Source: Haliotis asinina (taxonomy: Eukaryota > Mollusca > Gastropoda > Lepetellida > Haliotidae). From it: DNA of 64,000 nt. A program made the translations under genes and the position numbers. Shown here in pieces: positions 1 to 64,000 of this stretch. The stretch spans positions 17,511,501-17,575,500 of the forward strand of contig NC_090291.1 of assembly GCF_037392515.1 (NCBI RefSeq), written 5' to 3'. The stretch's first letter is position 1; the number at the start of each line of letters is the position of its first letter. A model generated the notes under the pieces. It saw nothing but the letters and a program-made list of their open reading frames with translations. It did not search any database and was not told the DNA's origin.

Positions 1-1039
1 AGATGTGCCAGTAATTAAATCATCTTTAAGTTGATGAACAGCAGCTTTTGAACCTTTACCTTCAATTCTTTGAACCATGTTCCATGCACAAAGGTGTACG
101 TGAATTAAGTTTAGACACATAGTTCCTCCAATATTGCCGTTTATTTTGTTTGAATGTGCGACGTGCCTTCGCATTGAGTATTTTAAATTTGTTCAAGTTG
201 TGGACAATTGGGTGACGACGGAAATAATTTTCTGCCTTTTTCCTCGCTTTTCTAGCTTGTCTACAGTCTATATTAAACCATGGTTTTCGTACATGTGGAG
301 TCGTAGAGGACTTCGGTATACACTCATCAGCTATTTCATTTAAAATGTCAGCAAAGGTTTGAATGGGATAGGTTATATCACTTAAACAGCCATGTCACAG
401 TTTTGATTTACAAATAGTTTGGAATAAAGACCAGTCAGCTTTCGAAAAGTTCCATCTTGTATGTGATGGAGAAACAGATGGAGTTAGTTCTGAGAGAATA
501 GTTGGGAAGTGATCACTTCCACAAAGGTCATTATGAACAGACCAATCAAATTCATTCAGTAAAATAGAATCTGCGAGAGACAGATCCACAGAAGAATAAG
601 TACCACTTGCAGGATGCAGATATGTACTTGAGTCATTATTAAATATGCACAGATCATTACTGGAAATAAAATCTTCAAGTATTTTGCCTTTAGTATTAGT
701 GTTAGTGCTGCCCCAAAGTGGTTTGTGACCATTTAGATCACCCATAATAACACATGGCTTCGGGAGTTGATTATAGAGTGATTGAAGATCAATCTGTTGA
801 AGTGCAGATGAAGGTGGAATATAGAGAGAGCATAATGTGAATGCAATGCCGAGAGTTAGTCGTACTGCCACAGCTTGAAGTGAAGTTGTTAGTATAACAG
901 GACTGTGAATAACATCCCTCCGTACACGTATAGAAGATCCTCCAGTGGTCCTGTGACTAGAGGGGAAAAACAATGATAGGCTGTAAACTAGCGCAAAGTA
1001 AAATTGTCCGTCTGTTTTAGATACGTTTCTTGCAGACAA
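1..1039 (-). pseudogene. LINE A ORF2, endonuclease part, broken
   Basis: Minus-strand frame 395-1039 encodes most of an AP-endonuclease domain like that of LINE C ORF2. It keeps the GDLNGH motif (catalytic D and N) and the CGSDHFPT motif (terminal D and H). The N-terminal WN and QE motifs are in another frame or replaced, and the start codon is lost. Positions 1-394 continue towards the linker before the reverse transcriptase, which lies outside the window. Frame breaks make it nonfunctional. Family assignment is firm because LINE C gives an intact reference in the same window. Confidence 0.85.
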
Positions 1040-1101
1040 AATACTGATGGTGTTAGATCCTGCACTAATGGCTGCAGTTCATTAAAATTAGTCAGGTTGA
1101 C

Positions 1102-2324
1102 TTATCCTTTAGGTGGATTGATAGGGGATCTACCCCTCACTTTCTTCGAGGGCGACAAGCTATGTGCCCTGGGATAGGAGTTTTCTGACACTTCCATGTC
1201 CTCTAGTGAACCGTATTTGTTATATATCTTGATTGGATTTTCTGAACCCTTTTGAGGTCTGCCACTTTTTTTCAATGATTCTGTTCTTGGTTTATTAATA
1301 TTGTGAACAGTGTTTTTAGAACTGACTTTAGTTCGAGTTTGTTGGTTTGACTGAGATAATGAATGTTCCCTGGATGAAGATGAATCTTGATTAGAAGACT
1401 GTGATGGAATGTCTGGCTGGATAACCACGTTATTTCCAGAGTTCACAGTCTGAGTAGACTGTTCAGGTGTGAGTGGCTGAGGTGTGTTGGTTTTTACCCA
1501 CGTCAAGTCGCTCTGACAATGTATTGAGGAGGTGGGTACTGATAAGGTGTTTACCTGTGGGTTGGTGTCCGAAGATGTCCTGGCAACTGATGCATATGAA
1601 CCACTTGGTGCTGTTGATTCAACGATTTTTTGGTATCTACAAAGCTAATATTTTGGGTAAATTTGATTTTAGTAATTTCCATTTGTTGTTTCCGAATTGG
1701 GCAGTCTTTTGAGAAGGAAGAATGTTTTCCTGTACAGGTTGTGCACTTCTTTATGTTACTAGTACAGTCTTCTGTAACATGGCTAGTTTCACTACAGTGG
1801 CCACATGTTATTGGTTTTGTACAGTTGTTAACACCTTGTCCATATTTTTGACATCTAAAACATCTCAAAGGATTTGGGATATAGATGTCAACGGACATAT
1901 TGCTGTAACCAACCTTGACTGACTTTGTAGGATTCGGTGAAGAGAAAGCAAAGAGGTAGGTATTTGTCTGAATGGCTTCATTATTTTTGCGGGTAGTAAA
2001 ACGCTTGACAAACATTACTCCCTGATCTTTCATTTCAGAAGCAATGTCTAAGTCAGACATATCAGCCAACAGTCGATCCCTGTCTCTGATTATACCTTTA
2101 ATGGTATTTAGTGCTCTATGGGCAGAGACTATCACAGGACCTCCAACAAACATATCCGTAGATAAAAGGTTGATAGCCTGCTGTTTTCTGCTACATTCAA
2201 TTAGAATGGATCCTGAACGCAAGCGTCTGATGTTTTGTAACCCTCCAGCTATTCCATTGATACCTTTAGCAACCGCAAAAGGATTAAGTTTTAAGGGAGT
2301 CTTATCCGGAGTTTCCATTATCAA
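1102..2324 (-). pseudogene. LINE A ORF1 (zinc-knuckle RNA-binding protein), one frameshift
   Basis: Two adjacent minus-strand frames (2324-1551, then 1506-1102) make up one ORF1 protein interrupted by a frameshift or stop near 1510-1550. The first part has an RRM-like region and three CCHC knuckles (starting CFRCQKYG, CGHCSETS and CTTCTGKH). The second part is a Ser/Gln-rich tail ending in a basic SPSKKVRGRSP motif. In this family ORF1 coats the element RNA. The ORF1 of LINE D is broken in the same place, so the lesion predates the duplication. Confidence 0.85.
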
Positions 2325-2329
2325 AAATC

Positions 2330-3040
2330 GTGGCTAATGATCAGTAGAAGCACGTTGTCACTGTTCTCCAACATCATTGAGTGGACGTTTTGTTTTTTTG
2401 GGGGTGTTTGGTATTCCATGTTTAAGACCTATTTGTTCATCACCCGAGCTCCCCGCCCACCACGGAGTATCACTATAACAATGCTAAACACAAGCGGATC
2501 TCCAGCTTTGCAGCACCAAGGATACCCAGGTGATATGCTCCAGCAGAAAAATTAAGAGATTAATGATTCTACCATATTGGCCCATGAGCCACCGCCTTCT
2601 GGCACAGGACTCTAGGCAAAGTTCACGACAAACATATCAAAGTCAAGTCAGATATTGTTCCATGAATAAGAGTGCCAAGACCATAAGTTCAACAATTCCG
2701 AATAAAAATTCTGTGCGGTTGTATATAATCTATGCACAGGGCTTGGCATGACCAGCCGATTGGTTGAATCGGGCCAATTCAACCACCCGTCTAGGTGAAG
2801 TCAGGGCCAAAGTGGTGTGCAAATGGAACACAGTTAAAAGCCCATATTGCCCTCAACCACCAGGATCCCGTCCTCCACCGACACGGGACGCAACCCACGG
2901 CCAACAGGTTGCCCAATTTGGTCGCCTCTTACGACCAGCAATGGGGTGCTGTGGATACATTCTGCCCCGGGTCCACACGGGAGAAGAGCACTTAGCGTTA
3001 CCCAGCACCCACCACGAGGAGGTGGCTCTTCACGGGTGCC
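2330..3040 (-). promoter_or_regulatory. LINE A 5' UTR
   Basis: GC-rich leader between the ORF1 start and the conserved element terminus at 3040. LINEs of this superfamily usually carry an internal promoter in this region; that role is inferred. Positions 2920-2981 match the head of the abalone SINE (compare 40009-40073). Short open frames here are not conserved in reading frame between copies. Confidence 0.6.
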
Positions 3041-3210
3041 ATATCTATATAGAGAAGAATAACAGGAAAATAACAAATAAATATAGAATCCATAAATAAG
3101 CCATCTCTCCAAAAATGGGCGTTGTATAAATGATTATTTTGAATATTTTTCCTAAAAAGAGTAGACAGAATCATCATCAAATCTTGAATGATTACCGCCC
3201 TGCAGCATAA

Positions 3211-3410
3211 GTGGGTGAGTAAGTTAAGTCTTACACCGCACTCAGCAATAGTCCAGTTATATGGCGGCGGTCTGTAATTAATCGAGTCTGGACCAGACAA
3301 TCCAGTGATCAACAATATGAGCATCGATCTGCGCAATCTGGAACCGATGACGTGTCAGCCAAGTCAGCGAGCCTGACCAACCAATCCCGTTAGTGGCCTC
3401 TTACCCTGCA
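3211..3410 (-). repeat. SINE, 5'-truncated
   Basis: Read on the minus strand, it ends in a GAGT-type tail preceded by the conserved 3' hairpin (CCGC/GCGG here). Its body is shared with copies near 20873, 39883, 42233 and 51342. The head with the CCCGGG motif is missing. It lies just outside the LINE A 5' end and is duplicated with it. Confidence 0.75.
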
Positions 3411-4930
3411 GCATAAATATTTACGATATAGGATGAGCAACGGTATTTAAAAAGGTAGATGAAGTTTGTGAGAAGGCATAAGGTCAGAATGATATTCAAC
3501 GTTCACCACTGAGGACAATGTTGACAAAATACCCAATAAATTATCTTATGATCAAAGACTCATCACAAGTCACGTAACCAAAATATTATTCATCACGCTT
3601 GTGAATAATCTTGAACATTTACGCGACTTTGTGGGAATCCTGAACTCTCTGTGACCACGCATACTTCGAATCGGGCAAACTACTGGCAAACAAGGATAAG
3701 TAGAACGCCTACGATAAGTGGGCGGTACCAATCAGTGAACAAGCCCATTTGGTTTGTGAATGGGAGAGAGGATGTAGACTAGATCGCGGACAACCTGTGT
3801 CCCCTTTGCTTGCAAGAACTAGTGCGAGGCACTTATAAATGCTAATACAGGTCAATTGTCAGGTCGGTGCTCAGCTTTGCCCGTGTTTGCCGGTAATTAT
3901 TATTATTTCGACCAACAACACGCACCTTGACATATTTTGGCTATACGAAACTTAACTCAAGATTGTAATCAAAGTGAATTTGAACCTAATCAACTATCAG
4001 CACTGTCAGAGGTATGTATTCACCAAAATGTAGATGAACGTTGGCAATATTTACAGTGATCTATACAACATACTTTTCAGGAGGAGGCAGATTATAAAAC
4101 GTCAAACATATTGGATGTTATTAGAAGAATTTCATAATTGTTCTTGGCCTATTACGCCAGTGTAGAAATTGCGTACTGTTACCGGCGAATTATTTATCGG
4201 GTAATGAAATGGTTTTGCCATGAATACGTGCATTTACCCATCATGTCGATATGGTCATGGATTGGAGAATGTTTTTATTACTTCTTTGAATGTCCATTCT
4301 ATATTGTCCAAGACATAAACTGTTAAAATAACTAGAAAATAGTGTTATCTTACATGACAGTGCAGGTCTCTCTCTCACTCACTGAAAATCAGAATGTTTC
4401 CAAATGTGTGCATATTTTATACCTCTCAAACAAAACGTTTTCTCTGTTAACTCTTTTACATATCTTAGCCCATGTCAGTCACGTTGTTGAAAGATAAATT
4501 GTGTAAATATTGGAAGAGAGCTTTTCAAAGTTGGATAATTTGTGTGCATATAGAACTGTTTCATACTGGGAAATCACCATACATATATTACATTCTTCAA
4601 AACAAATGTGTCTATGGACAGTCATAATGTGGCAATAAAAGTGGGAACAGCATGTCAAAAGTCTTTGAATTTCTTAAACGCGGTTTCATTTATTGGTGTC
4701 AGGTCACTTTGACATGACCTATTGATGTGTGTGTTTGCAATTCGTTGTTGTGCCATGGCTAGCAACACGCAACTGTCATCAATGTACAAATTGTTGTGTA
4801 ACTAGCATGCGTGTATATTTCACCTGAATTTTGAATATGACGTTTCAAACCAATGCATAAACTCTTTCAGAAGCTCTGAAATCTTTATTTGTGATATGTG
4901 TATCAGATCAGCGTCACTAGCAACCAATAG
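3411..4930 (+). repeat. AT-rich block Y, copy 1 (paralog of the alpha-tubulin upstream region)
   Basis: Matches 21074-22590 and 46546-48232 and stops at the same CAACCAATAG word in all three. Only the third copy is followed by the alpha-tubulin promoter and gene. No intact gene is seen. Positions near 4138-4326 hold a degraded reverse-transcriptase tail, better preserved at 47280-47512. Confidence 0.8.
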
Positions 4931-5880
4931 TATGATGGTGTAGTCGCATACGTTATAATTATGAGAACAGTTAAATAATGGTGATTATTTACGTGATCGC
5001 GTACAGGTGATATTGCTAGTATACACAGTTGCTGTGGATAATAAAAGCTTCATAAAATAGATTATAATTTGTGATTGTATTTTCACACACTGTCTTACGT
5101 GCTAGTGCTTAAGTAAGTGATACGCCATAGATGTGCTTACTTTATGCGCGATCGGTAACAACATGTTTATTAACATAACTGATAATTAGATATTTAACAC
5201 TATTAAATAGAGAAAGGATATATAGAGGGTGCTCACCTGTGAGGTACGGAAGATACAACATTAGAGGGATTTTGTGTGAGAATTAATTGTGAATTCAAAT
5301 TGTTATGCGGCAGAGGTGTAAAGCCCGTGATTTTGGTGGTGAGCCAAATATGTGTAGCACGTTCAACTTCCCTACGTAAGACAGTGGAGAAGCAGCATTC
5401 TGCTTGAATGATAGAATTAAAAGGCTGCCGGCGACATATACATATTCATGATACAATCACATTCGTAGAATGGATTCAAAAGTTTCACAATTGTTCGACA
5501 ACTGGATATCATTTTACCAATTTCATGTAGAATGATTGTGGCGTAATTGTTTGAATTAGTACATAGCCTTTCTTTCTACTAATCGTCAAAATATACGATG
5601 CTTCAGACATAAAACTTGAGAGTAATGTTAATACGACAAAGACAGAACATGGCCGTACTAACATTGCCCAAACTAATGACGTCCGGAATAGGTTTTCAGT
5701 ATTGCGTAAATATAATCTGACAGCATCCTTTGATGTCGTGTGTTAAAATATTTGCCGAAAATTATTACATGTGTTTAATATGTCAAACGCACAGACTACT
5801 TTGTTAACACAAGAATATTTTCCTAAGTACTAATGAAGCGGAAATCAGTCGTTAGTTTATATGCATTAACTTTTGTCAAA
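4931..5880 (+). other. AT-rich sequence with no gene recognised
   Basis: About 950 bases repeated almost unchanged at 22591-23549. It has no long open frame, RNA gene or clear repeat family. It ends at the 3' tail of LINE B1. Confidence 0.6.
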
Positions 5881-6388
5881 TGAGTGAGTGAGTTAATATT
5901 TAACGTCACATTGGCAATATTTCAGCCATATCGTGACGAGAACATTTTGATACTGAAATGAAATATGTATACATTATAAAAACCTGTCGTCAAAGGACAG
6001 TGAAACAACTAGAATATCACATTTACAATTAAAACTAGTGTGCAGAGTTAAAACAAATACCACTATTGGGACAATACAACAACTGAAGGTAGATCACCAT
6101 AGTAGGGACCATGGGGACTTACAGTACATGTGCTACCTACATGGACCCCAGATGGATTTACACCATCCCCTCAGCCATTGGCGATTATACTGAAAGTTAG
6201 CCATTATTAAAAACAACAAATATACTACGATTAAAAGTTTGGTCGTACTAAATTTACATAGAATGTTTTGGACTTACGTACCCTCTCAGGAGGACAATAA
6301 TTTTACAATACGTCAACCCCCCACGAGGGCACAGCCACTAACAATATCAGTTATTAATGTAGACTACCAATAATAAAATATTTATCTA

Positions 6389-6417
6389 TACATATGGAAA
6401 TTAATTAAGCAACACCA
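6389..6417 (+). repeat. Left terminal inverted repeat of the Tc1 element
   Basis: Matches the reverse complement of 7976-8004 apart from two bases after TACA and one C/T difference. It is the presumed transposase binding site. Confidence 0.9.
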
Positions 6418-6656
6418 AATTCAAAGACACATAAAAACTTAACAAAGTTTAACGAAGTAATTTTGATGATTGATTATTCAATTTTGATGTATTGACATAC
6501 AGCATGAGCTTTTCATGGGTTGATATGACGCGCGTGAAGCTTGCACAGCGCACGTGCATTGCTTTAACCTCAACTTTCGAAAAATGCACTTTTTCCCTGG
6601 GGTGTTTACAAGCGCAGGTTGTCGATTGCATTCGGTTTTTCATTCATTTCAATGTC

Positions 6657-7682
6657 ATGGCACGTAGGAAATTATCAGAGGCCACTCGTTGGCAAATAAT
6701 CGGCATGAGGAATGCTGGTATGTCTCTAAGACAAATCGGGACTCAAATCGGACGACATCATTCCATAATTTCAAAACTTTTGAAAAAATACCGGGCCACT
6801 AATGAAGTTAAAGACCTGCCTAGACCAGGAAGACCCAGGAAGACCACAGTCCGGGAGGACAGAGCTTTACTGAGACTTGTACGGCGCAGGTCCTTCGACT
6901 CGAGCTCTCGGTTGAGACAGGAGTGGCTTCCAGGGAGACCCATCTCGAACAGGACTGTTCGGAATCGTCTGAAAGCTGCAGGATACCGGGCAAGGAGGCC
7001 AATCAAGCGACCCAGACTGTCTCCAGCCCATAAGGCAGCCCGACTGGCCTGGTGTAATGACCGTTTGCACTGGAACATTGCCTCTTGGAGGAAGGTCCAT
7101 TTCTCAGATGAGAGCCGGTTCTTGCTGCACATGGTGGACGGTCGTACTCGGGTCTGGAGGCAGAGGAACACAGCAATGGCTCCACGGAACATCCAGGAGA
7201 CTGTGGCCTTTGGGGGAGGTTCCGTTATGGTATGGGGGTGCATTTCCATGAACTGCAAGTTGGATATCATTACCATCCGTGGCAACCTTAACGGTGTTCG
7301 TTACCAACAGGAGGTTCTTGACAGGGCTGTGGTACCTCATTTTGAGAACCATCCTCTGGCAACGAGACCCATATTTATGGACGACAATGCTAGACCTCAC
7401 AGGGCGCATGCTGTAAATGATTTTTTGCGGCAAAATGCAATTGACAGAATTCCATGGCCTGCCATGAGCCCTGACCTCAACCCCATTGAACATTTGTGGG
7501 ACTTTATTGGCCGTCGTGTGAGGCAGAGAGACCCACCAGTCCATAATCTCAACGAATTGACGGCTGCCCTGCATGAGGAGTGGAACAGGATCCCCCAGAA
7601 TCAGATCCGGAGACTCATCCAAGGAATGAGGAGGCGTCTGGAATCGGTGGTGCGTGCGCAGGGAGGACACACTAGATATTGA
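6657..7682 (+). CDS. Tc1-type DD34E transposase, intact, 341 aa
   Basis: Cut-and-paste transposase acting on the flanking inverted repeats. The N-terminal part (about residues 1-110) holds two helix-turn-helix DNA-binding segments separated by a GRPR-type hook (PRPGRPRKT). The catalytic core shows HFSDESRF (first Asp), FMDDNARPH (second Asp) and SPDLNPIEHLWD (Glu). Counting gives 34 residues between the second Asp and the Glu, which is the Tc1 spacing. Length and ending are normal for the family. ATG 6657 begins the conserved MARRKLSE start; the frame is open further upstream but without homology. There are no frameshifts or stops. With intact ends and a known empty site, it is a good candidate for recent activity. 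Confidence 0.95.
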   Translation: MARRKLSEATRWQIIGMRNAGMSLRQIGTQIGRHHSIISKLLKKYRATNEVKDLPRPGRPRKTTVREDRALLRLVRRRSFDSSSRLRQEWLPGRPISNRTVRNRLKAAGYRARRPIKRPRLSPAHKAARLAWCNDRLHWNIASWRKVHFSDESRFLLHMVDGRTRVWRQRNTAMAPRNIQETVAFGGGSVMVWGCISMNCKLDIITIRGNLNGVRYQQEVLDRAVVPHFENHPLATRPIFMDDNARPHRAHAVNDFLRQNAIDRIPWPAMSPDLNPIEHLWDFIGRRVRQRDPPVHNLNELTAALHEEWNRIPQNQIRRLIQGMRRRLESVVRAQGGHTRY

Positions 7683-7975
7683 TGAAAGTCGGTGTGCAGA
7701 CTCTCAGATGACTGTTCTTTCTTTCCATGTGACATTTGTGTTAATACACCTGACAACAACGTCTGTGGATGAATAGTAAATTGTGTCCATTTTTTCATGA
7801 ATTTAAGACAGTTTTAAGAATTTGGATTTCGTTGCAATAAAGCAAAGTCTTGATACTTTTTCCCTTTAAGTTGTTTGTCAGAGATCGTCTGTTGAATAAA
7901 AAAGTGTCAAACTATATCAACCCGGCATATTTTGATTGTCAGAACACTTCAAAGTTGCTCCAATAGAAAAAATTG

Positions 7976-8004
7976 GGGTGTTGCTTGATTAATTTCCAGG
8001 TGTA
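7976..8004 (-). repeat. Right terminal inverted repeat of the Tc1 element
   Basis: Inverted counterpart of 6389-6417, followed by the TA duplication at 8005-8006. Confidence 0.9.
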
Positions 8005-8021
8005 TATTTACAGTTCTGATA

Positions 8022-9520
8022 ACAAATCTAATTTTTTTTAAAAATGCAATAATTAAATGAGAGATGGTATTAATAAAAAGGTCCTTCATAGTTCGTGAAT
8101 TAAAATACTGATCCCTTGTGATGGAATACTCAACACAGTCAAGCAGGATATGCTTGACTGTGATTCTTTCATCACAAGGGATGCAGAACGGAGGATCCTC
8201 ACCTTTCAAAAGGTATTCATGAGTATATCGTGTCTGGCCAATACGACATCGCCGCAATCTGGACTGGCAACCCAAGTGGGTATACCCAATATATGGTTTC
8301 ATTGCATGTAATGTATTTACACCCACTTGGGTGTCCCACTTCTTCTGCATCAGATCACGGATGTACGATCTAACGGTAGCTTTATAATCAGTGTAGGGAA
8401 TAAGAAGTGGTGTCACAGATTTGTTGAGTGCTGCCTTAGCAACAAGATCGGCCATTGTGTTACCAGAAATGCCTACGTGGCTGGGTAACCAACAAAAGAC
8501 GATGTCGTATTGCCCAGTAGCAAGATTATTATACAATGCAATAATTTCAAATAAAATTGGATGTTTACAAGAAATATTTTTAAAAGCCTGAAGGCAAGAA
8601 AGAGAGTCGGAATAGATTATATAATGTTTATGTTGAGGGTGTCGTTGAATATATTTAAGAGCCGTTAGTATGGCGTTAGATTCAGAACTGTTGCCTGGTA
8701 ATCTAGAAGCTATTGTTCTGGATCCAATGACCGTGGCACAAACTCATCTGTAAATAAGGCTTTATAATTGCTATATTTATGTTTTGATTGATTATATTCT
8801 TGTCTATATTGCAATTCATTAGATTCTGATTTTTTAATTGTGGTTAATGTTCGAAAAGTTCCATCTCGTAAACGATGGAGAATCAGATGGAGTAATTTCG
8901 GAGATGATAGTTGGGAAGTGTTCATTTCCACAAAGGTCATTATGAACAGATGAATCAAATTCATTGAGGGTAGAATCTGCAAGAGATAAATCTAGAGAAG
9001 AATAAGTTGCAGGGTGCAGATAGGTGCTTGAGTCATCATTAAATATGGACAGATCATTATTTGAAATGAAATCTTCAAGTATTTTGCCTTTAGTATTAGT
9101 GTTAGTACTGCCCCCTAATGGGTCACCCATAATAACACATGGCTTCGGGAGTTGGTCATAGAGTGATTGAAGATCAGTCTGTTCTTGTTTTGAAGAAGGT
9201 GGAATATACAGAGAGCATAGCGTAAATGCTATTCCCAGATTCAGTCGCACAGCAACAGCTTGTAGATTAGTTTTAAGTGTAACAGGGCTGTGAATAACAT
9301 CCCGTCGTATAAGGATAGTGGAACCTCCAGTGGCCCTATCACCTGGAGGGGAAAAATAATGATACGCTTCAAACTGACGTAAACTAAAGTTATCGGTCTG
9401 TTTCAGATACGTCTCTTGCAGACAGAACGCTGATGGTGCTAAATCCTGGATTAACAACTGTATTTCATTAAAATTTGTTCGTAGTCCTCTCCAGTTCCAC
9501 TGCACGATATGCTGAGATGG
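8022..9520 (-). pseudogene. LINE B1 ORF2, deleted for reverse transcriptase
   Basis: Minus-strand remnants homologous to the two ends of LINE C ORF2. The endonuclease part (about 8840-9510) keeps the WN and LQETYL motifs. Its GDLNGH motif is shortened to GDPLGG and its terminal SDH reads NEH, so it should be inactive. At about 8840 it passes straight into the sequence before RNase H, so the RT domain is missing. The RNase H and cysteine-containing C-terminus follow (8022-8820) with frame breaks. The last codons now read into the Tc1 transposon. The same deletion is in LINE B2, so it predates the large duplication. Confidence 0.88.
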
Positions 9521-9527
9521 ACCTATC

Positions 9528-10655
9528 TTAAGCTGGATTAATAGGGGATCTACCCCGTACCTTTTTCGAGGGCGACAAGCTATGTGCCCTAGAATGGACG
9601 TTTTCAGACACGTCCATGTCCTCAAGTGATGCGTATCTGTTAAATAATCTGATCTTATCATCTGACCCCTTTGGGGCCCTGCCATTTTGCTTTTTGACAG
9701 AATCTGGTTTCGGTTTGGGTTTGCTTTTGACAACTGGTTGAACGTCTCTGCTAGACTGAGGCATTTGAAATACCTGAGAAGATGTATCACAAGCAGAAGA
9801 TGGTTCTGATTGGGTTTGGGGTGTGTCAGGAAGCCGTTCCACAGTTTGTGTAGATATTACAGGCGGTAACATCGTAGGAGATTCGTTTTTAAGCCAAGTC
9901 AAGTTCGTTTGACAGCTTGCAGATGACGTGGTTATTGTAGGAGTTTTATCAGACGGTGTTTTTGCAATGGCAGCATACGTTTCCTTAATTTCAGAACTTT
10001 TGTGCGTCAGAGAAACTAATGTTTTGAGTAAATTTGATCTTGTTGATCTCCATATGCTGTTTCTAAACTGGACAATCTTTGGAAAAAGATGAGTGAGCAC
10101 CCGAGCAGTTGGTAAATTTCTTAAAAGTACTCTCGCAATCTTCTGTTGTATGTGTCTTCTCACCACAGTGAGCACACACAACGGACAATGTACAAGTACT
10201 AACATCATGACCAAATTTCTGGCATTTGAAAACACCTCAAAGGATTTGGTATGTAGGTGTCAACGGTCATGTTGAGCATGGGAGCATTAGCAGAAGAAAA
10301 TGAAAACAGGTAAGAGTTCGTTTGAACGGTTTCGTGGTTTTTGCGTGTTGTAAAACGCTTGACGTAAATGACTCCTTGGTCTTTCATTTCCGAAACAATA
10401 TCAAGTTCGGACATGTCAGCGAACAATCGATCTCTGTCTCTAACAACTCCTTTGCTGGTGTGAAGTGATCTGTGAGGAGAGACTGATACCGGAATGTCGA
10501 CGAACAATCAAATTAGTTGCTTGTTGCCTTTTGCTGCTCTCAATGAGCAATGACCCTGAACGCATAAGTCTCTTCACTTCACCAGCAATGCCTTGTATGC
10601 CTTTTTGCACTGCAAAAGGATTCAACTTCAATCGTGTGTTATCTTTAGTCTCCAT
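9528..10655 (-). pseudogene. LINE B1 ORF1, broken
   Basis: Three overlapping minus-strand frames (10655-10440, 10507-10205, 10235-9528) together cover one ORF1. They include METKDNTRLKLNPFAV near the start, the RDRDRLFADMSELD region in the middle, and a Pro/Ser/Thr-rich tail ending SPSKKVRGRSP. At least two frameshifts separate them, one falling in the zinc-knuckle region, so no complete knuckle set remains. It is homologous to LINE C ORF1 (38070-39281) and to LINE A and D ORF1, and is clearly nonfunctional. Confidence 0.82.
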
Positions 10656-10659
10656 TACT

Positions 10660-11346
10660 AAAAAACGTGGCTAGTAGTCAACTGATTTTGGCTGTCTGTG
10701 GTCATCATGATCAGGATCAGTGTCGAGAGGACGTTTCGTTTTCTTTAGGGGAGTTTCATAATCAATGTTTAGTGTTTTAAGATACATCATTCGAGCTCCC
10801 CACTCACCACGGAGTATCATGAAGACGATGCTTAACACAAGTGGGTCTCCAACTTGCAGCACCAAGGATACTCGGATGATATACTCCAGCAGAAAAACCA
10901 AAAGATTAATTCTGCCACCAGATTGGCCCACGAGCCACCGCCGTCTGTGCATAAGACTCTAGGTAGAGTTCATGTTAACAAAATTCAAGTTAAATATTCT
11001 TCTTTAATCCAAGGGCACCAAAACCAAAATATAGACAATTTCAAATCCCATTTTGTGCAATTATATATGCACAGGGCTTAGCATGACCAGCCGATTGGTT
11101 GAACCGGGCCCATTCAACCACCCGTCTAGGTGAAGTCAGGGCCAAAGTAGTGTATTGAGCACCAGGAACACGGTTGCAAGCCCATATTGCCCTCAACCAC
11201 CAGGATCCCGTCCTCCGCCGACACAGGGGCGCAACCCACGGCAAACGGGTTGGTGGACCAAATATTCCCCCGGGTCCACAACGGGGGTGAACGGCTCTTG
11301 GCGTTACCCAGCATCCAGCACGAGGAGGTGGCCGTTCACGGGTGCC
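10660..11346 (-). promoter_or_regulatory. LINE B1 5' UTR
   Basis: GC-rich leader ending at the conserved terminus 11346 and shared with the other LINE copies. Internal promoter function is inferred from family knowledge only. Confidence 0.55.
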
Positions 11347-12000
11347 AACCTTTCTCAAACCCTGCACCTGTTCAATAGATGACGGATTTGTATAATTGCA
11401 GTTAAAGCCTGGTGCGGGTGCGTGTCGTCAAAGTGGAACAGGATGTCCAGAAGCTGAATGTAAAAAGTAAAAATGCACAAGTAAAGTCGCTCATTCATAA
11501 CATGACAATCTGCTAAAGGAATACACTACGTTACTGATGCGGGCTGTCACGGTCTTGTAGGGATTCTACAGATTAAACCTGAAAACAAGGGGCTCGTGTC
11601 ATTGTTGATGTCCAGAATCTATATGGAAACACAATCACAATGTCACAGTCTAGAATAATATCTCTGAGATTACATGATTAATGACACGCGGTGACATTAG
11701 GACATTTGTGGGTCTTGCAATTGTATCTTAGCATAATGAAATCCAGATAAGCATTAATAAGCGATTGGCGCAATATATAGAAGAACACCCTCTGATGTCT
11801 GCAGCGTCAGGTAAATGGACTTTTTTATCAGTGCCAGTAGAGTGCCAGTCAAACAATGTTCACTGGCGTAACACAGTAATAATGCAACCTAACATATTAG
11901 TGTTTCTGGGGGAATGTACACAGAACAGTGGCATTTGGTATAAAACTGCAATCTGATGAAGTCATCCGCCACAGTAGTGGACAGGTAGCAGGTGAAAACA
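11347..12000 (+). other. 5' flank of receptor gene 1
   Basis: About 650 bases without a gene. Patches match the 5' flank of receptor gene 3 (about 30730-32323), for instance CATGACAATCTG near 11500 and 30896 and GTACACAGA near 11915 and 32237. The receptor paralogs therefore share upstream DNA as well as coding sequence. Any promoter would lie here; I see no convincing TATA box. Confidence 0.6.
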
Positions 12001-13101
12001 ATGAAAATCTTCATGCAAGTCCTAATTTTGCTCCCGTTAATGAGCAGCTTTCAGTCAACTTGTGCTAATAATCGTCAAACTCACGAACAGCTGAGAAGAA
12101 TGTTGCTCACCAATTATTCAGCAGAGTTAATGCCCTCACATGAAAAAATGGAAAAGCTGAACATCTCTCTCGTGTTTAGGCCGTTTGCGATTCTCGGACT
12201 TAACTTTGCTGACTCTGTGTTCACGTATTCTGCAGTGTTTAGTTTAAATTGGACAGATCCTGATCTGACATGGAATGTCGACAACTATGACAAGCTTGAC
12301 TTGATTCTTCTCTCTCCAAAGGATATTTGGTACCCAAAATCTACTATAACTAACAGCGTGAATTCAAAGACTCTGCTTGAAAGTGAAGATGATTTGGTGG
12401 TACTTAATGACGGCACTGTGCGCCAAAATGTTATAAGCACGTTTGAAACCGTTTGCAATTCTGACAGTACCTCATTTCCATTTGACAGCCAGAGTTGTAA
12501 CCTGAATGTGGCACCGCCCGCTTTGTGTCGTATACTGCCTTTTGCATTATTAGATCTGACCACTGATGTAACAGATACCTCTTCGGAGTGGCAATTCATA
12601 AGTGTGTCTACTTCAACCCACGACTATGGCGTGACATATTTTACAATTCACATGAAGCGTCAGTCAACGTTCTATGTAACCACTATTTTGTTTCCCATGT
12701 GCCTGGTTTCTCTCCTGAACGTCTGCTCCTTCCTATTGCCAATCGACTCAGGAGAAAGGATGTCCTATCTGATCTCTATTTGCCTGTCGTATTCAGTGTT
12801 TCTGGTCTTCATCATTGATGTGATGCCAAAGTCGGGATCTCTGTCAAAAATGGCCCTGTATTTGATTCTGGTTCTCAGTCAGAGCTGTCTCGCCATCATA
12901 ACAACGCTGATCACAATGAACCTACGACACTGTAAGTGTGGTGGACGATGTGTTCGTGAAGGAAGTGTCACAAATGCAACCTCAGACCAAGCCAGCCAGT
13001 CACCCAAAGATCGCGTTTATAGTACTTACATTCTTGATAAAGTGTGCTTTGTTGTTTTCTTGATATGTTGGGGCCTGAGCATACTTGTATTTTATGTATA
13101 A
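12001..13101 (+). CDS. Intronless Cys-loop ligand-gated channel, nicotinic-receptor-like, copy 1 (366 aa)
   Basis: Membrane subunit of the pentameric Cys-loop superfamily. It has a signal peptide (about 1-22), an extracellular domain to about 222 with Cys-loop C152-C166 (13 residues between, containing FPFD), then TM1 223-245, TM2 252-274, TM3 284-306 and TM4 347-365. TM2 starts GERMSYL and has Glu at -1', Leu at 9' and Asp at 20', the cation-channel pattern. Loop C has no vicinal Cys pair and the loop-B Trp region is not conserved, so classical acetylcholine binding is doubtful. The TM3-TM4 loop is only about 40 residues and holds CKCGGRC. ATG 12001 follows AAAACA; an in-frame GTG lies nine bases upstream. 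The gene has no introns, unlike typical nAChR genes, which suggests a retrocopy ancestor. The ligand is unknown. Confidence 0.9.
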   Translation: MKIFMQVLILLPLMSSFQSTCANNRQTHEQLRRMLLTNYSAELMPSHEKMEKLNISLVFRPFAILGLNFADSVFTYSAVFSLNWTDPDLTWNVDNYDKLDLILLSPKDIWYPKSTITNSVNSKTLLESEDDLVVLNDGTVRQNVISTFETVCNSDSTSFPFDSQSCNLNVAPPALCRILPFALLDLTTDVTDTSSEWQFISVSTSTHDYGVTYFTIHMKRQSTFYVTTILFPMCLVSLLNVCSFLLPIDSGERMSYLISICLSYSVFLVFIIDVMPKSGSLSKMALYLILVLSQSCLAIITTLITMNLRHCKCGGRCVREGSVTNATSDQASQSPKDRVYSTYILDKVCFVVFLICWGLSILVFYV

Positions 13102-13946
13102 CTATTACTTTAGGATATCAGCTTAAAGAAATCTGCAGTGTTGAAAAATGAAATAATAGTATGTCTTTAATCTTCGTTACAAGTATTTAATTGCTTTTTA
13201 AGGTATTTGTTAATGCATTCATATGACATGTAATATGTGCTTTTTTGCGATTTTGGATACTAGTATTCGTGTAATACAAATGTTGTAATAGTTGTGTAAT
13301 GATCATACTTGATCTATGGTATTATACTTGATCTAATCTATGGTATTTATAAGTATTAAAACTTGATCTAATCTATGGTATTCATGAGTATTAAAATCAT
13401 TAAAATTAGAAAGAAGAACATATATTAAAGTGACTGTGTGAGTGTGTATTTGAAATGTAAAGTATATGTAGCATTTTGTAGTATGTGTTTTGTAATCTAG
13501 TGATTCAATTTTTGGACGTTTAATGTGCTCAAGCTCAAAGGTTCTTGATCCTGCAGGCAGTTAAGCCTTCATGGTTGCCGTGACCAGCCGCCGTGTTATT
13601 GTTGCTATTTGATAGCGATATTGTTTATGATATAAAACACTCGTAAAATGGACTTTGCTTTAAAATGAGGAGGGTTCAATATGATGGTGAGAAATAATGT
13701 TTTCACTAATGTAACATCATTGGTGTAAATATTGTCTGGCAGTGCCCTCTGATATCCCGTTTCCTGCTCACTCGTCGTGTTCTTATTTGTCGAATACATA
13801 CCACACTAGATTTCATTATAGGATATTTATATAGCACTCATATCCACGTAGCTAGTGCTTGCTGAAGGTGCTGGTATTTTTCCTCTCTATCATTGGATGT
13901 CAATCCCTACAGCACATCGTATAATCAATCTCAGCTCATACTTTTT
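13102..13946 (+). other. 3' flank of receptor gene 1
   Basis: AT-rich and shared with 29153-29997. It holds three imperfect copies of a TTGATCTAATCTATGGTATT unit at about 13306-13395. No gene is seen. A polyadenylation site must lie here, but none stands out. Confidence 0.5.
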
Positions 13947-14145
13947 TCATATTGTATTGTCTAAATAGTGATATTAGTCTTAACCTTCCACACCAGTTTT
14001 ATTTCAAATTGTGATATTCTAGTTGTTTTACTGTTCTTCGTCGACAGGTTTTGTAATATACATGTAGTCCTTTTCATTGTTAACTGTTCACGTCACGATA
14101 AGGCTGCAACAGTGCGGAGGTGACGTTAAATATTAACTCACTCAC
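13947..14145 (+). repeat. LINE 3' tail, solo, plus orientation
   Basis: The end of the LINE 3' UTR (TCGACAGG motif, GTCAC/GTGAC hairpin arms, TTAAATATTAACTCACTCAC tail) without coding sequence. This is typical of a 5'-truncated insertion. Confidence 0.75.
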
Positions 14146-14342
14146 CGAGTTTATTGTGGCTTTCTCATCCTAACGAAGTACCCATTCGCAGTTGGACTGA
14201 GACACAGTCACAGTAGTGACAGTACTTTGTCCGTGTTTACTATACGTAGCTGTACCCGCAACTAGGTGTTTGCACGTATTCATGTGGCCTCCATCTGGTC
14301 ATACACCAACGCATTCGTGAGTTCTTTCAAGTGCACAGAGTT

Positions 14343-14585
14343 GTGTACTTGATCCTGGTTCTCAGTCAGAGCTGTCTTTCAATTATAGCAACTCTGATCA
14401 TTATGAACCGGCAACAACACAAGTGTGGCGAACGATGCTTTTGTGCTGAAGCTGCCATAACTCAAGCCTATGTTACACCGAAAGGAAGATGTCATGTGTA
14501 TAGTGCCTGTACTCTTGACAAAGTATGCTTTGTTACTTTCCTTTTGTGGCGGGTCTTGAGCATACTTGTATCCTATGTATGGTGA
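14343..14585 (+). pseudogene. Cys-loop receptor C-terminal fragment (TM3 to TM4)
   Basis: About 80 codons homologous to the end of receptor gene 3 (33178-33430): TM3 (YLILVLSQSCLSIIATLI), the short CGERC-containing loop and TM4, ending with TGG TGA as in gene 3. The extracellular domain, TM1 and TM2 are absent. Relative to gene 3 the loop has lost a few codons and gained changes such as LWR for LWW in TM4. It starts exactly where the two large duplicate copies diverge. It is most simply read as the product of a recombination that broke a receptor gene inside TM3. Confidence 0.88.
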
Positions 14586-15153
14586 GTTTAATTCGCTCTG
14601 ACAAGTAGCTTTGGTGCCCATCAGATAAGTGAATATGAGTTATGAAACATGTGCACACTCATTACTATGAAATAATGCTGACTCGTACCACTAACGACTA
14701 CTCACGCATTCATTCTCATACAAGCAGAAACCCAAATCGTGAAAATTAAACGTGTGGGATTGAGACTGTTACAGAGTGTCTATCCACGCACATTGTCTGT
14801 TGTCGAAGCAGGCATCACGAGTATTTAGAGTATGGATGAATGTGTGTCTGTCGCAACCTGATACAGGTGCCGTCGTCAAGCTGAAACAGGATCTCAAAAT
14901 GTTGAATATAAACAGATGCCCAGTGTCACTGTCTTGATGTTCAGCTACTGGGTGTTGTTGTCAGCCCAGAATACAATCTCCAGATGCTTCATTTTGACTG
15001 CTGGGTATAAACATATTCGGACACTAGCTTATGGTTAATCGTGCGTATTTCCTGATCAAAACCTTCACACTGTGCATGTGTACTGTGGCGTGGTGTAACA
15101 GTCCTTTGCACTCTCTCTTGATGATACATGTTTACAGATTGATATCTATATAG
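14586..15153 (+). repeat. Block X, copy 1
   Basis: Matches 41502-42068 closely, beginning GAGTTTAATTCGCTCTGAC in both. Here it ends at the target-site duplication of LINE D (15142-15153); at 42068 the same sequence continues without a LINE. No gene is seen. Confidence 0.85.
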
Positions 15154-15694
15154 TGAGTCAGTGTGTGAGTTAAAATTTAACGTCACATCGGCAATATCTC
15201 AGCCATATCGTGACGAGAACATCTAATATCAATATCAATTATATGTCTACTATAAAACCTGTCAACGAAGGACAGTAAAACAACTAGAATATCATAAATG
15301 GAATTAAAACTAGCATTGAAAGTTAAAAACAACATCACCATTTGGACAATACACTATAAAATCAGGCTATAGATCGCCAACAACTGAAGGTAGATCACCA
15401 TACTAGGGACCATGGGGACTTACAGTACCTTTGCTACTCACATGGACCCTAGTTGGATTTACACCATCCCTTCAGCCGCTGGCGAGTGTACAATATGCTA
15501 GCCAAAATTAAAACAACAGGAATACCACGATTAAAACCTGGTAGACTTAAATTTACTATGAATGTTTTAGGACTTACTGGAGGACAATAGTTTTACGGTA
15601 CTTCAACCCCCTTGGGGGTACAGCCACTAACAATTCTAGTTACGAATCCACACTACCAATTATTAAAATACATCTTTTTGCAGAAACATATTGC

Positions 15695-18600
15695 TCAAAA
15701 TTCAATCAAAACTTCCATTTCTTTCAAAAACCCAATAATTAAATGAAAACTAACGCTGGTAAAAAGATCTTTCATTGTTTTAACTGTAAAATACATATCC
15801 CCTGTGATGGAAAACTCAACACAGTCAAGCAGGATATGCTTGACCGTAACTCTCTCATTACAAGGGATACAAAATGGAGGATCCTCACCTTTCAACAGGT
15901 ACCCATGAGTATATCTAGTGTGTCCAATACGACATCGTCGTAAAATAACCTCTTCAAATCTGGACTGACAACCCAAGTAGGTATAACCAATGTAAGGTTT
16001 TATCTCATGTAATTTATTTATACCTACTTGGGTATCCCACTTCTTCTGCATCAGATCACGGATATTAGATCTAATGGTGGCTTTGTAATCACTGTACGGA
16101 ATAAGAAGTGGTGTCACAGATTTGTTGAGTGCTTCTTTAGCAGCAAGGTCAGCCAATGTGTTACCAGAGATCCTTACATGGCTGGGTTTAATTCTGTGCC
16201 CAAGAGGTGGAACAAGAGAAGACTTCTTGTCGTACAAATCCTCATAAAGTGGATTGAACACACAGTTATATGCAGGATTAGATTCATTAGAATATAATTT
16301 AGTAATGTATTGTAAGGATAATTTTATACGACGTTGTGTAAGAGATGGTTCATCGGCCTCAACGTAAAGACTGTCAATAGGTGAAGTTCGAAAAGACCCA
16401 AGGCAAAGTCTTAGACCTTGATGATGGACAGAATCTAATAGTTTCAGGTTGCTTTTGCAGACTCCACCATATACGATGGAGCCATAATCAAGTTTTGAAC
16501 TTACCAGAGATCGATATAGGTGTAGGAGGGTAGCCTGATCACCTTCCCACTTTGAGTTGGAAACAACTTTCAACAGGTCGAGGGCTTTCAAGCATTTGGG
16601 TTTTAGGGATTTAATATGAGGCCAAAAGGTTAAATGGGAGTCGAAAACTAGGCCCACGAACTTGGCCTCCTTTACAACTTTAATGGGAATGCCACTTAAA
16701 TATAGTTCAGGGTCTTTATGCGGTTTATATTTCCTACAAAAGTGTAGACAGTTAGTTTTCGACTTTGAGAATTGGAAAACACTAATTGAAGACACTATTT
16801 ATTTATTTTATTTAAACACAACAGTATTTGCCGTTCAATAGTATGCATATTTTACCACGACAGGAAATATTAAAATCATCCACAAAAAGTGATCCATCAA
16901 TTGAATCATTTAAAACCTTGGATAAACTATTGATCTTCATGCTAAATAAGGTCACCGACAAAATACTGCCCTGGGGAACACCCTGATCCTGATTATAATG
17001 ATCAGACAGGGTTGAAACGACACGGACTTGAAATTGCCTGTCTTTTAAAAATTGTGATATAAAAAGAGGCAAACGGCCTCTCAAACCAAAATCATGCAGA
17101 TCCGTCAAAATGCCATGCTTCCAGGTGGTATCATAAGCCTTTTCAAGATCAAAGAACATCGATACAGCATGCTGTTTATTGACTATAGCATTTTTAACGA
17201 AGGATTCTAAACGTAACAAATGATCAATGGTAATATGATTTTTTCTGAAACCACATTGAATATTTGTTAATAAGATACCAAACTAGTCTATTATTCACCA
17301 TCCGTTCCATGCTTTTGCAGACACAGCTAGTTAACGATATTGGTCTATAATTTGACGGATTTGTATGATCCTTACCAGGGTTTGGTATTGAAACTACAAA
17401 GGCATTTCTCCATGAAGGAGGAAATTTGCCAGACGTCCACATTTGGTCAAATAGGTCCAAAAGTGTCATCAAACATGATTCAGGTAAGTGTTTTAGTAGC
17501 TGGTAATGTATATTATCCTTACCTGTTGCAGTGTCATGAGCTTGCTCAAGAGCCGTATGGAGCTCGTGCAAAGAAAACACTTCATTGTAATCTTCGCTGT
17601 TATTTGAATCGAAATTAAGCTTTATCTTTTCCTGTTGTTTCTGATATCTCTGAAACTCAGGGACATAATTCGCAGACGATGAATTCTTGGCAAGAGTTTG
17701 GCAAATTTCATTTGCAATTTCAGATGTGCCAGTAATTAAATCATCCCCATCTTTAAGTTGGTGAACAGCAGCTTTTGAACCTTTACCTTCAATTCTTTAA
17801 ACCATGTTCCATGGACAATGGTGTACATGAATTAAGTTTAGACACATAGTTCCTCCAATATTGCCGTTTATTTTGTTTGAATGTGCGACGTGCCTTCGCA
17901 TTGAGTATTTTAAATGTGTTCAAGTTGTGGACAATTGGGTGACGACGGAAATAATTTTCTGCCTTTTTCCTCGCTTTTCTAGCTTGTCTACAGTCTATAT
18001 GAAACCATGGTTTTCGTACATGTTGAGTCGTAGAGGACTTCGGTATACACTCATCAGCTATTTCATTTAAAATGTCAGCAAAGGTTTGAATGGGTTCGGT
18101 TATATCACTTAAACAGCCAGGTCACAGTTTCGATTTACAAATAGTTTGGAATAAAGACCAGTCAGCCTTCGAAAAGTTCCATCTTGTAAGTGGTGGAGAA
18201 GCAGATGGAGTTAGTTCTGAGGGAATAGTTGGGAAGTGATCACTTCCACAAAGGTCATTATCAGACCAATCAAATTCATTCAGTAAAATAGAATCTGCAA
18301 GAGACAAATCCAGAGAAGAATAAGTACCACTTGCAGAATGCAGATATGTACTTGAGTCATTATTAAATATGCACAGATCATTACTGGAAATAAAATCTTC
18401 AAGTATTTTGCCTTTAGTGTTAGTGCTGCCCCAAAGTGGTTTGTGACCATTTAGATCACCCATAACAACACATGGCTTCGGGAGTTGATCACAGAGTGAT
18501 TGAAGATCAATCTGTTGAAGTGTAGATGAAGGTGGAATATAGAGAGAGCATAATGTGAATGCAATACCGAGAGTAAGTCGCACTGCCACAGCTTGAAGAG

Positions 18601-18800
18601 AAGTTGTTAGTATAACAGGACTGTGAATAACATCCCTCCGTACACGTATAGAAGATCCTCCAGTGGTCCTGTGACCTAGAGGGAAAAACAATGATAGGCT
18701 GTAAACTAGCGCAAAGTAAAATTGTCCGTCTGTTTTAGATACGTTTCTTGCAGACAAAATACTGATGGTGTTAGATCCTGCACTAATGGCTGCAGTTCAT
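15695..18800 (-). pseudogene. LINE D ORF2, frameshifted, RNase H largely deleted
   Basis: The minus-strand segments in order are: endonuclease (18757-18122, with GDLNGH and CGSDHFPT), linker and RT fingers (17580-17224, with NYRPISLTS), RT palm (17219-16812, with FFDLEKAYDT, QGVPQGS and FVDD), and a C-terminal part (16795-15695). In the last part the sequence jumps from the region before RNase H to SGNTLADLAAKE, removing most of RNase H in frame. The terminal CIPCNE...HILLDC cysteine/histidine motif remains. Frameshifts separate the segments, so the copy is inactive, although its RT catalytic motifs survive. Confidence 0.88.
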
Positions 18801-18819
18801 TAAAAGTAGTCAGGTTGAC

Positions 18820-20042
18820 TTATCCTTTAGGTGGATTGATAGGGGATCTACCCCTCACTTTCTTCGAGGGCGACAAGCTATGTGCCCTGGGATAGGAGTT
18901 TTCTGACACTTCCATGTCCTCTAGTGAACCGTATTTGTTATATATCTTGATTGGATTTTCTGAACCCTTTTGAGGTCTGCCACTTTTTTTCAATGATTCT
19001 GTTCTTGGTTTATTAATATTGTGAACAGTGTTTTTAGAACTGACTTTAGTTCGAGTTTGTTGGTTTGACTGAGATAATGAATGTTCCCTGGATGAAGATG
19101 AATCTTGATTAGAAGATTGTGATGGAATGTCAGACAGGATAACCACGTTATTTCCAGAGTTCACAGTCTGAGTAGACTGTTCAGGTGTGAGTGGCTGAGG
19201 TGTGTTGGTTGTAACCCATGTCAAGTCGGTCTGACAATGTATTGAGGAGGTGGGTACTGATAAGGTGTTTACCTGTGGGTTTGTGTCCGAAGATGTCCTG
19301 GCAACTGATGCATATGAACCACTTGGTGCTGTTGATTCAACGATTTTTTGGTATCTACAAAGCTAATATTTTGGGTAAATTTGATTTTAGTAATTTCCAT
19401 TTGTTGTTTCCGAATTGGGCAGTCTTTTGAGAAGGAAGAATGTTTTCCTGTACAGGTTGTGCACTTCTTTATGTTACTAGTACAGTCTTCTATAACATGG
19501 CTAGTTTCACTACAGTGGCCACATGTTATTGGTTTTGTACAGTTGTTAACACCGTGTCCATATTTTTGACATCTAAAACATCTCAAAGGATTTGGGATAT
19601 AGATGTCAACGGACATATTGCTGTAACCAACCTTGACTGACTTTGTAGGATTCGGTGAAGAGAAAGCAAAGAGGTAGGTATTTGTCTGAATGGCTTCATT
19701 ATTTTTGCGGGTAGTAAAACGCTTGACAAACATTACTCCCTGATCTTTCATTTCAGAAGCAATGTCTAAGTCAGACATATCAGCCAACAGTCGATCCCTG
19801 TCTCTGATTATACCTTTACTGGTATTTAGTGTTCTATGGGCAGAGACTATCACAGGACCTCCAACAAACATATCCGTAGATAAAAGGTTGATAGCCTGCT
19901 GTTTTCTGCTACATTCAATTAGAATGGATCCTGAACGCAAGCGTCTGATGTTTTGTAACCCTCCAGCTATTCCATTGATACCTTTAGAAACCGCAAAAGG
20001 ATTAAGTTTTAAGGGAGTCTTATCCGGAGTTTCCATTATCAA
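18820..20042 (-). pseudogene. LINE D ORF1, one frameshift
   Basis: Nearly identical to LINE A ORF1. The first frame (20042-19269) has the RRM-like part and three CCHC knuckles, starting CFRCQKYGHG, CGHCSETS and CTTCTGKH. The second frame (19224-18820) has the Ser/Gln-rich tail. The break between them sits where it does in LINE A. In this copy the first knuckle keeps the usual GHG, while LINE A reads GQG, which would lose the coordinating His. Confidence 0.85.
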
Positions 20043-20757
20043 AAATCGTGGCTAATGATCAGTAGAAGCACGTTGTCACTGTTCTCCAACATCATCGAGT
20101 GGACGTTTTGTTTTTTTGGGGGTGTTTGGTATTCCATGTTTAAGACCTATTTGTTCATCACCCGAGCTCCCCACCCACCACGGAGTATCACAATAACAAT
20201 GCTAAACACAAGCGGATCTCCAGCTTTGCAGCACCAAGGATACCCAGGTGATATGCTCCAGCAGAAAAATTAAGAGATTAATGATTTTACCATATTGGCC
20301 CATGAGCCACCGCCTTCTGGCACAGGACTCTAGGCAAAGTTCACGACAAACATATCAAAGTCAAGTCAGATATTGTTCCATGAATAAGAGTGCCAAGACC
20401 ATAACAATTCCGAATAAAAATTCTGTGCGGTTGTATATAATCTATGCACAGGGCTTGGCATGACCAGCCGATTGGTTGAATCGGGCCAATTCAACCACCC
20501 GTCTATGTGAAGTCAGGGCCAAAGTGGTGTGTTGGGCAAATGGAACACAGTTAAAAGCCCATATTGCCCTCAACCACCAGGATCCCGTCCTCCACCGACA
20601 CGGGACGCAACCCACGGCCAACAGGTTGCCCAATTTGGTCGCCTCTTACGACCAGCAATGGGGTGCTGTGGATACATTCTGCCCCGGGTCCACACGGGAG
20701 AAGAGCACTTAGCGTTACCCAGCACCCACCACGAGGAGGTGGCTCTTCACGGGTGCC
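20043..20757 (-). promoter_or_regulatory. LINE D 5' UTR
   Basis: Leader matching 2330-3040, with the SINE-head-like stretch at about 2920-2981 repeated here. Internal promoter role is inferred. Confidence 0.55.
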
Positions 20758-20872
20758 ATATCTATATAGAGAAGAATAACATGAAAATAACAAATAAATA
20801 TAGAATCCATAAATAAGCCATCTCTCCAAAAATGGGCGTTGTATAAATGATTATTTTGAATATTTTTCCTAA

Positions 20873-21073
20873 GTGGGTGAGTAAGTTAAGTCTTACACCG
20901 CACTCAGCAATAGTCCAGTTATATGGCGGCGGTCTGTAATTAATCGAGTCTGGACCAGACAATCCAGTGATCAACAATATGAGCATCGATCTGCGCAATC
21001 TGGAACCGATGACGTGTCAGCCAAGTCAGCGAGCCTGACCAACCAATCCCGTTAGTGGCCTCTTACCCTGCAG
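20873..21073 (-). repeat. SINE, 5'-truncated (copy of 3211-3410)
   Basis: Same SINE fragment as in duplicate copy 1. About 60 bases present before the SINE in copy 1 (3168-3210) are missing here. Confidence 0.75.
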
Positions 21074-22590
21074 CATAAATATTTACGATATAGGATGAGC
21101 AACGGTATTTAAAAAGGTAGATGAAGTTTGTGAGAAGGCCTAAGGTCAGAATGATATTCAACGTTCACCACTGAGGACAATGTTGACAAAATACCCAATA
21201 AATTATCTTATGATCAAAGACTCATCACAATTAACACAACCAATATATTATTCATCACGCTTGTGAATAATATTGAACATTTACGCCACTTTGTGGGAAT
21301 CCTGAACTCTCTGTGACCACGCATACTTCGAATCGGGCAAACTACTGGCATGCAAGGATAAGTAGAAAGCCTACGATAAGTGGGCGGTACCAATCAGTGA
21401 ACAAGCCCATTTGGTTTGTGAATGGGAGAGCAGATGTAGACTAGATCGCGGACAACCTGTGTCCCCTTTGCTCACAAGAACTAGTGCGAGGCACTTATAA
21501 ATGCTAATACGGGTCAATTGTCAGGTCGGTGCTCAGCTTATCCGTGTTTGCCAGTAATTCTTATTTCGACCAACAACATGCAGCTTGACATATTTGGGCT
21601 GTACAAAGCATAACTCAAGATTGTAATCAAAGTGAACCTAATCAACTATCAGCACTGTCAGAGGTATGTATTCACCAAAATGTAGATGAACGTTGACAAT
21701 ATTTACAGTGATCTATACAACATACTTTTCAGGAGGAGGCAGATTATAAGACGTCAAAGATATTGGATGTTATTAGAAGAATTTCATAATTGTTCTTGGC
21801 CTGTTACGCCAGTGTAGAAATTGCGTACTGTTACCGGCGAATTATTTATCGGGTAACGAAATGGTTTTGCCATGAATACGTGCATTTATCCATCATGTCG
21901 ATATGGTCATGGATTGGAGAATGTTTTTTATTACTTCTTTGAATGTCCATTCTATATTGTCCAAGACATAAACTGTCAAAATAACTAGAAAATAGTGTTA
22001 TCTTACATGACAGTGCAGGTCTCTCTCTCACTCACTGAAAATCAGAATGTTTCCAAATGTGTGCATATTTTATACCTCTCAAACAAAACGTTTTCTCTGT
22101 TAACTCTTTTACATATCTTAGCCCATGTCAGTCACGTGTGTATGTTGTTGAAAGATAAATTGTGTAAATATTGGAAGAGAGTTTTTCAAAGTTGGATAAT
22201 TTGTGTGCATATAGAACTGTTTCATACTGGGAAATCACCATACATATATTACATTCTTCAAAACAAATGTGTCTATGGACAGTCATAATGTGGCAATAAA
22301 AGTGGGAACAGCATGTCAAAAGTCTTTGAATTTCTTAAACGCGGTTTCATTTATTGGTGTCAGGTCACTTTGACATGACCTATTGATGTGTGTGTTTGCA
22401 ATTCGTTGTTGTGCCATGGCTAGCAACACGCAACTGTCATCAATGTACAAATTGTTGTGTAACTAGCATGCGTGTATATTTCACCTGAATTTTGAATATG
22501 ACGTTTCAAACCAATGCATAAACTCTTTCAGAAGCTCTGAAATCTTTATTTGTGATATGTGTATCAGATCAGCGTCACTAGCAACCAATA
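21074..22590 (+). repeat. AT-rich block Y, copy 2
   Basis: Matches 3411-4930 and 46546-48232. No intact gene is seen. Confidence 0.8.
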
Positions 22591-23549
22591 GTATGATGGT
22601 GTAGTCGCATACGTTATAATTATGAGAACAGTTAAATAATGGTGATTATTTACGTGATCGCGTACAGGTGATATTGCTAGTATACACAGTTGCTGTGGAT
22701 AATAAAAGGTTCATAAAATAGATTATAATTTGTGATTGTATTTTCACACACTGCCTTACGTGCTAGGGCTTAAGTTAGTATGTGATACACCATAGATGTG
22801 CTTACTTTATGCGCGATCGGTAACAACATGTTTATTAACATAACTGATAATTAGATATTTAACACTATTAAATAGAGAAAGGATATATAGAGGGTGCTCA
22901 CCTGTGAGGTACGGAAGATACAACATTAGAGGGATGTTGTGTGAGAATTAATTGTGAATTCAAATTGTTATGCGGCAGAGGTGTAAAGCCCGTGATTTTG
23001 GTGGTGAGCCAAATATGTGTAGTTCAAACGTTCAACTTCCCTACGTAAGACAGTGGAGAAGCAGCATTCTGCTTGAATGATAGAATTAAAAGGCTGCCGG
23101 CGACATATACATATTCATGATACAATCACATTCGTAGAATGGATTCAAAAGTTTCACAATTGTTCGACAACTGGATATCATTTTACCAATTTCATGTAGA
23201 ATGATTGTGGCGTAATTGTTTGAATTAGTACATAGCCTTTCTTTCTACTAATCGTCAAAATATACGATGCTTCAGACATAAAACTTGAGAGTAATGTTAA
23301 TACGACAAAGACAGAACATGGCCGTACTAACATTGCCCAAACTAATGACGTCCAGAATAGGTTTTCAGTATTGCGTAAATATAATCTGACAGCATCCTTT
23401 GATGTCGTGTGTTAAAATATTTGCCGAAAATTATTACATGTGTTTAATATGTCAAACGCACAGACTACTTTGTTAACACAAGAATATTTTCCTAAGTACT
23501 AATGAAGCGGAAATCAGTCGTTAGTTTATATGCATTAACTTTTGTCAAA
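22591..23549 (+). other. AT-rich sequence with no gene recognised
   Basis: Duplicate of 4931-5880. The candidate LINE B2 target-site duplication AACTTTTGTCAAA occupies 23537-23549. Confidence 0.55.
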
Positions 23550-24050
23550 TGAGTGAGTGAGTTAATATTTAACGTCACATTGGCAATATTTCAGCCATAT
23601 CGTGACGAGAACATTTTGATACTGAAATGAAATATGTATACATTATAAAAACCTGTCGTCAAAGGACAGTGAAACAACTAGAATATCACATTTACAATTA
23701 AAACTAGTGTGCAGAGTTAAAACAAATACCACTATTGGGACAATACAACAACTGAAGGTAGATCACCATAGTAGGGACCATGGGGACTTACAGTACATGT
23801 GCTACCTACATGGACCCCAGATGGATTTACACCATCCCCTCAGCCATTGGCGATTATACTGAAAGTTAGCCATTATTAAAAACAACAAATATACTACGAT
23901 TAAAAGTTTGGTCGTACTAAATTTACATAGAATGTTTTGGACTTACGTACCCTCTCAGGAGGACAATAATTTTACAATACGTCAACCCCCCACGAGGGCA
24001 CAGCCACTAACAATATCAGTTATCAATGTAGACTACCAATAATAAAATAT

Positions 24051-25570
24051 TTATCTATTTACAGTTCTGATAACAAATCTAATTTTTTTTAAAAATGCAA
24101 TAATTAAATGAGAGATGGTATTAATAAAAAGGTCCTTCATAGTTCGTGAATTAAAATACTGATCCCTTGTGATGGAATACTCAACACAGTCAAGCAGGAT
24201 ATGCTTGACTGTGATTCTTTCATCACAAGGGATGCAGAACGGAGGATCCTCACCTTTCAAAAGGTATTCATGAGTATATCGTGTCTGGCCAATACGACAT
24301 CGCCGCAATCTGGACTGGCAACCCAAGTGGGTATACCCAATATATGGTTTCATTGCATGTAATGTATTTACACCCACTTGGGTGTCCCACTTCTTCTGCA
24401 TCAGATCACGGATGTACGATCTAACGGTAGCTTTATAATCAGTGTAGGGAATAAGAAGTGGTGTCACAGATTTGTTGAGTGCTGCCTTAGCAACAAGATC
24501 GGCCATTGTGTTACCAGAAATGCCTACGTGGCTGGGTAACCAACAAAAGACGATGTCGTATTGCCCAGTAGCAAGATTATTATACAATGCAATAATTTCA
24601 AATAAAATTGGATGTTTACAAGAAATATTTTTAAAAGCCTGAAGGCAAGAAAGAGAGTCGGAATAGATTATATAATGTTTATGTTGAGGGTGTCGTTGAA
24701 TATATTTAAGAGCCGTTAGTATGGCGTTAGATTCAGAACTGTTGCCTGGTAATCTAGAAGATATTGTTCTGGATCCAATGACCGTGGCACAAACTCATCT
24801 GTAAATAAGGCTTTATAATTGCTATATTTATGTTTTGATTGATTATATTCTTGTCTATATTGCAATTCATTAGATTCTGATTTTTTAATTGTGGTTAATG
24901 TTCGAAAAGTTCCATCTCGTAAACGATGGAGAATCAGATGGAGTAATTTCGGAGATGATAGTTGGGAAGTGTTCATTTCCACAAAGGTCATTATGAACAG
25001 ATGAATCAAATTCATTGAGGGTAGAATCTGCAAGAGATAAATCTAGAGAAGAATAAGTTGCAGGGTGCAGATAGGTGCTTGAGTCATCATTAAATATGGA
25101 CAGATCATTATTTGAAATGAAATCTTCAAGTATTTTGCCTTTAGTATTAGTGTTAGTACTGCCCCCTAATGGGTCACCCATAATAACACATGGCTTCGGG
25201 AGTTGGTCATAGAGTGATTGAAGATCAGTCTGTTCTTGTTTTGAAGAAGGTGGAATATACAGAGAGCATAGCGTAAATGCTATTCCCAGATTCAGTCGCA
25301 CAGCAACAGCTTGTAGATTAGTTTTAAGTGTAACAGGGCTGTGAATAACATCCCGTCGTATAAGGATAGTGGAACCTCCAGTGGCCCTATCACCTGGAGG
25401 GGAAAAATAATGATGCGCTTCAAACTGACGTAAACTAAAGTTATCGGTCTGTTTCAGATACGTCTCTTGCAGACAGAACGCTGATGGTGCTAAATCCTGG
25501 ATTAACAACTGTATTTCATTAAAATTTGTTCGTAGTCCTCTCCAGTTCCACTGCACGATATGCTGAGATG
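24051..25570 (-). pseudogene. LINE B2 ORF2, RT-deleted
   Basis: Counterpart of 8022-9520 with the same endonuclease-to-RNase H junction (near 24890), the same GDPLGG lesion and the same NEH change. The 3' end passes uninterrupted into the LINE 3' UTR at 24051-24060, the empty site of the Tc1 transposon. Only a few base differences from LINE B1 are visible, one of which changes Tyr to His in the endonuclease (near 25414). Confidence 0.87.
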
Positions 25571-25578
25571 GACCTATC

Positions 25579-26706
25579 TTAAGCTGGATTAATAGGGGAT
25601 CTACCCCGTACCTTTTTCGAGGGCGACAAGCTATGTGCCCTAGAATGGACGTTTTCAGACACGTCCATGTCCTCAAGTGATGCGTATCTGTTAAATAATC
25701 TGATCTTATCATCTGACCCCTTTGGGGCCCTGCCATTTTGCTTTTTGACAGAATCTGGTTTCGGTTTGGGTTTGCTTTTGACAACTGGTTGAACGTCTCT
25801 GCTAGACTGAGGCATTTGAAATACCTGAGAAGATGTATCACAAGCAGAAGATGGTTCTGATTGGGTTTGGGGTGTGTCAGGAAGCCGTTCCACAGTTTGT
25901 GTAGATATTACAGGCGGTAACATCGTAGGAGATTCGTTTTTAAGCCAAGTCAAGTTCGTTTGACAGCTTGCAGATGACGTGGTTATTGTAGGAGTTTTAT
26001 CAGACGGTGTTTTTGCAATGGCAGCATACGTTTCCTTAATCTCAGAACTTTTGTGCGTCAGAGAAACTAATGTTTTGAGTAAATTTGATCTTGTTGATCT
26101 CCATATGCTGTTTCTAAACTGGACAATCTTTGGAAAAAGATGAGTGAGCACCCGAGCAGTTGGTACATTTCTTAAAAGTACTCTCGCAATCTTCTGTTGT
26201 ATGTGTCTTCTCACCACAGTGAGCACACACAACGGACAATGTACAAGTACTAACATCATGACCAAATTTCTGGCATTTGAAAACACCTCAAAGGATTTGG
26301 TATGTAGGTGTCAACGGTCATGTTGAGCATGGGAGCATTAGCAGAAGAAAATGAAAACAGGTAAGAGTTCGTTTGAACGGTTTCGTGGTTTTTGCGTGTT
26401 GTAAAACGCTTGACGTAAATGACTCCTTGGTCTTTCATTTCCGAAACAATATCAAGTTCGGACATGTCAGCGAACAATCGATCTCTGTCTCTAACAACTC
26501 CTTTGCTGGTGTGAAGTGATCTGTGAGGAGAGACTGATACCGGAATGTCGACGAACAATCAAATTAGTTGCTTGTTGCCTTTTGCTGCTCTCAATGAGCA
26601 ATGACCCTGAACGCATAAGTCTCTTCACTTCACCAGCAATGCCTTGTATGCCTTTTTGCACTGCAAAAGGATTCAACTTCAATCGTGTGTTATCTTTAGT
26701 CTCCAT
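25579..26706 (-). pseudogene. LINE B2 ORF1, broken
   Basis: Same three-frame structure and same frameshifts as LINE B1 ORF1. Differences between the two are single bases. Confidence 0.82.
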
Positions 26707-26710
26707 TACT

Positions 26711-27397
26711 AAAAAACGTGGCTAGTAGTCAACTGATTTTGGCTGTCTGTGGTCATCATGATCAGGATCAGTGTCGAGAGGACGTTTCGTTTTCTTTAGG
26801 GGAGTTTCATAATCAATGTTTAGTGTTTTAAGATACATCATTCGAGCTCCCCACTCACCACGGAGTATCATGAAGACGATGCTTAACACAAGTGGGTCTC
26901 CAACTTGCAGCACCAAGGATACTCGGATGATATACTCCAGCAGAAAAACCAAAAGATTAATTCTGCCACCAGATTGGCCCACGAGCCACCGCCGTCTGTG
27001 CATAAGACTCTAGGTAGAGTTCATGTTAACAAAATTCAAGTTAAATATTCTTCTTTAATCCAAGGGCACCAAAACCAAAATATAGACAATTTCAAATCCC
27101 ATTTTGTGCAATTATATATGCACAGGGCTTAGCATGACCAGCCGATTGGTTGAACCGGGCCCATTCAACCACCCGTCTAGGTGAAGTCAGGGCCAAAGTA
27201 GTGTATTGAGCACCAGGAACACGGTTGCAAGCCCATATTGCCCTCAACCACCAGGATCCCGTCCTCCGCCGACACAGGGGCGCAACCCACGGCAAACGGG
27301 TTGGTGGACCAAATATTCCCCCGGGTCCACAACGGGGGTGAACGGCTCTTGGCGTTACCCAGCATCCAGCACGAGGAGGTGGCCGTTCACGGGTGCC
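26711..27397 (-). promoter_or_regulatory. LINE B2 5' UTR
   Basis: Same as 10660-11346. Confidence 0.5.
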
Positions 27398-28051
27398 AAC
27401 CTTTCTCAAACCCTGCACCTGTTCAATAGATGACGGATTTGTATAATTGCAGTTAAAGCCTGGTGCGGGTGCGTGTCGTCAAAGTGGAACAGGATGTCCA
27501 GAAGCTGAATGTAAAAAGTAAAAATGCACAAGTAAAGTCGCTCATTCATAACATGACAATCTGCTAAAGGAATACACTACGTTACTGATGCGGGCTGTCA
27601 CGGTCTTGTAGGGATTCTACAGATTAAACCTGAAAACAAGGGGCTCGTGTCATTGTTGATGTCCAGAATCTATATGGAAACACAATCACAATGTCACAGT
27701 CTAGAATAATATCTCTGAGATTACATGATTAATGACACGCGGTGACATTAGGACATTTGTGGGTCTTGCAATTGTATCTTAGCATAATGAAATCCAGATA
27801 AGCATTAATAAGCGATTGGCGCAATATATAGAAGAACACCCTCTGATGTCTGCAGCGTCAGGTAAATGGACTTTTTTATCAGTGCCAGTAGAGTGCCAGT
27901 CAAACAATGTTCACTGGCGTAACACAGTAATAATGCAACCTAACATATTAGTGTTTCTGGGGGAATGTACACAGAACAGTGGCATTTGGTATAAAACTGC
28001 AATCTGATGAAGTCATCCGCCACAGTAGTGGACAGGTAGCAGGTGAAAACA
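27398..28051 (+). other. 5' flank of receptor gene 2
   Basis: Duplicate of 11347-12000; no gene. Confidence 0.55.
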
Positions 28052-29152
28052 ATGAAAATCTTCATGCAAGTCCTAATTTTGCTCCCGTTAATGAGCAGCT
28101 TTCAGTCAACTTGTGCTAATAATCGTCAAACTCACGAACAGCTGAGAAGAATGTTGCTCACCAATTATTCAGCAGAGTTAATGCCCTCACATGAAAAAAT
28201 GGAAAAGCTGAACATCTCTCTCGTGTTTAGGCCGTTTGCGATTCTCGGACTTAACTTTGCTGACTCTGTGTTCACGTATTCTGCAGTGTTTAGTTTAAAT
28301 TGGACAGATCCTGATCTGACATGGAATGTCGACAACTATGACAAGCTTGACTTGATTCTTCTCTCTCCAAAGGATATTTGGTACCCAAAATCTACTATAA
28401 CTAACAGCGTGAATTCAAAGACTCTGCTTGAAAGTGAAGATGATTTGGTGGTACTTAATGACGGCACTGTGCGCCAAAATGTTATAAGCACGTTTGAAAC
28501 CGTTTGCAATTCTGACAGTACCTCATTTCCATTTGACAGCCAGAGTTGTAACCTGAATGTGGCACCGCCCGCTTTGTGTCGTATACTGCCTTTTGCATTA
28601 TTAGATCTGACCACTGATGTAACAGATACCTCTTCGGAGTGGCAATTCATAAGTGTGTCTACTTCAACCCACGACTATGGCGTGACATATTTTACAATTC
28701 ACATGAAGCGTCAGTCAACGTTCTATGTAACCACTATTTTGTTTCCCATGTGCCTGGTTTCTCTCCTGAACGTCTGCTCCTTCCTATTGCCAATCGACTC
28801 AGGAGAAAGGATGTCCTATCTGATCTCTATTTGCCTGTCGTATTCAGTGTTTCTGGTCTTCATCATTGATGTGATGCCAAAGTCGGGATCTCTGTCAAAA
28901 ATGGCCCTGTATTTGATTCTGGTTCTCAGTCAGAGCTGTCTCGCCATCATAACAACGCTGATCACAATGAACCTACGACACTGTAAGTGTGGTGGACGAT
29001 GTGTTCGTGAAGGAAGTGTCACAAATGCAACCTCAGACCAAGCCAGCCAGTCACCCAAAGATCGCGTTTATAGTACTTACATTCTTGATAAAGTGTGCTT
29101 TGTTGTTTTCTTGATATGTTGGGGCCTGAGCATACTTGTATTTTATGTATAA
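28052..29152 (+). CDS. Intronless Cys-loop ligand-gated channel, nicotinic-receptor-like, copy 2 (366 aa)
   Basis: The protein is identical to the copy at 12001-13101 in all 366 residues: signal peptide, Cys-loop C152-C166, four membrane helices, TM2 with Glu -1', Leu 9' and Asp 20', no Cys pair in loop C, and a very short TM3-TM4 loop. Both flanks are duplicated too, so this is a product of the large segmental duplication. If real, two identical genes 16 kb apart would double the dose and could not be told apart by short reads. If the duplication is an assembly error, they are one locus. The reading frame is intact and ATG 28052 is the first ATG in frame. Confidence 0.88.
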   Translation: MKIFMQVLILLPLMSSFQSTCANNRQTHEQLRRMLLTNYSAELMPSHEKMEKLNISLVFRPFAILGLNFADSVFTYSAVFSLNWTDPDLTWNVDNYDKLDLILLSPKDIWYPKSTITNSVNSKTLLESEDDLVVLNDGTVRQNVISTFETVCNSDSTSFPFDSQSCNLNVAPPALCRILPFALLDLTTDVTDTSSEWQFISVSTSTHDYGVTYFTIHMKRQSTFYVTTILFPMCLVSLLNVCSFLLPIDSGERMSYLISICLSYSVFLVFIIDVMPKSGSLSKMALYLILVLSQSCLAIITTLITMNLRHCKCGGRCVREGSVTNATSDQASQSPKDRVYSTYILDKVCFVVFLICWGLSILVFYV

Positions 29153-29997
29153 CTATTACTTTAGGATATCAGCTTAAAGAAATCTGCAGTGTTGAAAAAT
29201 GAAATAATAGTATGTCTTTAATCTTCGTTACAAGTATTTAATTGCTTTTTAAGGTATTTGTTAATGCATTCATATGACATGTAATATGTGCTTTTTTGCG
29301 ATTTTGGATACTAGTATTCGTGTAATACAAATGTTGTAATAGTTGTGTAATGATCATACTTGATCTATGGTATTATACTTGATCTAATCTATGGTATTTA
29401 TAAGTATTAAAACTTGATCTAATCTATGGTATTCATGAGTATTAAAATCATTAAAATTAGAAAGAAGAACATATATTAAAGTGACTGTGTGAGTGTGTAT
29501 TTGAAATGTAAAGTATATGTAGCATTTTGTAGTATGTGTTTTGTAATCTAGTGATTCAATTTTTGGACGTTTAATGTGCTCAAGCTCAAAGGTTCTTGAT
29601 CCTGCAGGCAGTTAAGCCTTCATGGTTGCCGTGACCAGCCGCCGTGTTATTGTTGCTATTTGATAGCGATATTGTTTATGATATAAAACACTCGTAAAAT
29701 GGACTTTGCTTTAAAATGAGGAGGGTTCAATATGATGGTGGGAAATAATGTTTTCACTAATGTAACATCATTGGTGTAAATATTGTCTGGCAGTGCCCTC
29801 TGATATCCCGTTTCCTGCTCACTCGTCGTGTTCTTATTTGTCGAATACATACCACACTAGATTTCATTATAGGATATTTATATAGCACTCATATCCACGT
29901 AGCTAGTGCTTGCTGAAGGTGCTGGTATTTTTCCTCTCTATCATTGGATGTCAATCCCTACAGCACATCGTATAATCAATCTCAGCTCATACTTTTT
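29153..29997 (+). other. 3' flank of receptor gene 2
   Basis: Duplicate of 13102-13946, including the small TTGATCTAATCTATGG minisatellite at about 29357-29446. No gene. Confidence 0.5.
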
Positions 29998-30196
29998 TCA
30001 TATTGTATTGTCTAAATAGTGATATTAGTCTTAACCTTCCACACCAGTTTTATTTCAAATTGTGATATTCTAGTTGTTTTACTGTTCTTCGTCGACAGGT
30101 TTTGTAATATACATGTAGTCCTTTTCATTGTTAACTGTTCACGTCACGATAAGGCTGCAACAGTGCGGAGGTGACGTTAAATATTAACTCACTCAC
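29998..30196 (+). repeat. LINE 3' tail, solo, plus orientation (copy of 13947-14145)
   Basis: Same truncated LINE tail as in duplicate copy 1. Confidence 0.72.
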
Positions 30197-30394
30197 CGAG
30201 TTTATTGTGGCTTTCTCATCCTAACGAAGTACCCATTCGCAGTTGGACTGAAACAGTCACAGTAGTGACAGTACTTTGTCCGTGTTTACTGCACGTAGCT
30301 GTACCCGCAACTAGGTGTTTGCACGTATTTATGTGGCCCCATCTGGTCATACACCAACGCATTCGTGAGTGCACAGTGTTGTGTACTGTACAAA

Positions 30395-30510
30395 GTTTAT
30401 CCCAAGATTTTTGTGCCCGGACACAGGTGCCTTCGATCCCGAAACCTCACCCTCGCTGGATCACTAGCCTGGCGCTTTATCCAACTCGCCCCAAAGACCG
30501 CGAGTATTTC
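30395..30510 (-). repeat. Possible tRNA-derived SINE fragment
   Basis: The minus strand reads GGGGCGAGTTGGATAAAGCG, which resembles a tRNA head with box A, followed about 40 bases later by GGGATCGAAGG, a weak box B. No 3' tail hairpin is evident. Confidence 0.35.
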
Positions 30511-32323
30511 CAGTAATGTTTTGCTGACACAAGCAAAAGTCACGAAACCGACCTGTTAGAACATGTGGTTAGTGTTTGAATCAATCACATATGAAACGTC
30601 TTTTCCTTCGTTGATAAATGAACGTTTTCCAACTTGAAAAGTAATCAAGGAAACAAGGTTGTTAAAGCGTATGTGTTAATGTGCATTACCGGTAACTGGT
30701 AACTATTGTCACAGCTTGCTATACATATGTGTCGTCAACCTTGAACAGAATCTCCAGATGTTGAATGTAAACAGATACTTGACACGGTTTTGATCTTCAG
30801 TCAATCGTATTTATGTATGTGTTATATCTGATCGAAATGTTCAGAATACACATGTTTACTGATGCGTGTTCACTGCTTGATGTTACAGTACATGGCATGA
30901 CAATCTGTTGGCATGGTATTGAGATACACGGTGTTCACTGATAAGCAGCGTCAGTGTCTTGTACAGGATCAAAGATGCTGCATGGAAACAAGGGTCTAGT
31001 GTCATTGCCTGGAGCACGATGTGCACGTAAATAAATTAGTAATGCCACAGTCTGGAAGATTTTACATGATTATTGCCGCGTGGTGTCAAAAGTACTGTGG
31101 TCAGGAATGAAGCATCTGATGATGTTTCACGACTCCGCCTATAATATTATTCACTTTACTTGTAATATTATTCACTTTACTTGTAATTGTTGGTGTTAAC
31201 TAATTACTTGTTCAGAATTAAATCCCATTATTATCATTTGCTTTTCCAAAACGCCCTTTTTAACACACTGCGTTCGTCACTCATGAGTGATCTTCAAATG
31301 AAGAAATCCTAATTTTGTTGAGTGAGTGAGTGAGTTGAGTTTTACATCGCAAGCAATATTCCGAGCAATAACGCGGCGGTACCTAACTTTGTTGTATATT
31401 CGACGCGTTCTCAGTATTGGTGACTGTAGGGACTCTTGGAAACAAGACAATCGCAGACACACGTAAGTGTATTTTTGTCAATATCTAAAGATCTATTCAA
31501 ACTTCAGATTGTAATGAAACCCACAAGTTAGAATAACAAAACAGCTTGTCAGAGCATGCAAAGATATATACATTTGAACATTCCAACAGATGATAATCAA
31601 ATGATAGTCGTGCTACTTACTATTCATTCATACTGACGAATTAAAAAAGTATATTCGATCTGTTAGTATTTCACTTTTGGAATAACGTATGACATGTACT
31701 GGAACTGACATTTTATATTCAACAGTATTGCAAACACATATGCCCTCCGTATTTTAGTGAGAGTGAGAAAGCAAGTGCAAACAGACTTTCAGTACTGCTG
31801 CCCAGCGTTATTTCACCTGTGGTAACTGACCTTGCTTAACATCCTGAACGTGTTTCGTGTTCTCGATCATAAACATATGCCGGCTGTAAGAAAGTATAAG
31901 TTGTAAATGTAAATATTTAGCTCACATTATCCATTCCATTATGGATGTATTTTCAAAGCAAGGTTCGACTACTCTGTTTGTTTCACCGCTTGAGTACCAA
32001 CAAAAATTGTGAAATATTGAAAGCCAGAGTACTGCATTCCCTAGAAATAGCGATTAGCGTAGAAGACCCGTCTTGTTTGCACAGTCAGTTAATGGACTTA
32101 TTCACGAGTTGATGCGTGTACTAATCTTTTATGTCATATGTGAGGCCATTATGGTCAATGGAGTGTTAATCAAACAATGTTAACTTGTGAAATACTGGTA
32201 TGATTAAACGTGATGGATAGAGGTTACTAGGGGCATGTACACAGATCAGTGGAACTTGGTATCAGCACATAATTTCAAGTGCAGTCTCCAGCCCCGGTAG
32301 TCGAGTGCTGAAAGGTGAGAACC
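30511..32323 (+). other. 5' flank of receptor gene 3
   Basis: About 1.8 kb without a gene. Patches match the 5' flanks of receptor genes 1 and 2, and 31315-31390 is a short SINE 3' end (GAGT tail). No convincing promoter motif. Confidence 0.55.
31315..31390 (-). repeat. SINE 3' end fragment
   Basis: GAGTGAGTGAGTGAGTT tail followed by a degraded hairpin region ending GCGGCGGTAC. Confidence 0.6.
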
Positions 32324-33430
32324 ATGAAAAGGCTTGTGCAACTGCTGACATTACTAGTTTTGATGAACTACTTTCTGTCAACCCATGCTATCCATCGTCA
32401 AACTCACCAACAACTGAGAAACAAGCTTCTCACCAACTATTCAGCAGAGGTAATGCCCACTACTGAAAATCTGGAACCCCTTAACATCTCGCTCTTCTTC
32501 AGGCCGCTTGCAGTTCTCGGGCTTGACTTTGCCGATTCAGTGTACACGTTTTCTGCAGTGTTTGTATCAAAGTGGACAGATCCTGACTTAATATGGGATA
32601 TTGATAACTATGACCAGCTTGGCATAATTCTCTTCTCTCCAAAGGATATCTGGTACCCAAGACCTACTATCCTCAATAGTGTGAATTCAAAGATATTTCT
32701 TGAAAGTGAAGATGCCTTGGTGGTGCAAAACGGAACCGTTTACCAAAACATTATAAGCACGTTTCAAACCATTTGCAAGGTTGATAGCACTTCATTTCCA
32801 TTTGACAGTCAGACTTGTAATGTGAACATGATACCTCCCGCTTTGTGTCGAATACTACCGGCTGCATCATTAAATCTGACCAATAATGTAACAGACACAT
32901 CGTCGGAGTGGCAGTTTATAAACGTGTCCACATCATCAGACCTTTTAGGCGTGACATATTTTACAATTCATATGAAGCGTCAGTCAACGTTCTACGTGAC
33001 CACCATTTTGTTTCCCATGTGGCTGCTGTCTCTCCTGAACGTCTGCTCCTTCTTACTGCCAATCGACTCAGGAGAAAGGATGTCATACCTCATCGCCATA
33101 TGTTTGTCTTATTCAGTGTTTCTGGTCTTCATCATCGATGTGATGCCCAAGTCTGGAGCTTTGTCAAAAATGGCCGTGTATCTGATCCTGGTTCTCAGTC
33201 AGAGCTGTCTTTCAATTATAGCAACTCTGATCATTATGAACCTGCAACAACACAAGTGTGGCGGACGATGCTTTCGTGCTGAAGCTGCCATAACTCCTAG
33301 TACAGACCAAGCCTGTGTCACACCGAAAGGAAGATATCATGCTTATAGTGTCTATACTCTTGACAAAGTATGCTTTGTTACTTTCCTTTTGTGGTGGGTC
33401 CTGAGCATACTTGTATTCTATGTATGGTGA
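32324..33430 (+). CDS. Intronless Cys-loop ligand-gated channel, nicotinic-receptor-like, copy 3 (368 aa)
   Basis: Diverged paralog of the receptors at 12001 and 28052, roughly 70% identical by eye. It has a signal peptide, a Cys-loop with 13 residues between cysteines (starting ICKVDSTSFPFD), four membrane helices and the same TM2 signature GERMSYLIAICLSYS (Glu -1', Leu 9'). There is no vicinal Cys pair in loop C. The TM3-TM4 loop is about 40 residues with CGGRC. It ends in Trp after TM4. The transmembrane part is more conserved between paralogs than the extracellular part, as expected if ligand specificity drifts while the pore is kept. There are no introns. ATG 32324 follows GAGAACC. Expression and ligand are unknown. 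Confidence 0.9.
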   Translation: MKRLVQLLTLLVLMNYFLSTHAIHRQTHQQLRNKLLTNYSAEVMPTTENLEPLNISLFFRPLAVLGLDFADSVYTFSAVFVSKWTDPDLIWDIDNYDQLGIILFSPKDIWYPRPTILNSVNSKIFLESEDALVVQNGTVYQNIISTFQTICKVDSTSFPFDSQTCNVNMIPPALCRILPAASLNLTNNVTDTSSEWQFINVSTSSDLLGVTYFTIHMKRQSTFYVTTILFPMWLLSLLNVCSFLLPIDSGERMSYLIAICLSYSVFLVFIIDVMPKSGALSKMAVYLILVLSQSCLSIIATLIIMNLQQHKCGGRCFRAEAAITPSTDQACVTPKGRYHAYSVYTLDKVCFVTFLLWWVLSILVFYVW

Positions 33431-33748
33431 TTATTTTATGATTTAACTCATTGTTAGAATATTTTGTTTTGTGCTTAATCTTAGTTCACTTCTGTTCAAT
33501 GACAACTAAACATACATGTTAACTGATTTTGTGATGCAAAAAAATTCGTTTAATAGACACGCTGTAGTGGTTGATATGAGGATGGTTTAATGACAATCAG
33601 AGATGTTATTTAAGATGTATTCAAGAGAGTTAAATATTAGAAGGCTGATAATGCTAAAATATGTCTGTTCTAAAAGTCCTTTAGTAGGTGTATTTTGAGC
33701 AACTGATATTTTGTGTGTTTTTGTGCAGAATCTGTGTTGCAATCTACT
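33431..33748 (+). other. 3' flank of receptor gene 3
   Basis: AT-rich and not similar to the 3' flank of genes 1 and 2. No gene seen. Confidence 0.5.
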
Positions 33749-33849
33749 GACTGTTTGTGAGTGAGTGAGTTTAGTTTTACGCCGCACTCAGCAATATTTC
33801 AGCTATATGGCGGCGGTCTGTAAATATGATGATGATGAGTTAATATTTA

Positions 33850-33885
33850 ACGTCACATCGGCAATATTGCAGCCATATCGTGACG
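33850..33885 (-). promoter_or_regulatory. Predicted 3' hairpin of LINE C RNA
   Basis: Arms CGTCAC (33851-33856) and GTGACG (33880-33885) are complementary and enclose a loop containing GCTGCAATATTGC. The same layout with different complementary arms occurs at the 3' ends of two SINE families. It probably serves as the RT recognition site for target-primed reverse transcription (inference). Confidence 0.65.
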
Positions 33886-34383
33886 AGAGCATTTAATGAG
33901 TAATTAGGATAATACAAATGAATTAATAGCACTTACATTGTAAAACCCTGTCGACGAAGGACAGTAAAACTAACTAGAATATCACAGAGTAGAATGTAAA
34001 ACTAGTGAATAGACCTAAAACAATGCATCTATAGAGGACAGTACAATATAAAAATGAGCTATAGGTTGCCAACAACTGAAGGTAGATCACCATACTAGGG
34101 ACCATGGGGACTTACAGTACATTTGCTTCCTGCATGGACCCTAGTTGGATTTACATCATCCCCTCAGCTGTTAGCAATTGTAGACAAATCTAGCCATAAA
34201 CTAAAAACACACTTATTCTACGATTAAAAACATGGAAAACTGAAATTTACTTCAAATGTTTTTGGACTTATGTACCCTCTCAGGAGGACAATTGTTTTAC
34301 GGTACTTCAACCCCCTTTGAGGGTACAGCCACGAACGATTTGAGTTTCTAATTTAATCTTCCAATTTTAAAATATTTATCTAT

Positions 34384-37300
34384 TTACAGTTCAATTAACA
34401 AATCTAATTCCTTTAAAAACGCAATAATTAAATGAGGGCTAATATTGCTAAAAAGATCCTTCATAGTTTGTGAATTAAAATACTGATCCCTTGTGATGGA
34501 ATACTCAACACAGTCAAGCAAGATATGCTTGACTGTGATTCTTTCATCACAAGGGATGCAGAATGGAGGATCCTCACCTTTCAAAAGGTATTCATGAGTA
34601 TATCTCGTATGGCCAATTCGACATCGCCTCATAATGACCTCCTCAAATCTGGACTGACAACCCAAGTGGGTATAACCAATATAAGGTTTTATTGCATGTA
34701 ATTTATTTACACCCATTTGGGTGTCCCACCTCTTTTGCATCAGATCTCGGATATACGATCTAATTGTAGCTTTATAATCAGAGTATGGAATAAGAAGTGG
34801 TGTCACAGATTTGTTGAGAGCTGCCTTGGCAGCAAGATCAGCCATTGTGTTCCCGGAAATGCCTACGTGGCTGGGTAACCAACAAAAGACGATGTCGTAT
34901 TGGCCAGTGGCAAGATCATTATGCAATTCAATAATTTCAATTACAAGTGGATGTTTACATGAGAGGTTTTTAATTGCCTGGAGGCAAGAAAGAGAATCGG
35001 AATAGATAATATACTGTTTATGTGTAGGATGTCTTTCAATATATTTAAGAGCCGTTAATATGGCGTTTGCTTCTGCTGTGAAAATAGAACTATTATCTGG
35101 TAATCTGAAAGATATTGTTCTGGATCCAATGACAGTTGCACAAGCCACTGCGCCACCATCCTTGGACCCATATGTAAATAAAGATTTGTATGTATTATAG
35201 TTACTTTTTAATTGATTATATTCTTGTTTATATTGTAATTCATTTGTTTCTGATTTCTTAAACCTCGTCAGTGTTAGGTCAACTTCGGGTCTAACTAACT
35301 GCCAAGGTGGAGACGAAAGTAGACGGGAAGGAGATATATTTTCTAGCTCAATGCCGCAAGCAGACAGAAAAGGTTTTACTCTAAGTCCCAGAGGCGGAAC
35401 AAGAGAAGTCTTTTTATTGTATAAATCCACATAAAGAGGATTAAAAACACAGTTAAACGCAGGGTTGGCCTCATTAGAATACAGTTTTGTTATATACTGT
35501 AAGGAGAGTTTTATACGTCGTTGAGTAAGAGATGGCTCATCGGCCTCGACGTAAAGACTGTCAATAGGAGAAGTTCTAAATGACCCAAGACATAGTCTTA
35601 GACCTTGATGGTGGATAGAATCAAGTATTTTGAGGTTGCTTTTACAGGCTCCACCATAAACGATGGAGCCGTAATCAAGTTTCGAACGGATGAGAGATCT
35701 GTATAAGTGGAGTAGGGTAGTTTGGTCTCCTCCCCACTTTGAATTGGAAACAACTTTTAACAGATCAAGTGCCTTCAGGCATTTAGTTTTAAGGGATTTA
35801 ATGTGGGGTAGAAAAGTTAGATGTGAGTCGAAAATAAGACCCAAGAACCTGGCCTCCTTTACTACTTTGATGGGGGTGCCATTTAAAAATAGTTCTGGAT
35901 CTTTATGCGGTTTATACTTTCTGCAGAAATGCAAACAATTTGTTTTTGTTATCGAAAATTTAAACCCGTTTTCAAGAGACCATTTTTCAATTTTATTGAG
36001 ACAAATTTGTAATTGCCTCTCTATTGTATGCATATTTCTACCTCTACAAGAAACATTAAAATCATCCACAAATAGTGATCCATCTACTGAATCACTTAAA
36101 ACCTTAGAAAGACTATTGATTTTAATACTAAATAAAGTCACAGACAAAATACTGCCTTGTGGAACACCCTGATCTTGATGAAAGTAGTCTGAGAGGGTTG
36201 TTCCCACACGTACTTGAAACTGTCTGTCATTTAAGAAATTGGATATAAACTGAGGCAAGCGACCTCTCAACCCAAAAGAATGTAAATCTTTCAAAATACC
36301 ATGCTTCCAAGTAGTATCATATGCTTTTTCGAGATCAAAAAAGATTGATACTGCATGTTGTTTTTTAATGAAAGAATTTTTTACAAATGATTCCAAACGA
36401 ACCAAGTGGTCAATTGTGCTTCGGTTTTTACGAAAACCACATTGTATATCAGTAATCAGACTGTTGGTTTCCAAAAACCAAACTAAGCGATTATTTACCA
36501 TTCGCTCCATGGTTTTGCAAACACAGCTAGTTAAGGAAATAGGTCGGGAATTTGATGGATCTGTATGATCCCTCCCAGGCTTTGGAATAGGAACAACTAT
36601 GGCTTTTCGCCATGAAGGGGGAAAATGTTGTGTTATCCAAATATGGTCAAAAATGCCAAGTAACGTTTCGAGACATGATTCAGGCAAGTGTTTTAAAAGT
36701 TGGTAATGGATATCATCAGGCCCTGTTGCAGTATCGTGAGCCTGTGATAGCGCAGTATGAAGTTCATGTAATGAAAATACCTCATTATAATCTTCACCAT
36801 TATCAGATTTAAAATTTACTGGTTTCTTCTCTTGGTGTATTTGAAAAGTCTGGAATTTTGGATGATAATTTGAGGAGGATGAATGTTTAGCCAAAGTGTC
36901 ACCCAACTTGTTTGCAATATCAGATTTTTCAGTTAGTATGTTATTATCATTTTTGAGATGCTGAATACTGCTGGATTTCAAACCCTTGCCTTTAATTTTT
37001 TGGATCATATTCCATACCCTTGACATAGGAGTACGGGAATTTATTTTGGAAACGTAATTTTTCCAAGTATGACGTTTAATGTGTTTAAACGTTCGTCGAG
37101 CTTTAGCGTAACTGATTTTTACATTATTTAAGTTATGAACAGTGGGATGAAGACGAAAATATTTCTCTGCTTTCTTCCTCTTCTTCCTAGCCTGTTTGCA
37201 TTCATCATTAAACCATGGTTTACGGATGTGCGGATTTACAGAGGACTTAGGAATAGTTTCATCAGCTATATGTTTTAGTTTGTCAGAGAACATTTTAATT

Positions 37301-38073
37301 GGATCAGGGACATCCATGAAAAGGTCTGGTTTAAGTTCCATAAGGCAGGTGGCCTGAAATAATGGCCAATTAGCCTTTGAAAAATTCCATCTTGTTACAG
37401 GCGGATCATCGGAAGGGTTAATTGCTGTAAGTACTGTAGGAAAATGGTCACTACCACAAAGATCATTATGGACTGACCATTCAAACTCATTATAAACGTT
37501 TGAATCAGTGAGTGACAGGTCTAAAGACGAATATGTTCCCGTTGCAGGATGCAAATATGTGTCAGAGCCATCATTGAATATACATAAATTATTATCAGAT
37601 ATAAATTCTTCAAGAACTTTCCCTTTACTGTTGGTATCAGGACTTCCCCATAATGGGTTATGACCATTGAGATCACCCATTATGATACAGGGTTTTGGTA
37701 ATTGGTCATACAAATCTTGAAGATCATTCTGATGGAGAATGGAAGAAGGGGAGATATACAAGGAACAAAGGGTAAGGGTTATATGTAAAGTAAGACGAAC
37801 AGCAACAGCCTGAAGATTGGTTTTAAGTGGAACAGGGCTATGAATAGTACCATGTCTCACCAATATGGAAGATCCACCAGTGGCTTTGTCACCAGGGGGT
37901 GAAAAAGAATGATAAGAATGGTATTTACGCAATTCGAATTTATCAGTTTGTTTCAAGTATGTTTCTTGAAAACTAAATGCTGATGGTTTATAATCCTGTG
38001 CTAGTAGTTGTACTTCATTAAAATTGGTCCTAAGTCCTCTGCAATTCCATTGGATTAAGGAATTACTGTTCAT
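34384..38073 (-). CDS. LINE C ORF2: endonuclease, reverse transcriptase, RNase H (1229 aa)
   Basis: Replication protein of the retrotransposon, acting by target-primed reverse transcription. The AP-endonuclease spans residues 1-215 with N10, E37, D134/N136 (GDLNGH) and D209/H210 (SDH), all intact. The reverse transcriptase (about 430-720) has RPISLTS, GFRKNRST, FFDLEKAYDT (D580), QGVPQGS and FVDD (668-671). RNase H lies at about 965-1085. Its expected TDGS motif reads TYGS: codon 35172-35170 is TAT, so the first catalytic Asp is Tyr968. The later acidic residues (TAEAN, SDSLS, MADLAAK) remain. A C-terminal CIPCDE...HILLDC motif could bind zinc. Presence of RNase H places it in the I superfamily rather than Jockey or CR1. 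The start ATG overlaps the ORF1 stop (ATGA). Whether it still transposes without its RNase H activity is open. Confidence 0.95.
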   Translation of the reverse strand: MNSNSLIQWNCRGLRTNFNEVQLLAQDYKPSAFSFQETYLKQTDKFELRKYHSYHSFSPPGDKATGGSSILVRHGTIHSPVPLKTNLQAVAVRLTLHITLTLCSLYISPSSILHQNDLQDLYDQLPKPCIIMGDLNGHNPLWGSPDTNSKGKVLEEFISDNNLCIFNDGSDTYLHPATGTYSSLDLSLTDSNVYNEFEWSVHNDLCGSDHFPTVLTAINPSDDPPVTRWNFSKANWPLFQATCLMELKPDLFMDVPDPIKMFSDKLKHIADETIPKSSVNPHIRKPWFNDECKQARKKRKKAEKYFRLHPTVHNLNNVKISYAKARRTFKHIKRHTWKNYVSKINSRTPMSRVWNMIQKIKGKGLKSSSIQHLKNDNNILTEKSDIANKLGDTLAKHSSSSNYHPKFQTFQIHQEKKPVNFKSDNGEDYNEVFSLHELHTALSQAHDTATGPDDIHYQLLKHLPESCLETLLGIFDHIWITQHFPPSWRKAIVVPIPKPGRDHTDPSNSRPISLTSCVCKTMERMVNNRLVWFLETNSLITDIQCGFRKNRSTIDHLVRLESFVKNSFIKKQHAVSIFFDLEKAYDTTWKHGILKDLHSFGLRGRLPQFISNFLNDRQFQVRVGTTLSDYFHQDQGVPQGSILSVTLFSIKINSLSKVLSDSVDGSLFVDDFNVSCRGRNMHTIERQLQICLNKIEKWSLENGFKFSITKTNCLHFCRKYKPHKDPELFLNGTPIKVVKEARFLGLIFDSHLTFLPHIKSLKTKCLKALDLLKVVSNSKWGGDQTTLLHLYRSLIRSKLDYGSIVYGGACKSNLKILDSIHHQGLRLCLGSFRTSPIDSLYVEADEPSLTQRRIKLSLQYITKLYSNEANPAFNCVFNPLYVDLYNKKTSLVPPLGLRVKPFLSACGIELENISPSRLLSSPPWQLVRPEVDLTLTRFKKSETNELQYKQEYNQLKSNYNTYKSLFTYGSKDGGAVACATVIGSRTISFRLPDNSSIFTAEANAILTALKYIERHPTHKQYIIYSDSLSCLQAIKNLSCKHPLVIEIIELHNDLATGQYDIVFCWLPSHVGISGNTMADLAAKAALNKSVTPLLIPYSDYKATIRSYIRDLMQKRWDTQMGVNKLHAIKPYIGYTHLGCQSRFEEVIMRRCRIGHTRYTHEYLLKGEDPPFCIPCDERITVKHILLDCVEYSITRDQYFNSQTMKDLFSNISPHLIIAFLKELDLLIEL

Positions 38074-39281
38074 TTAATAGCAGGTGGTAGTACTGGGGAC
38101 CGACTTTTCCCCTTCCGAGGCGAACTGCTTCTATTTCGCGCACGGGGATGAGGAGAGACGTCCATGTCTTCTAAAAGTTGAAACTTGTTATAGACTTGTA
38201 CAGGATCACGTGATCCCTTTTGTACTCGATCAGATTTTTGTCTATAATCTACTTTATGACAAGGATTTTTCACTGCAGGAGATATTGTTTGTGATTCAGT
38301 CTGGCAAACTGATGTTGCATGATTCTTATCACCATCAGAATCTGTTGTGCTTAAAGTTTGTTTGTCAGCTTTGACCCAGGTGATATCTGTCTGACATGAA
38401 ACAGACAGCACAGATTTAACATGAGGGCGAGCAACGACAGCAGAGTATGTTATACTTGATGACTGAGGCAAGGCTGCATTTACTAAACGTTTTGCCTCAT
38501 GATAGGTGACATTCTTTTGAGTTTTGATTTTGATAATTTCATATTCACGTTTCCAGATTTCACATGACTTTGATGAAGACATATGGTCTCCCAGACAATT
38601 AACACATTTTGGAGAAGACAAACAGTCAGAACCTTCATGATCTTCTTTACCACATCTGTAGCATGTTGCACGATTCCTGCAAGATTGGGCACCGTGACCA
38701 AACTTTTGACACTTGTAACAACGAAGTGGATTTGGAATATATTGCTCCACTTCGATATTACAATATCCAGCCTTGATACACTTTGGATGTTTCGGTTGTG
38801 AAAAAGAAATCAAATAAGTATTTGTATTGAAAGTTTCTCCATTTTTCTTAAAAGTGAATCGTTTGACATGAGTGACTCCTTGATTTTGTAGTTCAGTGGC
38901 GATTTCCGTTTCACTCATGTGGGCAAGCCACCGGTCCCTGTCTCTCAAGATGCCTTTGCTGCTGTTCAAAGACTTATGGGGTGAAACAGATACTGCAGTA
39001 TTAGCAAGCTGTTTTGTACCTATGAGGGTAGCTGATTGTTTCGCTGTTTTACACTCTATGAGGAGAAACCCAGATCTAATTTTTGTAACAGCTTGGACAT
39101 CCCCAAAAAGCCCATAAATTGCTTTTGATGTGGCAAATGGATTGAGTTTTAGAGGTTCACCGTCAGCAGAAGATACAACCAAAAATCTGCTCCATGTATC
39201 CGGTAATCTGTTTGTAGCACTGTCCTCGTCCGAGGACAAACACTCATCTAGTGCTCGTTTGTGTTTTTTGGGTTGAGCCAT
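38070..39281 (-). CDS. LINE C ORF1: Gag-like RNA-binding protein (403 aa)
   Basis: Nucleic-acid-binding protein that packages the element RNA. A basic N-terminus (MAQPKKHKRALDE) leads into an RRM-like region (about 25-180). Three CCHC knuckles follow: CYKCQKFGHGAQSC, CYRCGKEDHEGSDC and CVNCLGDHMSSSKSC. A Ser/Thr-rich tail ends in a basic RNRSSSPRKGKSRSP stretch. ATG 39281 is chosen because the protein resembles the other ORF1 copies from there; the open frame runs further upstream into the UTR. Its TGA overlaps the ORF2 start by the ATGA arrangement at 38073-38070. There are no frame breaks, unlike the four other ORF1 copies in the window. Confidence 0.93.
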   Translation of the reverse strand: MAQPKKHKRALDECLSSDEDSATNRLPDTWSRFLVVSSADGEPLKLNPFATSKAIYGLFGDVQAVTKIRSGFLLIECKTAKQSATLIGTKQLANTAVSVSPHKSLNSSKGILRDRDRWLAHMSETEIATELQNQGVTHVKRFTFKKNGETFNTNTYLISFSQPKHPKCIKAGYCNIEVEQYIPNPLRCYKCQKFGHGAQSCRNRATCYRCGKEDHEGSDCLSSPKCVNCLGDHMSSSKSCEIWKREYEIIKIKTQKNVTYHEAKRLVNAALPQSSSITYSAVVARPHVKSVLSVSCQTDITWVKADKQTLSTTDSDGDKNHATSVCQTESQTISPAVKNPCHKVDYRQKSDRVQKGSRDPVQVYNKFQLLEDMDVSPHPRARNRSSSPRKGKSRSPVLPPAIK

Positions 39282-39870
39282 GGTTAATAATAGAAAGTTC
39301 ACCATCCCAGCTCCCCACCCTCCACCGAGTATCACATGGACAATGCTATATACCAGTGGCTCTCCGACTGGCAGCACCAAGGATACTGGAATGGTATACT
39401 CCAGCAGAAGACTAATTAAAACTTAATCGATCCACCAGATTGGCCCATGAGCCACCGCCTTCTGGGCATAAGACTCTAGGCAAAGTTCATAACGTCAGTT
39501 TTCAAATCTAAAAGTTATATATGAATGAAAAAGCCAAGGCCAAAATTGAAACAGTACATCAAATCTGTGCAATTACATCAATAATCCACGCACAGGGCTT
39601 GGCATGACCAGCCGATTGGTCGAATCGGGCCCATTCGACCACCCGTCTAGGCGAAGTCAGGGCCAAAGTGGTGTATTGAGCAACAGGAACACGATTGCAG
39701 GCCCCTATTGCCCTCAACCACCAGGATCCCCTCCTCCGCCGACACAGGGCCGCAACCCACGGCAAACGGGTTGGTGGACCAAATATCCCCCCGGGTCCAC
39801 TACGGGGGTGTCGGCGAGCTCTTGGCGTTACCCAGCACCCACCACGAGGAGGTGGCTCGCCACGGGTGCC
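39282..39870 (-). promoter_or_regulatory. LINE C 5' UTR with presumed internal promoter
   Basis: GC-rich leader with the 5' terminus GGCACCCGTG, identical in position across five copies. A small hairpin (CCACC/GGTGG) lies near the end. Promoter activity is expected for full-length LINEs of this type but is not shown here. Confidence 0.55.
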
Positions 39871-40104
39871 GGTCTGTAAATAAGCGAGTCTGGACCAGAA
39901 AATCCAGTGATCAACAACATGAGCATCGATCTGCGCAATTGGGTACTGATGACATGTGTCAACCAAGTCAGCGAGCCCGATCCCGTTAGTCGCCTCTTAC
40001 GAAAAACATAGTCGCCTTTCATGGCAAGCATGGTTTGCTGAAGGCCTATTCTACCCCGGGACTTTCACGGGTCGACTGTTTGTGACGCGTTTTAATACAA
40101 GTGA

Positions 40105-40500
40105 ACAATGACTACATTAAAACTCAGAACCTAATGGATTACAACATAAACTGAACCATAATCTATTAACAAGTGAATACAACAATTACAAATCCTTATT
40201 TACAGATGGCCCGAAGGATGGTTGCGCAGTAGCTTGTGCCACTGTCATTGGATCCAGAAGAATATGTTTTAGATTACCGGATAGTAGCTCTGTTTTTACC
40301 TCAGAAGCAAACGCCACAATGACAGCTCTTAAATATATTCAAAAACATCCTAAACATAAACAATGCATAATATTTTCTAACTTTATTTTTCTTGCCTTCT
40401 GACGATTATAAATCTGTCTTGCATGCATGCACTTTTAATTTACATTATTAAATTGTATAATGATTTTGCTGCTGGCCAATGCGACTTCGTCCTATTTTTA
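40105..40500 (+). pseudogene. LINE ORF2 fragment (RNase H), plus strand
   Basis: Old fragment of the same LINE family in the opposite orientation. Its RNase H start reads FTDGPKDG, keeping the catalytic Asp that LINE C has lost, followed by SRRICFRLPD and TSEANA. After about 40450 the homology decays. It lies directly outside the SINE target-site duplication. Confidence 0.8.
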
Positions 40501-41501
40501 TTCGCTTACTTTATAAAATATAATAAAAGATATTTCAGTACGGATATGCAACAAAACCGGAAAGTCAACTTTCAAGGCAGTCGGTAGGAATTGACACATT
40601 AATGAGTTTCTAAAAAATATTGATTCATCAATGAAAAAGAGATTTTCATAAGATTTATAAAATAAAAAACGTTCATATATTGTAAATTCACACTAGACTA
40701 ATATTCAAAAATAGAACAGCATAAGGGGGTGGGGGCGGGTAACTCTGGCTTAGAACATGATAAATGCTTGTGCGGACAAAATATCATAAACTATCATTAG
40801 AAGCAAGATAAAAGGAAATAACTGCGTAAAATAAATGCGCGCTTGTATTGTCACATTCCTTGGCATGCGGTATGCACACAAACAAAGGTATCAAAGCTCT
40901 TTAAAAACACGCGGTATGCAAAAATATCTTAGACTGAATGGGACATTCTTTGAAAACTGCTAGATCGGGTGGTAAGATGTTGCAATTGTAGTTTTCTTTG
41001 TATACCTGAAGACTCCTGGAACACCGAAATGATCCTGTACAGATAAAATAGGTTTGGCAAGAAGAAATATCTGGATTCATCTTTTATATATTCATTGCTT
41101 ATACACTTGCAAAAACTCTTGTTTACCTATGTATATACGATATATGTGTGATTCATGCAAGATGTGTACGCACGATTTGTAATGTCATATATATATCTTC
41201 TGTTTTACTTGTGTGTGACCTGGATGATTAGTCTACAATAAACGTTCTGATCGTAAATACGATAAGAGCCTTTGCACATTTGTACATTGTGACCAATACG
41301 TTATCACACTAGTCCAGGCTTGTCCTGAAAATGTGTTTTGCATTTTGCACATTGGAAATGTTGAGGAATACCATGTTTATGGAATTTCAGTTTTTATAAC
41401 AAAGGTTATATTTACTAAAACTCACCCATTTTGGTCAAAGACATGTGCGAGGAGTTTTGCTTTCTTGTGATAGCGAACATTTTCCTTCACGAAAGTTAAA
41501 G
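40501..41501 (+). other. AT-rich sequence with no gene recognised
   Basis: One kilobase with no long open frame, clear repeat or RNA gene. A GGGGGTGGGGGCGGG run lies near 40725. Confidence 0.5.
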
Positions 41502-42232
41502 AGTTTAATTCGCTCTGACAAGTAGCTTTGGTGTCCATCAGATATGTGAATATGAGTTATGAAACATGTGCATACTCATTACTCTGGAATAATGCTGACT
41601 CGTACCACTAACTACTACTCACGCATTCATTCTCATACAAGCAGAAACCCAAATCACGAAAATTAAACGTGTGGGATTAAGATTGTTAAAGAGTGTCTAT
41701 AGATGCACATTGTCTGTTGTCGAAGTAGGCAACACGATCTTTAGAGTATGGATGAATGTGTGTCTGTCGCAACCTGATACAGGCGCCGTGGTCAACAGGG
41801 TCTCAAGATGTTGAATATAAACAGATGCTCAGTGTCACTGTCTCGATGTTCAGCTACTGGGTGTTGTTGTCAGCCCAGAATACGATCTCCAGATGCTTCA
41901 TTTTGACAGCTGGGTAAAAAGATATTCGGACACTAGCTTATTTCGGACACTGCGTATTTCCTGATCAAAACCTTCAGACTGTGCAGGCGTACTGTGGCGT
42001 GGTGTAACAGCCCGTTGCTCTCTCTTTTGATGACACATGTTTACAGATTGATATATATTTATATATATACAGAGAGAAGAAGAAAATGAAAATAACAAAT
42101 AACTATAGAATACATAAATAACCCATCTCCCAAATAATGGGGGTTGTATAAATGATTATTTTGAATATTTTTTCTAAAAAGAGTAAACAGAATAATCATC
42201 AAATCCTGAATGATTACCGCCCTGCAGCATAA
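41502..42232 (+). repeat. Block X, copy 2, with the empty LINE A/D site
   Basis: 41502-42068 matches 14586-15153. The sequence then continues without interruption into sequence equivalent to 20758-20870 and 3041-3210. This is the pre-insertion state of the LINE A/D site. The AT-rich junction around 42040-42080 has itself drifted (ATATATATTTATATATATAC). Confidence 0.82.
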
Positions 42233-42450
42233 GTGAGTGAGTGAGTTAGTGAGTTAGTGAGTTACGTTTTACACCGCACTCAGGAATATTCCAGTTATAT
42301 GGCGGCGGTCTGTAAATAATCAAGTATGGACCAGACAATCCAGTGATCAACAACATAAGCATATATCTGCGCAATTGGGAACCGATGACGTGTCAGCCAA
42401 GTCAGCGAGTCTGACCAACCGATCCCGTTAGTCGCCTCTTACCTGCCGCA
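42233..42450 (-). repeat. SINE, 5'-truncated
   Basis: GAGT-rich tail, hairpin region CCGC/GCGG and the shared body ending at GTCGCCTCTTAC. Counterpart of the SINE at 3211 and 20873. Confidence 0.75.
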
Positions 42451-43319
42451 TAAATATTTACGATACTGAAATGCCTTGGTCGCATTGTTAAAACAATACT
42501 GAAGAAGGACTAATCATTTGCTGCACCTAAAACATATTCTCTTTTAATTAATATCTACAAACTCGGAACCATGCTACCACAACTATTTTACATCTCATTC
42601 ATATATCTCAGCCCGTTTCACGGCTTTAGAATTAATTTTTGTAAACAATTCTATATTACCCTATTAATTTGTCGACGAAACCTGGGATCTCTTTGTGCTG
42701 TATGTACCGGGCGTGTATTTTGCTTCTTATACTGTTATTTCTTTCTTACGTGCTTTCTGCTTCAATTTGATTCTTCAGCTAACAACTTGGTAAACCATTT
42801 TCAGGTATTTGATAGTGGTGTCACTATCAGTTACAGAATCCGTTGATCCTGATTGAAAATTGAGGCCTCGTATGCATTACAATGTCCAGAAGTTGCATGT
42901 AAACATATTCATCACTTACACTAACACGTGGTGGGCAATGAAGCGCCGATGTATGTGCACTGCACTTGTAGTTGATGAGGCAGTGAAATATGAGGGGAGT
43001 GGTATTCAAACACGTTCCGATGAACAAATCTCCCCAAAACATTATACAGAAAGGATTAATTATACCTTTGAGAAACTTATTGGGATAGTGGGGCTATCTT
43101 GAGCAATCCTAATTAAAGATATCGATGGACATATACCTATCACACGTCACTCACTGAATCAATTTTTCTACCGAAATAAAAGTGATATGCAAGTATTAGG
43201 GCACATCTAATACAGCCGATAACATTTCAGATAAAAGGACTGAAGTTGTTCATTAAACAAGCAAAGCCTCGGGATCATTACTGCTTTATTGGTCAAAACT
43301 AAAGTACATGTCGATATGT
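42451..43319 (+). other. Inserted sequence with no gene recognised
   Basis: Together with the repeats up to 46545 this is absent from the other two copies of the block. Short open frames of 70-90 codons have no recognisable product. Confidence 0.5.
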
Positions 43320-43440
43320 AAGCAGCCCCGTGATCAATAACATGAGCATTGATTTATGCAGTTGGATACGATGACATACCAGCAAAGTCAGCGAGGCAGA
43401 CCACAAACACGGTTTGCTGAAGACCAATTCTACGGTTTGT
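43320..43440 (-). repeat. SINE body fragment
   Basis: Matches the SINE middle and head (ATGAGCATTGAT, GTCAGCGAG, GGTTTGCTGAAG motifs). Tail missing. Confidence 0.6.
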
Positions 43441-43531
43441 TTTCACGTCTTTGTGAACCAAAATTGAACTGCAAACTGTTTATTTTTGTCAATATAGAAT
43501 TCTCTTTCTGACTTTAAGTTGTACTGGAGAG

Positions 43532-43670
43532 AATGAGTTAAGATTTGAAGTCACATCGGCAATACTGCAGCCATATCGCGATTGTAGCAATATACACTGT
43601 ATACTTAAATGAGGCATAAAATTATTTCGGAGAGTAAAACAATTAGGTTATTACAGATAGGACGTTACAC
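43532..43670 (-). repeat. LINE 3' UTR end, seed of the adjacent satellite
   Basis: GAGTTAAGATTTGAAGTCAC start with the degraded hairpin, then LINE 3' UTR sequence running straight into the first 105-bp satellite unit. Confidence 0.72.
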
Positions 43671-45140
43671 GTAGCATGTAAGCATTAAACATTATTACAA
43701 AACAGGACAATGCAACACAACAACTAGGCTTTAGGTCACCAATAGCTTACTAGAGATCCCCATACTAGGGACCATGTAGCATGTAAGCATTAAACATTAT
43801 TACAAAACAGGACAATGCAACACAACAACTAGGCTTTAGGTCACCAATAGCTTACTAGAGATTCCTATACTAGGGACCATGTAGCATGTAAGCATTAAAC
43901 ATTATTACAAAACAGGACAATGCAACACAACAACTAGGCTTTAGGTCACCAATAGCTTACTAGAGATCCCCATACTAGGGACCATGTAGCATGTAAGCAT
44001 TAAACATTATTACAAAACAGGACAATGCAACACAACAACTAGGCTTTAGGTCACCAATAGCTTACTAGAGATCCCTATACTAGGGACCATGTAGCATGTA
44101 AGCATTAAACATTATTACAAAACAGGACAATGCAACACAACAACTAGGCTTTAGGTCACCAATAGCTTACTAGAGATCCCCATACTAGGGACCATGTAGC
44201 ATGTAAGCATTAAACATTATTACAAAACAGGACAATGCAACACAACAACTAGGCTTTAGGTCACCAATAGCTTACTAGAGATTCCTATACTAGGGACCAT
44301 GTAGCATGTAAGCATTAAACATTATTACAAAACAGGACAATGCAACACAACAACTAGGCTTTAGGTCACCAATAGCTTACTAGAGATCCCCATACTAGGG
44401 ACCATGTAGCATGTAAGCATTAAACATTATTACAAAACAGGACAATGCAACACAACAACTAGGCTTTAGGTCACCAATAGCTTACTAGAGATCCCCATAC
44501 TAGGGACCATGTAGCATGTAAGCATTAAACATTATTACAAAACAGGACAATGCAACACAACAACTAGGCTTTAGGTCACCAATAGCTTACTAGAGATCCC
44601 TATACTAGGGACCATGTAGCATGTAAGCATTAAACATTATTACAAAACAGGACAATGCAACACAACAACTAGGCTTTAGGTCACCAATAGCTTACTAGAG
44701 ATCCCCATATTAGGGACCATGTAGCATGTAAGCATTAAACATTATTACAAAACAGGACAATGCAACACAACAACTAGGCTTTAGGTCACCAATAGCTTAC
44801 TAGAGATCCCTATACTAGGGACCATGTAGCATGTAAGCATTAAACATTATTACAAAACAGGACAATGCAACACAACAACTAGGCTTTAGGTCACCAATAG
44901 CTTACTAGAGATCCCCATACTAGGGACCATGTAGCATGTAAGCATTAAACATTATTACAAAACAGGACAATGCAACACAACAACTAGGCTTTAGGTCACC
45001 AATAGCTTACTAGAGATCCCCATACTAGGGACCATGTAGCATGTAAGCATTAAACATTATTACAAAACAGGACAATGCAACACAACAACTAGGCTTTAGG
45101 TCACCAATAGCTTACTAGAGATCCCCATACTAGGGACCAT
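43671..45140 (+). repeat. Satellite array, 14 units of 105 bp
   Basis: Unit starts at 43671, 43776 and 43881 recur every 105 bases to 45140, giving exactly 14 units without indels. Units differ mainly at one spot (ATCCCCATAC, ATCCCTATAC or ATTCCTATAC), in an order suggesting amplification of two- or four-unit blocks. The second half of each unit resembles the LINE 3' UTR (compare 34040-34110: AGGACA, CACC/GCCAACA, CATACTAGGGACCAT). Confidence 0.97.
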
Positions 45141-45303
45141 GTAGGTTGTATTCGAATGTTCGAATGTGACATAAGTTCCAGACGAATTCATGATCAATCA
45201 TCAATGAACTGTAGCTAGACCATGACCTTATGAATATTTAGTTATTACCTTTGCTGTAACGTTCGGCATTGTTAATCACAAGCTTCTCTTATTCCCGTGA
45301 TTC
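45141..45303 (+). other. Spacer
   Basis: Short AT-rich stretch; nothing recognised. Confidence 0.4.
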
Positions 45304-45917
45304 ATGCTGATGTTTCCTTCTCACATAACCCCTGATGTTTGTAATATGATTCATTCGTTGGTTTCACATTAATTTCAGACTCGCTGTGCGCATGTGCTCA
45401 GCGAGTAAAAATATTTACTGGTCAAATTCCGGTTTGGTCGTATGCTTACCGATAGTGTAAATACACTCAAAACAAAATGATTAAATAATAATTATTTACG
45501 AGTGACAACTCTTCATGGCTGACTAAATATATTGATTTACCTATGCTTTTAAGGTATTGATGTCCTATTTTAGTTGCACAGAACTGTGTCTTTTGATAGT
45601 AGTGAGAAGGGGATGTGCGGGAAGAACGGTGGTGGTGAGATGTGTTTATACAAGAACTATTTATTTCACTGCTCCCGGTCTTTTGTGCATACCGGTATAA
45701 AATAATTTGTAACAGACATAAAACTATGTATTTGATTTGATTTTTCGTTTTCTTTACGGTGTGTTTACACTATCAGTAAACGTACGACCAAAGCGGAACT
45801 TGACCAGTAGATATTTTTACACGCCCTGCGCACGCGCACAGCGAGTCTGAAATTAATGTGACACCAACGAATGCTGATATTTCCTTCTCACATGACCCCT
45901 GATGTTTATAATATGAT
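45304..45917 (+). repeat. Palindromic element inside 47-bp direct repeats
   Basis: Arms 45353-45466 and 45761-45872 are inverted copies (ATTCGTTGG, TTTCAGACTCGCTGTGCGC, TTTGGTCGTA and GTGTAAA motifs), separated by about 295 bases. Direct repeats of 47 bases with about three mismatches flank them (45304-45350 and 45871-45917). There is no coding capacity. It resembles a foldback or MITE-like element, though a 47-bp duplication is too long for an ordinary target site. Confidence 0.75.
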
Positions 45918-46545
45918 GTGTTAATATTTAGTTATTAAAGCTGCCCTTTTGCTTTGAAAAATATAATCTGCTTTTGTAACTACCTCTATTTGCATATTAA
46001 ATATAATCAGCTGGTGGTGTAATTCAAACCTTATAGATGATATATACCTGTCGCGATACGTCACTCTAAATAATTTAAACACTGTAAAACATATTTATTC
46101 AATATAACACAATTAGAATAATCAGTGTATCTGTATGAAGGCCGAAACACATTATCTAAGCTAAATTATTGGACCCTTGCAATCCACGGTCACAAAATAC
46201 GGGTCAGAGAACAGATGACCAAGTTAACCCGTGTCCCGTTCCTCAAAGCTGTCACAGCTGTACGACCACCACAAGTGAATGTTAAAGTACGGCAGCTACG
46301 GTAACCTTAGCACTACTCTCGCATTGTGGCACGGGACCTGGTGCGGTTTCGCGAGATGTAAATGTCAGCCCACAGCTTGCAGTGACTATGGCGTATTTAA
46401 GCCTGAACCAACACATAGAAGTTGACACAACAGGGCAACCATATGAAACATGATATTAATGAGATGGGATGCTAAAAAGTATAGTAACTCCAAAACCATC
46501 CATTTAGACATAGTGTCTTTAGTGGATGGTGATGCTCAGGATGAG
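45918..46545 (+). other. Sequence with no gene recognised
   Basis: About 630 bases, no recognisable gene or repeat. At its right end the block Y homology resumes. Confidence 0.45.
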
Positions 46546-48232
46546 CAACGGTATTTAAAAGATGAAGTCAGATTCTGATTTCAGAATGATATTCAAAGTT
46601 CACCACTGAGGACAATGTTGACAAAATACCCAATAAATTATCTAATGATCAAAGACTCATCACAATTAACACAACCAATATATTATTCATCACGCTTGTG
46701 AATAATCTTGAACATTTACGTCACTTTGTGGGAATCGTGAACTCTCTGTGACCACATATACTTCGAATCAGGCAAATTACTGGCAAACAAGGATAATTTG
46801 AACTTGCGCAGTAGACCGCCTACGATAAGTGGGTGGTACAAGGCAGTTAACAAGCCCATTTGGTTTGTGAATGGGAGAGTAGATGTAGGCTAGAGCAGAT
46901 GCAATGCATGACGATCAAGATTTAGCTGTACACGCCTTGCTCATAAGAATCTCACGTGGTCACGCTTGATCGCGGACAACCTGTGTTCCCTTTGCTCACA
47001 AGAACCAGTGGGAGGCACTCATAAATGCTAATACAGGTCAATTGTCAGGTCGGTGCTCAGCTTATCCGTGTTTGCCAGTAATTCTTATTTCGACCAACAA
47101 CATGCAGCTTGACATATTTTGGGCATACGAAACTTAACTCCAGATTGTAGTCAAAGCGAATTTGAACTCAATCAACTATCAGCACTGTCACAGGTATGCA
47201 TTCACCAAAATGTATATGAACGTTGACAATATTTACAGTGATCTATACAACATATTTTTCAGGAGGAGGCAGATTATAAGACGTCAAACATATTGGATGT
47301 TATTAGAAAAATTGTTCTGCATTGTTCTTGGCCTATTACGCCAGTGTAGATATTGCGTACTGTTACCGGCGAATTAATGATCGGGTAATGAAATGGAATG
47401 CAATGAATACGTGCATTTACCCATCATGTCGATGTGGTCATGGATTTGAGAATGTTTTTTATTACTTCTTTGAATGTCCATCATATATTGTCCAAGACAT
47501 AAACTGTTAAAGTAACTAGAAAATAGTGTTAAAAAGAACACTGAATGATACTAATCTTATCTTAGATGACAGTGCAGGTCTCTCTCCCACTCACTGAAAA
47601 TCAGAATGTTTCCAAATGTGTACATATTTTATACCTCTCAAACAAAACGTTTTCTCTGTTAACTTCTCTTTTACATATCTTAGCCCATGTCAGTCACGTG
47701 TGTATGTTGTTGAAAGATAATTGTGTAAATATTGGAAGAGAGCTTTTCAAAGTTGGATAATTTGTGTGAAATCCTTTTCGTGAATGAATGAAACATATTT
47801 CAATCAAATTACGTGCATTGGAGCACGGTTATCGCAATCTACCTTTGTATAGAACTGTTTCATACTATAAAATCACCATACATATATTACATTCTTCAAA
47901 ACAAATGTGTCTATGTGGAGTCATAACGCGGCAATAAAAGTGGGAACAGCATATCAAAAGTCTTTGAATTTCTTAAACGAGGTTTCATTTATTGGTGTCG
48001 GGTCACTTTGACATGACCTATTGATATGTGTGTTTCCAATTCGTTGTTGTGCCATGGCTAGCAACACGCTCCTGTTATCAATGCACACATTGTTGTGTAA
48101 CTAGCATGCGTGTATATTTCACCTGAATTTTGAATAAGACGTTTTAAACCGATGCATAAACTCTTTCAGAAGCTCTGAAATCTTTATTTGTGATATGTGT
48201 ATCAGATCAGCGTCACTAGCAACCAATAGTGT
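46546..48232 (+). repeat. AT-rich block Y, copy 3, upstream of alpha-tubulin
   Basis: Matches 3411-4930 and 21074-22590, with an extra ~130 bases near 46895-46990. Homology ends at CAACCAATAG (about 48222-48231), and the tubulin promoter region follows at once. The CCAAT word at the edge may be part of that promoter. Confidence 0.8.
47280..47512 (+). pseudogene. Possible reverse-transcriptase C-terminal zinc-knuckle remnant
   Basis: One frame reads CIYPSCRCGHGFENVFYYFFECPSYI. The C-x-C-G, E, YFFECP-x-Y pattern resembles the Cys/His motif after the RT of many LINEs (CxCG...E...HxxxxCPxY). Upstream frames are broken. It is a weak call from pattern alone; the other two copies of block Y have further changes here. 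Confidence 0.4.
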
Positions 48233-48369
48233 GCGAGTATCTGTTGTCACATGACTGGCAACGACACACTATATGTAAGGTTGATGTTTATCGTCACACC
48301 CATTCGTCTCCTCTCCCCAGACTCGTAACCGTCTTTGAGAGTGCAGTATCACCAGAATACTAAGCCATC
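48233..48369 (+). promoter_or_regulatory. Alpha-tubulin promoter and 5' UTR
   Basis: A TATA-like TATATGTAA at 48270-48278 is followed about 25-40 bases later by a pyrimidine-rich CACCCATTCGTCTCCTCTCC stretch suitable for transcription start. The 5' UTR then runs to the ATG at 48370. A CCAAT word lies near 48226. The start site is inferred. Confidence 0.5.
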
Positions 48370-50323
<1,954 letters not shown>

Positions 50324-50418
50324 ATGACTTTCACTGCAGAACGTTAAAGCAATTTGATTTTGTGCCATTGTTAAAGGTCTTTTCTTTCAAGTGAATCTAA
50401 ACTAAAGAAACACTGTTC

Positions 50419-50424
50419 AATAAA
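50419..50424 (+). promoter_or_regulatory. Polyadenylation signal AATAAA of alpha-tubulin
   Basis: AATAAA about 95 bases after the stop codon, followed by a T-rich stretch (TTGTTTTTTTCTGG). Confidence 0.75.
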
Positions 50425-50470
50425 CTTACCACCATTAAACTTTGTAATTCATTGTTTTTTTCTGGAAAGG

Positions 50471-50630
50471 TGAGTGAGTATGATTTTACGCCACCTTTAG
50501 CAATATTCCAGCAATATCATGGTGGGGTACACCAACCCTGGGCTTCATCTATTGCACCCATGTGTGGATTCGAGCCCGATTTCTGACGAAGGGATGCTTT
50601 AACCACTGGGCTATCCCGCAGCCCATTTCC
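50471..50630 (-). repeat. tRNA-derived SINE, complete
   Basis: The minus strand starts with a tRNA-like head (GGGCTGCGGGATAGCCCAGTGGTTAAAGC, i.e. box A), then box B-like GGGCTCGAATCC. It ends with the 3' hairpin (arms CCACC 50491-50495 and GGTGG 50521-50525) and a CACTCA tail. It lies just downstream of the tubulin polyadenylation site. Confidence 0.85.
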
Positions 50631-50816
50631 CTGTATAATATGTATGCGTAATTAACTTACGTTGCATATTTGCCGTCACTTTGGTGGATAGATTTAAGCT
50701 AACACAGATAAATCGACTTCCTGAACCGAATATGTTCAAGGATCTTGTTTAACCCTTATATCATGGTGAACAATAAACATTTAATCCTGGACAAGATTTG
50801 AACATATCATTGCTCA
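50631..50816 (+). other. Spacer
   Basis: Nothing recognised. Confidence 0.4.
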
Positions 50817-51095
50817 GAGTGAGTGAGTGATTGAGTGAGTGAGTGAGTGAGTGAGTGAGTGAACGTGACATCGGCAATATTTCAGTCATATCGTGACAAG
50901 AACATGTTTGATATTAAAATGAAATGTGCATTCAGTATAAAAGACTGTCGTCAAAGGACTGTAAACAACTAGAATATCACAGTTACAATTTAAAACTAGT
51001 GTGGAAAGTTAAAACTATTATCACTATTTGGACAATACAATATAAATACGGCTATATGTCACCAACAACTGAAGGTAGATCACCATACTAGGGAC
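50817..51095 (-). repeat. LINE 3' tail, solo, with extended GAGT tract
   Basis: (GAGT)n tract, hairpin region and LINE 3' UTR up to CATACTAGGGAC. No coding part. Confidence 0.8.
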
Positions 51096-51341
51096 TCATT
51101 GCTCCAATATTCATGTCACTGAGGGGATATTTTGAAAAATAGTGATGTCTTTTCATACGACGGATTAACTCGCAAATATCACCAGAGAAGATCCGGGTTA
51201 GACTTGATCTGCTTGTGGTAAGATCCGACAGCATTCTTTGTCATCATTTTTAGTGTTAGCGTTGCAGGTTTTGTATTCTTAACATGAAGATGTGCGTTTT
51301 GTCGCAGTTAAAGCGTCATGGAATGGCGGTAATATTTGCGA

Positions 51342-51600
51342 ATGAGTGTGAGTGAGTTTAGTTTTATACCACACTCAGCAATATTCAAGCTGTATGACGG
51401 CGGTCTGTACATAATCGAGTCTAGACCGGAGAATCTAGTGGTCAACAGCATGGGCATCGACGTAGCATGCATCGACGTAGCATCGACGTAGCATCGACGT
51501 AGCGTACACCAGCATGTAACTGGGATACGGTGACATGTGTCGACCAGGTCAGTGAGCCTAACCACTCGATCCCGTTGGTTGCCTCTTACGACGAGTCTGG
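51342..51600 (-). repeat. SINE with internal 11-bp expansion
   Basis: SINE of the same family as at 39871-40073. In its body CATCGACGTAG is repeated four times (about 51455-51500), a small tandem expansion of the SINE's own CATCGA stretch. Confidence 0.8.
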
Positions 51601-52198
51601 ATTACCAAAAATCAGTTCTAATCCGGATTTTCACGAATCTGATGACAAAGAGTGTTATTGAATGTCATATTCAACACCATATTCTTGATGTAGGTAGAAG
51701 CAGTATGCATGCACATCAAACAAATCTTTACAAATGTTTTCTCGTCATCATTCTACCCATTGGTCTAAATCTGAAACAGAGCCGACCAGGAGATAAAAAA
51801 TGCACAACTAAAGTAATAAGTCTTTGATAAGCATTTTAGAAGCTGAGTTATATATGAATGCTCCTAGTCATCTTTATATCATAATCCTCGACTTGTATGG
51901 TCACCATCAGATCCTGGGCATGCCAGAAGAACAAGGTTGAAGTTTCGAATTCGTCCGGATTTTAATTCGTGATTTGACAGCAGCTTCCCGTGCTCAGGGA
52001 TTTCACCGGTGACATCCATGACATGAATTATCTGGGATGATTCAGTGAAATGCTGTACAAAACGGCGTTAATACAAGGTCTCTCATACCGGATAGCAATC
52101 TAAATGATTAAGACACAAAATTAGGTAATTAGTTAAAATAAATAATTATGCTCAAAGCACACAATCTTATCATCCTGAACCCGGATGACTATAGTTCC
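51601..52198 (+). other. Sequence with no gene recognised
   Basis: About 600 bases; nothing recognised. Confidence 0.4.
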
Positions 52199-52330
52199 GA
52201 CGGTCGGTGGGGTAGTCTCGTGGTTGAAGCATCTGTCACGTCAAAGATCCGTGTTCAAGTGTATGAAGCTTATTTCTTGTGTTGCCACAAAGTTCGTAAA
52301 ACTATACCCACTCACTCCTAACCAGAAGTG
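52199..52330 (+). repeat. tRNA-derived SINE, degraded
   Basis: GGTGGGGTAGTCTCGTGGTTGAAGC (box A region) followed by GTGTTCAAGT (weak box B). The 3' part is degraded. Confidence 0.55.
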
Positions 52331-52879
52331 TTCAAGAATGTATCACTGAGAACTGCAAATAGTCAAGTATGGAAGAGCAATGAACATAACACTATACCCA
52401 TTTCATGTAACTGAATACATGTGATAGACGGCGTTTCTAAAGAGCTAAATGTCTCACATAACTGTCCCTACGTAGGCCGTTGCATTACATGTTATGCACA
52501 ACGTGCCACTTTGGAAATCAAGTAAGGTTCTTTTATGCCGATGAATTGGAAATTTCAGTGTATTATTTGTCGTTGTTCTTCGCTGATCACAGTTTTACGG
52601 GTGTATGATGTTGTACAAATGTTTATTGTAACCTCGGTTGAAGTGTCTGTATTACTAAGACACATGAACATCGCTGGTTTTGCAGACAGATATACCTGAC
52701 CCACAGGATTATATTGCCAACGTGTCGAGTCTTTCCTTCTGTAGTTTAATGGGTCGCCATACACATTGGAGAGCGGCTTCTATAAATGTATGGCGTCCTG
52801 GTAAATTTTACCTTAATATTGATAAGAAAGGCACAACGACACACTCACTTCTTCTTGCTTTACTTTTAAAGCTCTAGTC
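52331..52879 (+). other. Sequence with no gene recognised
   Basis: No gene or clear repeat. Confidence 0.4.
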
Positions 52880-53648
52880 CTCACGCTGTAGACCCTGGTT
52901 CGATTCCATACATGGGTAGGCTTTGAAAAGCCCATTTCTGGTGTTCCCCGCCATAATATTGCTAAAAGTTCGGGTTCGATTCCACTCATGGGTAGTCTTT
53001 GAAAAAAACATTTCTGGTGTTCCCTGAAGTAATATTGCTAAAAGTTCGGGTTCGATTCCACACATGGGTACGCTTTGAAAAGCCCATTTCTGGTGTTCCC
53101 CGCCATAATATTGCTAAAAGTTCGGGTTCGATTCCACTCATGGATACGCTTTGAAAAGCCCATTTCTGGTGTTCCCTGAAGTAATATTGCTAAAAGTTCG
53201 GGTTCGATTCCACACATGGGTACGCTTTGAAAAGCCCATTTCTGGTGTTCCCCGTATTATTGCTAAAAGTTCGGGTTCGATTCCACACATGGGTAGGCTT
53301 TGAAAAATCCATTTCTGGTGTTCCCCGCCATAATATTGCTAAAAGTTCGGGTTCGATTCCACACATGGGTAGGATTTGAAAAGCCCATTTCTGGTGTTCC
53401 CCGCCATAATATTGCTAAAAGTTCGGGTTCGATTCCACACATGGGTACGCTTTGAAAAGCCCATTTCTGGTGTTCCCTGAAATAATATTGCTAAAAGTTC
53501 GGGTTCGATTCCACACATGGGTACGCTTTGAAAAGCCCATTTCTGGTGTTCCCCGTATTATTGCTAAAAGTTCGGGTTCGATTCCACACATGGGTAGACT
53601 TTGAAAACTCCATTTCTGGGGTTCCCCGCCGTAATATTGCTAAAAGTG
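52880..53648 (+). repeat. Tandem array of a 77-bp tRNA-SINE segment, about 10 units
   Basis: GGTTCGATTCC (a perfect RNA polymerase III box B) recurs ten times at spacings of about 70-77 bases (52897, 52973, 53050 and on). Each is followed by CCCATTTCTGGTGTTCCC and TAATATTGCTAAAAG, which is the middle and 3' part of the tRNA SINE at 58690-58830. The linkers alternate between CCGCCATA, CTGAAGTA and CCGTATT types, so there is a higher-order pattern. Confidence 0.92.
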
Positions 53649-53983
53649 GTGTACAACTACAGTCAGTCACTGTACATTCTGTGTGGTGTAATATGATGCA
53701 GAGTAATATTTTGATCTGCTGACCGTATCAGACATAGAGACTTTAAAACAGAGTATCGTGATACAGTAATCAAACTTTGTTTAAAAGGAACTGGCAGACA
53801 TAATCCCGACTTGCTTGTTGCATCTGTCAGCCGAAAAGCAAATAACGAACAACGATTATAACGAACTTAAAACACTCGACTCTCTTCATCGATATAATCG
53901 TATTTTACGGCATATTCGAAATAAGATGTTTGCAAATTATTCGACTATATATAAACACCCTCCATGTCCTCTTTGGTATCTAT
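53649..53983 (+). other. Sequence with no gene recognised
   Basis: AT-rich; nothing recognised. Confidence 0.4.
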
Positions 53984-54105
53984 AGCGTTGGGGTAGTTCA
54001 GTGGTTACAGCGTTCGCTCGGCCCGCTGAAGAGTTAAATCCATTTCTGGCGTCCCCCACCGCGACATTGCTCGGATATTTCTAAAAGCGACTTAACACTA
54101 ACCCC
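53984..54105 (+). repeat. tRNA-derived SINE without box B
   Basis: Head GCGTTGGGGTAGTTCAGTGG (box A) then CATTTCTGGCGTCCCCCACC and a truncated 3' part. The box B stretch is deleted. Confidence 0.75.
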
Positions 54106-54929
54106 ACTGACTGCTGTATTGCTTGTAATTGCAATATTCATAATGAACCGAGACATTCCAAGTAATCTGAAATATCGGGACAAACACAGTGTTTATTTTG
54201 TGAAATAAGTACCTTTCCCTTTAAGATACGTATTCAAGATGAACAAAGCAAGTCTGCGAGATCTGAATGTAATGATATCAAAATTTGGTATTGTTTGGCA
54301 CGAAACTTTTGATTTAAACATTTATGTACAAGTTTTCTGTATAACAGCTTTGGCCATACTCTGATGTAACACGGCTAAAGTGACTCCGACAACTATCAAC
54401 GATCTCTCCTGGCTAGATTTAATGTACCACCCAGACAGAATGGAGACACATTTCTATTTCACAACAACAGGTAACCAGGCGTAAACGTAACGCAATGCAT
54501 TCGCTCTTTGAATGGGATTAATGCAAACATTGCAAGTGTATTGAAATAGTTTTACGGTTGATAACACTATCGCTATCTGAACGCCTCTAGTTTTATTTCG
54601 CACAGTCAATCGAGTGCAAGCGCTAGACCGAGAATAAAATCGAAGAAGGCCTGTATATTAAACAGGAGTGTATGAATACACAATGTTTACTGCTGGGGTT
54701 GATAGTCAATGCTCAAATGTAGGCATACTTCTGTTTGAGCTGCAACATAAAAGTAGGTTTTCATGATAATTTATGTTCCCTTTTCATATCAAATCACGTC
54801 ATTTCTGCTGCTACCCATTCATGTCAAACATATTAGAATGGAATGACAAGTCATCTGCTTGATCTCACAATGAAATACAAGACTTAAAACATGGTTTTCT
54901 TGGATCTAAGAAAAACTTAGATTGAAACA
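54106..54929 (+). other. Sequence with no gene recognised
   Basis: About 820 bases; no gene, RNA or repeat identified. Confidence 0.4.
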
Positions 54930-55055
54930 GGTTACATGCCGCACTCAGCAATATTCCAACTTATAACGGTGGCCTGTAAATAATTGAGTTTGGACCAAAC
55001 AATCCAGTGATTGATATTCTGAGCATAGTTCTACATAATCGAGATCCTGTGAAAT
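54930..55055 (-). repeat. SINE 3' part, degraded
   Basis: GCCGCACTCAGCAATATTCC followed by the body (GTTTGGACC, CCAGTGATTG). GAGT tail lost. Confidence 0.65.
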
Positions 55056-55319
55056 TAGTAAATACGATGTGGCAAAATAGATTGGTAAACACATATTGTG
55101 TAAGAAATACAGAGACATAGGATATTTTGAAATAGGCCGGTGTTTAATGTAACTACCGATTTAAAACTATGGGAGTTTTTATAATATCAGAAATTGAAAG
55201 GATATTAAAAACACGAAGAAGAAAATTAATCAGAACTTTCAGGTATCAATGCATAATTAGAACAACGGATATGTTTTTTAAAAGGAAAGATTATAGATAT
55301 CGGTCATGAAGAAATGAAA

Positions 55320-56640
55320 TTGTAAATATCATTGGTAATTGGAGAATGGCACAAATATACAAAATGATAAATATAATACATACATTACAGATGGGTCCAA
55401 GGATTGTGGCGCGGTGGCTTGTGCTATTGTCACTGAATCCAGAACAACCTCTTCTCGTTTACCATACAACAGTTCTATTTTTACAGCAGAAGCAAACGCC
55501 ATATTAACAGCTGTCAAATATATTAAAAGCACCCAGTATATAATCTTTTCTGACTCGCTTTCTTGCCTATTAAAAAAGTTTCTTTTTCTTGTAATCATTC
55601 GCTTTTAGTAGAAATGATTGAACTTTATGATGATCTTTGTCCTGGCCAATGCGACATCGTCTTTTGCTGATTACCCAGCCACGTTGGCATTTTTGGGAAC
55701 ACAATGGCTGACCAGCACTCACAAAATCTGTAACACTACTTCGTATTCCATACGCTGATTGCAAAGCTAGCATTAGAACCTACATCCGTGATCTAATGCA
55801 GAAGAAATGGGACACCCAGGTAGGCATCAATAAATTACCTGAAATAAAACCCAATATCGGTTACACCTACTTGAGTTGTCAGTCCAGATTTAAAGAGGTC
55901 ATGTCGTATTGGCGACACAAGATATACTCGGGAATGCCCATTGAAAGGTTAGGATCCTCTGTTTCGTATCCCTTGTGATGAAATAGTCCCGGTCAAGCAT
56001 ATCTTGCTTGACTGTGTTGAATTTTCCATCACAAGGGATACATATTTCCAACTCCGAACTATGAATGATATTTTAAATTCAGTTATTTCTCATTTAATTA
56101 TTGCATTTTAAAAATAATTAGATTTGTTACATGATTTGTAAATAGATACACATTTCATTTTTGGTAGTTTAGATTAGTAACTAATGTTGTTAATGGCTGT
56201 ATCCTCGAAGGGGGTCAACGTATCGTAAAATGATTGTCCTCCTGAGAGAATATGTAAGTCCCAAAACTTCCAAAAGTAGATTTAAACTTACCAGATTTGT
56301 AAAATGTTGTATGTTTGTATGTTTGGTTTAACATGTCCAACCATCGCCAGAGGCTAAAGGGATGGTGTAAATCCAGCAGTGGTGCATGCAGGTAGCCAAA
56401 GTAATGTAAATCCCCATGGTCCCTAGTGATCTACCTTCGGTTGTTGGCGATCTATAGCCTGTTTTAAATTGTATCATCCTCTTTAGTTAAAGTATTTTAG
56501 ATTACAGTGCTAGTTTTAAAGTATACATATCTGTGATAGTCTAGTTAGTTTTACTATCCTTTGTCGACAGGTAATTAAATTGATTACCTTGTATTCATCC
56601 CTATATGGTTGTAATATTGCTGATGCATTGTTGTACATAT
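55320..56640 (+). pseudogene. LINE ORF2 C-terminal remnant and 3' UTR, plus strand
   Basis: RNase H at 55339-55608 keeps ITDGSKD, TAEANA and SDSLSC, so its catalytic Asp is present. It is followed by broken frames for the CWLPSHVG region. A stretch near 55790-56100 matches the RDLMQKKWDTQVG segment and the cysteine motif, and then comes LINE 3' UTR sequence to about 56640 (CCTCCTGAGAG, GATCTACCTTCGGTTGTTGG). Many stops; ancient. Same family as LINE C in the opposite orientation. Confidence 0.85.
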
Positions 56641-56847
56641 AGTTATCGCAAGACACTATATAGTAGCATGAGATAAAAGACACGTTGTAACCGAGTGATA
56701 AATCAGTGTAAAAATGCAGGCATGCACGCACTCTCTCTCTCACACACACTTATATGTATGAAGTGAGTGAGTGCCGATAAAAATCTCTCACGTGAAATCT
56801 TTCAGGAATACGTCTGAAAGGAATATATTTAATATTTTGTCTGTGCT

Positions 56848-57160
56848 CTGACGGTGACGTAAATCCAGCTAGGCTCCATAAAGGTAGAAAAGGTACTGTA
56901 AGTAACCATGGTTCATAGTATAGTGATCTTACTTCAGTTGTTGGCGATCTAGAGCTCGTATTTTCTGTTGTGTTGTACCAAACCATCACATAATTTTAAG
57001 TTCTGGCTGTAATACCCCAAATTGTGATATTCTGGTTGTTTTACTGATTTCAGTTGCCAGATGTATATTATTTATTGCTAATGTAACACCTCTGTAGTCA
57101 CGATATGGCTGAAATATTGCCGATGTGGCTGTAAACTGTAACTCTTTCACTCACTCACAT
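56848..57160 (+). repeat. LINE 3' tail, solo, plus orientation
   Basis: LINE 3' UTR remnant ending GTCACGATATGGCTGAAATATTGCCGATGTGGC and TTCACTCACTCAC. The hairpin arm pair is GTCAC/GTGGC, tolerating one G-U pair. Confidence 0.75.
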
Positions 57161-57189
57161 GACTCAGAAATCACGCAGTCTGTATATCA

Positions 57190-57472
57190 ACATTGTGTTT
57201 GGTTTGAAGGACCGGTAGCTATGCTCTTTAGAGTTACGGTACTGAGAATCACAATGATCCCGTCAGATAACCAGTTTCTTTTCACTTTAACTTTCGTCCT
57301 AGTCGATTTTACGAACGACGGCCAATGCAGAACCACAGACTATCTATACACTTTGTGTCGCCCCTTTGTCCACAGTGTTTTCACAGAGTGCCTTTTGCGT
57401 AACGACAAATGCAACTTGGACAAAAGAAACGGTGGGCGAGAAATGAAACCTGGAGATATGACTAGTCTGATG
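57190..57472 (+). other. Open frame, possible exon of a cysteine-containing secreted domain
   Basis: Part of an open frame (57125-57475). From about 57227 it reads VTVLRITMIPSDNQ, then FTLTFVLVDFTNDGQC and several cysteines, ending GGREMKPGDM. It begins after a TATGCTCTTTAG that could be a splice acceptor and ends at AT|GTAGGT, a possible donor. The beta-rich start with Asn-Asp-Gly-Gln-Cys and a later Cys-x3-Phe pattern faintly recalls N-terminal domains of Notch-ligand-type proteins, but the diagnostic Cys pair is absent. I do not assign a function. Confidence 0.25.
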
Positions 57473-58536
57473 TAGGTGTGTTTTCCTGACGACGACCTGT
57501 ACGCAGTTGTATTATTACTGGGGCTTCAACTGCAGTGTAGACATACACATCGGTAGCACCAAATGAACAGTGAGTAGGACCTGAGTAGGTCTTGATATCA
57601 CCGAGTCAGATATTGCAACTTCAAACCAGGGGCGACCCTTTTCCCTTCTGACAACACTTTCAAGATCCAGTCCCATGGTTCATAGAGTGGTAGTCTACTT
57701 TCAGTTGTTGACGATCAACAGTCGTTTTATATTGTGTTGTCCTAATTTGAAGTCTATTTTCGAGATATATGGTACTTGTATTTCTTGATATTGTGATATT
57801 CAAGTCTGTTTGACTGTCCTTCGATGACAGGTCTTTATGACTAATTGTAACTCACTCACTCTCCCACTTTAAAGAAACATACTGTATGCACTTGGTTCTA
57901 CCACAGTTTAATACTATAGATGGTATAGGGATCGACATGTTTTACCGACTAAGTTGTATATAATTATACGAAAGGATGTCCATGGACATGAAAACGTAGA
58001 AATACAGCACTTGATGCATTATAGAAGTATTCAAACAGTTTCAAAGTTTCAATTTGGACAATTTTAGCCTGTATTTCTCCAACAAAGGTAATATGTAAGT
58101 AATGTTGTACGTACATGAACAAGATATTGCGTGTCAGCAAATATATTTCTGGGGTCTAATTATAACGAGTCTGCATTCTACTTCTGATAATCATCGAAGG
58201 CGAAAAGGGATGCATTGCAAACAGTGTCACAGTATGATATTATCATATTCCAGTAAGATGACTTCGCATCGAGCTCAACGTCACGTTCAACATATTCGCT
58301 GTTACACAGCGCATCAAAATATATTACACAATGAAAATGTGTGGAAGTTTTGGAACTGTAAGCTGTTATGTAGGGTTAAATAACACATTTAGGGAAAATT
58401 ATGTTCAACACACAATTAACTACCTTTTCGACGAACAAAATTATGATACTGAGAGAGACCGAGCAATGGCCACCATTTAGTCGACTTGATCCTTTTACAT
58501 GCGCTTCTGTAAGTAGACGAATGGTGTCGGGATATT
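57447..58536 (+). repeat. Local direct duplication, copy 1
   Basis: Matches 59626-61178 (TGAAACCTGGAGATA start, GTGTCGGGATATT end), but copy 2 has an extra ~400 bases at 59770-60165. It includes a LINE 3' tail remnant (about 57664-57866) and a 93-codon open frame (58102-58383) whose differences from copy 2 are mostly amino-acid changing, so it does not look selected. Confidence 0.88.
57664..57866 (+). repeat. LINE 3' tail remnant
   Basis: GGTAGTCTACTTTCAGTTGTTGACGATC to AACTCACTCACTC, equivalent to the LINE 3' UTR end. The hairpin region is deleted. Confidence 0.6.
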
Positions 58537-58689
58537 TAAGCATATAATAAGAAATACTGTTTTAGTGGCATTGCATGATGAACTTCTATATCTGCACCTT
58601 ATCGGTACAGATTCTTATAGCGTTTTCCAGCACATGGGGCATTGCTGGGGTACACCGGTTTATAATACGGAACTGACTGACATTCATGT

Positions 58690-58830
58690 ACGTCCCGGTG
58701 GGACTAGTGGTTAAAGCGTTCGCTTGTCACGCGGAAGACCCGCGTTCGATTCTCCAAATGAATGCAATATGTGAAGCCATTTCTGGTGTCCCCCGCTGTC
58801 ACATTGCTGGAATATTGCTAAATGCGATGC
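58690..58830 (+). repeat. tRNA-derived SINE with boxes A and B
   Basis: GGTGGGACTAGTGGTTAAAGCG (box A), GCGTTCGATTCTCC (box B), then CCATTTCTGGTGTCCCCCGC and TGCTGGAATATTGCTAAATGCG. It is the clearest single-copy relative of the 77-bp array unit. Confidence 0.85.
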
Positions 58831-59535
58831 ATGATGCAGTGTAACTCTATATGTGCAACAGCACAAACATGGCTGCTGGCTAAAACGTTCCACTATTTTG
58901 GTAGTGGACACTGTCCACTCGCCACATGTGAATACACTCGGCAAGGTAACACGAAAAATGAGGGCAATATCTTATCGTAATTGAACAATTTAACATATAC
59001 TACTGTGACGTTTACGTAGAATTGCTGTGTACACATTACTGTGAAAACGAAAATGAATACACTAAACATCATTTTTTATCAGAACGGAGTACAAGTTACA
59101 CAAGGCTATATTTGTAGCTCTGTTTTAGCATCAAGATACTATGGACGCAAGCTTTAAGCGTTATTGCAGTTCAAGCTCAAAACGGTATTGATCAACCTAT
59201 TCATAGCATTGTTTAAAGTAATGTACTCCAATATGGCTTTTGAGATTATTTGATGCTATGATATCCCCTGTATTATTCGAAATATTGCAATTCCGTTAAA
59301 TGGAAGAGGTTGGGCGGATGATAATTGATTTCTTAAGGTCCTTAAGGTTTTCCAACCTCGTGTTTGGCCCCGAATAAACACTGCGTAATAGCGCCGGAAT
59401 ATCTTGGAACAAGTACCGTTTGGCGTGGCTCATTGATATTCTTTGCATGCCTCTGTAAACATGACCTTGTAATCACTAGGCAAAATGACTGACACTACAC
59501 ACTGGGTTGTTTTACCACATTCCGACGATCATCGT
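58831..59535 (+). other. Sequence with no gene recognised
   Basis: About 700 bases without a gene. Some may belong to a decayed Tc1 element whose core follows. Confidence 0.4.
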
Positions 59536-59625
59536 CTATACACAAGGGTACTCTTCATGGATGACAAGGCTAGGCCACATCGTGCAAGGGCCGTCAGTGA
59601 TTTCTTACATCAGGAGGCACTCTGA
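59536..59625 (+). pseudogene. Tc1-type transposase fragment
   Basis: One frame reads RVLFMDDKARPHRARAVSDF, matching the second-Asp region of the transposase at 6657-7682 (FMDDNARPHRAHAVNDF). The motif Asn is Lys. It stops exactly where the local duplication copy 2 begins, so the duplication junction cut this element. Confidence 0.8.
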
Positions 59626-59769
59626 AACCTGGAGATACGACTAGTCTGATGTAGGTGTGTTTTCCTGACGACGACCTGTACGCAGATGTATTATTACTGG
59701 GGCTTCAACTGCAGTGTAGACATAAACACCGGTAGCACCAAATGAACACTGAGTAGGACCTGAGTAGGT

Positions 59770-60165
59770 CAACCCCCCCCCCCAACTTCCCACCCGCCTA
59801 CCCCGAAATACGTCTCACGGAACAATAATCTAACTCACCCATAATCTCATCCAGTGAAGACGTTAATTAACAGTATTAAGATCCTATGTTTCATTAATTC
59901 ATAAATGGGATGTGAGATACTTGTGGTCTCACATTGGACAAGTGAGTTTGCTCAAACTTGCCTCAGGTAATGGGTACACTGTGGGATTGTTAACCTCCTA
60001 GCGTCTCACAGTCAGTATGGGTTATCCGGTGTAGTAATAACATTCTCTGTGCGTTTTGAGCATGCCATATGGTGTGAAATAAGACGAATTGCAAACATAT
60101 ATTTATTATTATTGTCATCATTCAAAACGAGAAAACATTTGACATGATTTGGTACACTTCTTCAT
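59770..60165 (+). other. Insertion within duplication copy 2
   Basis: About 395 bases absent from copy 1, opening with a poly-C run. No coding capacity or family recognised. Confidence 0.5.
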
Positions 60166-60252
60166 ATCACCGAGTTAGATATTCCTCAACTTATTATTAA
60201 GATTAACTTCAAACCAGGGGCGACTCTTTTCCCTTCTGACAACACTTTCAAG

Positions 60253-60505
60253 ATCCAGTCCCATGGTCCATAGAGTGGTAGTCTACTTTCAGTTGTTGAC
60301 GATCAACAGTCGTTTTATATTGTGTTGTCCTAATTTGAAGTCTATTTTTGAGATATATGGTACTTGTATTTCTTGATATTATGATATTCAAGTCTGTTTG
60401 ACTAACTCTTTATGACTAACCCTAATTTACTATGTAAAACACTTAAATGTTCGCTGTGGCTGAAATATTGTCGATGTGACGATAAATTGTAACTCACTGA
60501 CTCTC
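60253..60505 (+). repeat. LINE 3' tail remnant
   Basis: Copy of 57664-57866 but still keeping GTGGCTGAAATATTGTCGATGTGAC, the hairpin region lost from the other copy. Confidence 0.65.
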
Positions 60506-61296
60506 CCACTTTAAAGAAACATACTGTATGCGCTTGGTTCTACCACAGCGTAATACTATAGACGATATAGGGATCGACATGTTTGACCGACTAAGTTGTA
60601 TATAATTATATGAAAGGAAGTCCATAGACACGAAAACTTAGAAATACAGCACTTGATGCATTATAGAAGTATTCAAACAGTTTCAAAGTTTCAATTTGGA
60701 CCAGTTTAGCCTGTATTTCTCCAACAAAGGTAATATGTAAGTAATGTTGTACGTACATGAACAAGATATTGCGTGTCAGCAAATATATTTCTGGGGTCTA
60801 ATTATAACGAGTCTGCATTCTACTTCTGATAATCCTCGAAGGCAAAAAGGGGTGCATTGCAAACAGTGTCACAGTATGATATTATCATATTCCAGTAAGA
60901 TGACTTCGCATCGAGCTCAACGTCACGTTCAACATATTCGCCGTTACGCAGCACATCCAAATATATTACACAATGAAAATATGTGGAAGTTTTGGAACTG
61001 TAAGCTGTTATGTAGGGTTAAATAACACATTTAGGGAAAATTATGTTCAACACACAATTAACTACCATTTCGACGAACAAAATTATGATACTGAGAGAGA
61101 CCGAGCAATGGCCACCATTTAGTCGACTTGATCCTTTTACATGCGCTTCTGTAAGTAGACGAATGGTGTCGGGATATTGACTGTTAACTTAGGCGGGCGT
61201 AACATGTTCACAACCAATGGTAGGCTTCGCCATATTTCCACTTATTACAGGATTGGTCGTGTTGCACCTGTCACAAGTTAACATAGACTTTCTGTC

Positions 61297-61480
61297 ATGT
61301 CGGAGCCGGACGTGTTTCTGAACGCTGACTCTCAAGCATCCACCAACGGGAAGAATGATCAAGTGAGAACCAGGGAGGTATGGTCAAGGAAGAGAGAGTA
61401 CATTCTGTCCCTCCTTGGGTTTGCCGTTGGCCTTGGCTCTCTTTGGAGATTCCCCTACCTTTGTAAAAGAAATGGTGGTG
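61297..61480 (+). CDS. SLC6 neurotransmitter/amino-acid transporter, first coding exon (partial gene)
   Basis: Sodium- and chloride-coupled plasma-membrane transporter family. The exon encodes a 61-codon start: a polar cytoplasmic tail, then [19 protein letters not shown] (first half of TM1) and the family signature [13 protein letters not shown]. It ends in phase 1 at the donor GTAAGT (61481), the usual SLC6 exon boundary. Gly in the AVGLG segment, where monoamine transporters have Asp, points to an amino-acid, GABA or glycine-like carrier. The residue after GLG is Ser; most members have Asn, which binds sodium. ATG 61297 is the only plausible start. No second exon is visible before 64000, so the intron exceeds 2.5 kb. 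Confidence 0.88.
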
Positions 61481-62172
61481 GTAAGTGTGACTATATTCGT
61501 AAAGCATGTCATTAAATTGAAGAGTTGATTTGTTTGTATCTGGAATGGAATAATGAAGAGAGTGACATCAAAATCAACATGTTTCATTGATTCCAAACGT
61601 TGTTTCAGTCTGTCACACCATTTTCTTCACTGAATGAATGTCAGGCCAGGGTTGGCGAACTGGACAACCAGTTCATAATGAACGGAGCTCGGTAATTTTG
61701 GTATCAGTCAAATGTACATGGCTGAATGAGAACAGGGAGGGGGACATGTCACATGCAAACATCACCTTTTGTATAGAATTATATATTACGCATAAAAATA
61801 ATTGTATTTTAGGCCTTGCAATTTTTATTATCAATTTAGAATAAAATTGAATACGTGATGTTTGCATGTGACATTTCCCCTCTTTGTTCTGAATCATCCA
61901 TGTACATTTGGCTGAAATACCCAAAATACAGAATTAACATTCTGCTCTGATTCACTCTATATGAAAAGGACATGCTTGCGACATATTTCTGTTTCACTGA
62001 TTCGCGAACGCACAAACTAAATTTAATAAAAATAATGTAAGGCTTGGGTCATTACATCCGTTATTTGATCGGCAAGAGTATGAAATGAAGCGTTATGACC
62101 ATGCATACATAACGAAATGAATGCATCATGCGTGTGTACAAACGACCATGACAGTATATACAGTGGTATCAA

Positions 62173-62175
<3 letters not shown>
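61481..62175 (+). other. SLC6 intron 1, first part
   Basis: No coding exon seen. It contains a pair of inverted stretches: ACATGTCACATGCAAACATCAC (61744-61765) and GTGATGTTTGCATGTGACAT (61857-61876), which could form a hairpin about 110 bases apart. Confidence 0.5.
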
Positions 62176-62218
<43 letters not shown>

Positions 62219-62222
62219 GGGA
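62176..62222 (+). repeat. (GA)n microsatellite 1
   Basis: GA repeat followed by GGAACCCAGTCTGGGTGG and GGTTCGTTAACG, the same flank as the second tract. Confidence 0.95.
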
Positions 62223-62353
62223 GGAACCCAGTCTGGGTGGTTGTATGTTTGGTTCGTTAACGCTGCACTGAAAACTTGAATAATGATGTTTTTGTCAATA
62301 GTCTGGATCCGATTCAGGTATTCTTTGATAAACTGAAGAATATAGCTAAAGAG

Positions 62354-62484
<131 letters not shown>

Positions 62485-62530
62485 CCCAGTCTGGGTGGTT
62501 GTATGTTTGGTTCGTTAACGGTCACGATTA

Positions 62531-63042
62531 CAAAGATTTTATTTTGGACGTGGTGGCTCATTTCTAGACTTGACAAACCGGTTACAAACTTTTCTCATGC
62601 TCCAAGCTGAACAAATGGCCTTTGTGGAATGAATTTTTTCGGGTATACAAACGGATCGCCACTGAACTGAATCAGTATGTTGTGTGTCGCATCTGCTGGT
62701 CAGGGTGACCTCGACATTCCTAAAGCAGCTGTGTGATCATTGTTTGTTTTGTTCCTTCATGTTTAATAGCAGTCTGAGATTACACAGTTTTTATTTACAA
62801 AGATTTTACTTTGGACGTGGTGGCTCATTTCTAGAGTTGACGAACCGGTTACAAACTTTTCTTATGCTCCAAGCTGAACAAATGGCCTTTGTGGAATGAA
62901 TTTTTTCGGGTATACAAACGGATCGCCACTGGACTGAATCAGTATGTTGTGTGTCGCATTTGCTGGTCAGGGTGACCTCGACATTCCTCAAGCAGCTATG
63001 TGATCATTGTTTGTTTGTTTTGTTCCTTCATGGTTAATAGCA
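62531..63042 (+). repeat. Tandem duplication with a 267-bp period
   Basis: About 62531-62775 and 62798-63042 match closely (GGACGTGGTGGCTCATTTC at 62546 and 62813). Differences are few. No gene is recognised within. Confidence 0.92.
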
Positions 63043-63373
63043 GTCTGGCAGATATCTATAATCATTGTAGTAAAGATTTTGTGGTTTTTATTAATTGCTG
63101 AACATTACAGACATAGTAATTACAATTTTTAAAAACATTTAATGAACATGTGTCACGCTGCAAGAGTATGTTTAGGTGTGCACTATATATCTGGTACAAA
63201 CACTTTCTAATGATGAGAAAGGCGGTAGTCATAGTCATGGTAAGGTAGTTAAGCTGATAAGGACTCTGTGTACTACAGTACAGACAATGAGAAAATAACC
63301 CTCAATAGGGGTTGTGAACTGTCACTTTCCATGATAAGGAATATAAAAGTTGCCATCATTCACATGAATGTGA
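63043..63373 (+). other. SLC6 intron 1, no feature seen
   Basis: Unique AT-rich sequence without recognisable features. Confidence 0.4.
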
Positions 63374-63692
63374 GATCTGTATGGGTAGATGTACAGTTAG
63401 ACATCCAGCTGTATGGGGTGGATGTACAGCTGTATGGGTAGATGGACAGTTGAATGGGTAGAAGATGTGCAGATGTATGGTAGAGGTTGTGCAGGTGTAT
63501 GGGAGGATGAACAACTGTACATGTATGGGGTGGATTTACAGCTGTATGGGTGGGTGTACAGGTGTATGGGTAGATGTGCAGTTGTATGGGTGGATGTATA
63601 GGTGCACCATATGTCATATTTGGGTAGATTACAGCTGTATGGATTGATATACAGATGTACGGGTGGATTACAGCTGTATGGGTAGATGTGCA
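63374..63692 (+). repeat. Minisatellite of GTATGGGTRGATGTRCAG type
   Basis: About 15 imperfect units of roughly 18-22 bases (GTATGGGTAGATG, TACAGCTGTATGG). Open frames on both strands are a by-product of the repeat. Confidence 0.9.
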
Positions 63693-64000
63693 TCTTTACG
63701 TATGCCTGCGAAGCTGTACTATTAGCATATTGGAAGATAAGTGGGCTGAGAGATGGTGATCTACTGAGACAGTTCCATAGATCGGTCAGCAGACTGATAC
63801 ACATGCTGGGATTACCTTTTCAAATCCACACATTCTACTGAAGTCCTGGGCCTCCCAACAGCTACTTAGTGGTTTTCTTGATGTGTGGTAGGCTTCAGGC
63901 TAACGTTGCAATTAAATGTCTTATTGATAGTGTCAGCTATGCTTTCACACAAGCCTGAGTAAATGAACCATGCTATTCAGTTCCTGCTTTTTGATCCACC
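63693..64000 (+). other. SLC6 intron 1, end of window
   Basis: No exon or repeat recognised up to the window edge. Confidence 0.4.

What the first reader, a model, noticed from the sequence alone, without database searches (positions are those of the whole stretch)
33780..50525. LINE and two SINE families share a 3' hairpin with compensatory stem changes
On the minus strand the LINE 3' ends read GTCAC, loop with GCTGNAATATTGC, GTGAC (LINE C 33852-33884, LINE D 15182-15214, LINE B2 23574-23606). The CCCGGG-headed SINE has GCCGC/GCGGC around the same loop (33781-33814). The tRNA SINE has CCACC/GGTGG (50491-50525). Three different but self-complementary stems around a conserved loop, followed by the same ACTC tail, argue for a selected RNA structure. 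SINEs are known in other animals to borrow the RT of a LINE through a shared 3' tail, so this looks like a recognition element for one LINE serving two SINE families.
Basis: partly seen in the sequence, partly recalled or inferred. Interest (0 to 1): 0.8.

Follow-up and report, generated by a model that had tools for sequence, protein, structure and literature searches.

The report
LINE and SINE shared tail hairpin
Three kinds of jumping DNA in this animal genome end in the same small RNA hairpin whose paired bases change together, which suggests that two short parasites borrow the copying enzyme of a long one by imitating its tail; the principle is known, this set is a new example.

Summary
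The hairpins are at the stated coordinates. Genome-wide, 53,616 places match the loop pattern, against 3 for the reversed pattern. One correction: the tRNA-SINE stem read in the window (CCACC/GGTGG) is a decayed, register-shifted copy; two fetched relatives read CGCCGT/GCGGCG. The genome adds two stems: a second LINE family (CATCGC/GCGATG) and a SINE1 subfamily (CGTCGC/GCGACG). Five family-level tails fold alike: 49 of 50 pair cells stand, and four of ten pairs changed on both sides. Dead LINE copies with one stem change are rarely compensated (5 of 100, 3 of 100, 1 of 50). CpG decay could explain two of three outer-stem changes, but not pair 3. The LINE hairpin diverges about 2-6 times less than its 3' UTR flank. 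LINE C lies inside a SINE1 copy, with target duplications of 13 and 12 bp. Best reading: a stringent-type 3' tail read by ORF2 of an I-like LINE and shared by two SINE families. RT recognition is inferred, and the SINE2-LINE link is weaker (71% over 41 bases, no BLAST match). New member of a known kind.

The parts
33827..39869 (-). LINE C, full length (6043 bp), inserted into a SINE1 copy with 13-bp target duplication TATTTACAGACCG
   Evidence: Junctions; SINE1 alignment broken at this place
34384..38073 (-). LINE C ORF2, 1229 aa: endonuclease, reverse transcriptase, RNase H
   Evidence: Pfam Exo_endo_phos_2, RVT_1, RNase_H above cut-off
38070..39380 (-). LINE C ORF1-like frame, 436 aa from a mechanical TTG start; CCHC-like knuckles
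   Evidence: zf-CCHC 17.8 bits, below the 20.8 cut-off
33851..33885 (-). LINE C tail hairpin CGTCAC/GTGACG
33780..33815 (-). SINE1 tail hairpin CGCCGC/GCGGCG
39870..40072 (-). SINE1 5' part with CCCGGG head (5' piece of the SINE interrupted by LINE C)
   Evidence: blastn, SINE1 positions 1-211; sequence
33758..33826 (-). SINE1 3' part, SINE1 positions 199-267, followed by target duplication TCACAAACAGTC
50484..50617 (-). SINE2 (tRNA-like head) copy, decayed
   Evidence: blastn 76.6% to the L049 copy; sequence
50489..50524 (-). SINE2 tail hairpin in family register (CACCAT/GTGGCG, decayed from CGCCGT/GCGGCG)
   Evidence: alignment
15181..15215 (-). LINE D tail hairpin CGTCAC/GTGACG; ORF2 fragment at 15695-16795
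23573..23607 (-). LINE B2 tail hairpin CGTCAC/GTGACG; ORF2 fragment at 24066-24901
5904..5938 (-). LINE B tail hairpin CGTCAC/GTGACG (duplicated copy of B2)
14091..14125 (+). LINE tail hairpin CGTCAC/GTGACG, plus strand, loop changed
30142..30176 (+). LINE tail hairpin CGTCAC/GTGACG, plus strand (duplicate of 14091)
55372..56630 (+). Decayed copy of LINE E, the second LINE family; its tail hairpin 56596-56630 is decayed from CATCGC/GCGATG
   Evidence: tblastn 66-73% to ORF2; separates with L048 from the other copies in the tree, support 98; sequence
3212..3404 (-). SINE1 copy
20874..21066 (-). SINE1 copy
42250..42442 (-). SINE1 copy
51348..51595 (-). SINE1 copy, in pieces
58705..58826 (+). SINE2 copy

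Best explanation
The last 60 bases of these elements are a stringent-type retrotransposon tail: an outer helix of six pairs, an internal loop, an inner helix of up to four pairs closed by G-C/C-G pairs that are the same in all five masters, a nine-base loop UGNAAUAUU, a short A-rich linker and a microsatellite, now (ACTC)n. Shown: the hairpin, its family-level covariation, its conservation in LINEs, and its presence in two LINE families and two SINE families. Inferred: ORF2 of the LINE (endonuclease, RT, RNase H) reads mainly the loop by sequence and the stems by shape, then primes reverse transcription on the terminal repeat at a nicked target. SINE1 and SINE2 carry a copy of the tail and so use the LINE enzyme. 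Because only pairing of the outer stem matters, stem sequences drift by paired changes while the loop stays.
For: Five family-level tails: 98% of 50 pair cells standard (shuffles reach this in 1 of 500), 4 pairs changed on both sides (8 of 500), covariation score 0.460 (0 of 500); sliding the partner drops paired cells to 16-60%. RNAalifold finds the same ten pairs on its own. In the 100 listed copies of a pattern that leaves the stems nearly free, pair 3 stands in 91 (2000 shuffles: mean 70.5, max 78) and pair 5 in 88 (mean 69.5, max 78). Dead LINE copies with one stem change are rarely compensated: 5 of 100, 3 of 100, 1 of 50. SINE1a and SINE1b differ in the outer stem only at pair 3, on both sides, in elements about 95% alike. 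LINE E differs from LINE C at pairs 2 and 5, both compensated, and is dispersed. Hairpin divergence between LINE copies 0.045-0.060 against 0.10-0.28 upstream. Target duplications: LINE C 13 bp, three SINE1 copies 12 bp. SINE1 tails match LINE tails at 77-84% over 47-66 bases by blastn. Precedent: ZfL2 loops are read specifically and stems can be swapped if they pair (PMC4176376, sections read).
Against: No protein-RNA or activity data. Only five family-level tails, so few independent events; the number of further pair types does not exceed shuffles (6 against a mean of 7.1; 474 of 500 reach it). Pairs 2, 4 and 6 show no excess pairing over shuffles in the 100-copy sample. Pairs 2 and 5 lie at CpG sites in both arms. 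In the simulation, if wobble pairs count, all six pairs still stand after two changes with probability 0.10-0.40, so 'still paired' alone is weak evidence; it also assumes an ancestor chosen afterwards. SINE2 gave no blastn match to a LINE tail at E 1e-3; it is 29 of 41 aligned bases identical to either LINE master, lacks one inner pair (U-U), and no target duplication was found for the window copy. The SINE1a and SINE2 stems match no LINE master exactly, so their donor LINE was not found. SINE2 as a family rests on two fetched young copies (L049, L050) plus listed tails.
Confidence: 0.76

Rival explanations
1. The stem differences are CpG decay alone and the shared hairpin is only inherited sequence without function.
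For: Pair 2 and pair 5 changes are CG>CA in one arm and CG>TG in the other, if the G-C form came first; the window SINE2 stem is largely such decay. With CpG sites 20 times faster, a stem stays fully paired after two changes in up to 40% of runs when wobbles count.
Against: Pair 3 (C-G against U-A) has no CpG on either side, yet both sides changed within SINE1. Dead copies with A at position 2 are compensated in only 5 of 100. One true double compensation has simulated probability 0.04-0.11, three together 6e-5 to 1.4e-3. The LINE hairpin is more conserved than its flank.
Confidence: 0.09
2. The SINEs were mobilised by a different LINE, extinct or not sampled, with a CGCCGC stem or an (AAAC)n end; the ACTC LINE is a relative, not the partner.
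For: SINE1a and SINE2 tails are closer to each other (36 of 42) than to LINE C (31 and 29 of 41); 23 exact SINE1a tails end TTAAACAACAA instead; no LINE-type tail with CGCCGC/GCGGCG stands among the 100 listed of 105 matches.
Against: Young SINE1 ends like the young LINE: 4985 exact matches of the TAAAACTAAAC type, followed by ACTC in the copies read; the loop is shared; L2-type LINEs tolerate stem swaps (PMC4176376). The six fetched AAAC-type copies are old, 70-84% to SINE1a outside one short stretch.
Confidence: 0.2
3. The hairpin acts in the element RNA for something other than RT recognition, such as transcript 3' end formation or stability, and is shared for that reason.
For: A 3' terminal hairpin could protect an RNA; the data here do not separate the two.
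Against: A conserved loop with variable stems is the known signature of stringent tails (PMC3747384 section 4.3; PMC4176376).
Confidence: 0.1

Closest known systems
ZfL2-1/ZfL2-2 and UnaL2 (L2 clade, fish)
   Same: 3' hairpin needed for retrotransposition, loop read specifically, stem exchangeable if paired (PMC4176376, sections read); UnaL2 paired with UnaSINE1/2 (Table 1 of PMC3747384, read)
   Different: L2 clade; here the LINE has RNase H and the hairpin has two helices and another loop sequence
LINE1-1_ZM with ZmSINE2/3 (maize and sorghum)
   Same: Hairpin with compensatory stem changes between LINE and SINE families and conserved loop bases; tail more conserved than the rest (PMC3747384 section 4.3, read)
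   Different: Plant L1 clade, (T)n end in ZmSINE2 (Table 2), loop UCU
Gecko SINE with I-74_AAe/MosquI (mosquito)
   Same: I-type LINE sharing its tail with a tRNA-SINE (row in Table 1 of PMC3747384, read)
   Different: Insect; one SINE family; whether it has a hairpin was not checked here
LINE/I and SINEs of the Pacific abalone genome
   Same: LINE/I reported as abundant and recently expanded, SINEs 5.11% of the genome (PMC5439488, passages)
   Different: The passages seen do not mention a shared tail or hairpin; that the present genome is an abalone is my recall-based inference
MESC, Snail, V and Meta SINE superfamilies of molluscs
   Same: Mollusc SINEs that share parts between families (recalled)
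   Different: Not compared here; the paper I tried to open is not held

Membership tests
Stringent-type LINE/SINE pair | LINE and SINE1 share the 3' end sequence | tested here: met
   SINE1 tail 77-84% to LINE tails over 47-66 bases by blastn
Stringent-type LINE/SINE pair | LINE and SINE2 share the 3' end sequence | tested here: inconclusive
   No blastn match of SINE2 to LINE tails at E 1e-3; SINE2 tail 78-88% to SINE1 tails; 29 of 41 aligned bases identical to LINE C
Stringent-type LINE/SINE pair | Same terminal short repeat | tested here: met
   (ACTC)n after the hairpin in LINE, SINE1 and SINE2 copies; an old SINE1 subset ends in AAAC/AACA units instead
Stringent-type LINE/SINE pair | Conserved stem-loop with paired stem changes | tested here: met
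Stringent-type LINE/SINE pair | RT requires the tail for retrotransposition | not testable with these tools
   needs protein and RNA assays
Stringent-type LINE/SINE pair | Insertions with target duplications, as from target-primed reverse transcription | tested here: met
   LINE C 13 bp; SINE1 12 bp in the window, L044 and L046; L009 at least 9 bp; none found for the window SINE2 copy, the only SINE2 tested
I superfamily LINE (I/Nimb/Ingi and kin) | APE endonuclease, RT and RNase H in ORF2 | tested here: met
I superfamily LINE (I/Nimb/Ingi and kin) | CCHC knuckles in ORF1 | tested here: inconclusive
   two stretches, E 0.0035, below the Pfam cut-off
I superfamily LINE (I/Nimb/Ingi and kin) | RT phylogeny within the clade | not tested
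   no reference RT set on hand
tRNA-derived SINE (SINE2) | tRNA-like head with internal promoter | tested here: inconclusive
   ARAGORN finds a tRNA-Asp-like fold in the L049 copy only at a permissive threshold; none at default
tRNA-derived SINE (SINE1) | tRNA-like head | tested here: inconclusive
   none at default; the permissive output for SINE1 was cut from view

The most novel reading that the evidence does not exclude
The tail hairpin is older than the terminal repeat it now feeds: SINE1 kept the same hairpin while its end changed from (AAAC)n to (ACTC)n, and its outer stem then changed by a paired substitution inside the SINE lineage itself (SINE1a to SINE1b). Selection on RNA shape would thus act on the parasite directly, and an I-like RT would read loop and shape while both stem letters and terminal repeat are free. 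This genome would be a natural series of stem-swap experiments for an I-type LINE.
Probability: 0.4. Interest if true: 0.55.

Novelty: new member of a known kind. Interest (0 to 1): 0.45.

Why it matters
Of the SINE/LINE pairs in Table 1 of PMC3747384 (2013), most have L2, CR1 or RTE partners and one is from a protostome. This is an abundant case with an I-like LINE, 40 of 150 scored LINE copies with long open frames (counted), two SINE families and five natural stem versions, so the rule 'read the loop, require only pairing in the stem' can be tested with natural sequences. It would also name a LINE partner for two SINE families; PMC10294476 (passages) says that donors were known for three of eight bivalve SINE families.

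Tried and rejected
Rejected: CCACC/GGTGG as the family stem of the tRNA-SINE. Rejected as a terminal tail: CGTCGC/GCGACG with loop GCCGAAATA(A/T)TGC (L025, L051-L054). It lies inside a longer repeat without an ACTC end, 11 of its 22 listed places in a 2.97-kb tandem array on C4; left out of the five masters. Led nowhere: tails of two distant LINE fragments about 25% identical to ORF2 (L011, L014); a decayed distant LINE in L013, whose tail (TGTCAC/GTGACG, changed loop) looks related but is too broken to count; Rfam at gathering thresholds on window 33001-56700 (no match); text search for six tail strings (three papers, unrelated by title). Not found: a LINE tail with CGCCGC/GCGGCG among the 100 listed of 105 matches; LINEs with a SINE-type inner stem were not searched for. 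SINE1b was not counted genome-wide: that search did not complete. A relaxed scan of the local sequences for similar hairpins gave 149 hits against 75 in reversed sequence, so its weak hits were not used.

Biases. The pattern fixes the loop except one base, a pyrimidine at the first stem base and G or C at the last base, so it says nothing about loop variation; its 100 listed rows are the first on contig C1. For the pair-5 null I first kept 40 of the 100 rows by hand (1 compensated); the recount by nearest master uses all 100: 50 nearest LINE C (1 G-C, 23 G-U, 26 unpaired), 47 nearest LINE E, 3 ties. In one search six of the eleven LINE copies had been found through a tail pattern (L001, L003, L006, L007, L008, L048); one search uses window copies and copies found by protein, though all had to match the tail with at most four substitutions to enter. 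Before the tree copies with under 300 aligned bases to LINE C and two named entries were removed; the hairpin was masked; the tree is unrooted.
Full report
What is there. The window lies in an animal genome of 1.14 Gb. That it is an abalone is my inference from recalled repeat content; no call names it. LINE C is intact: a 1229-aa ORF2 with endonuclease, RT and RNase H and an ORF1-like frame with weak CCHC matches. Of the 150 genome matches scored for the ORF2 C-terminus (23,357 candidates), 40 have frames of 1223-1248 codons (counted), so the family looks young. Of 15 stretches fetched beside such matches, 13 carry a CGTCAC/GTGACG tail about 500 bp past ORF2; one was fetched too short by my error (L029) and one lacks it (L040).

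Anatomy in the window. SINE1, the CCCGGG-headed element, is about 268 bp. Its copy at 40072 is interrupted by LINE C and resumes at 33826. LINE C is flanked by TATTTACAGACCG and the SINE by TCACAAACAGTC. The SINE hairpin next to the LINE hairpin is therefore a nested insertion, not a fusion. SINE2 at 50484-50617 has a tRNA-like head (permissive ARAGORN match in the relative L049 only). A copy of a second LINE family, LINE E, lies at 55372-56630.

Structure. Typed LINE and SINE1 tails fold into an outer helix of six or more pairs, an internal loop, an inner helix of four pairs and a nine-base loop; z-scores -2.5 to -3.7. The SINE2 family form keeps the outer helix but only two inner pairs (z -1.3). 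The decayed window SINE2 copy does not fold better than shuffles (z 0.25).

Family-level stems. A pattern that fixes the loop and leaves the stems nearly free finds 26,744 + 26,872 places, against 3 + 0 for the reversed pattern. The 100 listed copies and follow-up searches give five amplified masters: LINE C CGTCAC/GTGACG; LINE E CATCGC/GCGATG; SINE1a CGCCGC/GCGGCG; SINE1b CGTCGC/GCGACG; SINE2 CGCCGT/GCGGCG with a U-G pair. LINE E is a real LINE: L048 carries an ORF2 C-terminus 80.7% identical to LINE C over 218 residues, then this tail. Its pattern, which also admits the internal variant, has 109 matches; of the 100 listed 78 are LINE E-type and 22 the variant. SINE1b is SINE1: 95% to SINE1a over the whole element in L044 and L046.

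Covariation. On the five masters 49 of 50 cells pair; pairs 2, 3 and 5 of the outer helix and one inner pair changed on both sides; the covariation score is reached by 0 of 500 shuffles, the percentage paired by 1, the number of pairs changed on both sides by 8, the number of further pair types by 474; sliding the partner destroys pairing. RNAalifold returns the same ten pairs. In the 100-copy sample pair 3 stands in 91 and pair 5 in 88, above all of 2000 shuffles; pairs 2, 4 and 6 stand in 87, 91 and 88, within the shuffle range. These are copies, not independent events.

CpG decay. Pairs 2 and 5 lie at CpG in both arms, so decay could produce their A-U forms. Pair 3 does not. Dead LINE C copies give an empirical null: of 100 listed copies with A at positions 2 and 5 (146 in the genome), 5 have the T that pairs with position 2; of 100 listed with a non-T at position 3 (140 in the genome), 3 are compensated; of 50 listed LINE C-nearest copies with a non-A at position 5, 1 is G-C and 23 are G-U wobbles. 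In a simulation with CpG sites mutating 1-20 times faster, one double compensation has probability 0.04-0.11 and three together 6e-5 to 1.4e-3; but with wobbles allowed a stem stays fully paired after two changes in 0.10-0.40 of runs. It assumes the SINE1b stem as ancestor.

Conservation. Between eleven LINE copies the 35-base hairpin differs by 0.060 on average (55 pairs), against 0.176-0.283 in four 100-base stretches upstream. With 16 copies not found through a tail pattern the values are 0.045 against 0.097-0.183 over 120 pairs, and for five diverged ones 0.046 against 0.167-0.263. Of the six differences between LINE C and LINE E in the hairpin, four are the two compensated pairs.

Sharing. 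SINE1 tails match LINE tails at 77-84% by blastn, SINE2 tails match SINE1 tails at 78-88%, but SINE2 gives no match to LINE tails at E 1e-3; SINE2 is 29 of 41 aligned bases identical to LINE C, SINE1a 31 of 41. The link of SINE2 to the LINE thus rests on the shared loop, structure and terminal repeat.

Terminal repeat. Young SINE1a tails with TAAAACTAAAC number 4985 exact matches; those ending TTAAACAACAA number 23, and a relaxed pattern of that ending, whichever the element, 265. The six fetched AAAC-type copies are old: aligned stretches of 70-84% to SINE1a, one short stretch of 97%. The hairpin thus seems older than the ACTC end.

Mechanism. Shown: shared, folded, conserved, covarying tails in elements that insert with similar target duplications (SINE1 and LINE C). 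Inferred: recognition by the LINE ORF2. The closest tested case is zebrafish ZfL2, where the loop is read specifically and stems can be exchanged if paired (PMC4176376; introduction, one results section and one discussion section read). Compensatory changes in a LINE/SINE tail hairpin are already in print for maize and sorghum (PMC3747384 section 4.3, read), and tail sharing of an I-type LINE with a SINE for mosquito Gecko (Table 1, read). The finding is a new member of a known kind. Text search found none of six tail strings in a related paper, and the listed rows of six keyword searches show no paper on this pair by title; the lists are capped and most subscription papers are not held, among them the one I tried, so prior description cannot be excluded.

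Noticed in passing
window 1-33430: Large tandem duplication: features repeat at offsets of 17.66 kb (3228/20890, 5909/23578) and 16.05 kb (8834/24885, 11992/28043, 14102/30153). It carries neurotransmitter-gated channel-like frames at 11992-13101 and 28043-29152, with a diverged third at 32315-33430; Pfam was run on the first and third.
   Followed up: partly
window 52897-53647: Tandem array of ten 76-bp units made from an internal piece of SINE2 including the first part of its tail: a SINE-derived satellite.
   Followed up: no
L025, L051-L054; C4:10.72-10.75 Mb: A paired CGTCGC/GCGACG hairpin with altered loop sits inside a GATATC-rich repeat, partly in a 2.97-kb tandem array; origin unclear, perhaps a captured tail.
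   Followed up: partly
window 6492-7682: Long Tc1/mariner-type transposase frame, 396 aa, with HTH and DDE_3 domains.
   Followed up: no
window 49424-50323: Tubulin C-terminal exon-like frame beside the SINE2 copy.
   Followed up: no
L019:7627, L024:8634, L026:8357, L055-L060: Old SINE1 copies end in AAAC/AACA units rather than (ACTC)n with the same hairpin region: a switch of terminal repeat or LINE partner.
   Followed up: partly
L009:4808-4856: SINE1 insertion apparently truncated to about 55 bases of tail, flanked by a target duplication of at least 9 bp: 5' truncation as in LINEs.
   Followed up: no
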